NCBI GenBank assembly: GCA_902778995.1
Contig: CACYZW010000008.1
Span: 1-45,312 of the forward strand
Reading direction: 5' to 3'
Length of the DNA: 45,312 bases
DNA from: an uncultured Eubacteriales bacterium
GTDB lineage: Bacteria > Bacillota > Clostridia > Christensenellales > Aristaeellaceae
Of this stretch, positions 1-45,312 are shown piece after piece. A program made the translations under genes and the position numbers. Every line of letters starts with the position of its first letter. Position 1 is the stretch's first letter. The notes under the pieces were generated by a model, which was not told the DNA's origin, made no database searches, and saw nothing but the letters and a program-made list of their open reading frames with translations.

Positions 1-20
1 GATTCCGTCCCTGGGCACCA
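1..20 (+). tRNA. 3' end of a tRNA cut by the window edge
   Basis: The first 20 bases read as the end of the T loop, a T-stem 3' strand (CCGTC), an acceptor 3' strand (CCTGGGC), a discriminator A and an encoded CCA. The anticodon lies outside the window, so identity cannot be read. It is followed after 3 bases by tRNA-Gly, which fits a tRNA cluster. Confidence 0.7.
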
Positions 21-23
21 TTT

Positions 24-99
24 GCGGTAGTAGCTCAGTTGGTAGAGCGCCACCTTGCCAAGGTGGAGGTCGCGAGTCCGAGTCTCGTCTACCGCTCCA
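24..99 (+). tRNA. tRNA-Gly (GCC)
   Basis: A full cloverleaf can be drawn. The acceptor stem pairs GCGGTAG (24-30) with CTACCGC (89-95), followed by discriminator T and an encoded CCA. The anticodon stem CCACC/GGTGG encloses the loop TTGCCAA, with anticodon GCC at 57-59. The T loop reads GAGTCCGAGTCTC. It is the second of three clustered tRNA genes. Confidence 0.97.
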
Positions 100-134
100 T
101 TTTTACGGCGAACACATTGTGTGCGCCGCAAAGT

Positions 135-209
135 GGTGCCATAGCCAAGTGGTAAGGCAAAGGTCTGCAAAACCTTCATTCCCCGGTCCGAATCCGGGTG
201 GCACCTCCA
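135..209 (+). tRNA. tRNA-Cys (GCA)
   Basis: The acceptor stem pairs GGTGCCA (135-141) with TGGCACC (199-205), followed by T and an encoded CCA. The anticodon loop is CTGCAAA with anticodon GCA at 167-169. The D arm has the short form typical of tRNA-Cys. It is the last gene of the cluster and a terminator hairpin starts 7 bases after it. Confidence 0.97.
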
Positions 210-215
210 CTTTTT

Positions 216-252
216 AAGCATCCTGTTTTCCGGCAGGATGCTTTTATTTTTT
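216..252 (+). terminator. Rho-independent terminator of the tRNA cluster
   Basis: A perfect 10-bp stem, AAGCATCCTG (216-225) with CAGGATGCTT (234-243), encloses an 8-base loop and is followed by a T-rich run to 252. The stop codon of the minus-strand zinc-ribbon gene (244-246) lies inside it, so the hairpin may serve convergent transcripts. Confidence 0.85.
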
Positions 253-465
253 GCGACACTCCGGGCAATACTTCGGCCAGGGCTGAAGCGATGACTCGAA
301 TGTAAAGCTCTTCCTGCATCTTCGGCACTTTCGCATGATCATTTCCACAGGCCGATACTTCGCCCTGCACGCCTGGCAGTAAGTCGGCCAGTATTGTACG
401 TTCTCGGGGAGCGTAATTGACTTCCCGCAGCATTGACACGTTCTTGTTATCATTTCGTTTATCAT
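244..465 (-). CDS. Small tandem zinc-ribbon protein
   Basis: This is a 73-residue protein made of two copies of one zinc-ribbon unit. The cysteine pairs are C10/C13 with C30/C33 and C47/C50 with C67/C70. Each second half has the form W-P-x-Y-C-x2-C-R. The spacing and the ending ..PKYCPECR resemble the zinc-ribbon family often named zf-trcl (probable zinc-binding domain), whose function is not known. The duplicated motif and the length support a real gene. The ribosome site is weak: a GAGAGG lies about 14 bases before the ATG at 465, and an in-frame ATG at 453 is an alternative. It runs convergent to the tRNA cluster and shares its terminator. Metal binding is inferred from the cysteines only. 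Confidence 0.6.
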   Translation of the reverse strand: MINEMITRTCQCCGKSITLPENVQYWPTYCQACRAKYRPVEMIMRKCRRCRKSFTFESSLQPWPKYCPECRKK

Positions 466-580
466 TGCTTCGCTTCTTTCCTCTCGGTCGCTCCGTTACA
501 GCCTGTACATCATGGGAATCTTGGATTATAGACAGCGCATGGTCAAGCCACAGCTCTTTCAGGATTTTTGAAACACACGC

Positions 581-1243
581 TTACAAGGATGGCCTCATGC
601 TGTTGCTGGTGTCGTAGTATTCCGGGAATACCAGGCCGTTGAGAATCCAAACGTCGGAAAGGTCCGGTTTTCCGTCTTCACCCACGCGACACACGAGATA
701 ATCACCATCGCCATGCGGTGCATTGGGCAGATTTGAATGCAGAACATCCCCCCAGGCGGTTTCCACTGTTACGGAAATGTTCAGCGGAACGTACATTGCG
801 TAATAGGCATCCAGCTCCGGCTTTGCGACAATACTGATCCACATATTCTTCCGGGCGAAATCCGCCCCGGAAAGCGCGCTGCCATCCGGTTTTGTATAAG
901 TGGAAATCACCTTGGACAGTTTACTTGCCCACATTTCTCCGTAGTTTCCCTTCAGGATTATGGTGATGCCATCGTCCGTTACGGTATAATCCATCATCTC
1001 CAGTTCGTTGCGAAAAGAGGTTTCCCCGGAAACCATCATGGCCTGCACGGTGTATTCTTTTTTTCCGGTCAAAAACCACGCCGCTTCCCCCTGAGCCAGG
1101 TAATCGTCAAAGGACATGGATACCTGCGCCGGCGAAGCTTTGCTTTCCGAAGCTTCAGCACCGGAAAGCGGAACCATCAGGCCCAATAGAATGAGAATCA
1201 TCCGCAATACCACACGATGTAAAGCCGTTCTCTTTTCAAGCAT
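581..1243 (-). CDS. Small secreted protein of unknown function
   Basis: A 220-residue protein opens with a basic stretch, a hydrophobic core (about residues 10-25, ..MILILLGLMVPLSG..) and a likely signal peptidase site near AEA, so it is probably exported. The mature part is rich in aromatic and acidic residues and I recognise no domain. The start at 1243 is preferred over the in-frame ATG at 1252 because the GGTAGG ribosome site (complement of 1253-1258) is 9 bases from 1243 and abuts 1252. A possible -10 element TATACT lies at the complement of 1271-1276 with no good -35. It lies directly downstream of a decayed reading frame. No function is assigned. Confidence 0.6.
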   Translation of the reverse strand: MLEKRTALHRVVLRMILILLGLMVPLSGAEASESKASPAQVSMSFDDYLAQGEAAWFLTGKKEYTVQAMMVSGETSFRNELEMMDYTVTDDGITIILKGNYGEMWASKLSKVISTYTKPDGSALSGADFARKNMWISIVAKPELDAYYAMYVPLNISVTVETAWGDVLHSNLPNAPHGDGDYLVCRVGEDGKPDLSDVWILNGLVFPEYYDTSNSMRPSL

Positions 1244-1254
1244 AAGCAACATCC

Positions 1255-1960
1255 TACCTTTGCATCTTCCAGTATAGCAGATATGTGTCCCCGCGTCCAG
1301 TACAAAAAGCTGTTTGAAAAGGTGAACACCCTGCCAGTTTGCCCTGTCTGCGCAAGCGGGAGGCTCTCGCGTTCAAACATATCGTTGAACTTGGCGCAAA
1401 GCTCACGCTGTACGCGGTAGCTGAACTCCTCGTGGCTTCCGCAGGTAACAGAGATCGTGACCTTGCCGCCATTCATCGAAACGATTCATTCTGCTTGTTG
1501 GTATAGCCGAACAACAGATATAGGGACTTGACCAGGTATATACCTGTGAACCCGGCGCCCGTATGACAGCATAGCCCAGCGTGCCCCGGGCCAAACCGTT
1601 TGCATTGCAAATGCCATAGTATACCAGTCCAACTGCCTCGGCAGAAAAACCGTAAATATTTTTTTACCTCCCAGCCAGAAGTCCTCCATGTAGCGCTCCC
1701 TCACGCTGTCCTCCGGGATTCCAATATCCGTAGCCTGTGAACCGATGAAGTCCGCGTCGCTTGAATACCTGACGATTTTGCTCTCTTTGTCGACGACCAC
1801 CGTGGTCCGGCCCGGCTCCGTCAGCGAATGGATGATTTCGTCGATCTTCGCCGCTTCGTCCCTTTGCCCCGGTTCAAAGGCGAGGATGTGCGCGCCGTAC
1901 CCTTCGTCAGCCGATCTGCAGCCGACGCCACCCAACTGTGTTGGATATTGATACCCACTC
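1255..1960 (-). pseudogene. Decayed gene, possibly a membrane sensor protein
   Basis: Coding-like sequence is spread over more than one frame. From about 1960 down to 1610 one frame encodes a segment with ..TTVVVDKESKIVRYSS.. and a later ..FWLGGKKIFTVFLPRQ.., which resembles an extracellular sensor (Cache/PAS-like) domain. The same frame reaches a TGA at 1486-1488 and continues open for about 96 further codons (NGGKVTISVTCG..). A neighbouring frame between about 1570 and 1490 encodes a short hydrophobic stretch ending ..LYLLFGYTNKQNESFR. This mix fits a gene broken by at least one frameshift and one stop. The upstream end is lost in the udk promoter region. Family assignment is a guess. Confidence 0.4.
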
Positions 1961-2029
1961 ACCCCATTGTAATCTCTGCGCAAATATGATAAAATAGCCA
2001 TGTCAATTACGAATCTGGAGGGATGGACC

Positions 2030-2647
2030 ATGCTGATTATCGGTATCTGCGGCGCCAGCGGCAGCGGCAAATCCACGCTCGCCAAGGCGCTGGCTTCCCG
2101 CCTGGAAAGGCCCTGCGTCTATATCAAACAGGATTCCTATTATAAAGATCACCCGGACATGACCTATGAGCAGCGCTGCCTGATCAACTACGACGAGCCG
2201 GAAATATTCGAGCATGATGTCCTTCGGGACGACCTGATGAAGCTGCGCAGCGGCGAATCCATCACCGCCAAGGAATACGACTACACCCAGCACCGCCGCT
2301 GCGACCCCGGCATACTGATCGAGCCGGCGGACGTGGTGCTGCTGGAGGGCATCCATGTATTCTATGATCCCCAGGTTCGGGATTTATTGGATTTCAAGAT
2401 ATTCGTACAGGTGGATCCGGACGTGTGCCTGCTGCGGCGCGTCAAGCGCGACATGCGGGACAGAGGCCGCACCATCGAGAGCATATACACCCAATATCTG
2501 GCCACGGTCAAGCCGATGTACGAGAAGCACATCCGCAATTACGTGGAATACGCCGACCTGATCGTCGCCCGGGGTGGCAAGAATGCCCGCATCGTGGACA
2601 TACTGGCCCACTACATCAATTCCGGCATGATCGACCCGAAGACATGA
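2030..2647 (+). CDS. udk: Uridine kinase
   Basis: This 205-residue protein phosphorylates uridine or cytidine with a nucleoside triphosphate in pyrimidine salvage in the cytoplasm. A Walker A motif GASGSGKST lies at residues 8-16, followed by the family's KQDSYYKD segment and ..DVVLLEGIHVFYD.., which is the usual E-G-I/F strand of uridine kinases. The length matches the family. The start at 2030 is chosen because GGAGGG (2017-2022) is a ribosome site 7 bases upstream; an earlier in-frame ATG at 2000 would put this site inside the gene. An AT-rich stretch TATGATAAAAT (1985-1995) may hold its -10 element. It faces recN, in the place where spoIVB and spo0A are found in Bacillus. Confidence 0.93.
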   Translation: MLIIGICGASGSGKSTLAKALASRLERPCVYIKQDSYYKDHPDMTYEQRCLINYDEPEIFEHDVLRDDLMKLRSGESITAKEYDYTQHRRCDPGILIEPADVVLLEGIHVFYDPQVRDLLDFKIFVQVDPDVCLLRRVKRDMRDRGRTIESIYTQYLATVKPMYEKHIRNYVEYADLIVARGGKNARIVDILAHYINSGMIDPKT

Positions 2648-2675
2648 AGCGTACACGGTTTTCCCGGGAAAAGCA

Positions 2676-2715
2676 AGAAAATCCTTCCGATCTTTTTCTA
2701 TTGGAAGGATTTTCT
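2676..2715 (+). terminator. Inverted repeat after udk, likely terminator
   Basis: A perfect 13-bp stem, AGAAAATCCTTCC (2676-2688) with GGAAGGATTTTCT (2703-2715), encloses a 14-base T-rich loop 29 bases after the udk stop. The T-tract after the stem is weak, so termination is inferred from position and stem strength. Confidence 0.55.
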
Positions 2716-2744
2716 GCGTTTGCGGCTTTTGTCAGCGGTCTGTA

Positions 2745-2784
2745 TGAGAAATGAGAATTGACGGTTGTCAATTCTCATTTCTCA
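2745..2784. repeat. Perfect 18-bp inverted repeat over the recN stop
   Basis: Bases 2745-2762 and 2767-2784 are perfect complements with a 4-base GGTT loop. The last codons and the stop of recN lie in the right arm and loop. There is no T-run on either side. It may act as a transcript 3' stabiliser or bidirectional terminator between the convergent udk and recN. Confidence 0.7.
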
Positions 2785-4480
2785 TCAGCGCCCGCTTGCG
2801 CTCCGCAGCTTCCTGCAGCATATGCGCGCCGTGGGACAGGCTGCTTTCGCTGTCCTGTGCACCGCCCACCAGTCGGGAGAGCTCGCGCACGCGTCCCTCC
2901 TCATCCAGCAGGCGCACATGGGTGTCGGTCCGGTTCTCCCCGGCGATCTTTTCCACCAGGAAATGGGCGTCGCCCAGGGCTGCGATCTGGGGCAGGTGGG
3001 TCACGCTGAGCACCTGCCGCGTCCGGGCGATCAGGCACATCTTCTCCCCAACCACCTGAGCCATCCTGCCGGAAACGCCGGTGTCTATCTCGTCGAAAAT
3101 CATGGCGTCCACGCCCTCGGAATCCACCGATATGGCCTTGAGCGCCAACATGACGCGGGAGATCTCGCCGCCGGAGGCAATGCTCGCCAGCGGGCGCAGC
3201 GGTTCGCCGGGATTCGGGGAGATCATGAACTCCACCCCGTCCATGCCGGTGGCCGTGGGCTTCGGCAGTGGCACTACCCGCACTTCAAAGCGCGTCTTGC
3301 CCATGCCGAGATCCTTGAGCTGGTCGCGGATACGCTCCGAAAGCCGCGCGGCGCTGGCACGGCGAATCTCCGTCAGCTCGCCGCAAACCTCCCTAAGGGC
3401 GCTGTCGACCTCTTTATAGCGTTTTTTCAGCGCCGCCGTCGAGGCTTCGCCGCTCTTGATGCCGTTCAGCCTTTCGGCGGCCTGCGCACCGAATTCGATG
3501 ACCGCTTCCACCGTTGCGCCGTACTTGCGCTCCAGCTTCTTGATGGCGTCCAGTCGGGATGCGATCTTATCCAGCAAATCCGGTTCAAAGTCCATCTCGT
3601 CCATCAGGCTCTGCAGCTCATAGCCCACGTCCTGTGCGCCATAGTACAATTCCCGCAGCCGGCCCGCAAGGGCGGCGTAACGCTCGTTCAGAGCGCCGAT
3701 GCGCTCCATGCTGTCGGCGGAGCGCAACAGCGCCTCCTGGGCACTGGGAGATCTGCCGTCGCCCTGGTAGACCAGGGTATAGGCGGCTTCCACGCTCTGG
3801 CGAATCCGCTCCGCGTTTTCAAGCATCGCCAGCTTCTTTTCCAGCTTCTCCTCCTCGCCCGGCTTCAGCTTCGCGGCGCTGATTTCCTGCACCTGGAAGG
3901 ACAGCACGTCCACCAGCCGTTCCCGCTCGGAAACATCGTTCATAAGCCGCTTCAATTCTGAAGCGACCCCGCTGCGCTCGGCATACAGCGCCGCCACCTT
4001 CCCGAGGATCTCGGCATGCGCTTCCCCGCCAAAGGCGTCCAGGAAGTCCAGGTGCCTGGCCGGGTTCATCAGCGCCTGATGCTCGTGCTGGCCGTGAATG
4101 TCCATCAGCGTAGCGGTCAACTGCTTCAATGTGCCGAGGGGAACCACAACATCACACACCCGGCAGATATTCCGCCCGCTGCGACTTAGCTCTCGGCGTA
4201 TGATGATCAGCCCGTCATCGCTGTCGATGTCCAGCTCCCGAAGGGTCTGCTGTGCGCGCAAATTGCCCGAAATATCAAACACCGCCTGCACCATGCCCCG
4301 ATCCGCACCGGTGCGGATCATATCCCGGTCGGCGCGCCCGCCCAGGGCCAGGCTGATGCTGTCCACGACGATGGACTTGCCAGCGCCGGTTTCGCCGGAA
4401 AGTACATTGAATCCCCGCGCAAATTCAATGCGCAGCGATTCAATAAGCGCAATATTCTTAATCGTCAGCTCTACAAGCAT
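2768..4480 (-). CDS. recN: DNA repair protein RecN
   Basis: This 570-residue SMC-like ATPase acts on DNA double-strand breaks in recombination repair. A Walker A motif GETGAGKS lies at residues 29-36, after the typical start LVELTIKNIALIESL. A helical coiled-coil middle follows, and the C-terminal half has the ABC signature and Walker B region (..SGGEISRVMLALK.. and ..MIFDEIDTGVSG..) ending in the ..QVLSVTHLPQIAALGD.. D-loop/switch segment. Length is normal for the family. The start ATG at 4480 is 12 bases after the argR stop, with GGGAG before it. It ends the conserved block that begins with nusB; spoIVB and spo0A do not follow. Confidence 0.96.
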   Translation of the reverse strand: MLVELTIKNIALIESLRIEFARGFNVLSGETGAGKSIVVDSISLALGGRADRDMIRTGADRGMVQAVFDISGNLRAQQTLRELDIDSDDGLIIIRRELSRSGRNICRVCDVVVPLGTLKQLTATLMDIHGQHEHQALMNPARHLDFLDAFGGEAHAEILGKVAALYAERSGVASELKRLMNDVSERERLVDVLSFQVQEISAAKLKPGEEEKLEKKLAMLENAERIRQSVEAAYTLVYQGDGRSPSAQEALLRSADSMERIGALNERYAALAGRLRELYYGAQDVGYELQSLMDEMDFEPDLLDKIASRLDAIKKLERKYGATVEAVIEFGAQAAERLNGIKSGEASTAALKKRYKEVDSALREVCGELTEIRRASAARLSERIRDQLKDLGMGKTRFEVRVVPLPKPTATGMDGVEFMISPNPGEPLRPLASIASGGEISRVMLALKAISVDSEGVDAMIFDEIDTGVSGRMAQVVGEKMCLIARTRQVLSVTHLPQIAALGDAHFLVEKIAGENRTDTHVRLLDEEGRVRELSRLVGGAQDSESSLSHGAHMLQEAAERKRALMRNEN

Positions 4481-4492
4481 GTGCCGCTCCCG

Positions 4493-4945
4493 TCAGACAT
4501 TGAGCATGTTGTTGAATTTCGTCATCAGGGCTTCCGCCGCCTCATTGGAGCGGGTGATGATCAGAAGCGTATTGTCGCCGGCGATGGTGCCCATCACCTC
4601 GCTCCACTTCATGGAGTCGATGGCCTCGCCTGCGGCGTTTGCGCTGGCCGTGATCGTATTGACCACGATCAGGTTGTTAACCGGCTCAATGTTGATGATG
4701 GAATCGGCCAAAATCCGTGCAAAGCGGTCGTTCATGCCCTTTTCGGCGCGCTCCACGGTGGCATACTTGTAGCCCCCGTGTTCGGAAAGTACCTTCAACA
4801 GTCTCAATTCCTTGATATCCCGCGACACCGTGGCTTGCGTCACCTTGACGCCGCGATTCATCAGCTCTTCGGCCAGCTCCTCCTGGGTCTCTATTTCCTT
4901 GCTCTCTATGATCTCCAATATAAGATTATGGCGCGCGCTCTTCAT
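4493..4945 (-). CDS. argR: Arginine repressor ArgR/AhrC
   Basis: This 150-residue transcription regulator binds ARG-box operators and uses arginine as co-repressor of arginine biosynthesis. The winged-helix N-terminus has the recognition helix ..QATVSRDIKEL.. with S41-R42. The C-terminal hexamer and arginine-binding half carries ..GTIAGDNTLLII.. at 119-130, where GTIAGD is a family signature. The start at 4945 is preferred over upstream in-frame codons because GGGAGG (complement of 4956-4961) lies 10 bases before it and the protein then starts as the family does (MKSARHNLILEII). It lies between nadK and recN, the conserved Firmicute order. Confidence 0.95.
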   Translation of the reverse strand: MKSARHNLILEIIESKEIETQEELAEELMNRGVKVTQATVSRDIKELRLLKVLSEHGGYKYATVERAEKGMNDRFARILADSIINIEPVNNLIVVNTITASANAAGEAIDSMKWSEVMGTIAGDNTLLIITRSNEAAEALMTKFNNMLNV

Positions 4946-4997
4946 TCGTGTGAAGCCTCCCAATCGTCGGATTGCGGGGATACCTCTGCTTAACCAA

Positions 4998-5849
4998 TCA
5001 GTGCGTCCACTCGGACAGCTTGTTGCGCAACAATCCGTAGTAATTCTTCTCGTACATGCGTACAAACCGCGCTTGCCGAACGGATCGGCAGATGGTGATT
5101 TCGGGCTTGCTCCGGTCCAGCGCGATCACGCGCCTGCCGTCCAGCACCGCATGGGCCCCGCCGCGATCATCCACCATGCGCACGGTGATGCGCTCGTCTG
5201 CGGACAACACCACCGGCCTTGCGTTCAGCGTATGGGGGCAGATCGGCGTCAGCACAAAGCACTCCAAGCCGGGCAATACCACCGGGCCGCCGGCAGACAG
5301 CGAATAAGCGGTAGACCCTGTCGCGGTCGCGACGATCAATCCATCGCCGGAAATGCAATCAACCAATGCGCCGTTTGCTTCGTATTCGAGTGAAAGAATC
5401 CTTACGGAGGGCGTTGCGCGTGTGATGACGATGTCGTTCAGTGCAAAATATTTGAGGTAGTCCTGCCCCTCGACCATCATCGTCATGCGCGTATCAATGG
5501 CGTAATCTTCACAGAGCAACCTGTCTATGACGTTGTCGTCCAGCTGGTTGATCTCCAGTTCCGTCAGAAAACCCAGCCGCCCCAGATTGACGCCCACGAT
5601 GGGCAGGTCGTTCGGGATCGCGCAATCCAGGCCCGACAGAATTGTGCCGTCGCCTCCGAGTACGAACAGCAACTGGCAGCGGTCGAATTGATCCACCAGG
5701 CAATCGGATATGCCGACATCGGCACTCAATTCGGCGTTCAGGCACACTTCCACGCCCCTTCGCCGAAGCATGCCGATCAGCTTGTCAGCCACGCCAAGCC
5801 CCTGGCGTTTCGATGAATTCCAGTGAATTCCAACGCAGCGGACGGACAC
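4998..5849 (-). CDS. nadK: NAD kinase
   Basis: This 283-residue enzyme phosphorylates NAD to NADP in the cytoplasm. The GGDGT motif lies at about residues 65-69, then NLGRLGFL, and later ..SGDGLIVATATGSTAYSLSAGGP.., the conserved catalytic and nucleotide-binding segment. The start is taken as the GTG at 5849 (VSVRCVGIHWN..), 9 bases after a GGGAG. A TTG at 5855 is too close to that site and a TTG at 5882 would lie before it. It is between tlyA and argR, 45 bases after tlyA, and is likely part of the same transcript. Confidence 0.94.
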   Translation of the reverse strand: MSVRCVGIHWNSSKRQGLGVADKLIGMLRRRGVEVCLNAELSADVGISDCLVDQFDRCQLLFVLGGDGTILSGLDCAIPNDLPIVGVNLGRLGFLTELEINQLDDNVIDRLLCEDYAIDTRMTMMVEGQDYLKYFALNDIVITRATPSVRILSLEYEANGALVDCISGDGLIVATATGSTAYSLSAGGPVVLPGLECFVLTPICPHTLNARPVVLSADERITVRMVDDRGGAHAVLDGRRVIALDRSKPEITICRSVRQARFVRMYEKNYYGLLRNKLSEWTH

Positions 5850-5894
5850 CTTCAACCACTCCCTATTTATACAATATACCAAAGCGCGCCAGAG

Positions 5895-6725
5895 TTACAA
5901 GTCCTCTGAGAATGATTTAAGGAAATTGTCATAAGCGCGGCTAATTGTAACATCTACAGAAATATCGCAAGGTTTTTTAGCCGAATTGTCTGATTGCTTC
6001 AGATATAACAAAAATTCTATGTTACCTTCCGGGCCGCGTATCGGTGAATAATCGAGCCCCGCCACATGCCAGCCGAGAGAAGGTATGAAATCGACGATAT
6101 CCTCCAGCACCTTTTGGTGCACCGTCCTCTCCCGCACGACGCCCTTCTCTCCGACCGCTTCCCTTTCGGCTTCGAACTGGGGCTTAACAAGCGCCACGAA
6201 ACCGGCATTTTTCGCGTCCAATACGTTCAACGCCGCAGGCAGCACTGCCTTCAGCGAAATGAAGGAAACGTCCGTAGCCCCGAAGGCGGGGCGGGGGTCA
6301 AAGGCGTCCGCCTCAAGGAACCGGGCGTTGGTGCGCTCCATGCATACCACCCGCCCGTCGCTGCGCAGCCGGTAATCCAGCAGATTGTAGCCCACGTCCA
6401 CCGCGTAGACCCGTTTCGCGCCGGCGCGAAGCATCACATCGGTAAAGCCGCCCGTGGAAGCGCCCACGTCCAGGCACACGGTTCCGGCAAGGTCGATGTC
6501 AAAGACCTCCAGGGCCTTTTTCAGCTTGTGGGCCCCCCTGCTGACGTAGGCGTTCAGTTCTCCGCGGATACGCAGTACGTCCCCCGGCTTCAAAGGCTCG
6601 CTCGCCCTGAGGATCTTGCGATCCCCCGCCATGACACGGCCCTCCATGATCAGCGCCCGGGCCAGAGCGACGGATTCGATACCCAAGTCGCTGACCAGGG
6701 CTTCGTCCGCCCTGCGCTTCTTCAT
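5895..6725 (-). CDS. tlyA: TlyA family rRNA (cytidine-2'-O)-methyltransferase
   Basis: This 276-residue protein has an N-terminal S4 RNA-binding domain (about 1-60, MKKRRADEALVSDLG..) and an FtsJ-like Rossmann methyltransferase domain. The SAM-binding motif LDVGASTGGF is at 85-94, and a ..DVSFISL.. strand follows. Family members methylate 16S and 23S rRNA at the 2'-O of cytidines. The start at 6725 has GGGGAGG upstream and overlaps the dxs stop by 4 bases (ATGA), so translation is probably coupled. It corresponds to B. subtilis yqxC, which sits at the same place next to dxs. Confidence 0.93.
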   Translation of the reverse strand: MKKRRADEALVSDLGIESVALARALIMEGRVMAGDRKILRASEPLKPGDVLRIRGELNAYVSRGAHKLKKALEVFDIDLAGTVCLDVGASTGGFTDVMLRAGAKRVYAVDVGYNLLDYRLRSDGRVVCMERTNARFLEADAFDPRPAFGATDVSFISLKAVLPAALNVLDAKNAGFVALVKPQFEAEREAVGEKGVVRERTVHQKVLEDIVDFIPSLGWHVAGLDYSPIRGPEGNIEFLLYLKQSDNSAKKPCDISVDVTISRAYDNFLKSFSEDL

Positions 6726-8602
6726 GTTCCGGCCTCCCCGATTTTTGCCAGCCTTTCGCGTATGCGCCGGGCGATGGAATAGGCGTCCAGTCCGCACTCC
6801 AGCGTCTGTTCGGCGACAGAAGCCTGGGCGATGAACCGGTCGGGCACGCCCAGCGTCATGGCGGGCGTGCTTACGCCCATGTCAGAAAGCGCCTCAAGCA
6901 CCCCCTCGCCAAAGCCGCCGGCCAGCACGTTTTCCTCCACGGTGACGACGAGCCTGACGCCAACCGCCTTCCTGCGCAGCATGTCCGCGTCCATCGGCGC
7001 GACAAACCGGGCGTCCACCACGCCTGCGGAAACGCCCTTGCCCATCAGCTCGATGGCGGCCTGCATCGCCAGCGGCACCATGCGGCCCACTGCGAAAATC
7101 ATCACGTCCCTGCCGTCGCTGAGCAGCTCCCATTCCCCTATGGAAACGCGCTGCTGGCTCTGTATGCCCGGGCCCATGTCCTCGCAGCTCTTCGGGTAGC
7201 GTATGGCCATCGGCCCGTCGTAATCCTGGCTGATTTCCACAAGCTTTTTCAGATCCCGCACATCCCTGGGTGCGGCGATCACCATGCCGGGAATGCTGCG
7301 CAGATAGCTGAGATCGAATACGCCCTGGTGGGTCTCCCCATCCTCGCCCACCAGCCCCGCCCGGTCGATTAAAAAGGTGACGGGGAGGGCGTTCCTGCAC
7401 ACGTCCACCATAATCTGATCGTAGGCGCGCTGCAGGAAGGTGGAATAGACGGCCACATAGGGCTTCATACCCTGGCTGGCCATCCCTGCCGCCATGGTGA
7501 CGGCGTGCTCCTCGGCGATGCCCACGTCGAAGCATCGCTCGGGATGGGCCTGCTTGAACACATCCATGCCGGTGCCCATGGGCATGGCCGCCGTGACCGC
7601 GCATATGCGAATGTCATTGTCCGCCATCTCCACAAGCTGCCTGGCCACAATCTTTCCGGAGGTTGTCTCGCCCGCCTGTTTGCGGGAGCCGGATTCCACA
7701 TAGAAGGGCGCCACGCCGTGGAAGGTGACGGGGTGCTCCTCGGCGGGCTCATAGCCCCGCCCCTTTTGCGTGACCACGTGGATCAACTGGGGCTCGTCAT
7801 AGCTGCGGGCGCGCTTGAGCACCCTTATCAGGCTGCGAAGGTCATGCCCGTCCACAGGGCCAATATACTTGAAGCCCAGCGCCGAAAAAAACTTGTCGTC
7901 GACAAATATGGATCGTATGGTATTTCTGAACCTGTAGAGCAGGCGATACAGGGGCGCGCCGACCTTCGGGTGCTTCTCGAGGCGATCCCGAACACCGTGC
8001 TTTACGGCGATATAGCCCTTGCTTTGGCGCAGCCGGGTCAGGTAGCGGCTGAGCGCGCCCACGTTGGGCGCGATGGACATGTCGTTGTCGTTCAGAATCA
8101 CAATCATACGGGTGTTGCTCTGACCCGCGTCGTTCAGCGCCTCATAGCACATGCCGCCGGTCAGCGCGCCGTCGCCCACCACCGTCACGACGTCGTATTC
8201 CCCGCGCATGATGTCCCGCGTTCTTGCCAAACCAAGGGCGGCGGATATGGCCGTGGAAGCATGACCCGCCGTGAAAGCGTCGTATTCGCTCTCCTCCTGT
8301 TGGGGAAAGCCGCTGATGCCGCCCTTCTGCCTGAGGGTATGAAAAGCCTGAAAACGCCCGGTCAACAGCTTGTGGGCATAGGACTGGTGTCCAACGTCCA
8401 GCACCAGCTTGTCCTCAGGCGCGTCGAACACATAGTGTATGGCAACGGTCAACTCCACCACACCCAAATTGGAGGCGAGATGACCGCCATGTTCCGAGAC
8501 CACGTTGATGATCTCGGCTCTCAATTCTTCGCAGAGCTGCTTTAACTGTTTAACGCTCAGTTTTTTCAGATCCGCCGGTTCGTGTATCTGCTCTATAAGC
8601 AT
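6722..8602 (-). CDS. dxs: 1-deoxy-D-xylulose-5-phosphate synthase
   Basis: This 626-residue, thiamine-diphosphate-dependent enzyme joins pyruvate and glyceraldehyde 3-phosphate in the first step of the MEP isoprenoid pathway. The thiamine-diphosphate motif runs from GDG (143-145) to NDN (171-173), with GALTGG between. The C-terminal transketolase half has the family's DRAGLVGEDGETHQG segment. Length is typical. Its neighbour ispA uses the pathway's products. The start at 8602 has CGGAGAA upstream and lies 18 bases after the ispA stop. Confidence 0.97.
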   Translation of the reverse strand: MLIEQIHEPADLKKLSVKQLKQLCEELRAEIINVVSEHGGHLASNLGVVELTVAIHYVFDAPEDKLVLDVGHQSYAHKLLTGRFQAFHTLRQKGGISGFPQQEESEYDAFTAGHASTAISAALGLARTRDIMRGEYDVVTVVGDGALTGGMCYEALNDAGQSNTRMIVILNDNDMSIAPNVGALSRYLTRLRQSKGYIAVKHGVRDRLEKHPKVGAPLYRLLYRFRNTIRSIFVDDKFFSALGFKYIGPVDGHDLRSLIRVLKRARSYDEPQLIHVVTQKGRGYEPAEEHPVTFHGVAPFYVESGSRKQAGETTSGKIVARQLVEMADNDIRICAVTAAMPMGTGMDVFKQAHPERCFDVGIAEEHAVTMAAGMASQGMKPYVAVYSTFLQRAYDQIMVDVCRNALPVTFLIDRAGLVGEDGETHQGVFDLSYLRSIPGMVIAAPRDVRDLKKLVEISQDYDGPMAIRYPKSCEDMGPGIQSQQRVSIGEWELLSDGRDVMIFAVGRMVPLAMQAAIELMGKGVSAGVVDARFVAPMDADMLRRKAVGVRLVVTVEENVLAGGFGEGVLEALSDMGVSTPAMTLGVPDRFIAQASVAEQTLECGLDAYSIARRIRERLAKIGEAGT

Positions 8603-8620
8603 CCGTCGTTCTCCGGTAAA

Positions 8621-9526
8621 TTAATGAGTGCGGCTCACCATGGAATCGACCAGTTCACGGAAAAACGCGCCTCGCGTGCCGAAGCGCTCCAGGGCGGCGA
8701 GGGCCTCGCTGTGAAGGCGGGCCACCCGCTCTTGCGTTCCCCTCAGCCCATAGGCCGAGACGCATGTCAGCTTGCCGCTTTCAGCATCCTTGCCCAGGGT
8801 CTTGCCCATGTCAGCCTGAGCGCCGGTGACATCCAACAGGTCGTCCGTGGCCTGGAACAGCAGGCCGAAGGCCCTGCCGTAGTCTGAAAGCGCCTTCAAA
8901 TCGGCTTCCCCGGCGTCGCACAGCCTCGCCGCCGCCCGAAGCGGGTAGACAAACATGCAGGCGGTCTTGCCGTACTGAATGTATTCCAGCGCCCGATTGT
9001 CGGCAATGCCGGAGCGCTCGCAGTGCAGATCCATCACCTGCCCGCCGATCATACCCGTGACGCCCGCCCCCCTGGCGATCTCACGAATCGCCGCCAGATA
9101 CCGGGCGGAGCGTTCAGGGCGCAGGCAGGCGTGGTTCAACATCGTTTCAAAAGCGGCGTTCAAAAGCCCGTCTCCCGCCAGTATCGCCTGTCCCACGCCG
9201 AAGACCACATGGTTGGTGGGGCGGCCCCGGCGTAGGTTGTCGTCGTCCATGCCGGGAAGATCGTCATGAATCAGCGAATAGGTGTGGATCATCTCCACCG
9301 CGCAGGCGAAATCCAGCGCGTCCTCCCCGTCGCCGTTCAGCATGTCCACCGCCGCCAGCAGCATGCTGGGGCGCAGGCGCTTGCCGCCCGCCTCCAGGCT
9401 GTAGCGCATGGAACGGCTCAGCAGCCAGGGCATTTCGCCGATTTCGAAGCATCCCTCGGGAATTACGGCTGGAATCTCTGCCAGCCGCCGGTTCACGATA
9501 TTCGCGTAATCGTTCAGCGTCTTCAT
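8621..9526 (-). CDS. ispA: Polyprenyl synthase (farnesyl/geranylgeranyl diphosphate synthase)
   Basis: This 301-residue enzyme condenses isopentenyl diphosphate with allylic diphosphates. The GGKRLRP substrate-binding motif is at 47-53, the first aspartate-rich motif HDDLPGMDDD at 87-96 and the second (DDLLD) at 228-232. The two extra residues in the first aspartate-rich motif are the form found in bacterial farnesyl and geranylgeranyl diphosphate synthases, so chain length cannot be settled from sequence by eye. Its ATG overlaps the xseB stop by 4 bases. It is followed by dxs, making an isoprenoid pair inside the block. Confidence 0.93.
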   Translation of the reverse strand: MKTLNDYANIVNRRLAEIPAVIPEGCFEIGEMPWLLSRSMRYSLEAGGKRLRPSMLLAAVDMLNGDGEDALDFACAVEMIHTYSLIHDDLPGMDDDNLRRGRPTNHVVFGVGQAILAGDGLLNAAFETMLNHACLRPERSARYLAAIREIARGAGVTGMIGGQVMDLHCERSGIADNRALEYIQYGKTACMFVYPLRAAARLCDAGEADLKALSDYGRAFGLLFQATDDLLDVTGAQADMGKTLGKDAESGKLTCVSAYGLRGTQERVARLHSEALAALERFGTRGAFFRELVDSMVSRTH

Positions 9527-9744
9527 GGGACCTCCTCGGCTTCAAGCGCCGTCTCCCCCGCGTCCGTCAAAACGCGGATGCGCTTGTCGCCCTCGTCCAA
9601 CAGCGCCGCGAGCCGTTTTTTCAACGCTACGGCGCGCTCATAGGCCGCAAACGAGTCCTCCAGCGAAAGCTCCCCGGCTTCGAGGCCCTTCACCAGCGAC
9701 TCCAGCTCCTGCATGCCCGCTTCAAAAGTAATCTTATCTGTCAT
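9523..9744 (-). CDS. xseB: Exodeoxyribonuclease VII small subunit
   Basis: This 73-residue helical protein is the small subunit of the nuclease that degrades single-stranded DNA to oligonucleotides. It opens with ..TFEAGMQELESLVKGLEAGELSLEDS.., the diagnostic two-helix family signature, interrupted here only by the usual G-E-L-S-L turn. It overlaps xseA upstream by 4 bases and ispA downstream by 4 bases, so the three are likely co-translated. Confidence 0.94.
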   Translation of the reverse strand: MTDKITFEAGMQELESLVKGLEAGELSLEDSFAAYERAVALKKRLAALLDEGDKRIRVLTDAGETALEAEEVP

Positions 9745-10973
9745 GCACGTTCATCCTTTGCGGTAATGTCGGTGATATCGGCCAACAGCTCGCCGTCCGA
9801 AAAACGGATGTGTACCGGCAGGTTCCTGTCGGCAGCAGACGCCCTTTGCAGGATATGCGCCCCCTGCCGCACGACGGCATAGCCCCTGTCCATCACTGAA
9901 GCCGGGTTCAACGCCCTCAGAGATGCGTCCAGGGCGTCCAGGCGACGCCTGCACCGCTCCAGGCGCACCGGCATCGCCGAATTCATACGGCGATCGAGCA
10001 TTTCCAGCTGTGTCCGGCGGGGTTCGATCAGCACCCGCCGGGGCATTGTCAGCGTCGCCGAGGCGCTCAGGCGCTCCAGCGCGAGCCTGCGAAGCCTCTG
10101 GGCGCTGTTCAGCGCCCCCGCCAGCCGCGACATCATGCCGTTCAAATCGGCCTTCATCTGATCCAGCCTCGGCACGGTCAGCTCCGCAGCGGCGGACGGC
10201 GTCGGCGCGCGCAGGTCTGCCACGAAATCCGAAATCGTAAAGTCCACCTCGTGGCCCACGCAGCTGACCACGGGGATGGGCGAGGCGGCGATGGCCCGGG
10301 CCACGATCTCCTCGTTGAAGGCCCACAGGTCCTCGATGGAGCCGCCGCCGCGCCCCACCAGCATAACGTCGCAGGCCTTCGCCCGGTTCAGCCGGTCCAT
10401 GGCGCGCACGATGTCCGGCGCCGCCTCGGTTCCCTGCACCAGGCACGGCGAGACCACGATGCCCACATTGGGGTTTCTCCGCCGCGCCACATGGATGATG
10501 TCCCGTATCGCCGCGCCGGTTTGAGATGTCACCACGCCGATCACCCGGGGAAAGGCGGGAATCTCCCGCTTCCTCGCCGGATCGAACAGGCCCTCGGCCA
10601 TCAGCTTTTGCTTGAGCTTTTCAAAGCGGACGTACAGGTCGCCCTGCCCCGACTGGCGCATCGCCGTGACGTAAAGCTGAAAGCTGCCGTTCTGAGGGTA
10701 GATAGACGCGGCGGCGCGCACCGTCACCCGCATGCCGTCGGATGGCTGGAAGTCCAGCCCCATGGCGTGCTGACGGAACATCACGCATTGCACCCGGGCG
10801 TTTTCATCCTTCAGCGAAAAGTAGCGGTGCCCGCTGTAGTGATGCTTGTAGCCCGAAATCTCGCCGCTGACCTCCACCGCCCGCAGCAGCGGATCGCCCG
10901 CCAACAGCTTTCGGGCGTATTCGTTCAACTCCGATACACTCAGCGCGCCGGCGCCCGTTCCCCAGCCGGTCAT
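9741..10973 (-). CDS. xseA: Exodeoxyribonuclease VII large subunit
   Basis: This 410-residue catalytic subunit has the N-terminal OB fold (about 10-110, ..LSVSELNEYARKLL..) and the nuclease domain with ..VIGVVTSQTGAAIRDI.., ..RGGGSIEDLWAFNEE.. and ..VSCVGHEVDFTISDFVAD.., all family landmarks. A helical C-terminal region ends in ..DRGYAVV... The start overlaps the nusB stop by 4 bases. In Bacillus folD lies between nusB and xseA; here it does not. Confidence 0.96.
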   Translation of the reverse strand: MTGWGTGAGALSVSELNEYARKLLAGDPLLRAVEVSGEISGYKHHYSGHRYFSLKDENARVQCVMFRQHAMGLDFQPSDGMRVTVRAAASIYPQNGSFQLYVTAMRQSGQGDLYVRFEKLKQKLMAEGLFDPARKREIPAFPRVIGVVTSQTGAAIRDIIHVARRRNPNVGIVVSPCLVQGTEAAPDIVRAMDRLNRAKACDVMLVGRGGGSIEDLWAFNEEIVARAIAASPIPVVSCVGHEVDFTISDFVADLRAPTPSAAAELTVPRLDQMKADLNGMMSRLAGALNSAQRLRRLALERLSASATLTMPRRVLIEPRRTQLEMLDRRMNSAMPVRLERCRRRLDALDASLRALNPASVMDRGYAVVRQGAHILQRASAADRNLPVHIRFSDGELLADITDITAKDERA

Positions 10974-11398
10974 GCCTCTTTTGACCCCGACGCTTCGGCT
11001 TCCAGCGCTCGGCCTAGGTTGCCCAGCACGCCGTTGATAAAGCCGCCCGCCTTGTCCGTGGAATACTGGTTGGCCAGCTCCACGGCCTCGTTGATCACCA
11101 CGCTGCGGGGCGTCTCGCCCAGCATCAGTTCGTGAGCCGCAAGGCGCAGAATCGCCAGATCGACCCGGGTCACCCGGTCGATCGTCCAGCCCTTCAAAAA
11201 GGGCGCGAGCCTGTCGTCGATGGCGTCCACATTGGCCACCACGCCCTCGAACATGCGGTTCATAAAGTCGGATCCCCGCTCATTGGGCTTGACCTCCAAC
11301 AGGTTCAGGCGCGTGTCCTCGCCCCCGTCGCCGCCCATCTCCCACTCGTATATCAGCTTCATCGCATGGGCGCGAGCCATCGTTCTGTCCATAATCAT
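10970..11398 (-). CDS. nusB: Transcription antitermination factor NusB
   Basis: This 142-residue all-helical RNA-binding protein works with NusE (S10) at boxA sites in rRNA antitermination. It has ..RAHAMKLIYEWEM.. at the N-terminus and the family's ..ILRLAAHELM.. and ..VVINEAVELANQYSTDKAGGF.. segments, the latter cut here by normal spacing. The ATG at 11398 and the ATG at 11392 are both possible; AGG stretches lie 6-8 bases before each. It is the first gene after a hairpin that separates it from amaP. Confidence 0.94.
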   Translation of the reverse strand: MIMDRTMARAHAMKLIYEWEMGGDGGEDTRLNLLEVKPNERGSDFMNRMFEGVVANVDAIDDRLAPFLKGWTIDRVTRVDLAILRLAAHELMLGETPRSVVINEAVELANQYSTDKAGGFINGVLGNLGRALEAEASGSKEA

Positions 11399-11438
11399 TA
11401 CCTGCCTATTCCGTAAATGTTATATCCGTCAAGCGCAA

Positions 11439-11474
11439 CTGTTGCGGTGGCACGTTCACGTGCCGCCGCAACAG
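11439..11474. repeat. Hairpin between amaP and nusB
   Basis: CTGTTGCGGTGGCACG (11439-11454) pairs with CGTGCCGCCGCAACAG (11459-11474) with one mismatch and a TTCA loop. There is no T-run. In an otherwise tightly packed block this hairpin sits in a gap of 104 bases and may attenuate or stabilise the transcript between the envelope-stress genes and nusB. Confidence 0.65.
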
Positions 11475-11502
11475 GAGCATCCATGGTTCGCGCAGGCGTT
11501 CC

Positions 11503-12351
11503 TCACTCTCCGTCGTCCGCGTCGGGGGCAGCTGCGGCCTCCCTGGCCTTCATCGCGGCGAGATCCTTGGCGAACTCGGATTCATAGGGCTTGTCCAGGT
11601 CAAACGCGGGGGCCCTCTCCTCGGGGGCGGGCTCTGCATCCGCTACCGGGGCACCGTTCCAGACCGCCCCGGGCGCGACGTCCGAGGCATCCTGCGCCCC
11701 GCCGGATGCGTCCGGCCAGCTCTCGGTTTCAATCGCGTCCTGTCCAAACGCGGGCGTCGGAAGCTCGCCCTGGGGCTTGTTCCGGCCCAGCAGGCGGCGT
11801 GGGGAGCCGCCCTTGCCGCTGACAGCGTTGATCGTGATTTCCACCGATTGTACCGCCACGCCGCAGTTGACCTCTACGAACTGGGTGATGGCGCGCTGCA
11901 TGTTCGCGGTGATGGTGGGCACGTGAACGCCGCTCTGTACCACGGTTTTGACGCTGATGGCAATGGCGTCGTCCAGGCCCTCGATGTCAACCTTCATTTC
12001 TGTGATGCCGTCGATGGTCCGCACGGACTGGCGCACCATCTGCTCTATTGCTGAAACGGCGATGCGCACCTTGCCCTTGTCGTTTGAGTCGACGCTGATA
12101 AAGCCGCGCTCGGCCCGCTTTTTACGCCTGACGATCAGGCAGAGCTGCGCCACGCACAGCGCCGTGTACAGCGCCAGAAGCGCGATGCCCGCGACCTTCG
12201 CACCCACAGCGCCCAAAGCGCCTTCCGCCTTCTGAATCAGCTGATCCCGCAGACCGGGCACGATTATGCACAGCGCGAAAGCCACGCATATCATCAGCGA
12301 GCAGAGCCAGTGCAGCAGCATCAACAGTCGGCTACGAATATTCAACTTCAT
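11503..12351 (-). CDS. amaP: AmaP-like membrane anchor for Asp23/Gls24
   Basis: This 282-residue protein begins with two hydrophobic helices (about residues 10-33 and 50-75, ..LLMLLHWLCSLMICVAF.. and ..IALLALYTALCVAQLCLIV..), then an Asp23-like domain (about 85-185). A long acidic, disordered tail rich in A, P, D and E follows. The family anchors Asp23/Gls24 to the cell membrane in envelope-stress responses. The start at 12351 is chosen because TGAGGA lies 6 bases upstream; the ATG at 12363 would contain it. It directly follows gls24 in the direction of transcription, as in other Firmicutes. The tail is longer than I expect for the family and may be a linker. Confidence 0.8.
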   Translation of the reverse strand: MKLNIRSRLLMLLHWLCSLMICVAFALCIIVPGLRDQLIQKAEGALGAVGAKVAGIALLALYTALCVAQLCLIVRRKKRAERGFISVDSNDKGKVRIAVSAIEQMVRQSVRTIDGITEMKVDIEGLDDAIAISVKTVVQSGVHVPTITANMQRAITQFVEVNCGVAVQSVEITINAVSGKGGSPRRLLGRNKPQGELPTPAFGQDAIETESWPDASGGAQDASDVAPGAVWNGAPVADAEPAPEERAPAFDLDKPYESEFAKDLAAMKAREAAAAPDADDGE

Positions 12352-12457
12352 AGTAATCCTCATTCCGCCGCAAAAACGTGATCCGCTTCCCTGGAGGCAC
12401 AGCCGTGCCCCGGAAAGGTTTCAAGCCATTTCATGGCTTCATTTTCAGGCTTCCTCA

Positions 12458-12507
12458 TAAAGTGTGTCACTGAAATGCCTGAAGTGCATTTTAGAAACAC
12501 GCCCTAA
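12458..12507. repeat. Decayed family 2 terminal-repeat hairpin
   Basis: The right arm, ATTTTAGAAACACGCCCTAA (12488-12507), closely matches the end of the family 2 element at 17643-17808. The left arm (about 12459-12479) is its imperfect complement, 15 of 21 positions by eye, so only two ends and about 9 bases of centre remain. The TAG stop of gls24 is formed by the last bases of the right arm. The 140 bases between gls24 and amaP also hold a 7-bp hairpin at 12423-12439 and a GC-rich hairpin near 12390-12416. Confidence 0.5.
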
Positions 12508-13238
12508 TACGCCGCGGCGTCGCTGTCGTCCTTGTCTTTTTCTGCTTCATCGCGGTCGTCGGAGCAGAAACCGTCTTCCTCGAATCCGACTTTGGGTTCC
12601 TCGTCCGGTTCGCCGATGTCCTCCGCCGACTCCCCGTCCTCGTCGAAGGTCTCCGCCTCGTCGACCTCGTCGGCTTCGTCGACCTCGTCGGCCTCGTCCG
12701 CTTCATCTGCGTCTACCGGCGCAATATCCGCCTCGTCCGCGTCCGTCGCAACGACTTCATATTCGGGCTCCTCAAGGGGCTTGGCCTCGGCCTCCGCCTC
12801 GGCGTTCTTTTCAAGCATTTTGCGATGCTGTTCGTTCAGTTCCGCGTTGGCGCGCTGCTCGCGCTCAAAGCTGATACCCGTCACATGAACATCCACGTTT
12901 TTGACATCCAGGCCGCTCATGGTCTCGATGGCCTTCTTCACGTTTTCCTGAATGTTGCGAGCGACGTCGGGGATGGGAGAGCCGTAGTCCACCGTGATGG
13001 TCACGTCCACGGAAACCCTGTTGTCCTCCAAATCTATGCGAACGCCCTTGGTCAGATTGCGGTTGCTCTTGCGGGAAAACATGTCCGCCAGGCCCGAAGA
13101 AGGAGAGATCATGCTGGCGACGCCGTCGACCTCCGTGGCCGCGAGTCCGGCGATGGTGGCGACGACTTCCGTGGCAAAGGAAACCGTGCCGTTGGGATTT
13201 TCATTCAACTTGACATCGGAAGGATAATTATCGCTCAT
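12504..13238 (-). CDS. Asp23/Gls24 family envelope stress protein
   Basis: This 244-residue protein has an Asp23 domain at about residues 15-125 (..NGTVSFATEVVATIAGLAATEVDGVASM.. split by normal loops, ..VDVTITVDYGSPIPDVARNIQ.., ..VHVTGISFE..). It then has an unusually long acidic tail (about 145-244) built of D/E/A/V runs such as EADEADEVDEADEVDEAE. The family coats the inner face of the membrane through AmaP and accumulates under alkaline or envelope stress. A perfect AAGGAGG lies 8 bases before the ATG, and a near-consensus vegetative promoter lies at 13265-13293. In B. subtilis the homologue yqhY has the same position after spoIIIAH and accBC; accBC is absent here. Confidence 0.88.
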   Translation of the reverse strand: MSDNYPSDVKLNENPNGTVSFATEVVATIAGLAATEVDGVASMISPSSGLADMFSRKSNRNLTKGVRIDLEDNRVSVDVTITVDYGSPIPDVARNIQENVKKAIETMSGLDVKNVDVHVTGISFEREQRANAELNEQHRKMLEKNAEAEAEAKPLEEPEYEVVATDADEADIAPVDADEADEADEVDEADEVDEAETFDEDGESAEDIGEPDEEPKVGFEEDGFCSDDRDEAEKDKDDSDAAAY

Positions 13239-13264
13239 GGTACCTACCTCCTTATACGGAATCC

Positions 13265-13293
13265 ATTATAGCAGAAAACACGTCTTTACGCAA
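13265..13293 (-). promoter_or_regulatory. Sigma-A-type promoter of gls24
   Basis: On the minus strand, -35 TTGCGT (complement of 13288-13293) and -10 TATAAT (complement of 13265-13270) are separated by 17 bases. The gls24 ATG is 26 bases downstream of the -10. It separates transcription of gls24 onwards from the sporulation operon ending at 13304. Confidence 0.75.
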
Positions 13294-13303
13294 ATAGTTT
13301 CCG

Positions 13304-13789
13304 TTATTTTACCGGGATGATTTTCACATTTCCGCCCGTCAGCCCCGTCTCGCGCATGACCAGGTCCAATATGACCGCGCTTTCGCCGAGGGTCGGCGTC
13401 TGTCCGCGAATCAGAACGTTGGCCGCCGTATCGCTGACGCTGACAAGGGCTTCCTCAAAACCCCGGCTTTGCAGTATGCCCTCTAAATTGCTTTCTGTCC
13501 GGGCATGATCCAGCATATCCAGCAGCTGCCCCCGCGCGCGGGCGGCGTTTTCTTCGTCCCCGTCGTCCGCGTGGATGATGTCGTTGAGCTGTGCCTCCTG
13601 CCGGGCGCGAAGCTGCTCCCGCTCCAGTCGGAACCTGGCCATCGGGTCGTCCAACACCGTGCTGTAAGCGGGGGCGCTGGCCGCGCGGTTCTCCCGCCGC
13701 TTGACAAGCGCCATGGTCACCAGCGTGTCCGCCGTCATGAGCGCGGCGAGCGTAAACGCGGCCAGCGCGATTCTGACTGTTTTATTCAT
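13304..13789 (-). CDS. spoIIIAH: Stage III sporulation protein AH
   Basis: This 161-residue protein has one N-terminal membrane helix (about 5-28, ..VRIALAAFTLAALMTADTLV..), a coiled-coil linker and a C-terminal ring-building domain. The conserved ..TESNLEGILQSRGFEEALVSV.. and ..GNVKIIPV.. lie at the end. In the mother cell membrane it binds forespore SpoIIQ across the intermembrane space, forming the channel needed for sigma-G activity. The start at 13789 has GGAGG 5 bases upstream and lies inside the last codons of spoIIIAG (8-base overlap). It is the last gene of the spoIIIA operon. Confidence 0.92.
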   Translation of the reverse strand: MNKTVRIALAAFTLAALMTADTLVTMALVKRRENRAASAPAYSTVLDDPMARFRLEREQLRARQEAQLNDIIHADDGDEENAARARGQLLDMLDHARTESNLEGILQSRGFEEALVSVSDTAANVLIRGQTPTLGESAVILDLVMRETGLTGGNVKIIPVK

Positions 13790-14150
13790 ATTTTCCTCCA
13801 AAGGATCCGCCGATGATTTCTATTTTTCCCACGTCCACATTCAGCAGGGCCGACACCGCCCGTTGAAGACGAAGATAGGCTTGCACGTCCGAAAGTCCCT
13901 CCGCCACGATCACCACACCTGTCACATCGCCGTCTCCTTCCTGCGAAATCATAACGCTGACGCGGCCAGCGCCCTCCACGCGCCCCAATATCCTCTCCAC
14001 CCGGGATTCCAGCTCCGTTCTGGGTTCGCTGTCGCCGCTTCTGCCGATATCCAACATCATCAGCGCCAGCAGCGCCGCCAGCGCCAGCGCGGCGAACAGC
14101 TCGATCCGACGCGCGCCGCGAAGTCTGTCCAATAGCCGCTTTATCATCAT
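13782..14150 (-). CDS. spoIIIAG: Stage III sporulation protein AG, compact form
   Basis: This 122-residue protein has an N-terminal membrane helix (about 17-35, ..ELFAALALAALLALMML..) and a ring-building domain with ..ESRVERILGRVEGAGRVSVM.. and ..GVVIVAEGL... These match SpoIIIAG, which forms the mother-cell ring of the SpoIIIA-SpoIIQ complex. It is roughly half the length of B. subtilis SpoIIIAG; the segment between the first strand and GVVIVAEG is only about 10 residues, so the insertion that builds the beta-crown in Bacillus appears to be missing. Two ATG codons stand together at 14150 and 14147; AGAGGA lies 10-13 bases upstream. A family 1 element separates it from spoIIIAF. Confidence 0.88.
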   Translation of the reverse strand: MMIKRLLDRLRGARRIELFAALALAALLALMMLDIGRSGDSEPRTELESRVERILGRVEGAGRVSVMISQEGDGDVTGVVIVAEGLSDVQAYLRLQRAVSALLNVDVGKIEIIGGSFGGKYE

Positions 14151-14178
14151 AGAGCTGCAGTCCTCTGAAACAGAAGTT

Positions 14179-14242
14179 TAAGGAAATACCGCATAATCGA
14201 GTCGTACAGTAATGCGCCATGAGCATTGTGCGGTGTTTCCTC
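14179..14242 (-). mobile_element. Family 1 MITE-like element, internally deleted (copy A)
   Basis: The 64-base stretch begins AAGGAAATACCGCATAATCGA on the plus strand and ends GCATTGTGCGGTGTTTCCT. Both ends match the ends of the 174-base copy at 26574-26747 (one base is T instead of C in the terminal repeat), but the middle is missing. It lies between the spoIIIAF-like gene and spoIIIAG, inside the sporulation operon; the spoIIIAF stop codon abuts the element. Confidence 0.75.
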
Positions 14243-14411
14243 ATAGCAATCTGGAGACCATGCGCAGCGCGCAGAGCGTCGCCGCCAGCGCACAAACCGA
14301 ACGAAAGGGGCGCGAAGCGCTTCCCTCGCCTGCCAGCAGTTCCGTCATGGCTACGGCGGCGCAGATACACAACAGCGCGCGCGCCGTCTCTCCAAATGCC
14401 CGCATGTCCAT
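14241..14411 (-). CDS. spoIIIAF: SpoIIIAF-like protein, very short
   Basis: This 56-residue reading frame lies between spoIIIAE and spoIIIAG. It starts at an ATG with GGAGG 6 bases upstream (in GTGGAGGTTTTTTATG) and encodes two hydrophobic segments, ..ALLCICAAVAMTELL.. and ..SVCALAATLCALRMVSRLL, ending at TGA. Two membrane helices at the N-terminus are typical of SpoIIIAF, which in B. subtilis is about 200 residues with a soluble C-terminal domain. Here that domain is absent and the stop lies at the edge of a family 1 element. Position and topology support the call; truncation by the insertion is an inference. Confidence 0.65.
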   Translation of the reverse strand: MDMRAFGETARALLCICAAVAMTELLAGEGSASRPFRSVCALAATLCALRMVSRLL

Positions 14412-14432
14412 AAAAAACCTCCACGACAGGTT

Positions 14433-15527
14433 TCAAAACCCCAGCAGCCCCAGCCCAGCTCCCGCAAGCAGCGCCGAAAGCAGCGTGCTGCCCGCGTACA
14501 GCGTCAGCAGCAGCCTGCCGATTTCGCCGTAGCAGGCAGTGACGCGGACGATCCCCGGGTCGGCCACGGGCTCGATGAGCGCGGAGGCCACCTTCACCGA
14601 CAGCATATGCGCCATGAGGGCGAGGGCGGGCTTTACCGCCGCAGCCAGGGCGATCAGAAGGCCGGTCGCGCCAACGGCGTTGCGCACCGTCAGCGCGCTC
14701 TCCAGCAGTGCGCCGGAGGAATCGGTGACGGAGTTTCCGATTCCGGGAATCAACCCCTTCAGCGCCTGACGCAACGCCTGGACCGACGCCCCGTCCCTCG
14801 CCGCAGCCAATCTTCCCTCCAGCGTCATCAGGCCGACGAAGGCGGCAAGCATCAATCCCACGCTCCATGTGACGGTCCTGCATATCAATCCGAACAGCCT
14901 GTCCAACCTGAAATGCTCCGACATGCCTCCCGCAGCGGCGACAGCGGCGGCCACGCCGCTCAGCGGCAGGCCCCAGGCGATCAGCGCATTCTCGATCCCA
15001 TCCAGGCAAAGCGCCGTCAGCGGCGTCAGCGCTGCCGCAGAGGTCGCCCGGCCTGTCAGCGCCAATGCAGCGGCGACTACTGGCGAAGCGGTATCCGCGA
15101 TTTGCGCCGCGACAATCATGCCGCCTTTGGCGGTTTCCATCGCCGCGACGCAGCGCTTCCCCAGGCTATAGACGCAGCTCAATCGGCACAGCAGCGTCAC
15201 GGGACTCGTCTGCGCGCCCAAAACCATTCTCAGCACCAGCGCGATCAGCACCGGCGAAGCCAGCGCGGACAGTGCCGGAAGCAGAGCGTTCCTGAGCGCC
15301 TGCGTAATGAGGTTCGCGATTTCAGGGAGTATGTTCCCACCGATTTCGAGCCGCCCCGCGAGCGCGGCGCTGACGATGTGCTGGACGTCGGGGCCCCCCA
15401 GCGCCTCCGAAAGCGCTTCCAGCTTCGAAAGCCCGGCCTGATCCAACAGCGCCCCGGTGGCGGCATCGGCGCGGGACGCCGGATGGAGCAACAGCAGCAG
15501 CGCCGCCAGCAAAATCAACGGCTTCAT
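14433..15527 (-). CDS. spoIIIAE: Stage III sporulation protein AE
   Basis: This 364-residue integral membrane protein has a signal-like N-terminus (KPLILLAALLLLLHPASRADA) and several hydrophobic segments through the rest, as in SpoIIIAE. The conserved ..LKGLIPGIGNSVTDSSGALL.. stretch (about 245-265) is a good family landmark. It is thought to be a permease-like part of the mother-cell to forespore channel. The start at 15527 overlaps the spoIIIAD stop by 4 bases. The gene ends 21 bases before spoIIIAF. Confidence 0.92.
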   Translation of the reverse strand: MKPLILLAALLLLLHPASRADAATGALLDQAGLSKLEALSEALGGPDVQHIVSAALAGRLEIGGNILPEIANLITQALRNALLPALSALASPVLIALVLRMVLGAQTSPVTLLCRLSCVYSLGKRCVAAMETAKGGMIVAAQIADTASPVVAAALALTGRATSAAALTPLTALCLDGIENALIAWGLPLSGVAAAVAAAGGMSEHFRLDRLFGLICRTVTWSVGLMLAAFVGLMTLEGRLAAARDGASVQALRQALKGLIPGIGNSVTDSSGALLESALTVRNAVGATGLLIALAAAVKPALALMAHMLSVKVASALIEPVADPGIVRVTACYGEIGRLLLTLYAGSTLLSALLAGAGLGLLGF

Positions 15528-15907
15528 GTCAGCGTTTCGGTGATCAGTCCTATGATTTTTGAGAGCAACGGCGCGCACAGGCTCAGAGTCGCCACACGCG
15601 AGGCCAGTGCGATCCGGCCCGCGAGCGCCCGCTCCCCCGCGTCCACGCAAAGCTGTCCGCCAAGCTCAGAAACGACGGCGATGCCCGCGCCCTTCAAAAC
15701 CACAGCGGCGACATCACTGTCCGCGCCCAATAGACTTCGAAACGCGCTCACCCATTCCCGCGCCCCGTTCAAATCCGCCCACGCCATGGCCAGCGCTGCC
15801 AAACCGCCCGCCAGCGAAACCGCCGTCGCCAGCTCCGGGCGCTGGGTGCGCAGCGCGGCGCAAATCATTGCCACCGCAACGCACAAGGCCGTGATTTTCA
15901 GCGTCAA
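15524..15907 (-). CDS. spoIIIAD: Stage III sporulation protein AD
   Basis: This 127-residue membrane protein belongs to the SpoIIIAC/AD family, with hydrophobic segments at about 5-20, 28-45 and 55-75 and the conserved ..VLKGAGIAVVSELGGQLCVDAGE.. region in its C-terminal half (shown here in parts). The start is taken as the TTG at 15907: GGGGGA lies about 8 bases upstream and the length then matches the family. The open frame continues upstream to 16006, but that part is not hydrophobic and lies in the gap after spoIIIAC. Confidence 0.87.
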   Translation of the reverse strand: MTLKITALCVAVAMICAALRTQRPELATAVSLAGGLAALAMAWADLNGAREWVSAFRSLLGADSDVAAVVLKGAGIAVVSELGGQLCVDAGERALAGRIALASRVATLSLCAPLLSKIIGLITETLT

Positions 15908-16023
15908 GCGCCTGTCCCCCTTTACAGCGCAAGTTACAAAACCTGAGCATGCCTCTTGGGCGGCCTTTCCGCCTTGATTTGGCAAAAAGTTCGCACGAAC
16001 CTGCACTGGTTTTAAGACATGCT

Positions 16024-16218
16024 CTATATCTGCAGCATGCTTCGTATGCTGCTGAAAAAGTCGGATATCATGCCCACCACCATCATCAACACCACCACCA
16101 GCCCCGACAGCGTGGCAAGCAGCGCAACATCGTCCCTGCCCGCCCGCGTCAGCAGCTGGGAAATGACCGTGACGACGATGCCTATGCCCGCGATTCTGAA
16201 CACAAAATCAATGTCCAT
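16024..16218 (-). CDS. spoIIIAC: Stage III sporulation protein AC
   Basis: This 64-residue protein has two membrane helices (about 5-22 and 35-55), starts MDIDFVFRIAGIGIVVTVI and is the usual length for SpoIIIAC. The start at 16218 is chosen because GAGG lies 6 bases upstream; an in-frame ATG at 16230 would overlap the end of spoIIIAB. A gap of 116 bases follows before spoIIIAD, which is unusual in this operon. Confidence 0.92.
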   Translation of the reverse strand: MDIDFVFRIAGIGIVVTVISQLLTRAGRDDVALLATLSGLVVVLMMVVGMISDFFSSIRSMLQI

Positions 16219-16226
16219 GCTCCACC

Positions 16227-16703
16227 TCAAATCACAATCAGCGCCAGCATCAGCCCGATCAGCAGTCCCAGGGAAACATACAGCCTGTCCGCCTCTCCGG
16301 CCTTTTTCAGGGCTTCATCCCGAAGCCGGCAGATCCTGAACCGCACTGCGTCCAACATCGCCTCCTGTTCCTCCCGTCCGCTCTGCCCAAGTCCGGAAAA
16401 CAGCGCATCCAGGACATCGAGATCGTCCTCCGTCAATGCGTCCGCCGCGCCCCCGCGCCGAGCGACGACATCCCGGACGGCGCGCCATGCATCCCCGGCG
16501 CTGCATCCCTCTCCCATGCCCTCCGCCACCCGCGCCATGATCTCGCACCCGGCATTTGTCAAGGCGCAAGGCACCGGCTGGAGCATGCCGGTCATGTGGA
16601 TGCGGAGGGTCTGAATGCCCTCCGCCAGGAGATCCAGCACTCGATACCGCCTTCGGACGGCGTCCGCCGCCGCTTTGCCGCAGAGCGTACTGCACAGCGC
16701 CAC
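16227..16703 (-). CDS. spoIIIAB: Stage III sporulation protein AB
   Basis: This protein of at least 158 residues is largely helical with a C-terminal hydrophobic anchor (..LYVSLGLLIGLMLALIVI). It resembles the cytoplasmic fold shared with type II secretion GspF-like proteins, as known for SpoIIIAB. The GTG at 16703 has no ribosome site. The frame stays open upstream, and a CTG at 16733 would add ETRLALAIC.., completing an N-terminal helix as in homologues; AGGGGG lies 7 bases before that CTG. The true start is therefore probably upstream of 16703, overlapping the end of spoIIIAA. Confidence 0.85.
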   Translation of the reverse strand: MALCSTLCGKAAADAVRRRYRVLDLLAEGIQTLRIHMTGMLQPVPCALTNAGCEIMARVAEGMGEGCSAGDAWRAVRDVVARRGGAADALTEDDLDVLDALFSGLGQSGREEQEAMLDAVRFRICRLRDEALKKAGEADRLYVSLGLLIGLMLALIVI

Positions 16704-16717
16704 ACATATCGCCAGGG

Positions 16718-17617
16718 CTAAGCGCGTTTCCAGGTGGCCACCCCCTCTCCCTCAGACCTGCGCCACACGCCCCGTACCATGCCGGGATGGGGCCCCAGCA
16801 GCGCGATGTAATCCATCACGCCCGCTTCCAGCACCGCCCTCAGGCAGATTCGGGACAAAGCGTCCTCAAGGCTCACCGAGTGCGCGGAGGCCACTATGGC
16901 CGCGCCGCAGCGCGCGGCGTCGGCCAGGGCCCTGGCGTCGCCCTCGCCGCCGATCTCGTCGGCCACAATGGCCCTGGGCGCCATGCCCCGGATCAGCCGG
17001 GCGACGGCCTGATCCCGGGGACAGCCGTCCACCACATCCGTTCGCATACCCACGTCCAGCGTCGGCACCCCCATGTGGCACGCTGCCAGCTCGTGGCGCT
17101 CGTCCGCCAGACCCACGCATTTACCGCCGTCGGAGAGCTGTCGGACGACGTCACGCAGCATCGTCGTCTTGCCCATACCGGGCGGCGAAATGAGCAGCAT
17201 CGAGCGCAGCGCGCCGTCGGGCGGGGCCAAGTGCGGCATCAGCGCGTTCGCGCAGCCGGTCACCGGCCTTGCCACCCGCACACAGGCCGAGCCGATTTCT
17301 GCCATTCTGAATCTGGCCCCGTCCGCGATCATCCTGCCGCATACTCCGACGCGGCTGCCGTCGCTCAGGGTGAAGAAGCCGAGATCCAGGTCCACCTGCA
17401 TGGCATAGACGCTGTATTCCATCAGCGCCGCCAGCAGGCGACCCAGCGAAGCGCGTTCAATCGGTTCGCCTACCAGCGCGTCGCATCCGCGCCCCCAGAC
17501 GATCTGAACCGGTCTTCCTGCGCGCAGGCGGACCTCTGTGACCTCGTCGCCGTGCGCCGTCAACGCCTTCCCCGCTTCCGGAGGCAGCAGCGCCATGAGC
17601 CTGTCCACAACCCCCAT
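16718..17617 (-). CDS. spoIIIAA: Stage III sporulation protein AA (ATPase)
   Basis: This 299-residue ATPase is related to type II/IV secretion motors and is thought to power the SpoIIIA-SpoIIQ channel in the mother cell. A Walker A motif PPGMGKTT lies at 145-152, in ..LLISPPGMGKTTMLRDVVRQ... The Walker B-like ..AIVADEIGG.. and ..ASAHSVSLEDAL.. follow. Length matches the family. The start at 17617 has GGGAGG upstream. It opens the spoIIIA operon, and a family 2 element begins 25 bases upstream of the start codon, so the native mother-cell promoter must lie beyond or inside the element. Confidence 0.94.
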   Translation of the reverse strand: MGVVDRLMALLPPEAGKALTAHGDEVTEVRLRAGRPVQIVWGRGCDALVGEPIERASLGRLLAALMEYSVYAMQVDLDLGFFTLSDGSRVGVCGRMIADGARFRMAEIGSACVRVARPVTGCANALMPHLAPPDGALRSMLLISPPGMGKTTMLRDVVRQLSDGGKCVGLADERHELAACHMGVPTLDVGMRTDVVDGCPRDQAVARLIRGMAPRAIVADEIGGEGDARALADAARCGAAIVASAHSVSLEDALSRICLRAVLEAGVMDYIALLGPHPGMVRGVWRRSEGEGVATWKRA

Positions 17618-17642
17618 GTCTCCGCCTCCCCTGTCCCATGGC

Positions 17643-17808
17643 TTAGAGTGTATTTCTAAATTCGACAAAATGCATTTTCTGGGTCTAAGGCTGCACTTCG
17701 GCGTTATTTTCCCTTGACTTTGCCCTGCTAAGCCCGCGGAAAAATGCCTTGAATTGCAGCCTGATCCCCTCGAAACTGCACCTGCCTCATTTTAGAAACA
17801 CACTCTAA
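17643..17808 (-). mobile_element. Family 2 MITE-like element, complete
   Basis: A 166-base element bounded by TTAGAGTGTATTTCTAAA (17643 on) and TTTTAGAAACACACTCTAA (to 17808), an imperfect terminal inverted repeat of about 19 bases. It has no reading frame. Its minus strand aligns base for base with the start of the copy at 45214-45312. It fills most of the gap between spoIIIAA and the divergent 1,597-residue protein gene. Confidence 0.8.
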
Positions 17809-17869
17809 TCCTATGGCGGCATACCCCGAAGCATGCCTGGATCGACAGTTGAGAATTGTAAACGCAGAT

Positions 17870-17898
17870 TTGACAAATAACAGGAAATGTGCCACAAT
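17870..17898 (+). promoter_or_regulatory. Promoter of the large peptidoglycan-binding protein
   Basis: A perfect -35 TTGACA (17870-17875) is followed after 17 bases by CACAAT (17893-17898), a 4 of 6 match to the -10 consensus, in an AT-rich stretch. The gene starts at 17991 with AGGAGG at 17977-17982, leaving a 5' leader of about 85 bases. Confidence 0.6.
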
Positions 17899-17990
17899 AT
17901 ATCATAGTTGCCAAACGATTCCGGACGATCTTCGGAACCGACCACGCGCCAAAAACGTCAAACAGACATTATTATCAGGAGGACAGCACA

Positions 17991-20900
17991 ATGAAAAGGA
18001 TCGCAATGCTCATACTGCTGCTTGCGCTGTGCCTGGTCGTCGCGCCCCTTGCGGTGGCGGAAGGCGGGCCTGTCGCCCGCAGCGATGCCTTTGCCGCCTA
18101 TACCGACGGCGAAGGGCACCTGTTTCTGCCCGGCAAACCGGAGGCCATCAACAGCAAGACGGCGGACAGCGTCGTGGCCATCGACGCCTACCGGGTGCTC
18201 TATTTGAGCCCGGACGATTTCACGGACACCCAGGATCTTTACGTGATCGACCTGCAGACCCTTGAGGAATCCCTCGTCGCCACCGACGTAAAGGCCGCCT
18301 GCCTCGCGAGCGAGGATACGGCCTATTACGTCACCGGCGCGAATCGCAGGCAGTTGATGCGGGTGAATCTGCGCACCCTGGGCGCCGAGATCGCCTATAC
18401 CGCCGTTGAGCCCATCGATCGCCTGTACATCTCGGCGGAGGGACTGATCTTCCAGCTGGTGGATCAGGCCGGAACGATGCTGTACGTCGAACAGACAGGT
18501 CAATTCGAGATATACAACGCCGACATGCCCCGCAGCGGCGTTACCGGCGACAGGTATGAAATCTACCTGACCGATGGCTCGCAGCTGTACATAAAGAGCT
18601 GCTTCAATTACAATACCACGCTGATCGACACCGATGTGACCGCCTACGCCCGGCTGAACGAAGCGGTCTACTACCTGACCCGCAAGGGCAGCGTGCTTCG
18701 CCTGAAGGCCTTTGATCTCAACACCCTGAAATCCAGGGTGGTGCTGACTCCCGCGGTGAAGATGAAGGATCAGCTGACGGCCACAGGGAAGGCCCTGTTC
18801 ATGCTGGCAGCCGACAACACCGTTTGCCGCGTCGACACCGTCAAGGGCACCTTGGCGGCGTACAGGCGCTATCCCGACCTCTCCACCTACAAACTGCCTG
18901 CGGAATACGTTGCTGACGGCCTTCGCATCGAGGGCATGAGCGGTCAGCTGAACGTCTACGCACAGCTGAAGGATAAGGTTACCAAGCCCACCTTCTCGTT
19001 TATCGAATTTGAATCAGAAGCCGACGTCGCGGCACCCATCCTGCGGCTGATCGAGGCGAACAAGCTCAGCGGCGAACAGACCGCGTGGGATCTGTTGAAA
19101 CCCGTGCCCCAGTATGCTCCCCTGTCCAGGGGCAGCCGTGGCGACGCGGTGAGCGCCATCCAGCAGCCGCTGAAGGACCTGGGCTATTACGATTATTATG
19201 TGGACGGCATATTTGGCCCCCGCACCCAGGCTGCCGTGCAGCTTTTGCAGTTCGACCTGGATCGCCCCGTGACAGGCGTGGCGGACGCAGAACTGCAAAG
19301 GGTCATACTCTCCGGCAGCCTCGGCGCCTACGACCCCTACCTCCAGCTGACCCGCGGCAACCGCGGCATGCGCGTGAGGCGGATGCAGGAGCGCCTGCGC
19401 GAGCTGGGCTATCTGGCCGACGCCGCAGACGGCATCTTTGGCCCTCGGACGATGAAGGCCGTGCAGCTGTTCCAGGAGGAAAACGGCCTGCCGGAGAGCA
19501 ACGCCGCCACTCGGCAGACGCTGAAGCTTCTCTATTCCGACCGGGCCGAGCAGTGCTCCAGCTACATCGACCTCTATCCGGGCGACACGGGCTACCGCGT
19601 GCGGGAGCTGAACAATCGCCTGAAGGCGCTGTATTATCTGGAATGCAGCCCGGGCAGCACTTACACCTGTGAAACCACCTCTGCGGTGCGCGTATTCCAG
19701 CGCACGGCCGGCCTGCGCGAAACCGGCAAGGCCGATGCGGCCATGCAGCGCCTGCTGTTCTCCCGCAACGCGCCCGAAGCCCCCGGCTACATCGTATTGC
19801 GCCGCGGCGACGACAACGAGCGCGTCGAGCGCCTGCAGCGCCGCCTCAGGGATCTGAATTACTTCAACGGCCCCGTGGACGGTTATTTCGGCAGGGAAAC
19901 CAAGGAAGCCGTGGCCCTGTTCCAGAAGAAGGTGGGCCTCAGGCCCACGGGCGTCGCCACCGTGCACACCCAGAAGCTGCTGTTCTCCCCCGATGCGCCG
20001 GAATACGTGAAGCCCACGATCATCGGTATACCGGATATCTATGTTGAAAACTATGACTTTGAGGACGACGACGTCTACTTCATCTCCGAGGAAAGCGCGC
20101 CTGACGGTTATGTCATCTTCGATTGGGACGTCGAGGGCGATGTGGAATACTACAACGTCCGCGTCAGCGATTCCGACGGCAATGTCTATATCGACAAGGA
20201 CACGATGATGACCAGCACCGGCGTATCCATCTTTACGCTGGATTGCGACCTGGAGTACACGCTGCGCGTCAAGGCATACCCCGAGGACGGAGACAGGAAG
20301 CACGTCACCCAGGCGGAGGTCACCTTTGTCAGGATGGAAAGGACGGTGACGACGGTTCTTGATCCCGACAATGCGATCGGCATTCCCGTGATCACGCTGG
20401 ATACCGTCGCTCGCTGTGAAAACGACGTAAGCTATCTGCTGCCCGGTATCGTCACCTTTGAATGGTTTGCCGAGGGCAAGGTGGGCAGCTACAACGTGCG
20501 CATCGAGGACGAGAGCGGCAATGTGGTCGTCGACGAAAACATGACCGGCCTCGAGGCCAGCATACGCTCCGACGCCATGAATGCGGGCGAGGTTTACACC
20601 ATATCCGTAAACGCGATCCCCGAAAACGGCGACATGAAGGAGGCCCGCTCCAATTCCTTACAGTTCTCGCTGCCGGATGTGGAGCTGCCCGAGCCCGAAC
20701 TCACCCCCGAACCGACCCCCGAGCCGACTCCCGAGCCGACCCCCGAACCGACTCCCGAACCTGTCGGAGGGGCTGAGGAAGGCACAGACGGCGAACCGGA
20801 CGCGCCCGAGGAAACCCTTGAGCCCATCGCCACGTTCGAGCCCGACCCCTCTGTGGAAGCACAGGACGTGGACGACGGAGACGAGGACAAGGAACAGGGC

Positions 20901-22784
20901 GACGACGACCATGCGCAGCCGGAGGACGAGGTCCTGCCGGAGGAAGCGATTGAAGAACCGTCTTATGAAACCGATTCTGAGGTACCCGCCGACACGCCCG
21001 AAGAAAATCCCGAGGGCGAAGTCCCCGCTGAGACGCCCGCCGAAGCGCCTGAGGATGTTGCGCCGGCAGTGGAGCCCGAGGACGTTACACCCGCCGAAGT
21101 GCCCGAGGATGTTGCGCCGGCAGTGGAGCCCGAGGGCGTTACGCCCGCCGAAGCGCCTGAGGATGTTGCACCGGCAGTGGAGCCCGAGGACGTAACACCC
21201 GCCGAAGGGCCTGAGGATGTTGCACCGGTAGTGGAGCCCGAAGGCGATCTACCCGACGAAGTACCTGGGGACGTTGCGCCCGCCGAGGAGCCTGCGGATG
21301 ATATCCCCGTCGAAGCGCCTGAGGACATTGCACCCGACGAGGAGCCTGCGGATGATATCCCCGTCGAAGTACCTGAGGACGTTACACCTGACGAGGCGCC
21401 CGAGGACGAGGACGACAATGTTCCCGCCGGGGAGGTGCCGGAGGGCGATGACGCGGAGGCGCAGGCGGCCAACCGTGTTACCGAGCCGGTGATCACACTG
21501 GACTATGTGCAGGAGGAGGCCAACGGCATCGCCTATGTCTCCGGCGACATGCTGACCATCAACTGGCAGTCAGAGGGCGACGTTGCGGAATATCGCGTTG
21601 AACTGCTCGATTCCGGAAACAACGTGCTCGATTCCAGAACGGTCACTACGCCCTCCCTGTCCGCTTATACCAGCGCACTGGATCCGACCGAAGTCTACAC
21701 CCTGAACATCACGGCCATTCCCGCAGGCGGAACAGAGGCTGAAGGCGCTGCCGCTTCGGTGTCGTTCGCACTGTACGTCGGCGCATCCGAAGACGCGCAA
21801 CCGTCCGAAGAGGAATATCGCGAGCCAGAGGAAGAACAACAGGCGTCTGAGGACGATTACCAGGAACCGGAGGAAGAAGACCAGGCATCCGAGGACGATT
21901 ACCAGGAGCCGGAGGAAGAGGACCAGGCGTCCGAGGAAGATTATCAGGAACCGGAGGAAGAAGACCAGGCGTCCGAGGACGATTATCAGGAGCCGGAGGA
22001 AGAAGGCCAGGCGTCTGAGGACGATTATCAGGAACCGGAGGAAGAGGACCAGGCATCCGAGGACGATTACCAGGAACCGGAGGAAGAAGAACAAGCCTCC
22101 GACGATGAATCCCAGGGGCAGCAGGAAAGCAATCAGGAGCCCGAACAGGATTACCAGGAACCTGAGGACGACTGGCAGAATCCCGAGATGGAATATTATG
22201 GGCTTGGAGATGAATACCAGGAGCCCGGAGAGGGCGACCAGGAGCAGGAAGAAGACCAGGCGTCCGAGGAAGATTACCAGGAGCCGGAGGACAACTGGCA
22301 GGAGCCTGAGATGGAATTCCAGGGACTCGACGAGGAATACCAGGAGCCCGAGGCAGATTTGCCGGCTATCGAGGACGATTGGGAAGCGCCCGAGGTGGAA
22401 TACGAGGCACCAGAGGACGATGAGCAGGTGCTCGATGAGTGGCCGGATTCCGAAGGCGAATATGAAGATTTCGAAGGCGAGTATCAGGATGCCGAGGACG
22501 AAGATCTGGATTCCAGCGGGGTTGAGAGCATCACACTTGACGAGGCTGGCATTACCGCCCTGCAATCGCGTCTTGTCAGCCTGGGCTGGCTCGCCGCCGA
22601 CAGCTTCACGCCCGGCATGCTGGATGAAGCCACCGTTGCCGCCATCGACGCCTTCCAGAGCTATTGCAACGAAGCCTTTGCTCTGAATCTGCCGGCAATC
22701 GACCTCTTTAACCCGGTCGTCGACGACGACACCTTGAACGCGCTGCAATACGCGGACGAAACCTACGCCAACCCGAACGCATGA
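17991..22784 (+). CDS. Large secreted multi-domain peptidoglycan-binding protein
   Basis: This 1,597-residue protein has a signal peptide (1-24, ending ..APLAVAEGG). Residues about 30-365 look like a beta-propeller of the DUF5050 type. Four PG_binding_1 repeats follow at about 376-665, each with a form like RGNRGMRVRRMQERLRELGY and DG.FG..T..AV..FQ. Two fibronectin-like beta domains lie at about 675-785 and 793-897. Then come a TPEP linker (900-924), an acidic repeat tract of 18-residue units (about 1017-1137), a third fibronectin-like domain (1164-1263), a tract of 14-residue SEDDYQEPEEEDQ units (about 1270-1370), and a fifth, degenerate peptidoglycan-binding domain (1514-1594). AGGAGG is 8 bases before the start. 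A wall-associated role is inferred; no catalytic domain is visible. Confidence 0.85.
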   Translation: MKRIAMLILLLALCLVVAPLAVAEGGPVARSDAFAAYTDGEGHLFLPGKPEAINSKTADSVVAIDAYRVLYLSPDDFTDTQDLYVIDLQTLEESLVATDVKAACLASEDTAYYVTGANRRQLMRVNLRTLGAEIAYTAVEPIDRLYISAEGLIFQLVDQAGTMLYVEQTGQFEIYNADMPRSGVTGDRYEIYLTDGSQLYIKSCFNYNTTLIDTDVTAYARLNEAVYYLTRKGSVLRLKAFDLNTLKSRVVLTPAVKMKDQLTATGKALFMLAADNTVCRVDTVKGTLAAYRRYPDLSTYKLPAEYVADGLRIEGMSGQLNVYAQLKDKVTKPTFSFIEFESEADVAAPILRLIEANKLSGEQTAWDLLKPVPQYAPLSRGSRGDAVSAIQQPLKDLGYYDYYVDGIFGPRTQAAVQLLQFDLDRPVTGVADAELQRVILSGSLGAYDPYLQLTRGNRGMRVRRMQERLRELGYLADAADGIFGPRTMKAVQLFQEENGLPESNAATRQTLKLLYSDRAEQCSSYIDLYPGDTGYRVRELNNRLKALYYLECSPGSTYTCETTSAVRVFQRTAGLRETGKADAAMQRLLFSRNAPEAPGYIVLRRGDDNERVERLQRRLRDLNYFNGPVDGYFGRETKEAVALFQKKVGLRPTGVATVHTQKLLFSPDAPEYVKPTIIGIPDIYVENYDFEDDDVYFISEESAPDGYVIFDWDVEGDVEYYNVRVSDSDGNVYIDKDTMMTSTGVSIFTLDCDLEYTLRVKAYPEDGDRKHVTQAEVTFVRMERTVTTVLDPDNAIGIPVITLDTVARCENDVSYLLPGIVTFEWFAEGKVGSYNVRIEDESGNVVVDENMTGLEASIRSDAMNAGEVYTISVNAIPENGDMKEARSNSLQFSLPDVELPEPELTPEPTPEPTPEPTPEPTPEPVGGAEEGTDGEPDAPEETLEPIATFEPDPSVEAQDVDDGDEDKEQGDDDHAQPEDEVLPEEAIEEPSYETDSEVPADTPEENPEGEVPAETPAEAPEDVAPAVEPEDVTPAEVPEDVAPAVEPEGVTPAEAPEDVAPAVEPEDVTPAEGPEDVAPVVEPEGDLPDEVPGDVAPAEEPADDIPVEAPEDIAPDEEPADDIPVEVPEDVTPDEAPEDEDDNVPAGEVPEGDDAEAQAANRVTEPVITLDYVQEEANGIAYVSGDMLTINWQSEGDVAEYRVELLDSGNNVLDSRTVTTPSLSAYTSALDPTEVYTLNITAIPAGGTEAEGAAASVSFALYVGASEDAQPSEEEYREPEEEQQASEDDYQEPEEEDQASEDDYQEPEEEDQASEEDYQEPEEEDQASEDDYQEPEEEGQASEDDYQEPEEEDQASEDDYQEPEEEEQASDDESQGQQESNQEPEQDYQEPEDDWQNPEMEYYGLGDEYQEPGEGDQEQEEDQASEEDYQEPEDNWQEPEMEFQGLDEEYQEPEADLPAIEDDWEAPEVEYEAPEDDEQVLDEWPDSEGEYEDFEGEYQDAEDEDLDSSGVESITLDEAGITALQSRLVSLGWLAADSFTPGMLDEATVAAIDAFQSYCNEAFALNLPAIDLFNPVVDDDTLNALQYADETYANPNA
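21042..21404 (+). repeat. 54-base coding minisatellite
   Basis: About six to seven tandem units of 54 bases encode variants of EAPEDVAPAVEPEDVTPA. The first four are nearly identical; later units drift to EPADDIPVE forms. The tract lies between beta domains of the large secreted protein and stays in frame. Confidence 0.85.
21802..22095 (+). repeat. 42-base coding minisatellite
   Basis: Seven tandem 42-base units encode variants of ASEDDYQEPEEEDQ, strongly negatively charged. Related but degenerate units continue to about 22440 (..DYQEPEDDWQNPEMEYYGL..). Unit length is a multiple of three, so copy-number changes would keep the frame. Confidence 0.88.
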
Positions 22785-22795
22785 TTAAAATGCAC

Positions 22796-22829
22796 GATGG
22801 CCGGCTGCCAAAGCAGCCGGCCATCATCT
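22796..22829 (+). terminator. Terminator hairpin after the large secreted protein
   Basis: GATGGCCGGCTGC (22796-22808) pairs perfectly with GCAGCCGGCCATC (22813-22825) around a CAAA loop, 12 bases after the stop. The following T-tract is short (ATCTTGTCC), so it may also serve the convergent gene ending at 22869. Confidence 0.7.
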
Positions 22830-22868
22830 TGTCCATTGCATAAGGCGCGCCCGATCTCCGATGGCTCG

Positions 22869-23438
22869 TCAATCGACAGTATCTTTGCCAGTATTGTGAA
22901 TAAATTTCTCCATTACGGCCATGGTCGCCGTCAGCGCGGAAAGATCCGCTTTCACATTCCCCGTCTCCAGGGCATGATTGGCACCCTCTGTCAGGTACAG
23001 CGGGATGCCCTGTAAAGCACACGCGCGCTTGATCGCACCAGTGTCCGCCCACGGATCAGCCGTTCCGTGAAACGCAATCGCGGTTCCATTTGTGAACCGA
23101 AACGTCTCCTCCAGCGGCGTCAACAAAATCAGGTCTGCCGGAACGCCCTGCTCTCTGGCATACCTTGCCGCTACGGTCGTTCCGATGCTCTTTCCAATGA
23201 ACAGCGCGGATTCGCAATCATCCCATTGGACGCCGCGCAACGCCTCTTTCGCCCGTTCACAGGCGACGGCGATGCACAGGCGCGTTTTCACAGGATCGCC
23301 CTTCTCATCCCTCGGCAAGTCGCCATAGGCCACCGGAATGACCGTATAACCTGCCGATGCCGCCAGCTTGCCGGCATAGTAGAGCAGGGGCTTCGAAACG
23401 GTATAGCGAATCCCTGGAAATAGCACTGCCAGCTTCAT
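22869..23438 (-). CDS. Small alpha/beta hydrolase
   Basis: This 189-residue protein has the alpha/beta hydrolase pattern: a first strand KLAVLFPG, the nucleophile elbow GKSIG at 82-86 with S84, an acidic residue at D128 in HGTADPW, and H155 in GANHALE. This gives a plausible Ser-Asp-His triad in the expected order. There is no signal peptide, so it should be cytoplasmic. The substrate cannot be told. The start at 23438 has AGAGGTG upstream; an in-frame ATG at 23453 overlaps the Nudix gene. It follows the Nudix gene by 11 bases and is likely co-transcribed with it. Confidence 0.8.
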   Translation of the reverse strand: MKLAVLFPGIRYTVSKPLLYYAGKLAASAGYTVIPVAYGDLPRDEKGDPVKTRLCIAVACERAKEALRGVQWDDCESALFIGKSIGTTVAARYAREQGVPADLILLTPLEETFRFTNGTAIAFHGTADPWADTGAIKRACALQGIPLYLTEGANHALETGNVKADLSALTATMAVMEKFIHNTGKDTVD

Positions 23439-23449
23439 CCTATCACCTC

Positions 23450-23956
23450 TCACGCCGGATTCTCATCCAGATAGGCGTTTAAAAACTCAGCGGCGAGACT
23501 GCCGGGCTTGATGTTCTTGCGCGCTTCATCCGGCGAAAACCATCTGTACCGGTCGATCTCCGCGTTTGTGTCGATCCCCGCCGCGTCGCTCACATATGCC
23601 GTGAAATTGATCATCAGCGTATTTGATGGTTCAAAGAACCTCGTGCGATTGAAGCGCGCCCTCGTGACCGTCATCCCTGTCTCTTCCCTGATCTCACGCG
23701 CAACGGCGTGCTCGGCCTGTTCGCCACGGTTCACATAGCCTGCGACGAGTATGTAGAAGGGCCGCCCGTATTGCTGTATAAGGAGGATATCCCCCGACGC
23801 TTCGTCCCTAACGATCATGCTGACCGCCACATTGTACTGTGGAAAGCGAAATGCGGCGCATTGCCCGCAATACGGTACCATGCCCTCGCCTTCAAGCGTC
23901 CGTTCCACCAGCGCCGACCCGCAGGCCGGGCAAAACGCCTGATCCTTCAAAATCAT
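23450..23956 (-). CDS. Nudix hydrolase with zinc ribbon (NudC-like)
   Basis: This 168-residue protein has an N-terminal zinc ribbon with C9, C12, C30 and C33 and a Nudix domain whose box runs from about residue 73 to 95 (GYVNRGEQ..AREIREETGM). This is close to the GX5EX7REUXEEXGU consensus. Zinc ribbon plus Nudix is the layout of the NudC family, which hydrolyses NADH and NAD caps, but the protein is shorter than E. coli NudC and the SQPWPFPxS motif that marks NADH specificity is not seen. Substrate is therefore open. The ATG at 23956 follows GGGAG by about 12 bases. Confidence 0.85.
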   Translation of the reverse strand: MILKDQAFCPACGSALVERTLEGEGMVPYCGQCAAFRFPQYNVAVSMIVRDEASGDILLIQQYGRPFYILVAGYVNRGEQAEHAVAREIREETGMTVTRARFNRTRFFEPSNTLMINFTAYVSDAAGIDTNAEIDRYRWFSPDEARKNIKPGSLAAEFLNAYLDENPA

Positions 23957-24071
23957 CTGTCACGTCTCCCTTCGAGGTCGTATCTGGCTCATTTTAGCAC
24001 AGATCGGCCATGCAGACAAGAGGAACCGATGCCGTTCGTGGGGCAACCGCGGCGAATCACAGAAGTGTTAA

Positions 24072-24116
24072 GCGGGAACGGTTGACCGGGGAAATCTCCC
24101 GGTCAACCGTTCCCGC
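24072..24116. repeat. Perfect 19-bp inverted repeat
   Basis: Bases 24072-24090 (GCGGGAACGGTTGACCGGG) and 24098-24116 are perfect complements around a 7-base loop. It lies between the 3' end of the zinc-ribbon-repeat protein (24162) and the Nudix gene. No T-run follows on either strand. It is probably a terminator or 3' stem for the upstream transcript. Confidence 0.75.
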
Positions 24117-24161
24117 CATATGTGTGCCACAACAGGCTGCGGCATCAATCCGAACGCATCG

Positions 24162-26339
24162 TTACGGCGTGTAAGTCCGCACGATCTCCACCACCCTGCC
24201 GTTTTCAATGCGGACCGTGGTATTGTACTGGTCGAAGTCATCGTATTTCGCAGCCAGCATGGCGTCCACGATGCCGTCGTAATCCGCCTTGACCGGATCG
24301 CTCTCGATATCGGAGCTGTCGGTGTAGGTCGCGGAGGGATCGACCTGCAGCGTGGTCACGCCCTGCTCGGTGTAGGCGGACATGTCGTCGTAGCCCCAGA
24401 AGCGGTAGCCGTTGGTATCCTCCGGATTGGTCAGGGTGACGCCACCCTCGTCAAGGCCGCCGTTGATCAGCACGTCTTCCCCGCGCTCGATGGACTTCAC
24501 CACCAGGGTCTCGCCGTCCGCGACGATGCTATCGCCGACCTTGAGCATGTCGATGTCCACGATGTCATACCAATCCTCGGTGAAGATGTGCACGGCATTC
24601 ATATAGGTGCCCGAAGCGCCCTTCATCACGTCGCCGCGATTGAAGGCAACCGGGTAGATGCCGTCCGGCAGGTTGTTGACATCGATATCATAGCTCTGGG
24701 GCGCGATAGTCCTGGGCGCGCCTTCGTCGACAGCTTCAAATGTCACCACATTGCTCTGCCACTTTGTACCGGTTTCGTCGGAGACGGCCACTGCGGCGAA
24801 GTTCAGGTTGCCCTCGCCCCAGGCTTTGGCGACGTGGAAGCTGCCGGAGACGCTGTTGGCGGAATTGGCCTTGAGCTTCTCGCCGTCGACCACCATGACC
24901 AGGTCGTCCCTGTTGAAATCGGGATTATCGCCGAAGGTCAACAGCAGCGCGTTGAACATGCAGTCCTCGGCGCCCATGTTGTAGAGGGACCAGCTGTAGG
25001 TGGTCACGTCGCTGTCGGATGCCTCATCGGTGGAGGGGGTGACGGTCAGCACCAGGTTCACCTCAGAATCGATGCCGCTCTCCGTCAGGGTTGTTCCTGT
25101 GGATTCCAGCCAGCTGTTGACCAGAGCGTCAACGTCCACGGGGCGAATCTTGCCCTTTTGGAATTCCATGCTGTGGGCCGCGTCAAAGTTGGTAAAGGCG
25201 GTGTCCAGCTTCCTGCCGTAGATGCCATCGAAGCCGCCGGCGTCATAGCCTGCCTGCTTCAGCATCTGCTGGATGGCGCGGACGTTCTCGCCGCGATCGC
25301 CGAATTCTATCACATCGCCCGGCTCCACGGTCTCGCGCTGCTCAAAGCCGCAGCCCCGGCACACGCGCACGCGCTCGCCCGCCTCTTCGCGGGTCATTGC
25401 CTTCACCGTCTCCCAGGGGCCAAAATCGTGCTCCAGGTCCTTCAGCGTCTGGGGCCAGCCGATGCCGTCGGGATTCAGGTTGCGATCCTTCTGGTACTGC
25501 ATCAGCGCCCTCTCGGTGCCGCCGCCAAAGACGCCGTCAGCGCCACCGGCGTTCAGATAGCCCTGCTCCACCAGCAGCTGCTGCATCCTGCGCACGTCGT
25601 CGCCCTTGTTGCCGCGGCGCAGCGTGCCCTCAGGATCGTAGCTCTGGGCCTTTTCGGTGTGGCCGCAGACCTTGCAGACCCGCGCCCGGCTGCCGGCGGA
25701 ATGGTCGGTGGCCTCGACGGTGATCTGCCACTCGTAATCGTGGGGAAGCATGTCGATGGCGCGGGTCTCCACCTTGCCGCAGACCTTGCAGGTGCGTTCC
25801 TTCTGGCCCTTGGCGGTGCAGGTGGGTTCCCTGGTCACGTTCCAGTTGCCCCACTTATGGTCGGCATAGAAGCGCTCCGTCTCCACCTCGCCGCAATTCT
25901 TGCAGGTGCGCTTGCGGGTGCCCTGCACGGTGCAGGTGGCCTCCTTCGTCACCTTCCAGCTGCCCCAGTTGTGGCCGGTCTTCTTGATGCTCTCCGTCTC
26001 CACTTCACCGCAGTACTTGCAGGTGCGCTCCTTCTTGCCCTTCTGGGTGCAGGTGGGCTTCTTGACGGTGTGCCAGCTTCCCCACTTGTGGGGGCAGGTG
26101 TAGCTCAGGTACTTGCCCTGTACCCAGCCGTAGCGGCACTGATAGAACCCTTCCACATAGTCCGTTACGGTCAGATCGTGTCCCACATGCAGCTGCATGG
26201 TGACGCGGGAATGCTTGTCCGGCTCCTGATAGGCGTTGCAATCCTTCTTGACGTACATCTTCTCGCGCATGGCGAGCGCCGGCGCAGCCAGCGCCACGAT
26301 CAACACAAGCACGAATATCGCCGTTGCAATCTTCTTCAT
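24162..26339 (-). CDS. Secreted protein with CxxC repeats and peptidoglycan-binding domains
   Basis: This 725-residue protein has a signal peptide (1-24, ..LVLIVALAAPALAM). An SH3-like segment (25-80) is followed by four tandem units at about 82-116, 124-155, 161-196 and 199-230 of the form W-x2-W-x-V-T-x3-T-C-T-x2-G-x3-R-T-C-x2-C-G-x-V-E. These have a cysteine arrangement like a small zinc-binding or disulfide motif. A PG_binding_1 domain (237-300), a fifth CxxC unit (303-336) and a second PG_binding_1-like domain (343-410) follow. Residues 425-725 are beta-rich and not recognised. The start at 26339 is preferred because AGGAGG lies 8 bases upstream; an ATG at 26345 is only 2 bases from it. 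Confidence 0.82.
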   Translation of the reverse strand: MKKIATAIFVLVLIVALAAPALAMREKMYVKKDCNAYQEPDKHSRVTMQLHVGHDLTVTDYVEGFYQCRYGWVQGKYLSYTCPHKWGSWHTVKKPTCTQKGKKERTCKYCGEVETESIKKTGHNWGSWKVTKEATCTVQGTRKRTCKNCGEVETERFYADHKWGNWNVTREPTCTAKGQKERTCKVCGKVETRAIDMLPHDYEWQITVEATDHSAGSRARVCKVCGHTEKAQSYDPEGTLRRGNKGDDVRRMQQLLVEQGYLNAGGADGVFGGGTERALMQYQKDRNLNPDGIGWPQTLKDLEHDFGPWETVKAMTREEAGERVRVCRGCGFEQRETVEPGDVIEFGDRGENVRAIQQMLKQAGYDAGGFDGIYGRKLDTAFTNFDAAHSMEFQKGKIRPVDVDALVNSWLESTGTTLTESGIDSEVNLVLTVTPSTDEASDSDVTTYSWSLYNMGAEDCMFNALLLTFGDNPDFNRDDLVMVVDGEKLKANSANSVSGSFHVAKAWGEGNLNFAAVAVSDETGTKWQSNVVTFEAVDEGAPRTIAPQSYDIDVNNLPDGIYPVAFNRGDVMKGASGTYMNAVHIFTEDWYDIVDIDMLKVGDSIVADGETLVVKSIERGEDVLINGGLDEGGVTLTNPEDTNGYRFWGYDDMSAYTEQGVTTLQVDPSATYTDSSDIESDPVKADYDGIVDAMLAAKYDDFDQYNTTVRIENGRVVEIVRTYTP

Positions 26340-26372
26340 GTTCATGACCTCCTTACGCTTCGTTGTGGCTGA

Positions 26373-26378
26373 ATTATA
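26373..26378 (-). promoter_or_regulatory. -10 element before the CxxC-repeat protein
   Basis: The minus strand reads a perfect TATAAT (complement of 26373-26378), 33 bases before the start codon. No convincing -35 stands 16-18 bases upstream (CGGTTT at 17 bases). The 195 bases from 26379 to 26573 hold no gene; the part from about 26500 on is very AT-rich. Confidence 0.45.
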
Positions 26379-26573
26379 GCATCTCAGGCATCACAAAACC
26401 GTCACAGACGCCCGGATCGGCCCGTGAGCAGGCAGTGTCCGCCCTCCGTTCGGATATGCGCTCCCTTGCCGCACATCGCTCCTGTCGGCGCTATATTACA
26501 CACTGATTATAATGGATAGCGGGTATCCTGTCAATACAAAATAAACATTGATTATACAATATTGTTGTGATAG

Positions 26574-26747
26574 AATTAAGGAAACACCGCACAATGCTCA
26601 TGGCGCATTAACGGCTGAATTTCAGCCGCCTGCTGCCTGCTGATTTCTTGACTTGCCTCCAGCAAGCCTTCGAAATCTGCAGTGTGCAATCGACTAAAAA
26701 ATTCATCTCGTTGCTGCACGATTCGATTATGCGGTGTTTCCTTAATT
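26574..26747 (+). mobile_element. Family 1 MITE-like element, complete (copy B)
   Basis: A 174-base element with a perfect 18-bp terminal inverted repeat: AATTAAGGAAACACCGCA (26574-26591) and TGCGGTGTTTCCTTAATT (26730-26747). The interior contains the small palindrome CGGCTGAATTTCAGCCG and no gene. It is the best-preserved copy and serves as the reference. It ends 39 bases before the asparaginase start codon. Confidence 0.88.
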
Positions 26748-26786
26748 ATCCGCTTTGACTTTCAAAGCGCTTCAAAGGAGAACGCG

Positions 26787-27806
26787 ATGATGAATAACAA
26801 GAAGGTCCTGGTCATCTATACCGGCGGCACCATCGGCATGGTGAACACGCCGCTGGGCTACGCGCCGCAAAAGGAGGCGTTTCACGCCCTCCTGGAGGCG
26901 ATACCCGAGCTGCATGCCGCGGAAATGCCCCGGTGGGACATCGTCGATATGGATCCCCTGCTGGATTCCTCGAACATCACCGTGGTGGAATGGAACGCCA
27001 TCGGCGCGGTAATCGCCGAACGCTACGACGCCTACGACGGCTTTGTGGTGCTGCACGGCACGGATACCATGGCCTACACCGCGTCGGCCCTGTCCTTCAT
27101 GCTGCGCAACAACAGAAAACCCGTCGTGCTGACGGGCTCACAGATCCCCCTGTGTGAAATACGCAACGACGCGCGGGACAACATCATCACCGCGCTGTTG
27201 ATCGCCGCGAGCGACCAGGTGCACGAGGTATGCCTGTACTTCGGCGGAAAGCTGCTGCGGGGCAACCGATCGGTCAAGTATTCCGCCGACGACCTCATCG
27301 CCTTTGAATCGCCCAACTATCCTCCGCTGGCAGAGGCGGGCATCGCCATACGCTTCAACGCCGCCGCGCTGCTTCCGCCATGCAGGGGCAGATTTGCCAT
27401 ACAGCCGCTGAAAAACGTGCCGATCGGCGTCATCAAGGTATTCCCGGGAATCCAGTTTGAGCTGTTTGATTCCATCATGACGGAAAGGCTTCGCGGCATC
27501 GTCATCGAAACCTTCGGCGCGGGGAACATACCGGCGCACGCGAACGCCCTGCTTCCCATCATTCGCAAGGCCTCCGACAACGGAACGGTCATCATCGTCT
27601 GCTCCCAGTGTCCCCACGGCACGGTTTCCCTCGGCGCCTACGAGACCTCGTCCGCGCTCAGGGACGCCGGCGCCGTCAGCGGCTTCGACATCACCACCGA
27701 AGCGGCGGTCGCCAAGCTGTATTACCTGTTCAGCCGGAAGCTGTCCGGAGACGATATCCGCGCCCGAATGGAAAAGAGTCTGCGCGGGGAGATGACGGTC
27801 GGCTGA
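26787..27806 (+). CDS. ansA: Type I L-asparaginase
   Basis: This 339-residue enzyme hydrolyses L-asparagine to aspartate and ammonia. The first catalytic motif TGGTIG is at residues 12-17 (T15) and the second HGTDTMAYTAS at 90-100. There is no signal peptide, which fits a cytoplasmic type I enzyme; the C-terminal half has the family's ..VIVCSQCPHGTVS.. allosteric-domain segment. Two ATG codons stand together at 26787 and 26790, with AAAGGAG 6 bases upstream. An open frame continues back into the family 1 element (26682), but this is not coding. The stop is 14 bases from the convergent YczE-like gene. Confidence 0.93.
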   Translation: MMNNKKVLVIYTGGTIGMVNTPLGYAPQKEAFHALLEAIPELHAAEMPRWDIVDMDPLLDSSNITVVEWNAIGAVIAERYDAYDGFVVLHGTDTMAYTASALSFMLRNNRKPVVLTGSQIPLCEIRNDARDNIITALLIAASDQVHEVCLYFGGKLLRGNRSVKYSADDLIAFESPNYPPLAEAGIAIRFNAAALLPPCRGRFAIQPLKNVPIGVIKVFPGIQFELFDSIMTERLRGIVIETFGAGNIPAHANALLPIIRKASDNGTVIIVCSQCPHGTVSLGAYETSSALRDAGAVSGFDITTEAAVAKLYYLFSRKLSGDDIRARMEKSLRGEMTVG

Positions 27807-27820
27807 CCGCCCCGTTCCCC

Positions 27821-28525
27821 CTATCTCGCAAGTACGATCCGCACCGATTCCGTGAGCCGCTGGTGACGGATGCCGGTGGCGTCGAAGTGCACCGTGGCAA
27901 ACGCCAGCTGCATCACGGGGCCGGACCCAAAGGCGCAGATCAGCGTCCCCACGCCCACGGGGCCGCCCAGCAGCCAGCCGATGAGTGTGGCCGTACTCAG
28001 CAAGGCGATGCTGATCAAACCGATGGGCACGCGCCTCGCCCGCTTCGCCAGCCCGACCAGCAGGGTGTCCCGGGGGCCGCATCCCAGCGACGCGATCATG
28101 TATGTAAATTGGGTATAGGCCAGTATGAACAGCCCCACGATCATCATGGGGATTCCCGTCCAAAGCGAACGGCAGGGCGGCACCGCGCCGAGCCAGTTGA
28201 AGAAATCCACCGATTTGCCCACCACCACGGCATCGATGAACATGGCGATGCCGATGGGCTCGCCAAGGGCGATGTCGATCAGCAGTATGCCCAGCGAAAC
28301 CGCGATGGAAGCGGTGCCGTACAGTATGCCCAGGGTCTTCGACAGGCCCAGGTTGAGCACGTCCCACGGGCCCGCGCCAATGTTGGCCTGTATTGTCAGA
28401 TATATTCCGAAGCCGTTGACAAACAGACTCACCGCCGCGATCAGCATGTTCACCAGTATCGCGCCCGACGTGCTGTTTCTCCGCAGATTCATCAATATAC
28501 GGGCTATCTCCCGCCTGTGATTCAT
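27821..28525 (-). CDS. YczE/YitT-like integral membrane protein
   Basis: This 234-residue protein has about five hydrophobic helices and the YczE family signature near the first one (..GFGIYLTIQANIGAGPWDV..), repeated in diverged form later (..MIASLGCGPRDTLLVGL..). The family is of unknown transport or accessory function; YczE was linked to surfactin-related activity in B. subtilis. The start at 28525 follows CAGGAAGTGAG; an in-frame ATG at 28555 lies inside the previous gene. It is the last gene of the block that begins with the HD-GYP protein at 35283, 7 bases after the monooxygenase gene. Confidence 0.82.
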   Translation of the reverse strand: MNHRREIARILMNLRRNSTSGAILVNMLIAAVSLFVNGFGIYLTIQANIGAGPWDVLNLGLSKTLGILYGTASIAVSLGILLIDIALGEPIGIAMFIDAVVVGKSVDFFNWLGAVPPCRSLWTGIPMMIVGLFILAYTQFTYMIASLGCGPRDTLLVGLAKRARRVPIGLISIALLSTATLIGWLLGGPVGVGTLICAFGSGPVMQLAFATVHFDATGIRHQRLTESVRIVLAR

Positions 28526-28532
28526 TTTTCGC

Positions 28533-28853
28533 TCACTTCCTGATAAACTGTTCATCTGTGCCCACTGCCTCGCTCACATACCGTTCCACGGTCATGTGAA
28601 GGTCGTATTTATCCCTCAGCGCTGCCAGCCTTGCCATCATGGGGCTCGCATGATGGGCGTCTATGGCCGCCTGATCCTCCCACGCGTCTATCAGGAGAAC
28701 CGTCTCCGGATCGTCGAGGGGCTGGAAGTACTGATAGCGCAGGTTGCCCGGCTCGGCGCGTATGGCCGCCGCAATGCCGGAGGCCTCCATTTCATCGGCG
28801 AACCGTCGGGCGCTTCCGTTCGTGCCCCTGTAATAAAGATTGACCGTAATCAT
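28533..28853 (-). CDS. ABM-domain monooxygenase-like protein
   Basis: This 106-residue protein has the antibiotic biosynthesis monooxygenase (ABM) ferredoxin-like fold: ITVNLYYRGT.. as strand one, ..RYQYFQPLDDPETVLLIDAWEDQAAIDAHHAS.. (shown in two parts in the protein, about 40-72) with the conserved E/D-W-x-D-x2-A-x2-A-H-x2-S core. Members include quinol monooxygenases such as YgiN and also non-enzymatic dimers. The start at 28853 has AAAGGAG 6 bases upstream; an ATG at 28877 would contain it. It lies 26 bases after the kinase-DegV gene, so it is probably in the same operon. Confidence 0.82.
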   Translation of the reverse strand: MITVNLYYRGTNGSARRFADEMEASGIAAAIRAEPGNLRYQYFQPLDDPETVLLIDAWEDQAAIDAHHASPMMARLAALRDKYDLHMTVERYVSEAVGTDEQFIRK

Positions 28854-28879
28854 TTGCTTCTCCTTTGCTTCATTCACCG

Positions 28880-31555
28880 CTATACATCAGAACGGGTCTG
28901 CGTCACATAGATCAGTCCGTAGGTACCCGGCCCGCAGTTTGCTGAAATCGCGGAGGATGCGTTCTGGACGACCACCCTTTCAAACCGGGCGTGCCTGCCC
29001 ACTTCCCCGAGGATCGCCTCCCGTTCACGGGCGTTCAGCCCTACATGGGTCAAAAAGAGCATGCCGCCGTCGGCAGGCGGATACCGCTTGAAGGTCGAAG
29101 CGATGTACTTGCGCCGCACGCGCTCCGGCCGGCCGAGGAACAGCCGCACGGTGCGCAGCCTGCCCCGCAGCATCTGGAATTGGGGATGCAGCAGCAGCGC
29201 GTCGGAAATCAGCTTCACGCGCCGGCTCGTTCGGCCCGCGCGCACCAGATAGTCGGCGGTGTCGATCACAAAACTGCTGACGATTCTTTCCCTGTAGCCG
29301 GTCATCGCAGACAGTATTTCATCGACCGATTTGCCCTCCAGCGCAAGCCGCGCGGCATACATCGCCAGCATGCCCGTGCCGCTGGACAGGTGAGCGCTGT
29401 CCACCACCGTGACGTTGTTGAACGACTCCGCTGCGGCTCGGGCGACGGGATGGGCCTGGCTGATGGCGCTGGCTGCGGTGATGTGAATGACGTTGTTGGC
29501 CCTTGTCAAAATCTCCGCGAAGAACGCCTCCATCTCCGCCCGACTCGGCGGGATCGAACGCACGAGCTGGCCCCGCTCCATGTAGCCCACGATGCCCCTG
29601 GCGTCCACCTCCACGCCGTCCTTGAAGAGCGCGTCCCCCGTCTGAACGTAGAAGGGTATGACGGCAATGCCCAGCGCACGGACGATGTCCTCCGGCAGGT
29701 CGCAGCTGCTGTCCGTCGTGACCGCGATCTGCCTGCGCACGCGGGCCTCGGCCATTCCGGGCAGGGGCTGTTCCGAAACCCCGCTCTGCGCCTGCGTCGC
29801 CTGGACCAATTCCACCGGAAGCAGCCGCATTAGCTCCCGTTCCAGCTGTTCCCCGCGAATGGGCTTGGCAAGGTAGCCGTCGAAGCCCTCCCGCCGGTAC
29901 ATCAGCTCCATCTCGCTGCCGGCATTCGCCGTCAGCGCGACGATCCGGCTGTCCTGGCAAAGGCCACCCGCCTGGGCGCGAATCGCCCGCAGGCATTCGA
30001 TGCCGTCCATGCCGGGCATGACGTGATCCATCAGTATCACGTCGTAGCGCGTTTGCAGCGTCTTTTCCAGCGCCGCCGCGCCACTTGGGGCCGTGTCCAC
30101 CTGTACCCGCGTGTCCCGCAGCAGCTTTTCCACCACCAGCAGGTTTGCCGGGGTATCATCCACAGCCAACACCCGTGCGGCGGGCGCGACGAAGGCCGGG
30201 ACATACCGCGCCTCACGGCCGGCCGTGCGCCCATACCGCATGTCCATGTCGCCCACCGGCGATTCGTCTGCGATGGACTGCGGAAGCTGAACGATGACCG
30301 TGGTGCCCTTGGTGTAGATGCTGTTGACGCTGATCGTTCCGTCCATCAGGTCCAGCAGCTTCTTGACGATGGACAGCCCCAGCCCCGTGCCCTCGATGTG
30401 CCGGTTGTCATGCTCATCCACGCGCTTGAAGGCGGTGAACAGATTCGGGATGGCCTCCTTGCGGATGCCGATGCCGGTGTCCGTCACCGTATAGGTCACG
30501 CGAATCGCGCCCTCTCCGGTCCGCTCCCCCTGAACCGACAGGGTAACGCCGCCCGCCTCGGTGTACTTGACGGCGTTGGTCAGCAGGTTGAGGAGCACCT
30601 GCTTGATGCGCATCTCGTCGCCGTACAAGCCGACGGGCAGCGCGGGATCGACCTCGATTCTGAAATACAGCCCCTTCTCCCGGGCCTTGACCCAGATCAT
30701 GTTTACGATGTCCGACAGCATGTCGCCCGTTCGATAGCTGGCGGTGACGATTTCAAGCTGGCCCGACTCCAGCTTCGACATTTCAAGAATGTCGTTGACC
30801 GTCTGGAGCAGCATGCGTCCGGCGGTCTCGATGTGCCGCGCATCCTCCAGCACCTCGTCCGACACGTTTTCCCGCAATATCATCTCGTTAAGGCCGATAA
30901 TCGTGTTCACAGGCGTGCGAATCTCGTGGCTCATGCTGGAAAAGAAGCTGTTCTGCGCCCGGTTCAGCTCCTCGATCTCCCGGCTCTGTCGCTGCAGCAT
31001 GCTGCGCTCCTGAGCCGAGACGTGCAGCTGGAACAGGAACATGCTGCCGGTCATGTTGGCGGTAATGATCAGCGAAGCCAGCGAATCCACGTAGGCCGCC
31101 TGTTTCGTATACTGCACCACCAGCTCCGGGTGGATATAGGTGACGACGTAGCAGACTGCGGTGACCACGATGTCCGAGACCAGCAGGAAGTTGCGCAGCC
31201 TGCCCCGGATCGTCAGGGTGACGAATATCAGGGCCATGATGCACCAGTTCGGCGCGCCGGCCTCGATGCCCCCGTTGTAGAAGAAGGCGAAGGGCAGCAT
31301 CAAAAACACCAGCACGATGCCGCTCCCGCCCGCGCCCTGCTGAATCTTTCCGGTGCGCAGCGTAAAGATCATCGTGGGGATGAACAGCAGATCGCAGATC
31401 AGGAAGAAGACCAGCCGCGTCGGATGGAAGTCTACCACAGCGGCCACCGCCAGCCACAGGAACAGGTTGACGATGCTGATGGCGGAGAGCAGCCGGTAGC
31501 GACGCTCGTAGATGTCCCGGCTGGGATCGTTCAGAAGGGCAAGCCACCGCTTCAT
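28880..31555 (-). CDS. Hybrid histidine kinase fused to a DegV lipid-binding domain
   Basis: This 891-residue protein has about six membrane helices in the first 180 residues. A HisKA domain follows with H210 in MSHEIRTPVN, then HATPase_c (N327 in LLTNAVKY, D359 in DTGIGI, GTGLGL at 389-394). A receiver has D510 in ILMDHVMPGMDG and K564. Residues about 608-886 form a complete DegV/EDD domain (TTDSSCDLPEDI.., ..VVDSAHLSSGTGML.., ..VIDTADYLVRAGR..). DegV proteins (FakB) bind fatty acids. The pocket signatures are altered: RSIPPS stands where FakB has TSxPS, ITAASAISQA where FakB has the SS..SGT loop, and ANCGPG where AHxGPG is usual. The ATG overlaps the upstream kinase stop by 4 bases. A lipid-sensing or lipid-controlled output is inferred. 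Confidence 0.92.
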   Translation of the reverse strand: MKRWLALLNDPSRDIYERRYRLLSAISIVNLFLWLAVAAVVDFHPTRLVFFLICDLLFIPTMIFTLRTGKIQQGAGGSGIVLVFLMLPFAFFYNGGIEAGAPNWCIMALIFVTLTIRGRLRNFLLVSDIVVTAVCYVVTYIHPELVVQYTKQAAYVDSLASLIITANMTGSMFLFQLHVSAQERSMLQRQSREIEELNRAQNSFFSSMSHEIRTPVNTIIGLNEMILRENVSDEVLEDARHIETAGRMLLQTVNDILEMSKLESGQLEIVTASYRTGDMLSDIVNMIWVKAREKGLYFRIEVDPALPVGLYGDEMRIKQVLLNLLTNAVKYTEAGGVTLSVQGERTGEGAIRVTYTVTDTGIGIRKEAIPNLFTAFKRVDEHDNRHIEGTGLGLSIVKKLLDLMDGTISVNSIYTKGTTVIVQLPQSIADESPVGDMDMRYGRTAGREARYVPAFVAPAARVLAVDDTPANLLVVEKLLRDTRVQVDTAPSGAAALEKTLQTRYDVILMDHVMPGMDGIECLRAIRAQAGGLCQDSRIVALTANAGSEMELMYRREGFDGYLAKPIRGEQLERELMRLLPVELVQATQAQSGVSEQPLPGMAEARVRRQIAVTTDSSCDLPEDIVRALGIAVIPFYVQTGDALFKDGVEVDARGIVGYMERGQLVRSIPPSRAEMEAFFAEILTRANNVIHITAASAISQAHPVARAAAESFNNVTVVDSAHLSSGTGMLAMYAARLALEGKSVDEILSAMTGYRERIVSSFVIDTADYLVRAGRTSRRVKLISDALLLHPQFQMLRGRLRTVRLFLGRPERVRRKYIASTFKRYPPADGGMLFLTHVGLNAREREAILGEVGRHARFERVVVQNASSAISANCGPGTYGLIYVTQTRSDV

Positions 31556-34269
31556 GCGTCCGCCCCCCCTTCCATCCGGGCGAGGGCCTCTCGAACCGTG
31601 TCCCCCGCCCCCTTCAGGTCGAAGTCGTCGATCTGTCCGCGAAGCCGGCTGACAAGCCCGGTGAGCGCATCGGCGCCGAGGTCGCAGCTCTCCAGCTTCT
31701 TCAGCGCGTCGTCCGCGCCGTCGGCGTCGAAATCATCCAGCGCCGCCGCAAGCGTCCGAAGCATGTCCCTGACCGTCCGGGAATCGACAGGCTCAGCGCC
31801 GGATCTTGTCTCTGTTTCTTCCGCTGCGGGCATCAGTTCCCGAAGGGTCCGTATCAGCGACGTACAGGCATCCATGAAATCCCGGTGCTGCGCCTTGATG
31901 TCGGAGATATGTTCCGCCTTCGCCGCCGCTTCGAGGAAGGCGGCCCGCCGCGACACGTCCTGCGCCCCGATCATCTTCGCGGTGCTCTTCACCGTGTGAA
32001 CGCCGATGGCATAATGCGTCCAATCCCCATTTGCGAAGCATGCTTCAAGCTCGGAACACCGGGTCTCGCCCGACGCCGCAAACCGGGCCAGGACCTCCTC
32101 GTACAGCGAAACGCGGTTGCCGCAGTAGCCCAGGCCGGCGTCCGTATCCACGCCTGCGGCCTGCAACGCCTCGAATAGCGTCCGCGACGGGGCTTCCGCC
32201 TGCGCGCCGTCCTCCGATCTGACGGCAATCGCCCTGGGCAGCACCGTGCGAAGGGTCCTGTCCAGCTCCTGCACGTCGATGGGTTTGGCGACAAAGCCGT
32301 CGAAGCCCTCCTGCCGAAACATCGCCCTCGCGCCGCTGACCGTGTTCGCAGTCAGGGCGACGATGTACAGGTCGCGCCCCTTATCCCGCTCCAGGGCGCG
32401 CAGCCGTCGCGCGGCTTCCACGCCATCCATGCCCGGCATCATGTGATCCATGAACACCAGATCAAAGGGGTGCGCCCGATACATTTCTATCGCCTCCGCG
32501 CCGCTGAGCGCCGTGTCGATTTCCATGCCGTAGCCGCTCAGCAGGCCCTCCGCCACCATCAGGTTCGTGGGTTCGTCGTCGACGATCAGCGTTCTCACGC
32601 CGGGGAACGCGACCTCCTGCGGGGTCGTCTGCGCCTGTGTGCCGGATGCGTTCAGCAGATTCACGGCATGGAAGGAGCACACCGGTTTGCGGAGGACGTG
32701 CGCCCGGCTGTGCTGCGGCAACGCCCAATCCTCTCCGGCAACCACGACCACGGCGCCCCGGACGGCGAAGCGCTCCACAGCCTCCCGCTGCGCGCCGTAG
32801 CTGTCCGCATCCAGCATGAGATGGGTCAGCGTTCCCTGGTCAAGGATCGCCGCCAACGCCTGCGGCCCGTCGACCAGGATCGCCTCCACGCCCAGCCGCG
32901 CCGCCGTATGCATGAACATGTTCCGGTAGGCCTCGCGGGCCATGGGATGGGCGATTATGTGGAAATTGAAGCAACCCGCCACCTGAACGGCCTGAGGTTG
33001 ACCGACAGCCATGCAGGGCGCGGCGTCGGATACCTTCTGGGGTATGCTGACGAGGATGTCGGTTCCCCCGTTCTCCCCCCGTTCGATCCTGACAAAGCCG
33101 CCCATCAGCCGGACGAAGCCGGTCACGATGGGCAGTCCCAGCCCCAGACCTCCCGTCGAGCGGGCGCGGCCTGAATTGCCCTTGTAGAAGCGCTCCGACA
33201 GGTGCTCCAGGGTATCGTCTTCAATGCCGGGGCCCGTGTCCGTCACCCTCAGGCAGAGGTTGACGCCATAGTCGCGCGGCGCCGCATAGAGGTGCGCGAC
33301 GACACAGCCCGTCTCGGTAAATTTTAAACCGTTGGCAAGAAGGTGCCGCATGACGCGCTTGAGCTTCGTCCTGTCGCCCATCAGCACGTTGGGTATCGCC
33401 GGGTCAACGTCCACAATGAGCTCGACATCCTTCTTCATGTCGATTTTCAGCTCGGAAAGCACGTCGTTCACGATGGAGGAGAGCATGTACGGCTCACAGG
33501 CCGCCACCGCCCGGCCCATGTCCACCTCGGTATAATCCAATATATCGTCCAGCTCGTCTGCGATTCTCAGCCCCGCGCTTTGAACAGAGAGGACATCGCT
33601 GCGCAGGTCCTCGGCGAGATCCCGACGCTCGAGAAGCCTTGACAGGCCGACCACCGCGTTGACCGGTGTGCGAATCTCGTGGGACACGTTGGTCAGGAAA
33701 TCGTTGATTTTCTCTCGTTCCTCGTCCAGACGGGCCATCTGGTCGCTGTGGCCGATCTGCATCGTCTCCCAGAGGCGCATGAAGCACAGGCAGACAAAGG
33801 CCGCGAAGGCGAGCAGCGCCATGTGCGACGTGGTTATAAACACGTTTTCCGCGCCGAAATCAAAGTGTCCGCCCGCGATATCCCCCGCCAGGCGAAACAG
33901 CGTTGTGATGTAGCCCACGGCGACGCCGCACCAAAACAGCCTGCGGCGCATCGTCAGCGCATAGAGCATCACCGCCACGATGGCCACGGGCGCGATGCGA
34001 AACAAATTCGCGCTGTGTACGCCGTAGTAGAACGTCTCCAGCATCAGCATGGCCGAAAACAGCGTCGTCATGGTTTTGCCGGGGAGGTTGTTCAGGATCA
34101 TCAGCGTCCACGCCGCCACGATGCCCGCCCCCAGCACCGGAAGCATCCACCCCTCCCAGCCCAGCAACAGGTTTTCAACGATCAGCACGACGGTCAGCAC
34201 CGTCAGTGCGATCAGCAGCGCCAGGCGCGCGGTATGGTCGATGTTTCCGATCCGCTCGTCGCCCCTCAC
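31552..34269 (-). CDS. Hybrid histidine kinase with receiver and HPt domains
   Basis: This 905-residue protein has about six membrane helices (12-165). HisKA has H197 in VSHEIRTPVN, HATPase_c has DTGPGI at 344-349 and GLGLGL at 374-379. A receiver-like segment at about 432-535 keeps LDADS and a RKP lysine but is strongly diverged. A canonical receiver has D608 in VFMDHMMPGMDG, and a C-terminal HPt domain has H758 in GVHTVKSTAK. All parts for an intramolecular His-Asp-His relay are present, so phosphate could go on to the receiver of the HD-GYP protein encoded just upstream. The start is a GTG with GGGAGG/AGGGAA upstream, 6 bases after the HD-GYP stop. Calling the first segment a receiver is an inference. 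Confidence 0.9.
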   Translation of the reverse strand: MRGDERIGNIDHTARLALLIALTVLTVVLIVENLLLGWEGWMLPVLGAGIVAAWTLMILNNLPGKTMTTLFSAMLMLETFYYGVHSANLFRIAPVAIVAVMLYALTMRRRLFWCGVAVGYITTLFRLAGDIAGGHFDFGAENVFITTSHMALLAFAAFVCLCFMRLWETMQIGHSDQMARLDEEREKINDFLTNVSHEIRTPVNAVVGLSRLLERRDLAEDLRSDVLSVQSAGLRIADELDDILDYTEVDMGRAVAACEPYMLSSIVNDVLSELKIDMKKDVELIVDVDPAIPNVLMGDRTKLKRVMRHLLANGLKFTETGCVVAHLYAAPRDYGVNLCLRVTDTGPGIEDDTLEHLSERFYKGNSGRARSTGGLGLGLPIVTGFVRLMGGFVRIERGENGGTDILVSIPQKVSDAAPCMAVGQPQAVQVAGCFNFHIIAHPMAREAYRNMFMHTAARLGVEAILVDGPQALAAILDQGTLTHLMLDADSYGAQREAVERFAVRGAVVVVAGEDWALPQHSRAHVLRKPVCSFHAVNLLNASGTQAQTTPQEVAFPGVRTLIVDDEPTNLMVAEGLLSGYGMEIDTALSGAEAIEMYRAHPFDLVFMDHMMPGMDGVEAARRLRALERDKGRDLYIVALTANTVSGARAMFRQEGFDGFVAKPIDVQELDRTLRTVLPRAIAVRSEDGAQAEAPSRTLFEALQAAGVDTDAGLGYCGNRVSLYEEVLARFAASGETRCSELEACFANGDWTHYAIGVHTVKSTAKMIGAQDVSRRAAFLEAAAKAEHISDIKAQHRDFMDACTSLIRTLRELMPAAEETETRSGAEPVDSRTVRDMLRTLAAALDDFDADGADDALKKLESCDLGADALTGLVSRLRGQIDDFDLKGAGDTVREALARMEGGADA

Positions 34270-34275
34270 GGTTCC

Positions 34276-35283
34276 CTACACCTCCCGCATCCGGTAGTCC
34301 CAGTCCTCGTCGATCATTTGAAGCATGATGGCCGCGAAACGCGGGTCAAACTGGCTGCCGGAGCAGCGGGCGATTTCCTCCCGCACCCGCGCCTGGGGCA
34401 ACACGGCCCTATAGCTTCGGTTGCTGGTCATCGCGTCGTAGGTGTCCGCCACGGCGATGATGCGCGCCACTTCCGGGATGTCCTCTCCGGCCAGCCCGTC
34501 GGGATAGCCCCTGCCGTCGTAGCGCTCGTGATGCCACCGCGCGCCGGTAACCAGTTCGGGATAGTCTGCGATATGGTCGAGGATCTGCGAGCCCACCACA
34601 GGATGGGTCTTGATCGCCGCGTATTCATCGTCCGTCAGGCGGCCGGGCTTGTTGATGATGGCGTCCGGCACGCCGATTTTTCCCACGTCGTGCAGCAGGC
34701 CCATCATGTAGATCTCCTCCTGCTTTTCCGGGGCATAGCCGGCGCGCCGGGCGATTTCCCGGGCGTATTCCGCCACCCGGGAGGAATGGCCGTGGGTATA
34801 CCTGTCCTTGGCGTCGATGGCGGTGGCCATGGCGCGCACGATCTGCAAATACGCCCGGGAGAGCTTCTCCGTCTGCACCTGAATTTCATGGGCCATGTCG
34901 CTTTGCAGCCGGTTCAGGGCAATCGTGTTTCGCGCCCGCAGCAGCAGCACATCCGGGGCGAAGGGCTTGCGTATAAAGTCCGTCGCGCCCGCATGCAGGC
35001 CCTTCGTCTCCGTTTCCACGTCGTCATCGGCGGTCAGGAAGATCACCGGCACGTTGCGGTACGCCGGTTTTTCCTTCAGCCGCCGGATGACCTCAAAGCC
35101 GTTGACACCCGGCATGTGGATGTCCAGCAGCACCAGGTCCGGAATCCTCGAGCCGTCCAGATAGGCCAGGGCGTCCTCTCCGGATTTGAAGTAGCTGCCC
35201 CGAATCCCGGCTTCCCTGAATACGCCGCTGGCCATTTTCAGATTGGCCGCGTCGTCGTCCACCACTACAATCCAGTCTTCCAC
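34276..35283 (-). CDS. Response regulator with HD-GYP phosphodiesterase (RpfG-like)
   Basis: This 335-residue protein has a receiver (1-120, D54 in LVLLDIHMPG, K106) and an HD-GYP domain (about 145-330). Visible metal and active-site residues are H164 in YTHGHSSRV, H198-D199 with K202 in LLHDVGKIG, H227 in THP, H251-H252, and GYP in DGRGYPDGL at 259-261. HD-GYP domains hydrolyse cyclic di-GMP to GMP or pGpG. Phosphorylation of D54 by the neighbouring kinases is a reasonable inference. The start is a GTG with AGGAGG 5 bases upstream, and a promoter lies at 35329-35358. First gene of an operon of five. Confidence 0.94.
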   Translation of the reverse strand: MEDWIVVVDDDAANLKMASGVFREAGIRGSYFKSGEDALAYLDGSRIPDLVLLDIHMPGVNGFEVIRRLKEKPAYRNVPVIFLTADDDVETETKGLHAGATDFIRKPFAPDVLLLRARNTIALNRLQSDMAHEIQVQTEKLSRAYLQIVRAMATAIDAKDRYTHGHSSRVAEYAREIARRAGYAPEKQEEIYMMGLLHDVGKIGVPDAIINKPGRLTDDEYAAIKTHPVVGSQILDHIADYPELVTGARWHHERYDGRGYPDGLAGEDIPEVARIIAVADTYDAMTSNRSYRAVLPQARVREEIARCSGSQFDPRFAAIMLQMIDEDWDYRMREV

Positions 35284-35328
35284 AGTGTCCTCCTAAGGCC
35301 TTATTTCGATACACATATCATTCTTTTT

Positions 35329-35358
35329 ATTATACCAAATGACCTTATGCGCTGTCTA
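35329..35358 (-). promoter_or_regulatory. Promoter of the HD-GYP/kinase operon
   Basis: On the minus strand, -35 TAGACA (complement of 35353-35358; 5 of 6 to consensus) and -10 TATAAT (complement of 35329-35334) are separated by 18 bases. The GTG start at 35283 is 45 bases downstream. Confidence 0.65.
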
Positions 35359-35408
35359 CCTTTCGGCGCATTATTTTATCTCAAATCATGTGAGCATTAT
35401 TTTTTCAT

Positions 35409-35456
35409 ATTCTGCATGACGGCTGCAATGTCTGCCGCCGCCATGCAGAATTTTTT
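35409..35456 (+). terminator. Terminator-like hairpin in a divergent intergenic region
   Basis: ATTCTGCATGACGGC (35409-35423) pairs with GCCGCCATGCAGAAT (35437-35451) with one mismatch, followed directly by a T-run (35451-35456). It is read as a terminator on the plus strand, although the only plus-strand gene nearby starts downstream of it and has its own promoter at 35491-35518. Confidence 0.65.
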
Positions 35457-35490
35457 CACTGGCTGAACATTCGTTTAGCGTTCTGTTCAT

Positions 35491-35518
35491 TTTTCATCGG
35501 AATACAGTATGATATAAT
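35491..35518 (+). promoter_or_regulatory. Promoter of the EAL/PAS/GGDEF gene
   Basis: TTTTCA (35491-35496) and TATAAT (35513-35518) are spaced by 16 bases in an AT-rich stretch. The gene starts at 35602 with AAGGAG at 35588-35593, leaving a leader of about 75 bases. I see no cyclic-di-GMP riboswitch consensus in the leader. Confidence 0.6.
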
Positions 35519-35601
35519 ATAACCTCTGGCACCGTGTCGGAATGACACCGGGCATACGCCATCTGAGCAGACGATACTTTTCACATGAAGGAGAATTCTC
35601 C

Positions 35602-38496
35602 ATGGAGAAGCTTGAACCGTTTATCGCCGCCCATTTTGATGACGCCCTGGCAAAGGGCCATATCCAGCCGTATTATCAGCCCGTCATTCGCACGATTTCC
35701 ACGAAGCTGTGCAGCTTTGAAGCTCTTGCGCGGTGGGTCGATCCCGAGCGCGGTATCATTTCACCCAGCCAGTTTATTCCCATTCTGGAAAAAAACAACA
35801 TCATCCATCGCCTGGACGCCTGCATCATCCGCCAGGTTTGCGCCACAATTCGGCGTACCGTCGATTCCGGGGCGGTTCCCGTCCCCGTGTCCGTCAACCT
35901 TTCGCGCCTCGATTTCGCCCTCTGCGACATCTTTGCGGTGGTGGACGAAATCGTCAGCCAATACCAGATTCCCCACGACTTTCTGTACATAGAAATCACC
36001 GAAAGCGTGATGGCGGAGCAGGAGGACAGGATGCGCGACATCGTGGCCCGCTTCCATGCCGCCGGCTACCAGGTTTGGATGGACGATTTCGGCAGCGCCT
36101 ATTCCTCGCTGAACCTGTTGAAGGACTTCGAATTCGACGAGCTGAAGATGGATATGCGCTTTTTGAGCTCCTTCAACCAGCGCTCCCGCCGCATCATGAA
36201 CGCCGTGATCCAGATGGCCAAGGAGATCGACATCCATACCCTGGCCGAGGGCGTGGAAACCGAGGAACAGCTGCGCTATCTGCGCAACATCGGCTGCGAA
36301 AAGGTGCAGGGCTATTACTTCGGCAGGCCCATGCCCTTCGACGAAGCCCTGGCCCACGTGCGCAAGCTGGGCATCAGCGTGGAAATCCCCCAGGATCGAA
36401 GGTACTATGACGAAATCGGAAAGATCAATTTCCTGAGCGCCGTGCCCTTTATGACCAAGGCGGAGCGCGACCAGCTGCGCAACGCCCGTCAGCTGAACAG
36501 CATCCCCCTGGCCGTCGCCGAGGGGCGGCGGGACTCGTTCAGCATCCTCTTTTACAACACTGCCTTCGAGCAGACCGCCGAGAGTACCGGCATGGCCTCC
36601 CATATATTCACCCAGGAAATGCTTCGCGTTCCCCAGCCCTATTCGCTGCTCCCCAAGCGGCTTTTGAACCTGATGGAATCCACGCGCTCCGGCGAGGAGG
36701 GCCGCATGTATTTCATCTCCAACGACGAATACTATGAAATCCAGGCCAAGTGCATCGCCCAGACGAAGGACGCCTACAGCGTGCTCTTTCGCATGAGCAA
36801 TCTCTCCAAGGCTTCTCAATCCGTCAAAACGGATCGCCTCGACGACAGCATTCGGCAAATCTATACGCTTTTCGAGCGCATCACGTTGATCGACACGCTC
36901 ACCGACACCATCACCCCGATGTACATCGCCACGCGGGAGGATCTGCTCTCCGGCAGGCACAACGTGAAAATGCTCGCGCAGGAATACGCCGAGCGCCTGA
37001 TCTTCCCGGAGGACCGGGAAGCCTATATGCGGCTGATGGACTTCGACGGCATCGAGGACAAGCTGCATGAAGCCGGACGCAGCCACATCTCCATATATCT
37101 GCGCACCCGCGTGGCGCACGGGCGCTACGAATGGAAGCAATACATACTGATGCGCATGCAGCCGAACACCTATGTGCTGCTGATGCGCAACGTCCATTCC
37201 GATCTCGTCTCGTTTTTGGACAAGCACCACCTCAGCCATCAGTCGCTGGAGGGCGAGGCCATCGATTCGCCGGAGGTGCTCTGGCGAAACCTGATACAGT
37301 CCGACATCACACGCCTGTTCTGGAAGGACCGGGCGCGCCGCTTCCTCGGCGCGAGCGTCGGCTTTTTGACCTACTACGGCTTTGGGTCGGCGGAGGAGAT
37401 CATCGGGAAGACGGACGAGGATCTGGGCTGGCACGTTCACCCGGACGCCTACATGAGCGACGAGCTTCGGGTGATCCGCGAAGGCATCACCACCCACAAC
37501 ATACCGGGCCGATGCATCAGCAACGGTGAAAACCGCGACATCATCGCCAGCAAAGCGCCGCTGTACGACCGAAACGGCGATGTTCAGGGCCTGATCGGCT
37601 GCTTCATCGACCGGGATATGCTCAACATGAACGACATCCGGGGCAAGGAGACGAAGCGCCGGGACATGCTCACCGGCCTGCTCAACTCCCGGGGCATCGC
37701 CGAGGAAGCACAAACCTTCCGGGACGAATATGACCTGCGCAACGTCGATTTTGTCCGGGTCCACGTCGCCATCGACGATTTTACCTCCCTCAATCAGCAA
37801 TACGGCTTTGACTTCGGCGACAAGGTCATCGCCGCCCTGGGACGGACGCTGAAAAAGGAATTTGGCCTGACCTGCGCCGTAGGCCGTTATACCGGGCATG
37901 AATTCGTGATTTTGCATCAGATCCAGGCGTTCGCGGACGCAGGCCGTCTGCGCGCCAGGATCAAGGAAATCGCCGGGGATATCCGTGAAATCGACGGCGT
38001 CGCGCTGACGCTGTACATGTCTGCGGGCTACTGCGTGTATTCCGAATGCGAGGATCTCGAAGAACAAAAGCAGAAGGCGGAGATTCGCCTTCTGGCTGAC
38101 CACGACGATCACTCGACCGTTGAAAACCTCAGAAGCCGCGCCTCCGAAATATTCCACCTGTACGACGACCTTCCCATCTCCTATTGCGTTTGCCGGGTCG
38201 TGGCCGACGAATCGCACAGGGTCCGCGATGGAATACTGTTCTACGCCAACCACGCCTTTGAGCGTCAGATCGGCGTGAAGGCCGCGCAGATGCTGGGTCG
38301 GCGGTTTTCCGAATTGTTTGCCCCGCCCAGCGAGGCCTGGTGCGAAATCGCCCGCCGCGCCGCCCTCGAGGGGGAGAGCGTGACGCAACAGGTACCGTTC
38401 GGCCCCAGTGGAAAGAAGCTCTTCGTCACCGCAAGCCCCGTCATCCACCCCGGATACTGCTGCTTCACATGTGTGGATGTGGAGGAAATGAAATAA
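35602..38496 (+). CDS. EAL phosphodiesterase with PAS domains and degenerate GGDEF
   Basis: This 964-residue cytoplasmic protein starts with an EAL domain (about 1-260). Catalytic residues look intact: E40 in FEALAR, N99 in NLSR, E131 in EITES, D161-D162 in DDFGSAYSSL, K182, E216/E219 in EGVET, and Q236 in VQGYYFGRP. A regulatory region holds a PAS-like domain (about 580-675, ..TYYGFGSAEEIIGKTDEDLG..). Then comes a GGDEF-fold domain (about 690-850) in which the signature is TGHEF, so it should not synthesise cyclic di-GMP. A second PAS-like domain (about 865-964) ends the protein. The start at 35602 is chosen because AAGGAG is 8 bases upstream. Net activity is probably cyclic-di-GMP breakdown under PAS control. 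Confidence 0.92.
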   Translation: MEKLEPFIAAHFDDALAKGHIQPYYQPVIRTISTKLCSFEALARWVDPERGIISPSQFIPILEKNNIIHRLDACIIRQVCATIRRTVDSGAVPVPVSVNLSRLDFALCDIFAVVDEIVSQYQIPHDFLYIEITESVMAEQEDRMRDIVARFHAAGYQVWMDDFGSAYSSLNLLKDFEFDELKMDMRFLSSFNQRSRRIMNAVIQMAKEIDIHTLAEGVETEEQLRYLRNIGCEKVQGYYFGRPMPFDEALAHVRKLGISVEIPQDRRYYDEIGKINFLSAVPFMTKAERDQLRNARQLNSIPLAVAEGRRDSFSILFYNTAFEQTAESTGMASHIFTQEMLRVPQPYSLLPKRLLNLMESTRSGEEGRMYFISNDEYYEIQAKCIAQTKDAYSVLFRMSNLSKASQSVKTDRLDDSIRQIYTLFERITLIDTLTDTITPMYIATREDLLSGRHNVKMLAQEYAERLIFPEDREAYMRLMDFDGIEDKLHEAGRSHISIYLRTRVAHGRYEWKQYILMRMQPNTYVLLMRNVHSDLVSFLDKHHLSHQSLEGEAIDSPEVLWRNLIQSDITRLFWKDRARRFLGASVGFLTYYGFGSAEEIIGKTDEDLGWHVHPDAYMSDELRVIREGITTHNIPGRCISNGENRDIIASKAPLYDRNGDVQGLIGCFIDRDMLNMNDIRGKETKRRDMLTGLLNSRGIAEEAQTFRDEYDLRNVDFVRVHVAIDDFTSLNQQYGFDFGDKVIAALGRTLKKEFGLTCAVGRYTGHEFVILHQIQAFADAGRLRARIKEIAGDIREIDGVALTLYMSAGYCVYSECEDLEEQKQKAEIRLLADHDDHSTVENLRSRASEIFHLYDDLPISYCVCRVVADESHRVRDGILFYANHAFERQIGVKAAQMLGRRFSELFAPPSEAWCEIARRAALEGESVTQQVPFGPSGKKLFVTASPVIHPGYCCFTCVDVEEMK

Positions 38497-38505
38497 ATAC
38501 CAACG

Positions 38506-38576
38506 AAAATGTCCTTCGTCTTGCTCTGAACGACGCTGCAACGCATGTCGTTCTGTGCAAAGCGAAGGACATTTTT
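38506..38576. terminator. Long hairpin between convergent genes
   Basis: AAAATGTCCTTCG (38506-38518) pairs perfectly with CGAAGGACATTTT (38563-38575), and the inner arms continue with TTGC..TGAACGAC and GTCGTTC..TGCAA. The stem is near 30 bp with mismatches. T-runs at the plus-strand end and A-runs at the other make it a good bidirectional terminator. Confidence 0.8.
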
Positions 38577-38587
38577 ATGTGTGTTTC

Positions 38588-38619
38588 AAGGAAACGCCGC
38601 ACAATGCTCATGGCGCATC
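38588..38619 (+). mobile_element. Family 1 element fragment (copy C)
   Basis: AAGGAAACGCCGCACAATGC, followed by TCATGGCGCAT, matches one end of the reference copy at 26574-26747 with a single change, then sequence similarity stops at about 38619. Only one terminal repeat is present, so this is a remnant between the convergent EAL and LacI-like genes. Confidence 0.7.
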
Positions 38620-38651
38620 GGCGGTGGAACTGGCTTCCCCGCCCAAAATGG

Positions 38652-39497
38652 CTACGCCCGTACCGACGCGATGGTGCCGCCCTCGATCAGCTCCACCGGG
38701 AAGATATTTGCCTTGCGTGAGGCGGTATCGGGCGATTCGATGAGGTCGATCAGCCGCTTTGCGGCCATCCTTCCGATGTCGTCGCTGCTCTGGCGAATCG
38801 TGGTCAGCCGGGGCGTCAGCGTCTGGGTCATCGGGATGCCGTCGTAGCCGCCGAAGGAAATGTCCTCGGGGATGCGCATGTCCAGCTCTCTGGCCGCTTC
38901 CATGGCGCCCAGATAGGCCATGTCGTCCGGCAGCAGGATGCAGGTGGGGCGCTCGTGCAGCCGAAGCAGCTCCAGCACCAGCTTCCGCGTAAGGGGAATG
39001 TCGTCGTACAGCCCTTCCCGCAGGTATTCCGGGGGCACGGGAAGGTTGTGATAGGCCATCGTGTTGTGAAACTGGCTGATGCGCGTGCGCGTGACGACGG
39101 AATTGTTGTGTCCGTGAATAAAGGCGATGCGACGATGCCCCCGCCGGATGGCGTATTCCACCAGCTTCTGCACGCCGATCTCGTTGTCCGAGAGCACAGC
39201 CGGCGTCTTTTTATAGATGTGGTCTACGGTGACGCAGGGTATGCCGCTCTCCACCAGCGCCTTAAACCGCGGCTGTCGAAAATCGACGCACACCATGCAC
39301 ACGCCGTCTACGCCGGCTTTGCGACAGCGCTCGACGCAGTCCTCGTCCTCGCGGGGATGGATAAACGTGATGTCATACCCCCGGGCCGCGGCCTCCCCCT
39401 TGATTGCGTTCAGTATCAGCACAAAAAAGGGATGTGTCAGTCCCCGCCCACTCTCGTCCGCGTACAGTATGCCCAGATTTGGCGTATGCTCGCTCAT
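38652..39497 (-). CDS. LacI-type ligand-binding protein without DNA-binding head
   Basis: This 281-residue protein is the periplasmic-binding-protein-like core of the LacI family: ..NLGILYADESGRGLTHPFF.. at the start, ..IPCVTVDH.., ..AIRRGHRRIAFIHG.., ..LLPDDMAYLGAMEAARELDMRIPEDISFGGYD.. (in parts), and ..TPRLTTIRQ... There is no LacI helix-turn-helix before it, no signal peptide and no lipobox. The start at 39497 has GGAGG 8 bases upstream, and the sequence back to the HPt gene encodes no helix-turn-helix in any frame I checked. It is therefore a cytosolic sugar- or metabolite-binding domain encoded last in a phosphorelay operon. The ligand is unknown. Confidence 0.85.
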   Translation of the reverse strand: MSEHTPNLGILYADESGRGLTHPFFVLILNAIKGEAAARGYDITFIHPREDEDCVERCRKAGVDGVCMVCVDFRQPRFKALVESGIPCVTVDHIYKKTPAVLSDNEIGVQKLVEYAIRRGHRRIAFIHGHNNSVVTRTRISQFHNTMAYHNLPVPPEYLREGLYDDIPLTRKLVLELLRLHERPTCILLPDDMAYLGAMEAARELDMRIPEDISFGGYDGIPMTQTLTPRLTTIRQSSDDIGRMAAKRLIDLIESPDTASRKANIFPVELIEGGTIASVRA

Positions 39498-39648
39498 GGT
39501 TCCAACCTCCGCTCTGTTCATATGCTGTCCTGTTCGGTCAAACGGCGCATTTCACAGTCCAAACCCGCCTGTCACGGTTTCATGCAGGCGCCCGCGCGAT
39601 CACAGTCGCGCATGTTCGGACGATCCCCGGGGTTGTCATTTGAAACGC

Positions 39649-40020
39649 TCAGCCCTGCGCCTCGTATTCCCGGATGCAGCGGGTGGTATCCTCATAGCGC
39701 TGTATGACGGCCTGCAGCTTTTCCCTGACCTGTTCATCCGACAGCTTGCGGGCGTTGCCTGGGCGGAATTCCTCTGTTATCTCGTCGGCGGCGTTGGCCA
39801 ACGCGACGAGGCCCAGGTTGGAGCAGACGCCCTTCATGGCGTGCGCGCTTTCAAACAACTTCGTCCCGTCCATCGTTTCGCCGGCCTGTGCCAGCATCTC
39901 GCCGACGTTGCTGGCGGTCAGCTTGCGCACGTATTTATCGATCAGCTTGTCCTTCTTCATCACGCGGACGGCCTGATCGTAATCGCCGCCTATTTTGGCA
40001 TACAGTTCCTGAATCGTCAT
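39649..40020 (-). CDS. Free HPt phosphotransfer protein
   Basis: This 123-residue helical protein has the HPt signature ..LFESAHAMKGVCSNLGL.. with phospho-acceptor H60 and the usual K63-G64. HPt proteins carry phosphate between the receiver of a hybrid kinase and a downstream receiver. Its ATG overlaps the stop of the receiver-EAL gene by 4 bases, and the hybrid kinase encoded upstream lacks its own HPt. These three gene products can thus form a full His-Asp-His-Asp relay; that pairing is inferred from the operon. Confidence 0.92.
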   Translation of the reverse strand: MTIQELYAKIGGDYDQAVRVMKKDKLIDKYVRKLTASNVGEMLAQAGETMDGTKLFESAHAMKGVCSNLGLVALANAADEITEEFRPGNARKLSDEQVREKLQAVIQRYEDTTRCIREYEAQG

Positions 40021-41720
40021 GCCTCATTCTCCCTCTCAATTTCTTTTTCTCGGATGATTAAACGCTCGAATTCCCCGGGCGGCAACGGTCGCGAGAAGTA
40101 GAAGCCCTGCACCAGTTCGCAACCGGCTTCCTTCAGCATCTCAAGCTGCTGGCGGGTCTCCACGCCTTCCGCCACGACCGGCACCTTGAGATACTTTGCA
40201 ATGTCCAGCACCACCTCGACCAGTCGAAAATCCTTTTCGCTGTGTCCGATGTTGCGCACGAACGTCATGTCCATTTTCAGTACGTCAATGGGCATGCAGG
40301 AAAGCATGTTCAGCGACGAATAGCCCGAGCCAAAGTCATCCATTTCTATCTCGAAGCCGCAGTTGCGCAGGCGGTTGATCAGCTCGATCATCTGCTCCGC
40401 GTTATCCGTATAGGCCGACTCGGTGACCTCCAGCTTCAACAGCTTGTGATCCAGCCCGTATTGCCGAACCAGCGCGTCCAGCCGCTCCTCCAGCGACGGG
40501 TCGAACACGTCCACGCGGGACAGGTTCACGGACACCGGCAGCGTCACCCCGATTTTGTCCCGCCATTCTGCGATCTGCCTGGCCGCTTCGTTCCAGACGT
40601 AATTGTCGACGGCGCTGATCTGGCCGTTGCCCTCGAAGAGCGGTATGAACGTCCCGGGGGATACCATGCCCAGCTCCGGATGCTGCCAGCGAATCAGCGC
40701 CTCGGCGCTGGACAGCTTGGGCGGATCGCACTGGATGTCATACTTGGGCTGGTAGTACACCGTCAGTTCCTTTTCATCCACAGCGCGCCGCAGATCGTTT
40801 AGCAGGCGCTGGTTCAGGATCTCCCGAAGGCGCATCTCCTCGTCATAAACCATCAGATGGGTCTTGTAGTTGCCGCGTATCATGCTGCAAGCAGCGCAGG
40901 CGCGGTCAAACAACAGCTCCGGCTCCACATCCTCCCGCCAGGGCGCGACGCCCATGCGCAGGCGGATGTTGGCGGTCTTGGAAAGGGCGCTGACCCTTTT
41001 CTGCAACCGATCCAGCAGCGCCTGATAGTTGTCCTGGTGCAGGCAATAGATATCGAACCGATCTGCCTCGAACCGGCTGGTGATGCCCTCGGTCTCGCTG
41101 AGGAAGGCTCGAATCTCATCGCCGATGATCCGCAGCACCTTGTCGCCGAATTCGCGCCCGTTCAATGCGTTGACGGAATGGAACTGCTCGATGTTGACGA
41201 CCACGGCGTCCATGTGCCAGTTCGGATGATAGCGATGGATCCGATTGGCATATTCGAAGAAGAAGTTTCGGCTGTAGAGCATCGTCAGCTGATCGTGCTC
41301 CGCGGCGGAAATCAGCTGGCGGCCTTCGCTCAGCTCTATGATGCGCCCAACGCGGGCCAATATGACCTCGTGCATGTCAAAGGGCTTGGTGATAAAGTCC
41401 GCCGCGCCCATTTGCAGCGCCTTGAGCTCGGCGCTTCGCTCCGCTGTCAGCACGATGATGGGAATGCTGTTCAGGAATTCATCGTTGCGAACGTGTTCGA
41501 GCACCTGAAAGCCGTCCATTACGGGCATGATGAGGTCCAACAACACGACGGAGAGCCTGTTGCGGTGCTGCTGGATCAAGTCCAGCGCTTCCCGGCCATT
41601 GGAAGCGTAGATGATTTCATAATAATCCTCCAGGATCATCCCCAGCACATCGCGGTTGATCTCCTGGTCGTCTACAATCAAAACCAGCTGAGGCTTTTTC
41701 AGTTGTTTGGATTTGATCAT
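40017..41720 (-). CDS. Response regulator with degenerate GGDEF and EAL domains
   Basis: This 567-residue protein has a receiver (about 12-130, D62 in VLLDLIMPVMDG, K in ITKPF), a GGDEF-fold domain (about 145-295) with EADRF at the signature so it is probably inactive, and an EAL domain (about 305-560). Catalytic residues look intact: SAEALIRW, NLSR, LEVTES, DDFGSGYSSL, LKMDM, EGVET and LVQGFYFSRP. It should hydrolyse cyclic di-GMP in response to phosphorylation. The start at 41720 has GGAGG 8 bases upstream; an in-frame TTG at 41735 contains the ribosome site. It sits between the hybrid kinase and HPt genes. Confidence 0.93.
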   Translation of the reverse strand: MIKSKQLKKPQLVLIVDDQEINRDVLGMILEDYYEIIYASNGREALDLIQQHRNRLSVVLLDLIMPVMDGFQVLEHVRNDEFLNSIPIIVLTAERSAELKALQMGAADFITKPFDMHEVILARVGRIIELSEGRQLISAAEHDQLTMLYSRNFFFEYANRIHRYHPNWHMDAVVVNIEQFHSVNALNGREFGDKVLRIIGDEIRAFLSETEGITSRFEADRFDIYCLHQDNYQALLDRLQKRVSALSKTANIRLRMGVAPWREDVEPELLFDRACAACSMIRGNYKTHLMVYDEEMRLREILNQRLLNDLRRAVDEKELTVYYQPKYDIQCDPPKLSSAEALIRWQHPELGMVSPGTFIPLFEGNGQISAVDNYVWNEAARQIAEWRDKIGVTLPVSVNLSRVDVFDPSLEERLDALVRQYGLDHKLLKLEVTESAYTDNAEQMIELINRLRNCGFEIEMDDFGSGYSSLNMLSCMPIDVLKMDMTFVRNIGHSEKDFRLVEVVLDIAKYLKVPVVAEGVETRQQLEMLKEAGCELVQGFYFSRPLPPGEFERLIIREKEIERENEA

Positions 41721-41775
41721 AAACCGTTCCTCCAATCAGGATACCCCATATGCAACGTCTTTCGCCCCATATGCG

Positions 41776-43257
41776 CTATCCGTGTTTTGCCAACAGCCGC
41801 CTGAGGGTATCGTACAGCTGGTCGGTGTCCACCGGCTTGGGCAGGTGGGCGTCCATACCCGCATCCAGGGATTGGCGGACATCCTCTTCAAAGGCATTGG
41901 CAGTCAATGCGACGATGGGGATGGTCTTTGCGTCGTCCCTCGGCAGCGCCCGTATGGCCCGGGCTGCGTCCAGTCCATCCATCACCGGCATGCGCAAATC
42001 CATCAGTATGGCGTCAAAATGCCCCGGCGGGCTCTGCGAGAACAGATCAACGGCAACCTGTCCGTTTTTCGCCCGCTGGGTGGTGATGTCCTCCAACTCC
42101 AGCAGATCCGCCAGCATATCGGCGTTGATGTCGATATCCTCCGCGATCAGTATGTGAAGCCCGGCAAGGACATTCCTTGCCACCAGAGCGCCGTCTTGCA
42201 CCTCGTCCGCCGTCTCGTGGACGACACCAAGCCTGACCGTAATGACGAAGGTACTGCCCCTTCCCTTTTCGCTGCTGACGGCAATATCGCCGTGCATCAT
42301 GTCGATCAGCCTTTTTGTGATCGCAAGTCCCAGACCGCTGCCGCCGTAGCGATTGGTCGTGGTCGCGTCCTCCTGGGCGAAGGATTCAAACAACCTGGGG
42401 ATAAAGGCAGGGTCTATGCCGACGCCCGTATCGCTGATTTCAAAGCGCAGCGTACAGTATGCGCTGTCGATGGCCGTTTGCTCGGTCACAAAGCGAACCG
42501 TGCCACCCTCCGGGGTGAACTTTACCGCGTTCGTAATCACGCTCAACAGCACCTGCCGCAGGCGCAGCACGTCGCCGACGCAGGTGCTTTCAAGCCTGCC
42601 GACGACTTCATGCCGGTAATCCAGGCCCTTTTCGCCGCACAGCGTCTGCGCCAGCACATTCACAAGATCCAACATATCGCCGGGTGAGAAGGGCGCCTCG
42701 TTCAGCTTCATGGCACCGGATTCGATGTAATTCATTTCCAGCACATCGTTGATCATATCCAGCAGGTGATGGGCGCTGGCGTCAATCTGCTTCAGCCGCT
42801 CCCGCGTCTGCGGCTTCAGATCCCCGTCCTGCATGATGATGGCGTCCAGCCCGATGACGGCGTTCAGCGGCGTGCGCATCTCGTGGCTCATGGACGCAAG
42901 GAAATTGGTCTTGGAGCGATTGCTCTCCTCCGCAGCCATCAGTTCTGCCTGGAGCCGTTCGTTTTCGACGATCCGCTGTGTAACGCCTGTAAGTAGCTTG
43001 TACATGACAAATACGAATATGCTGCCGCCGAACAGTATCCCCGCCATGACGATATCCGGATTCCCGAAAAAGCCCACCACGAGGTAGCCAAGCAAAAAGC
43101 ACACCAGCAGCCCGATCGGTATGTACAGGAGTCTGTTATTCGCGTTCCGCGATTTCAACTGCTTGACGTACCGGGCAAAGCGCACGAATCCGTAGATATT
43201 GTAGACCATGAGCAGGCTTCCCAGATACACCATGCCCCGAATCAACCACTGGATCAT
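41776..43257 (-). CDS. Hybrid histidine kinase (HisKA-HATPase-receiver)
   Basis: This 493-residue protein has an N-terminal helix (about 8-25) and two close helices (about 44-64 and 70-90), a short coiled coil, HisKA with H125 in MSHEMRTPLN, HATPase_c with DTGVGI and GGSGLGL, and a receiver with D420 in ILMDLRMPVMDG. There is no obvious extracytoplasmic sensor domain, so the signal is likely sensed in the membrane or through a partner, perhaps the LacI-like protein of the same operon. The start at 43257 has GGGGAGG 8 bases upstream; the GTG at 43266 overlaps that site. First gene of a four-gene operon with a promoter at 43352-43380. Confidence 0.92.
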   Translation of the reverse strand: MIQWLIRGMVYLGSLLMVYNIYGFVRFARYVKQLKSRNANNRLLYIPIGLLVCFLLGYLVVGFFGNPDIVMAGILFGGSIFVFVMYKLLTGVTQRIVENERLQAELMAAEESNRSKTNFLASMSHEMRTPLNAVIGLDAIIMQDGDLKPQTRERLKQIDASAHHLLDMINDVLEMNYIESGAMKLNEAPFSPGDMLDLVNVLAQTLCGEKGLDYRHEVVGRLESTCVGDVLRLRQVLLSVITNAVKFTPEGGTVRFVTEQTAIDSAYCTLRFEISDTGVGIDPAFIPRLFESFAQEDATTTNRYGGSGLGLAITKRLIDMMHGDIAVSSEKGRGSTFVITVRLGVVHETADEVQDGALVARNVLAGLHILIAEDIDINADMLADLLELEDITTQRAKNGQVAVDLFSQSPPGHFDAILMDLRMPVMDGLDAARAIRALPRDDAKTIPIVALTANAFEEDVRQSLDAGMDAHLPKPVDTDQLYDTLRRLLAKHG

Positions 43258-43351
43258 GCGCTTCACCTCCCCAGGGTGCGTCTTTATCGGTCGCGTGAAA
43301 GCGCGCCTCGCTGTCGCAATACTACGCGGTATGCATAATGGCTGTTCTTAC

Positions 43352-43380
43352 ATTTTATCACATAATAATGATTTGCGCAA
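43352..43380 (-). promoter_or_regulatory. Promoter of the block 2 phosphorelay operon
   Basis: On the minus strand, -35 TTGCGC (complement of 43375-43380) and -10 TAAAAT (complement of 43352-43357) are spaced by 17 bases, about 95 bases before the kinase start codon. The -35 resembles the TTGCGT of the gls24 promoter. Confidence 0.55.
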
Positions 43381-43420
43381 TATAAAAACACGTTATTCTC
43401 ACGGCTCGCGCATGAATGCG

Positions 43421-43505
43421 GTTACAGCTCAGGGTTGCTGTTTCCGATCGGGGTCGGCTTACACGCCGCCGACTCCGTTTGGAAACGACTGCCCCGAGCT
43501 GTAAC
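43421..43505. repeat. Long imperfect inverted repeat, possible structured RNA
   Basis: Arms of 38 bases at 43421-43458 and 43468-43505 are complementary at 30 positions by eye, around a 9-base loop. The outer 10 bp (GTTACAGCTC) and the inner GTCGGC are perfect; several mismatches would be G-U pairs in RNA. It lies upstream of the kinase operon, between its promoter and a family 1 element. Confidence 0.7.
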
Positions 43506-43528
43506 GGATCGTACAAGTGACGGGATGA

Positions 43529-43700
43529 TTTAAAGAAAAAACCGCATAATCGAACAGTGAAGAAACGGGATGGGTTTTAGTCGATTGCGAACTACAAAAA
43601 AAGCAGGTTGCCCGGACTGGTAATCAAGGGGTTTTGAAGTCAGCAGATGGTTGAAATTCAGCCGTTATTGCGCCATGAGCATTGTTCGGTGTTTCCCTAA
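43529..43700 (-). mobile_element. Family 1 MITE-like element, diverged (copy D)
   Basis: This 172-base stretch matches the reverse complement of the reference copy at 26574-26747: it opens ..ACCGCATAATCGA.., has TTTTAGTCGATTGC in the middle, then GTTGAAATTCAGCCGTTATTGCGCCATGAGCATTG and a final CGGTGTTTCCCTAA (each shown in part). It is more diverged than the other copies. It ends 10 bases from the stop of the diguanylate cyclase gene and lies upstream of the kinase operon. Confidence 0.75.
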
Positions 43701-43710
43701 GGCGATTTTT

Positions 43711-45057
43711 TTATTCTCCGATCCGGCAACCGTGGCCGCCGGCGGACTTCACCGCGTACAAGGCAGCATCCGCGCGCCTGAATATCTTTTCCGCGTCCTG
43801 CGTCCTGTCCCCATAGGCCACGCCGCAGCTTACGCTGATCGGCGGCAGGCCGTCCTCGCCCCGACCCAGGATCTCGTTGATGCCCGCGACCTTGGCCTTC
43901 ACCTGCTCGGCGTGGCTGGGGCTGGTATGCACCATGATGACCGCGAATTCATCCCCGCCGATGCGACAGACGTGATCCTGCGAACGGAAGCTCTCGTCGA
44001 TTGTCCTTGCCACCTTGATCAGCGCCTTGTCGCCGATCTTATGGCCGCCGTGGTCGTTGATCCCCTTGAATTTGTCCACATCGAACAGCAGCAACGCCGA
44101 TGATTCCCAATTCGTATTCTGCAGGAAGAAGACATAGCCGCTTCGGTTGTGAATGCCCGTGAGTTGGTCGTGGGTCGCGTCATAGGTGAGGCGCTCGGTC
44201 TTTTCCTGGTTGGCCTCGTACATCAGGTTATAGGTCTTTGCGAGAAACTGGAATTCGTTGGAGCCCTTGATGGGGATCGGCTGATCCGCGCGGATGAACA
44301 CCACGGCCCGAAGCAGCGGGCTGATGACCAGCAGTGTGGTCAACACCAGCGTGGACAGCGTAGCGAAGATGGCGATAAAAATCAGGCTTCGCTCCTTGTA
44401 GAGCATGTCGTCCAAGCTTTCCGTAGCCGCCTTTTGATGCTCGTCCACCTCGGCAGTCAGGGTGTCCAGGCAAGCTTGAACATGGTTCGATATGGTCTCC
44501 TTTTTCATGTGGTAAACGTCATCAAACACCATCTTCCTGGCTCGTACATCCTGCTTTTCCGGGGGCAGCAGGGCGTCCTCCTCCGACAGCTCCACCTTTT
44601 GTATCTGCTCCGGATACTCCTGTATATCATAGCCGTAGGCGGCAATGGTCAACCGCATGGCATAGTATTCTCGATCCATCAGCGAGACGGATTCCTCCAT
44701 CGCCGCCTCAAGGGATCGGTAAGCCTCGGTATCGTCGGTGATCCGGGCGATGCTCTCCAGCGCCTTATCCCGTCGGCGGGTCACTTCGGCCTCCATAAAA
44801 TAATTGTCCAGATACTTCCGATTTCCGGTTTCCACGAAGCAGCGCACCTGTTCCGTCAGGTAATCGGAAGCCCGTTGCAGGTTGTCGGCGTCACGCTCCC
44901 ACAGGATGTAACTGCCGGTGTATTCCCGCATTCTGGAATAGCCCGTCTTCGTTCTGAAGGTCGCGAACAACAATAAAACCGAAATCACCAACAGCAGCAG
45001 AGCCATCAACAGGTGAATGCCCCGTATGGAGATGCCCTGCATCTTATTGCGCAGCAT
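43711..45057 (-). CDS. Membrane-bound diguanylate cyclase
   Basis: This 448-residue protein has membrane helices at about 13-33 and 225-248 with a helical, extracytoplasmic sensor of about 190 residues between them. A short linker leads to a GGDEF domain (about 285-445). The signature GGDEF is intact at 367-371, and an inhibition-site RSQD stands five residues before it, so product feedback is expected. It should make cyclic di-GMP from GTP at the membrane and is the only intact GGDEF enzyme in the window. GGAGGG lies 11 bases before the ATG at 45057. Family 1 elements lie immediately on both sides of the gene. Confidence 0.94.
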   Translation of the reverse strand: MLRNKMQGISIRGIHLLMALLLLVISVLLLFATFRTKTGYSRMREYTGSYILWERDADNLQRASDYLTEQVRCFVETGNRKYLDNYFMEAEVTRRRDKALESIARITDDTEAYRSLEAAMEESVSLMDREYYAMRLTIAAYGYDIQEYPEQIQKVELSEEDALLPPEKQDVRARKMVFDDVYHMKKETISNHVQACLDTLTAEVDEHQKAATESLDDMLYKERSLIFIAIFATLSTLVLTTLLVISPLLRAVVFIRADQPIPIKGSNEFQFLAKTYNLMYEANQEKTERLTYDATHDQLTGIHNRSGYVFFLQNTNWESSALLLFDVDKFKGINDHGGHKIGDKALIKVARTIDESFRSQDHVCRIGGDEFAVIMVHTSPSHAEQVKAKVAGINEILGRGEDGLPPISVSCGVAYGDRTQDAEKIFRRADAALYAVKSAGGHGCRIGE

Positions 45058-45082
45058 GCTCTAAGATACCCTCCGTAAATGT

Positions 45083-45216
45083 ATAGGAAATACCGCATAA
45101 TCGAATCGTGCAGCAACATGATGAATTTTGGTCGATTGCAAACTGCAAATTTCGAAGGTTTGCTGGCGACAATTCGAGAAATCAGCAGGAAGCAGACGGC
45201 TGAAATTAAGCCGTTA
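45083..45216 (-). mobile_element. Family 1 MITE-like element, interrupted (copy E)
   Basis: The sequence from AGGAAATACCGCATAATCGA (45086 on) to CCGTTA (45216) follows the reverse complement of the reference copy with scattered changes, through about 130 of its 174 bases. At the point where the reference continues ATGCGCCATGAG, a family 2 element begins. The missing end may lie beyond the window. The promoter of the diguanylate cyclase gene must lie in or beyond this element, since only 25 bases separate them. Confidence 0.8.
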
Positions 45217-45312
45217 GAGTGTGTTTCTAAAATGAGGCATGTGCAATTTCGAGTGGATTTGCCTGCAGTTCAAGGCGATTTTCCGCAGGCTTAGCAGGGC
45301 TAAGTCAAGGGA
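45214..45312 (+). mobile_element. Family 2 MITE-like element, cut by the window edge
   Basis: From TTAGAGTGTGTTTCTAAAAT onward the 99 visible bases match the minus strand of the element at 17643-17808, including the inner GGCTTAGCAGGGC..AAGTCAAGGGA. It starts inside copy E of family 1, sharing TTA at the junction, which fits insertion of family 2 into family 1. Confidence 0.8.

Follow-up and report, generated by a model that had tools for sequence, protein, structure and literature searches.

The window, a 45,312-nucleotide stretch of DNA, carries on its reverse strand a single unbroken open reading frame with an ATG start, whose 891-residue product joins a hybrid histidine kinase to a DegV domain. 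Pfam searches matched HisKA (E = 1.3e-14), HATPase_c (2.5e-28), Response_reg (4.4e-22) and DegV (2.3e-45) within this one frame, bearing out a preliminary description that had proposed a HisKA domain, a HATPase, a receiver and a full-length DegV domain in a single frame of this length. The DegV match spans positions 2-279 of the 280-position profile at 155.6 bits, compared with a Pfam cut-off of 27, and also exceeds the NCBIfam cut-off for the DegV family. By motif the protein is a hybrid histidine kinase, with the acceptor histidine, the HATPase boxes and the receiver aspartate all present, and the two phosphorylation sites proposed earlier, H210 and D510, are correct (motifs SHEIRTP from residue 209 and ILMDH from residue 507). 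The membrane region described earlier also stands, whereas its proposed six helices lack firm support: hydropathy scanned over 19 residues gave seven overlapping hydrophobic stretches over residues ~20-68, 73-98 and 120-147, corresponding to roughly four or five predicted helices above threshold. The features of the locus are as follows.

28880..31555, reverse strand: histidine kinase-receiver-DegV fusion, 891 aa (ORF and Pfam)
30986..31555, reverse strand: N-terminal membrane region, residues 1-190, without a Pfam match at E 0.001 (Pfam, hydropathy)
30761..30955, reverse strand: HisKA, residues 201-265, phospho-acceptor H210 (Pfam and motif)
30278..30622, reverse strand: HATPase_c, residues 312-426, boxes NAVKYT, DTGIGI and GTGLGLSI (Pfam and motif)
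29837..30172, reverse strand: receiver domain, residues 462-573, D510 (Pfam and motif)
29729..29836, reverse strand: receiver-DegV linker, residues 574-609 (Pfam domain boundaries)
28901..29728, reverse strand: DegV domain, residues 610-885; FakB2 His266 and Thr61 replaced by N873 and S667, Ser93 and Arg170 kept as S699 and R775 (Pfam, alignment, structure)
31552..34269, reverse strand: partner hybrid kinase, 905 aa, with an N-terminal hydrophobic region, HisKA 189-250, HATPase 298-411, receiver 561-672 and a C-terminal Hpt-like region (Pfam, motifs, hydropathy)
31900..32097, reverse strand: the partner's Hpt-like region, residues 725-790, HTVKS from 758 (Pfam below cut-off, and motif)
34276..35283, reverse strand: receiver-HD-GYP protein, 335 aa, HDVGK at 198, HHE at 251 and GYP at 259 (Pfam and motif)
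35542..38496, forward strand: divergent EAL-GGDEF-PAS protein, 984 aa (NCBIfam/domain search, operon comparison)

Operon setting and recurrence across Clostridia

The operon is conserved and runs from a receiver protein with HD-GYP and/or GGDEF, through another hybrid kinase, which bears an Hpt-like region, to the fusion as its last gene. In the window, the partner kinase gene overlaps the start of the fusion by 4 nt, and its Hpt-like region scores 23.0 bits, just below the Pfam cut-off of 24.6, with the HTVKS motif present. The receiver-HD-GYP protein (HD_5, 7e-34; receiver, 3.7e-26; Pfam) is, judging from its domains, probably a c-di-GMP phosphodiesterase and the output of the relay. With a partner kinase bearing an Hpt-like region and a receiver-linked c-di-GMP enzyme, the operon looks like a phosphorelay, in keeping with the relay proposed earlier for the fusion. 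The EAL-GGDEF-PAS protein also adjoins the operon in G221, a congener, where it is 73% identical over 962 residues. The preliminary description mentioned neither the partner kinase with its Hpt-like region nor the c-di-GMP enzymes, and did not note the DegV-less versions of the operon.

A census of the architecture across Clostridia found the fusion in three families. Profile search recovered it in at least 3 of 308 genomes of the window's own family, namely the window and its two congeners G221 and G222 (895 and 891 aa); in another family, that of G308, 68 of 115 genomes carry it, and a third family contributes at least five genomes and at least six loci. The scans of the own family, the third family and a phylum sample scored the first five or six candidates per genome, their counts being lower bounds. 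Counted among the 68 G308-family genomes, which yield 64 open frames of at least 876 aa, are three with frames truncated at a contig end, G686, G748 and G753 (the last showing the DegV part alone), and one, G703, in which the gene is divided between two frames. Besides the window's, the longest other frame among the matches listed, a 615-aa frame of G031, was rejected as a fusion, being a canonical DegV after a stretch that is unlike protein by hydropathy. The Hpt-bearing partner kinase lies directly upstream of the fusion in 66 of 75 loci, and of the 69 loci with a scored upstream gene, 58 have a next gene encoding a receiver together with HD-GYP, a GGDEF motif or both. Some gut Clostridia, by these sequence matches, encode a predicted membrane signalling kinase with a FakB-like tail.

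Phylogeny placed 19 sampled fused DegVs together with four solo DegVs, three of them operon-linked, in one clade (support 100/100), and the fused DegVs as a clade without solos received just 57/26 in the careful 43-row tree. This tree omits six fusions (L104, L109, L120, L126, L152 and L165) and the FakA-adjacent L212, which fell outside the fusion clade in an earlier, quick tree of 50 rows. Four DegV-less kinases of the window's family form one clade (100/100), and loss of DegV is favoured because the kinase tree joins them with own-family fusions (100/99); this grouping speaks against them as the ancestral form, but an AU test does not reject one fusion clade (p 0.06).

Fold and binding residues of the DegV domain

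Structure prediction returned a FakB fold: the DegV-domain model (mean pLDDT 76.7, with window residues 646-662 below 50) matched FakB structures 4x9x, 5uto_A and 7w7h_E at a Foldseek probability of 1.00 and TM scores of 0.76-0.82. The full-length fusion model (mean pLDDT 46.6) was too poor and was left out for domain contacts. We followed FakB2 residues Thr61, Ser93, Arg170 and His266, confirmed at those positions of the FakB2 sequence, which we take to be equivalent to Thr62, Ser95, Arg173 and His270 of FakB1. Passages of PMC8892158 and PMC9136124 describe FakB1 Thr62, Ser95, Ser171 and His270 as its carboxylate network and the R173A variant as a stable protein that is inactive in the Fak assay.

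The three changed binding-loop signatures reported earlier are real and family-wide in the fusions. RSIPPS spans the Thr61 site (S667 in the window), ITAASAISQA the Ser93 site, still serine in the window (S699), and ANCGPG the His266 site (N873), the window's carboxylate-site residues thus reading Ser, Ser, Asn with Ser93 alone kept. Across 69 fusions (partial L143 and L164 omitted), His266 is Asn in every one and Arg170 is Gln in 66; the three that keep Arg, the window and its two congeners, are also the three that keep Ser93, and Thr61 is kept in 10. Each of the four residues is kept in 52 of 53 solo DegVs, a non-random sample made up of L001 and the best-scoring loci in which L025 and L066 are one gene. 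Strong solo DegV matches in the phylum sample (L214-L222) were tried as altered kin and rejected, all nine having the canonical four residues.

The DegV domains of the window and its congeners are less altered than those of other fusions because Arg170 and Ser93 are kept, which counts against the regulatory reading favoured below; so does the third-family copy L200, which keeps His266 and Arg170. Moreover, a DegV without His266 may still work as a FakB, since L212 and L213, which adjoin FakA, also lack this residue yet keep Thr61, Ser93 and Arg170. As modelled and aligned, the DegV domain has retained the fold of FakB without its chemistry.

Proposed role of the DegV domain

On balance, the motifs, gene order and predicted fold lead us to favour a reading in which the fusion and its partner are the two hybrid kinases of a phosphorelay acting on c-di-GMP, the fusion being the second, with DegV as its ligand-binding regulatory domain. 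In both kinases, phosphate would move from histidine to receiver aspartate, as assigned from gene order and motifs, and would then reach the c-di-GMP enzyme's receiver via the partner's Hpt-like region. The DegV domain, once a substrate carrier, would now serve regulation in the cytosol by taking up a ligand in the former acyl tunnel, and binding would shift the kinase/phosphatase balance of the fusion kinase or its partner. The likeliest ligand would be a lipid whose head group differs, or else an acyl chain bound in another way. That the domain acts in regulation or sensing is likely. The genuine fusion, its FakB-type fold and the phosphorelay-like operon support the earlier interpretation in part; that DegV senses a lipid we infer, and the arrangement hints at a built-in lipid gauge on the kinase.

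The DegV fold might instead be a ligand-free structural module, a docking or dimerisation platform for, say, the partner kinase or receiver, a reading we judge rather unlikely. It would accommodate both the loss of binding residues in most fusions and the conserved fusion-specific positions, which are scattered across the domain and not limited to the pocket. It would also fit the four own-family DegV-less operons, in which the partner's kinase half is absent too, as if DegV and partner were paired, and a lone Hpt-like match, to which the partner's Hpt-like region is similar, stands in frames of 119, 119, 150 and 207 aa. That joint absence counts only once, however, because the four DegV-less kinases form one clade, and Asn266, Gly268 and Gly270 are each present in all 69 fusions; such conservation of the loop that formerly lined the carboxylate, within a whole 280-residue fold, suggests continuing selection on the site.

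It is improbable that receiver phosphorylation gates lipid uptake or release by DegV, for lipid metabolism or delivery, even though the domain lies immediately C-terminal to the receiver, where effector domains of response regulators are usually found. A receiver-linked c-di-GMP enzyme is usually in the operon and available as output, DegV is a separate protein in G715, G710 and G729, where solo genes of the fusion clade sit in the same operon type, and an Hpt-like stretch follows DegV in the third-family locus L203. The FakB residues are mostly lost, and FakA, scored as a Dak2 match at E 1e-8 in draft genomes, went undetected in 35 of the 68 G308-family carriers; on both counts the version put forward in the preliminary description, lipid loading for FakA as the output of the relay, is not supported.

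The same observations, together with the replacement of the catalytic arginine, bear on whether the domain is still a FakB, a fatty-acid carrier for FakA tethered to a membrane kinase, which we regard as very improbable despite the full-length DegV match and FakB fold. The window genome does encode a FakA-like protein, with Dak2 in a frame of 561 aa, and the window copy retains Arg170 and Ser93, but a separate DegV with canonical residues, L001, is present as well. Within the G308 family the fusion is more frequent where FakA is present (33 of 43 genomes, versus 35 of 72 lacking it; Fisher p 0.003, kinship ignored), a positive association that counts against a non-FakA reading; yet all 43 FakA genomes among the 115 have another DegV, and in the 33 draft genomes whose sole DegV is the fusion, FakA was found in none. 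Because FakB residues are mostly replaced and FakA is either undetected or accompanied by another DegV, the fusion DegV very probably does not carry substrate for FakA. By residues and FakA distribution, a FakA-partner role is very unlikely across the family, and less firmly so for the window copy.

An assembly join or chance read-through of adjoining genes has a negligible chance, although the window genome is a 239-contig draft, because the architecture recurs in congeners and two further families (at least 75 further genomes in three families, 2 + 68 + 5), and the passage from receiver to DegV is free of a frameshift or join.

Returning to the regulatory reading, we tentatively entertain a broader form of it: a FakB-fold carrier may have been captured by a Clostridia hybrid kinase and largely stripped of its carrier chemistry, now possibly serving in the cytosol as a gauge of membrane-lipid state, tied to c-di-GMP via a two-kinase phosphorelay; it would be a new class of sensory domain for histidine kinases.

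Significance and comparison with known systems

Histidine kinases read many signals, and a FakB-type lipid-binding fold within a kinase was not found in the literature searched. If DegV binds a lipid, gut lipid supply would be linked to c-di-GMP by a route testable in one purified protein, and, as c-di-GMP governs motility and biofilm, the link would extend to these. The DegV clade is also a natural set of FakB relatives with carrier residues mostly lost, which would help to tell ligand binding apart from FakA catalysis. By title and abstract opening, in a search that left subscription journals and preprints mostly outside, we found no description of a DegV-kinase fusion and no paper treating DegV together with c-di-GMP; the mentions in the passages of PMC3146951 and PMC12688256 are unrelated to such a fusion.

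Among the closest known systems is FakAB, whose FakB/DegV proteins share the family match and the fold (FakB1, FakB2 and the FakB chain of the FakA-FakB2 complex). Here, in contrast, DegV is fused to a hybrid kinase, its carboxylate and catalytic residues are mostly replaced, and the fusion persists in draft genomes without detectable FakA. The BarA, TorS and ArcB hybrid kinases share the HisKA-HATPase-receiver core and resemble the operon in its Hpt-like region, but here the partner kinase bears that region and the fusion ends in DegV; BarA and TorS are the fusion's best NCBIfam kinase matches, far under their cut-offs, and among the best 25 NCBIfam models listed no kinase model's best stretch aligned beyond residue 624. 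Receiver-HD-GYP and receiver-GGDEF c-di-GMP response regulators resemble the operon's first gene, which here would be driven by two hybrid kinases, one with DegV.

For lipid control of a two-component system, SaeRS provides a precedent, in which the effect of FA kinase is reportedly indirect, via a lowered fatty-acid pool; we know of no DegV domain in the SaeRS kinase. The abstract of PMC5539427 describes fatty acids as negative regulators of Staphylococcus aureus SaeRS signalling. Entry 2iu4, 'Dihydroxyacetone kinase operon co-activator Dha-DhaQ', has a remotely similar fold (TM 0.48-0.54 to the DegV model) and offers a precedent for a kinase-substrate subunit turned regulator. DhaQ is a Dha-kinase subunit paralogue turned co-activator, a separate protein acting on a transcription factor and, unlike the DegV domain of the fusion, not joined to a kinase.

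Fusion gene and its neighbourhood

We confirmed that the HK-receiver-DegV gene is real and occupies, as the preliminary description held, a single uninterrupted 891-aa frame; the domain search proposed there matched HisKA, HATPase_c, receiver and full-length DegV, each above its Pfam cut-off. A motif check agreed with the earlier placement of H210 and D510 and found the remaining kinase boxes intact. The six membrane helices claimed for the protein are not a firm count, a hydropathy scan giving about four or five. The fusion is the last gene in a minus-strand row of three, and its start shares 4 nt with the stop of the hybrid kinase directly upstream (the partner kinase).

Features of the window
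28880..31555, minus strand: HK-receiver-DegV fusion, 891-aa ORF
31552-34269, minus strand: partner hybrid kinase, 905 aa, with C-terminal Hpt-like region; middle gene
34276-35283, minus strand: receiver-HD-GYP gene; first of the three-gene row
35542-38496, plus strand: divergent EAL-GGDEF-PAS gene adjoining the operon
40017-41735, minus strand: receiver-GGDEF-EAL protein, farther out
41776-43266, minus strand: small HK-receiver (hybrid kinase), farther out
43711-45057, minus strand: GGDEF protein, farther out

With these last four neighbours, c-di-GMP genes are plentiful here, the cluster spanning 35542-45057. Elsewhere in the window, a 1631-aa protein (17889-22784, plus strand) has repeated peptidoglycan-binding matches and one fibronectin III match.

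Recurrence of the fusion and its operon

A census of the architecture across Clostridia, suggested in the preliminary description, found the fusion recurring in the window's own family and two others. With the receiver-DegV part as query and five candidates scored per genome, at least 3 of 308 own-family genomes carry it (the window genome and its congeners G221 and G222), a lower bound among the matches listed. A genome scan also found it in RGIG5701, whose family (the G308 family) has it in 68 of 115 genomes, usually as a frame close to 909 aa long. Across the order of RGIG5701, 73 of 188 genomes matched at E 1e-45; all matches listed fall within the G308 family, so that the 73 genomes outside it (0/73, among the matches listed) have no match. 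The third family, f58, contributes at least five genomes and six loci from a class sample of 391 genomes in all. Among the matches listed, a phylum sample (358 genomes, E 1e-64) gave long frames only in the window and two known f58 genomes, and an order sample (396 genomes) gave, the window's aside, no frame above 615 aa.

One f58 genome, G1051, holds two diverged copies, L200 and L201, the former keeping His266 and Arg170 (FakB2 numbering) and the latter not. At another f58 locus, L203, a 1145-aa variant (2172-5606, minus strand) has an Hpt-like stretch behind DegV and its 686-aa partner kinase has no Hpt match; judged from sequence, the Hpt-like stretch has apparently moved from one kinase to the other. 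At L121 (2519-5238, minus strand) and L204 (3035-5813, minus strand) the gene consists of two overlapping frames, reflecting either decay or sequencing error.

The partner kinase with its Hpt-like region, scored by BLAST match to the C-terminal part of the window's partner kinase, lies immediately upstream in 66 of 75 fusion loci; of the other nine, three are at a contig edge, L164 is a DegV part only, and L120, L121, L200, L203 and L204 are cut, split or divergent. An upstream gene was scored at 69 loci, and at 59 of them the spacing implies a 4-nt stop/start overlap. The second upstream gene (69 loci) encodes receiver, GGDEF motif and HD-GYP together in 46, receiver and GGDEF motif only in 8, receiver and HD-GYP in 4, receiver only in 2 and a cut HD-GYP in 1; three loci end at a contig edge and nothing was found in five. 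Pfam analysis of five second upstream proteins (L101, L122, L123, L124 and L162) gave receiver and GGDEF in 5/5, and HD in L101.

Fold, key residues and phylogeny of the DegV domain

Structure prediction against FakB, also proposed earlier, recovered the FakB/DegV fold: a model from a four-sequence alignment (pLDDT 76.7) matched FakB/DegV structures at a Foldseek probability of 1.00, with TM values between roughly 0.7 and 0.84. Residue numbers were transferred to FakB2 using the 4x9x sequence, and we take FakB1 Thr62, Ser95, Arg173 and His270 to be FakB2 Thr61, Ser93, Arg170 and His266. Passages on FakB1 describe a carboxylate network of Thr62, Ser95, Ser171 and His270, and an Arg173 conserved in all FakBs whose R173A mutant is stable and inactive in the Fak assay (PMC8892158, PMC9136124).

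Thr61, Ser93, Arg170 and His266 are each retained in 52 of 53 solo (unfused) DegVs. Among 69 fusions, Asn266 occurs in 69, Gln170 in 66, Ser93 in 3 and Thr61 in 10; adding the six f58 loci (n = 75) gives Asn266 in 74, Gln170 in 66 and Arg170 in 4. The exceptions with Arg170 and Ser93 in family f1 are the window and its two congeners, and L200 of f58 retains Arg170 and His266. Two FakA-adjacent solo DegVs (L212, L213) also lack His266, with Thr61, Ser93 and Arg170 present, so His266 alone gives no verdict. In several G308-family genomes, two DegV genes adjoin a FakA-size Dak2 gene (for example, G731:C67 and G707:C105); L212 and L213 are the two such DegVs whose residues were read.

In a 43-sequence DegV tree, 19 fused and 4 solo domains (L166, L167, L169 and L010) separate from 20 canonical ones on a branch with 100/100 support; the fused DegVs may form a clade of their own, at a low support of 57/26. 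L166, L167 and L169 are solo DegVs from fusion-type operons: in G715 one such DegV follows the partner kinase, and in G710 and G729 solo DegVs are flanked by receiver-GGDEF and receiver-HD-GYP genes (Pfam in G729 covered the receiver-GGDEF protein and the DegV). L010 (also L041, genome G216) is 38% identical to the window domain, with Ser93, Arg170 and His266 all changed; it lies near a contig end, and its neighbour resembles by eye an oligopeptide-type ABC transporter ATPase.

FakA, DegV-less operons and a candidate phosphorelay

FakA was counted in 43 of 115 G308-family genomes; Dak2 matches, its marker, occur in 44, G673 (239-aa frame only) being excluded and G741 and G743 (278 and 268 aa) included. 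All 43 have a DegV besides the fusion; among the 72 FakA-less genomes, only G745 and G770 have a DegV outside the operon type. In 33 draft genomes of the family no DegV other than the fusion is present, and FakA was detected in none of them (0/33); G308 itself has one DegV, the fusion, and no Dak2 candidate. Single FakA absences in drafts are weak evidence, and the pattern over 33 genomes is stronger. Across the family, genomes with FakA carry the fusion more often than those without (p 0.003, ignoring kinship), which runs against complete independence. Besides a FakA-like gene, the window genome carries an unfused DegV with canonical residues.

In four own-family genomes (G242, G237, G228 and G154), a related kinase stops after the receiver (583, 580, 580 and 590 aa), and their Hpt-like matches occupy frames of 207, 119, 119 and 150 aa, with a receiver-HD-GYP gene alongside. 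The partner's kinase half is missing from these DegV-less operons (L037, L038, L039 and L040, with frames of 207, 119, 150 and 119 aa in that order) and the Hpt-like match stands alone. Joint absence of DegV and this kinase half, counted once, fits a joint role of both. By the tree, loss of DegV is the likelier course, though an AU test does not reject the opposite order (p 0.06).

The evidence best fits a two-kinase phosphorelay in which, to go by gene order and motifs, the two hybrid kinases would signal to c-di-GMP enzymes and the DegV domain would serve as a non-catalytic regulator. That domain probably binds a ligand, as its modelled fold suggests. Such fusion proteins are probably present in databases under generic names. 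The components are already known, and their combination, DegV with a hybrid kinase, seems undescribed in the literature searched. The nearest functional precedent seen is SaeRS, which fatty acids regulate negatively (PMC5539427).
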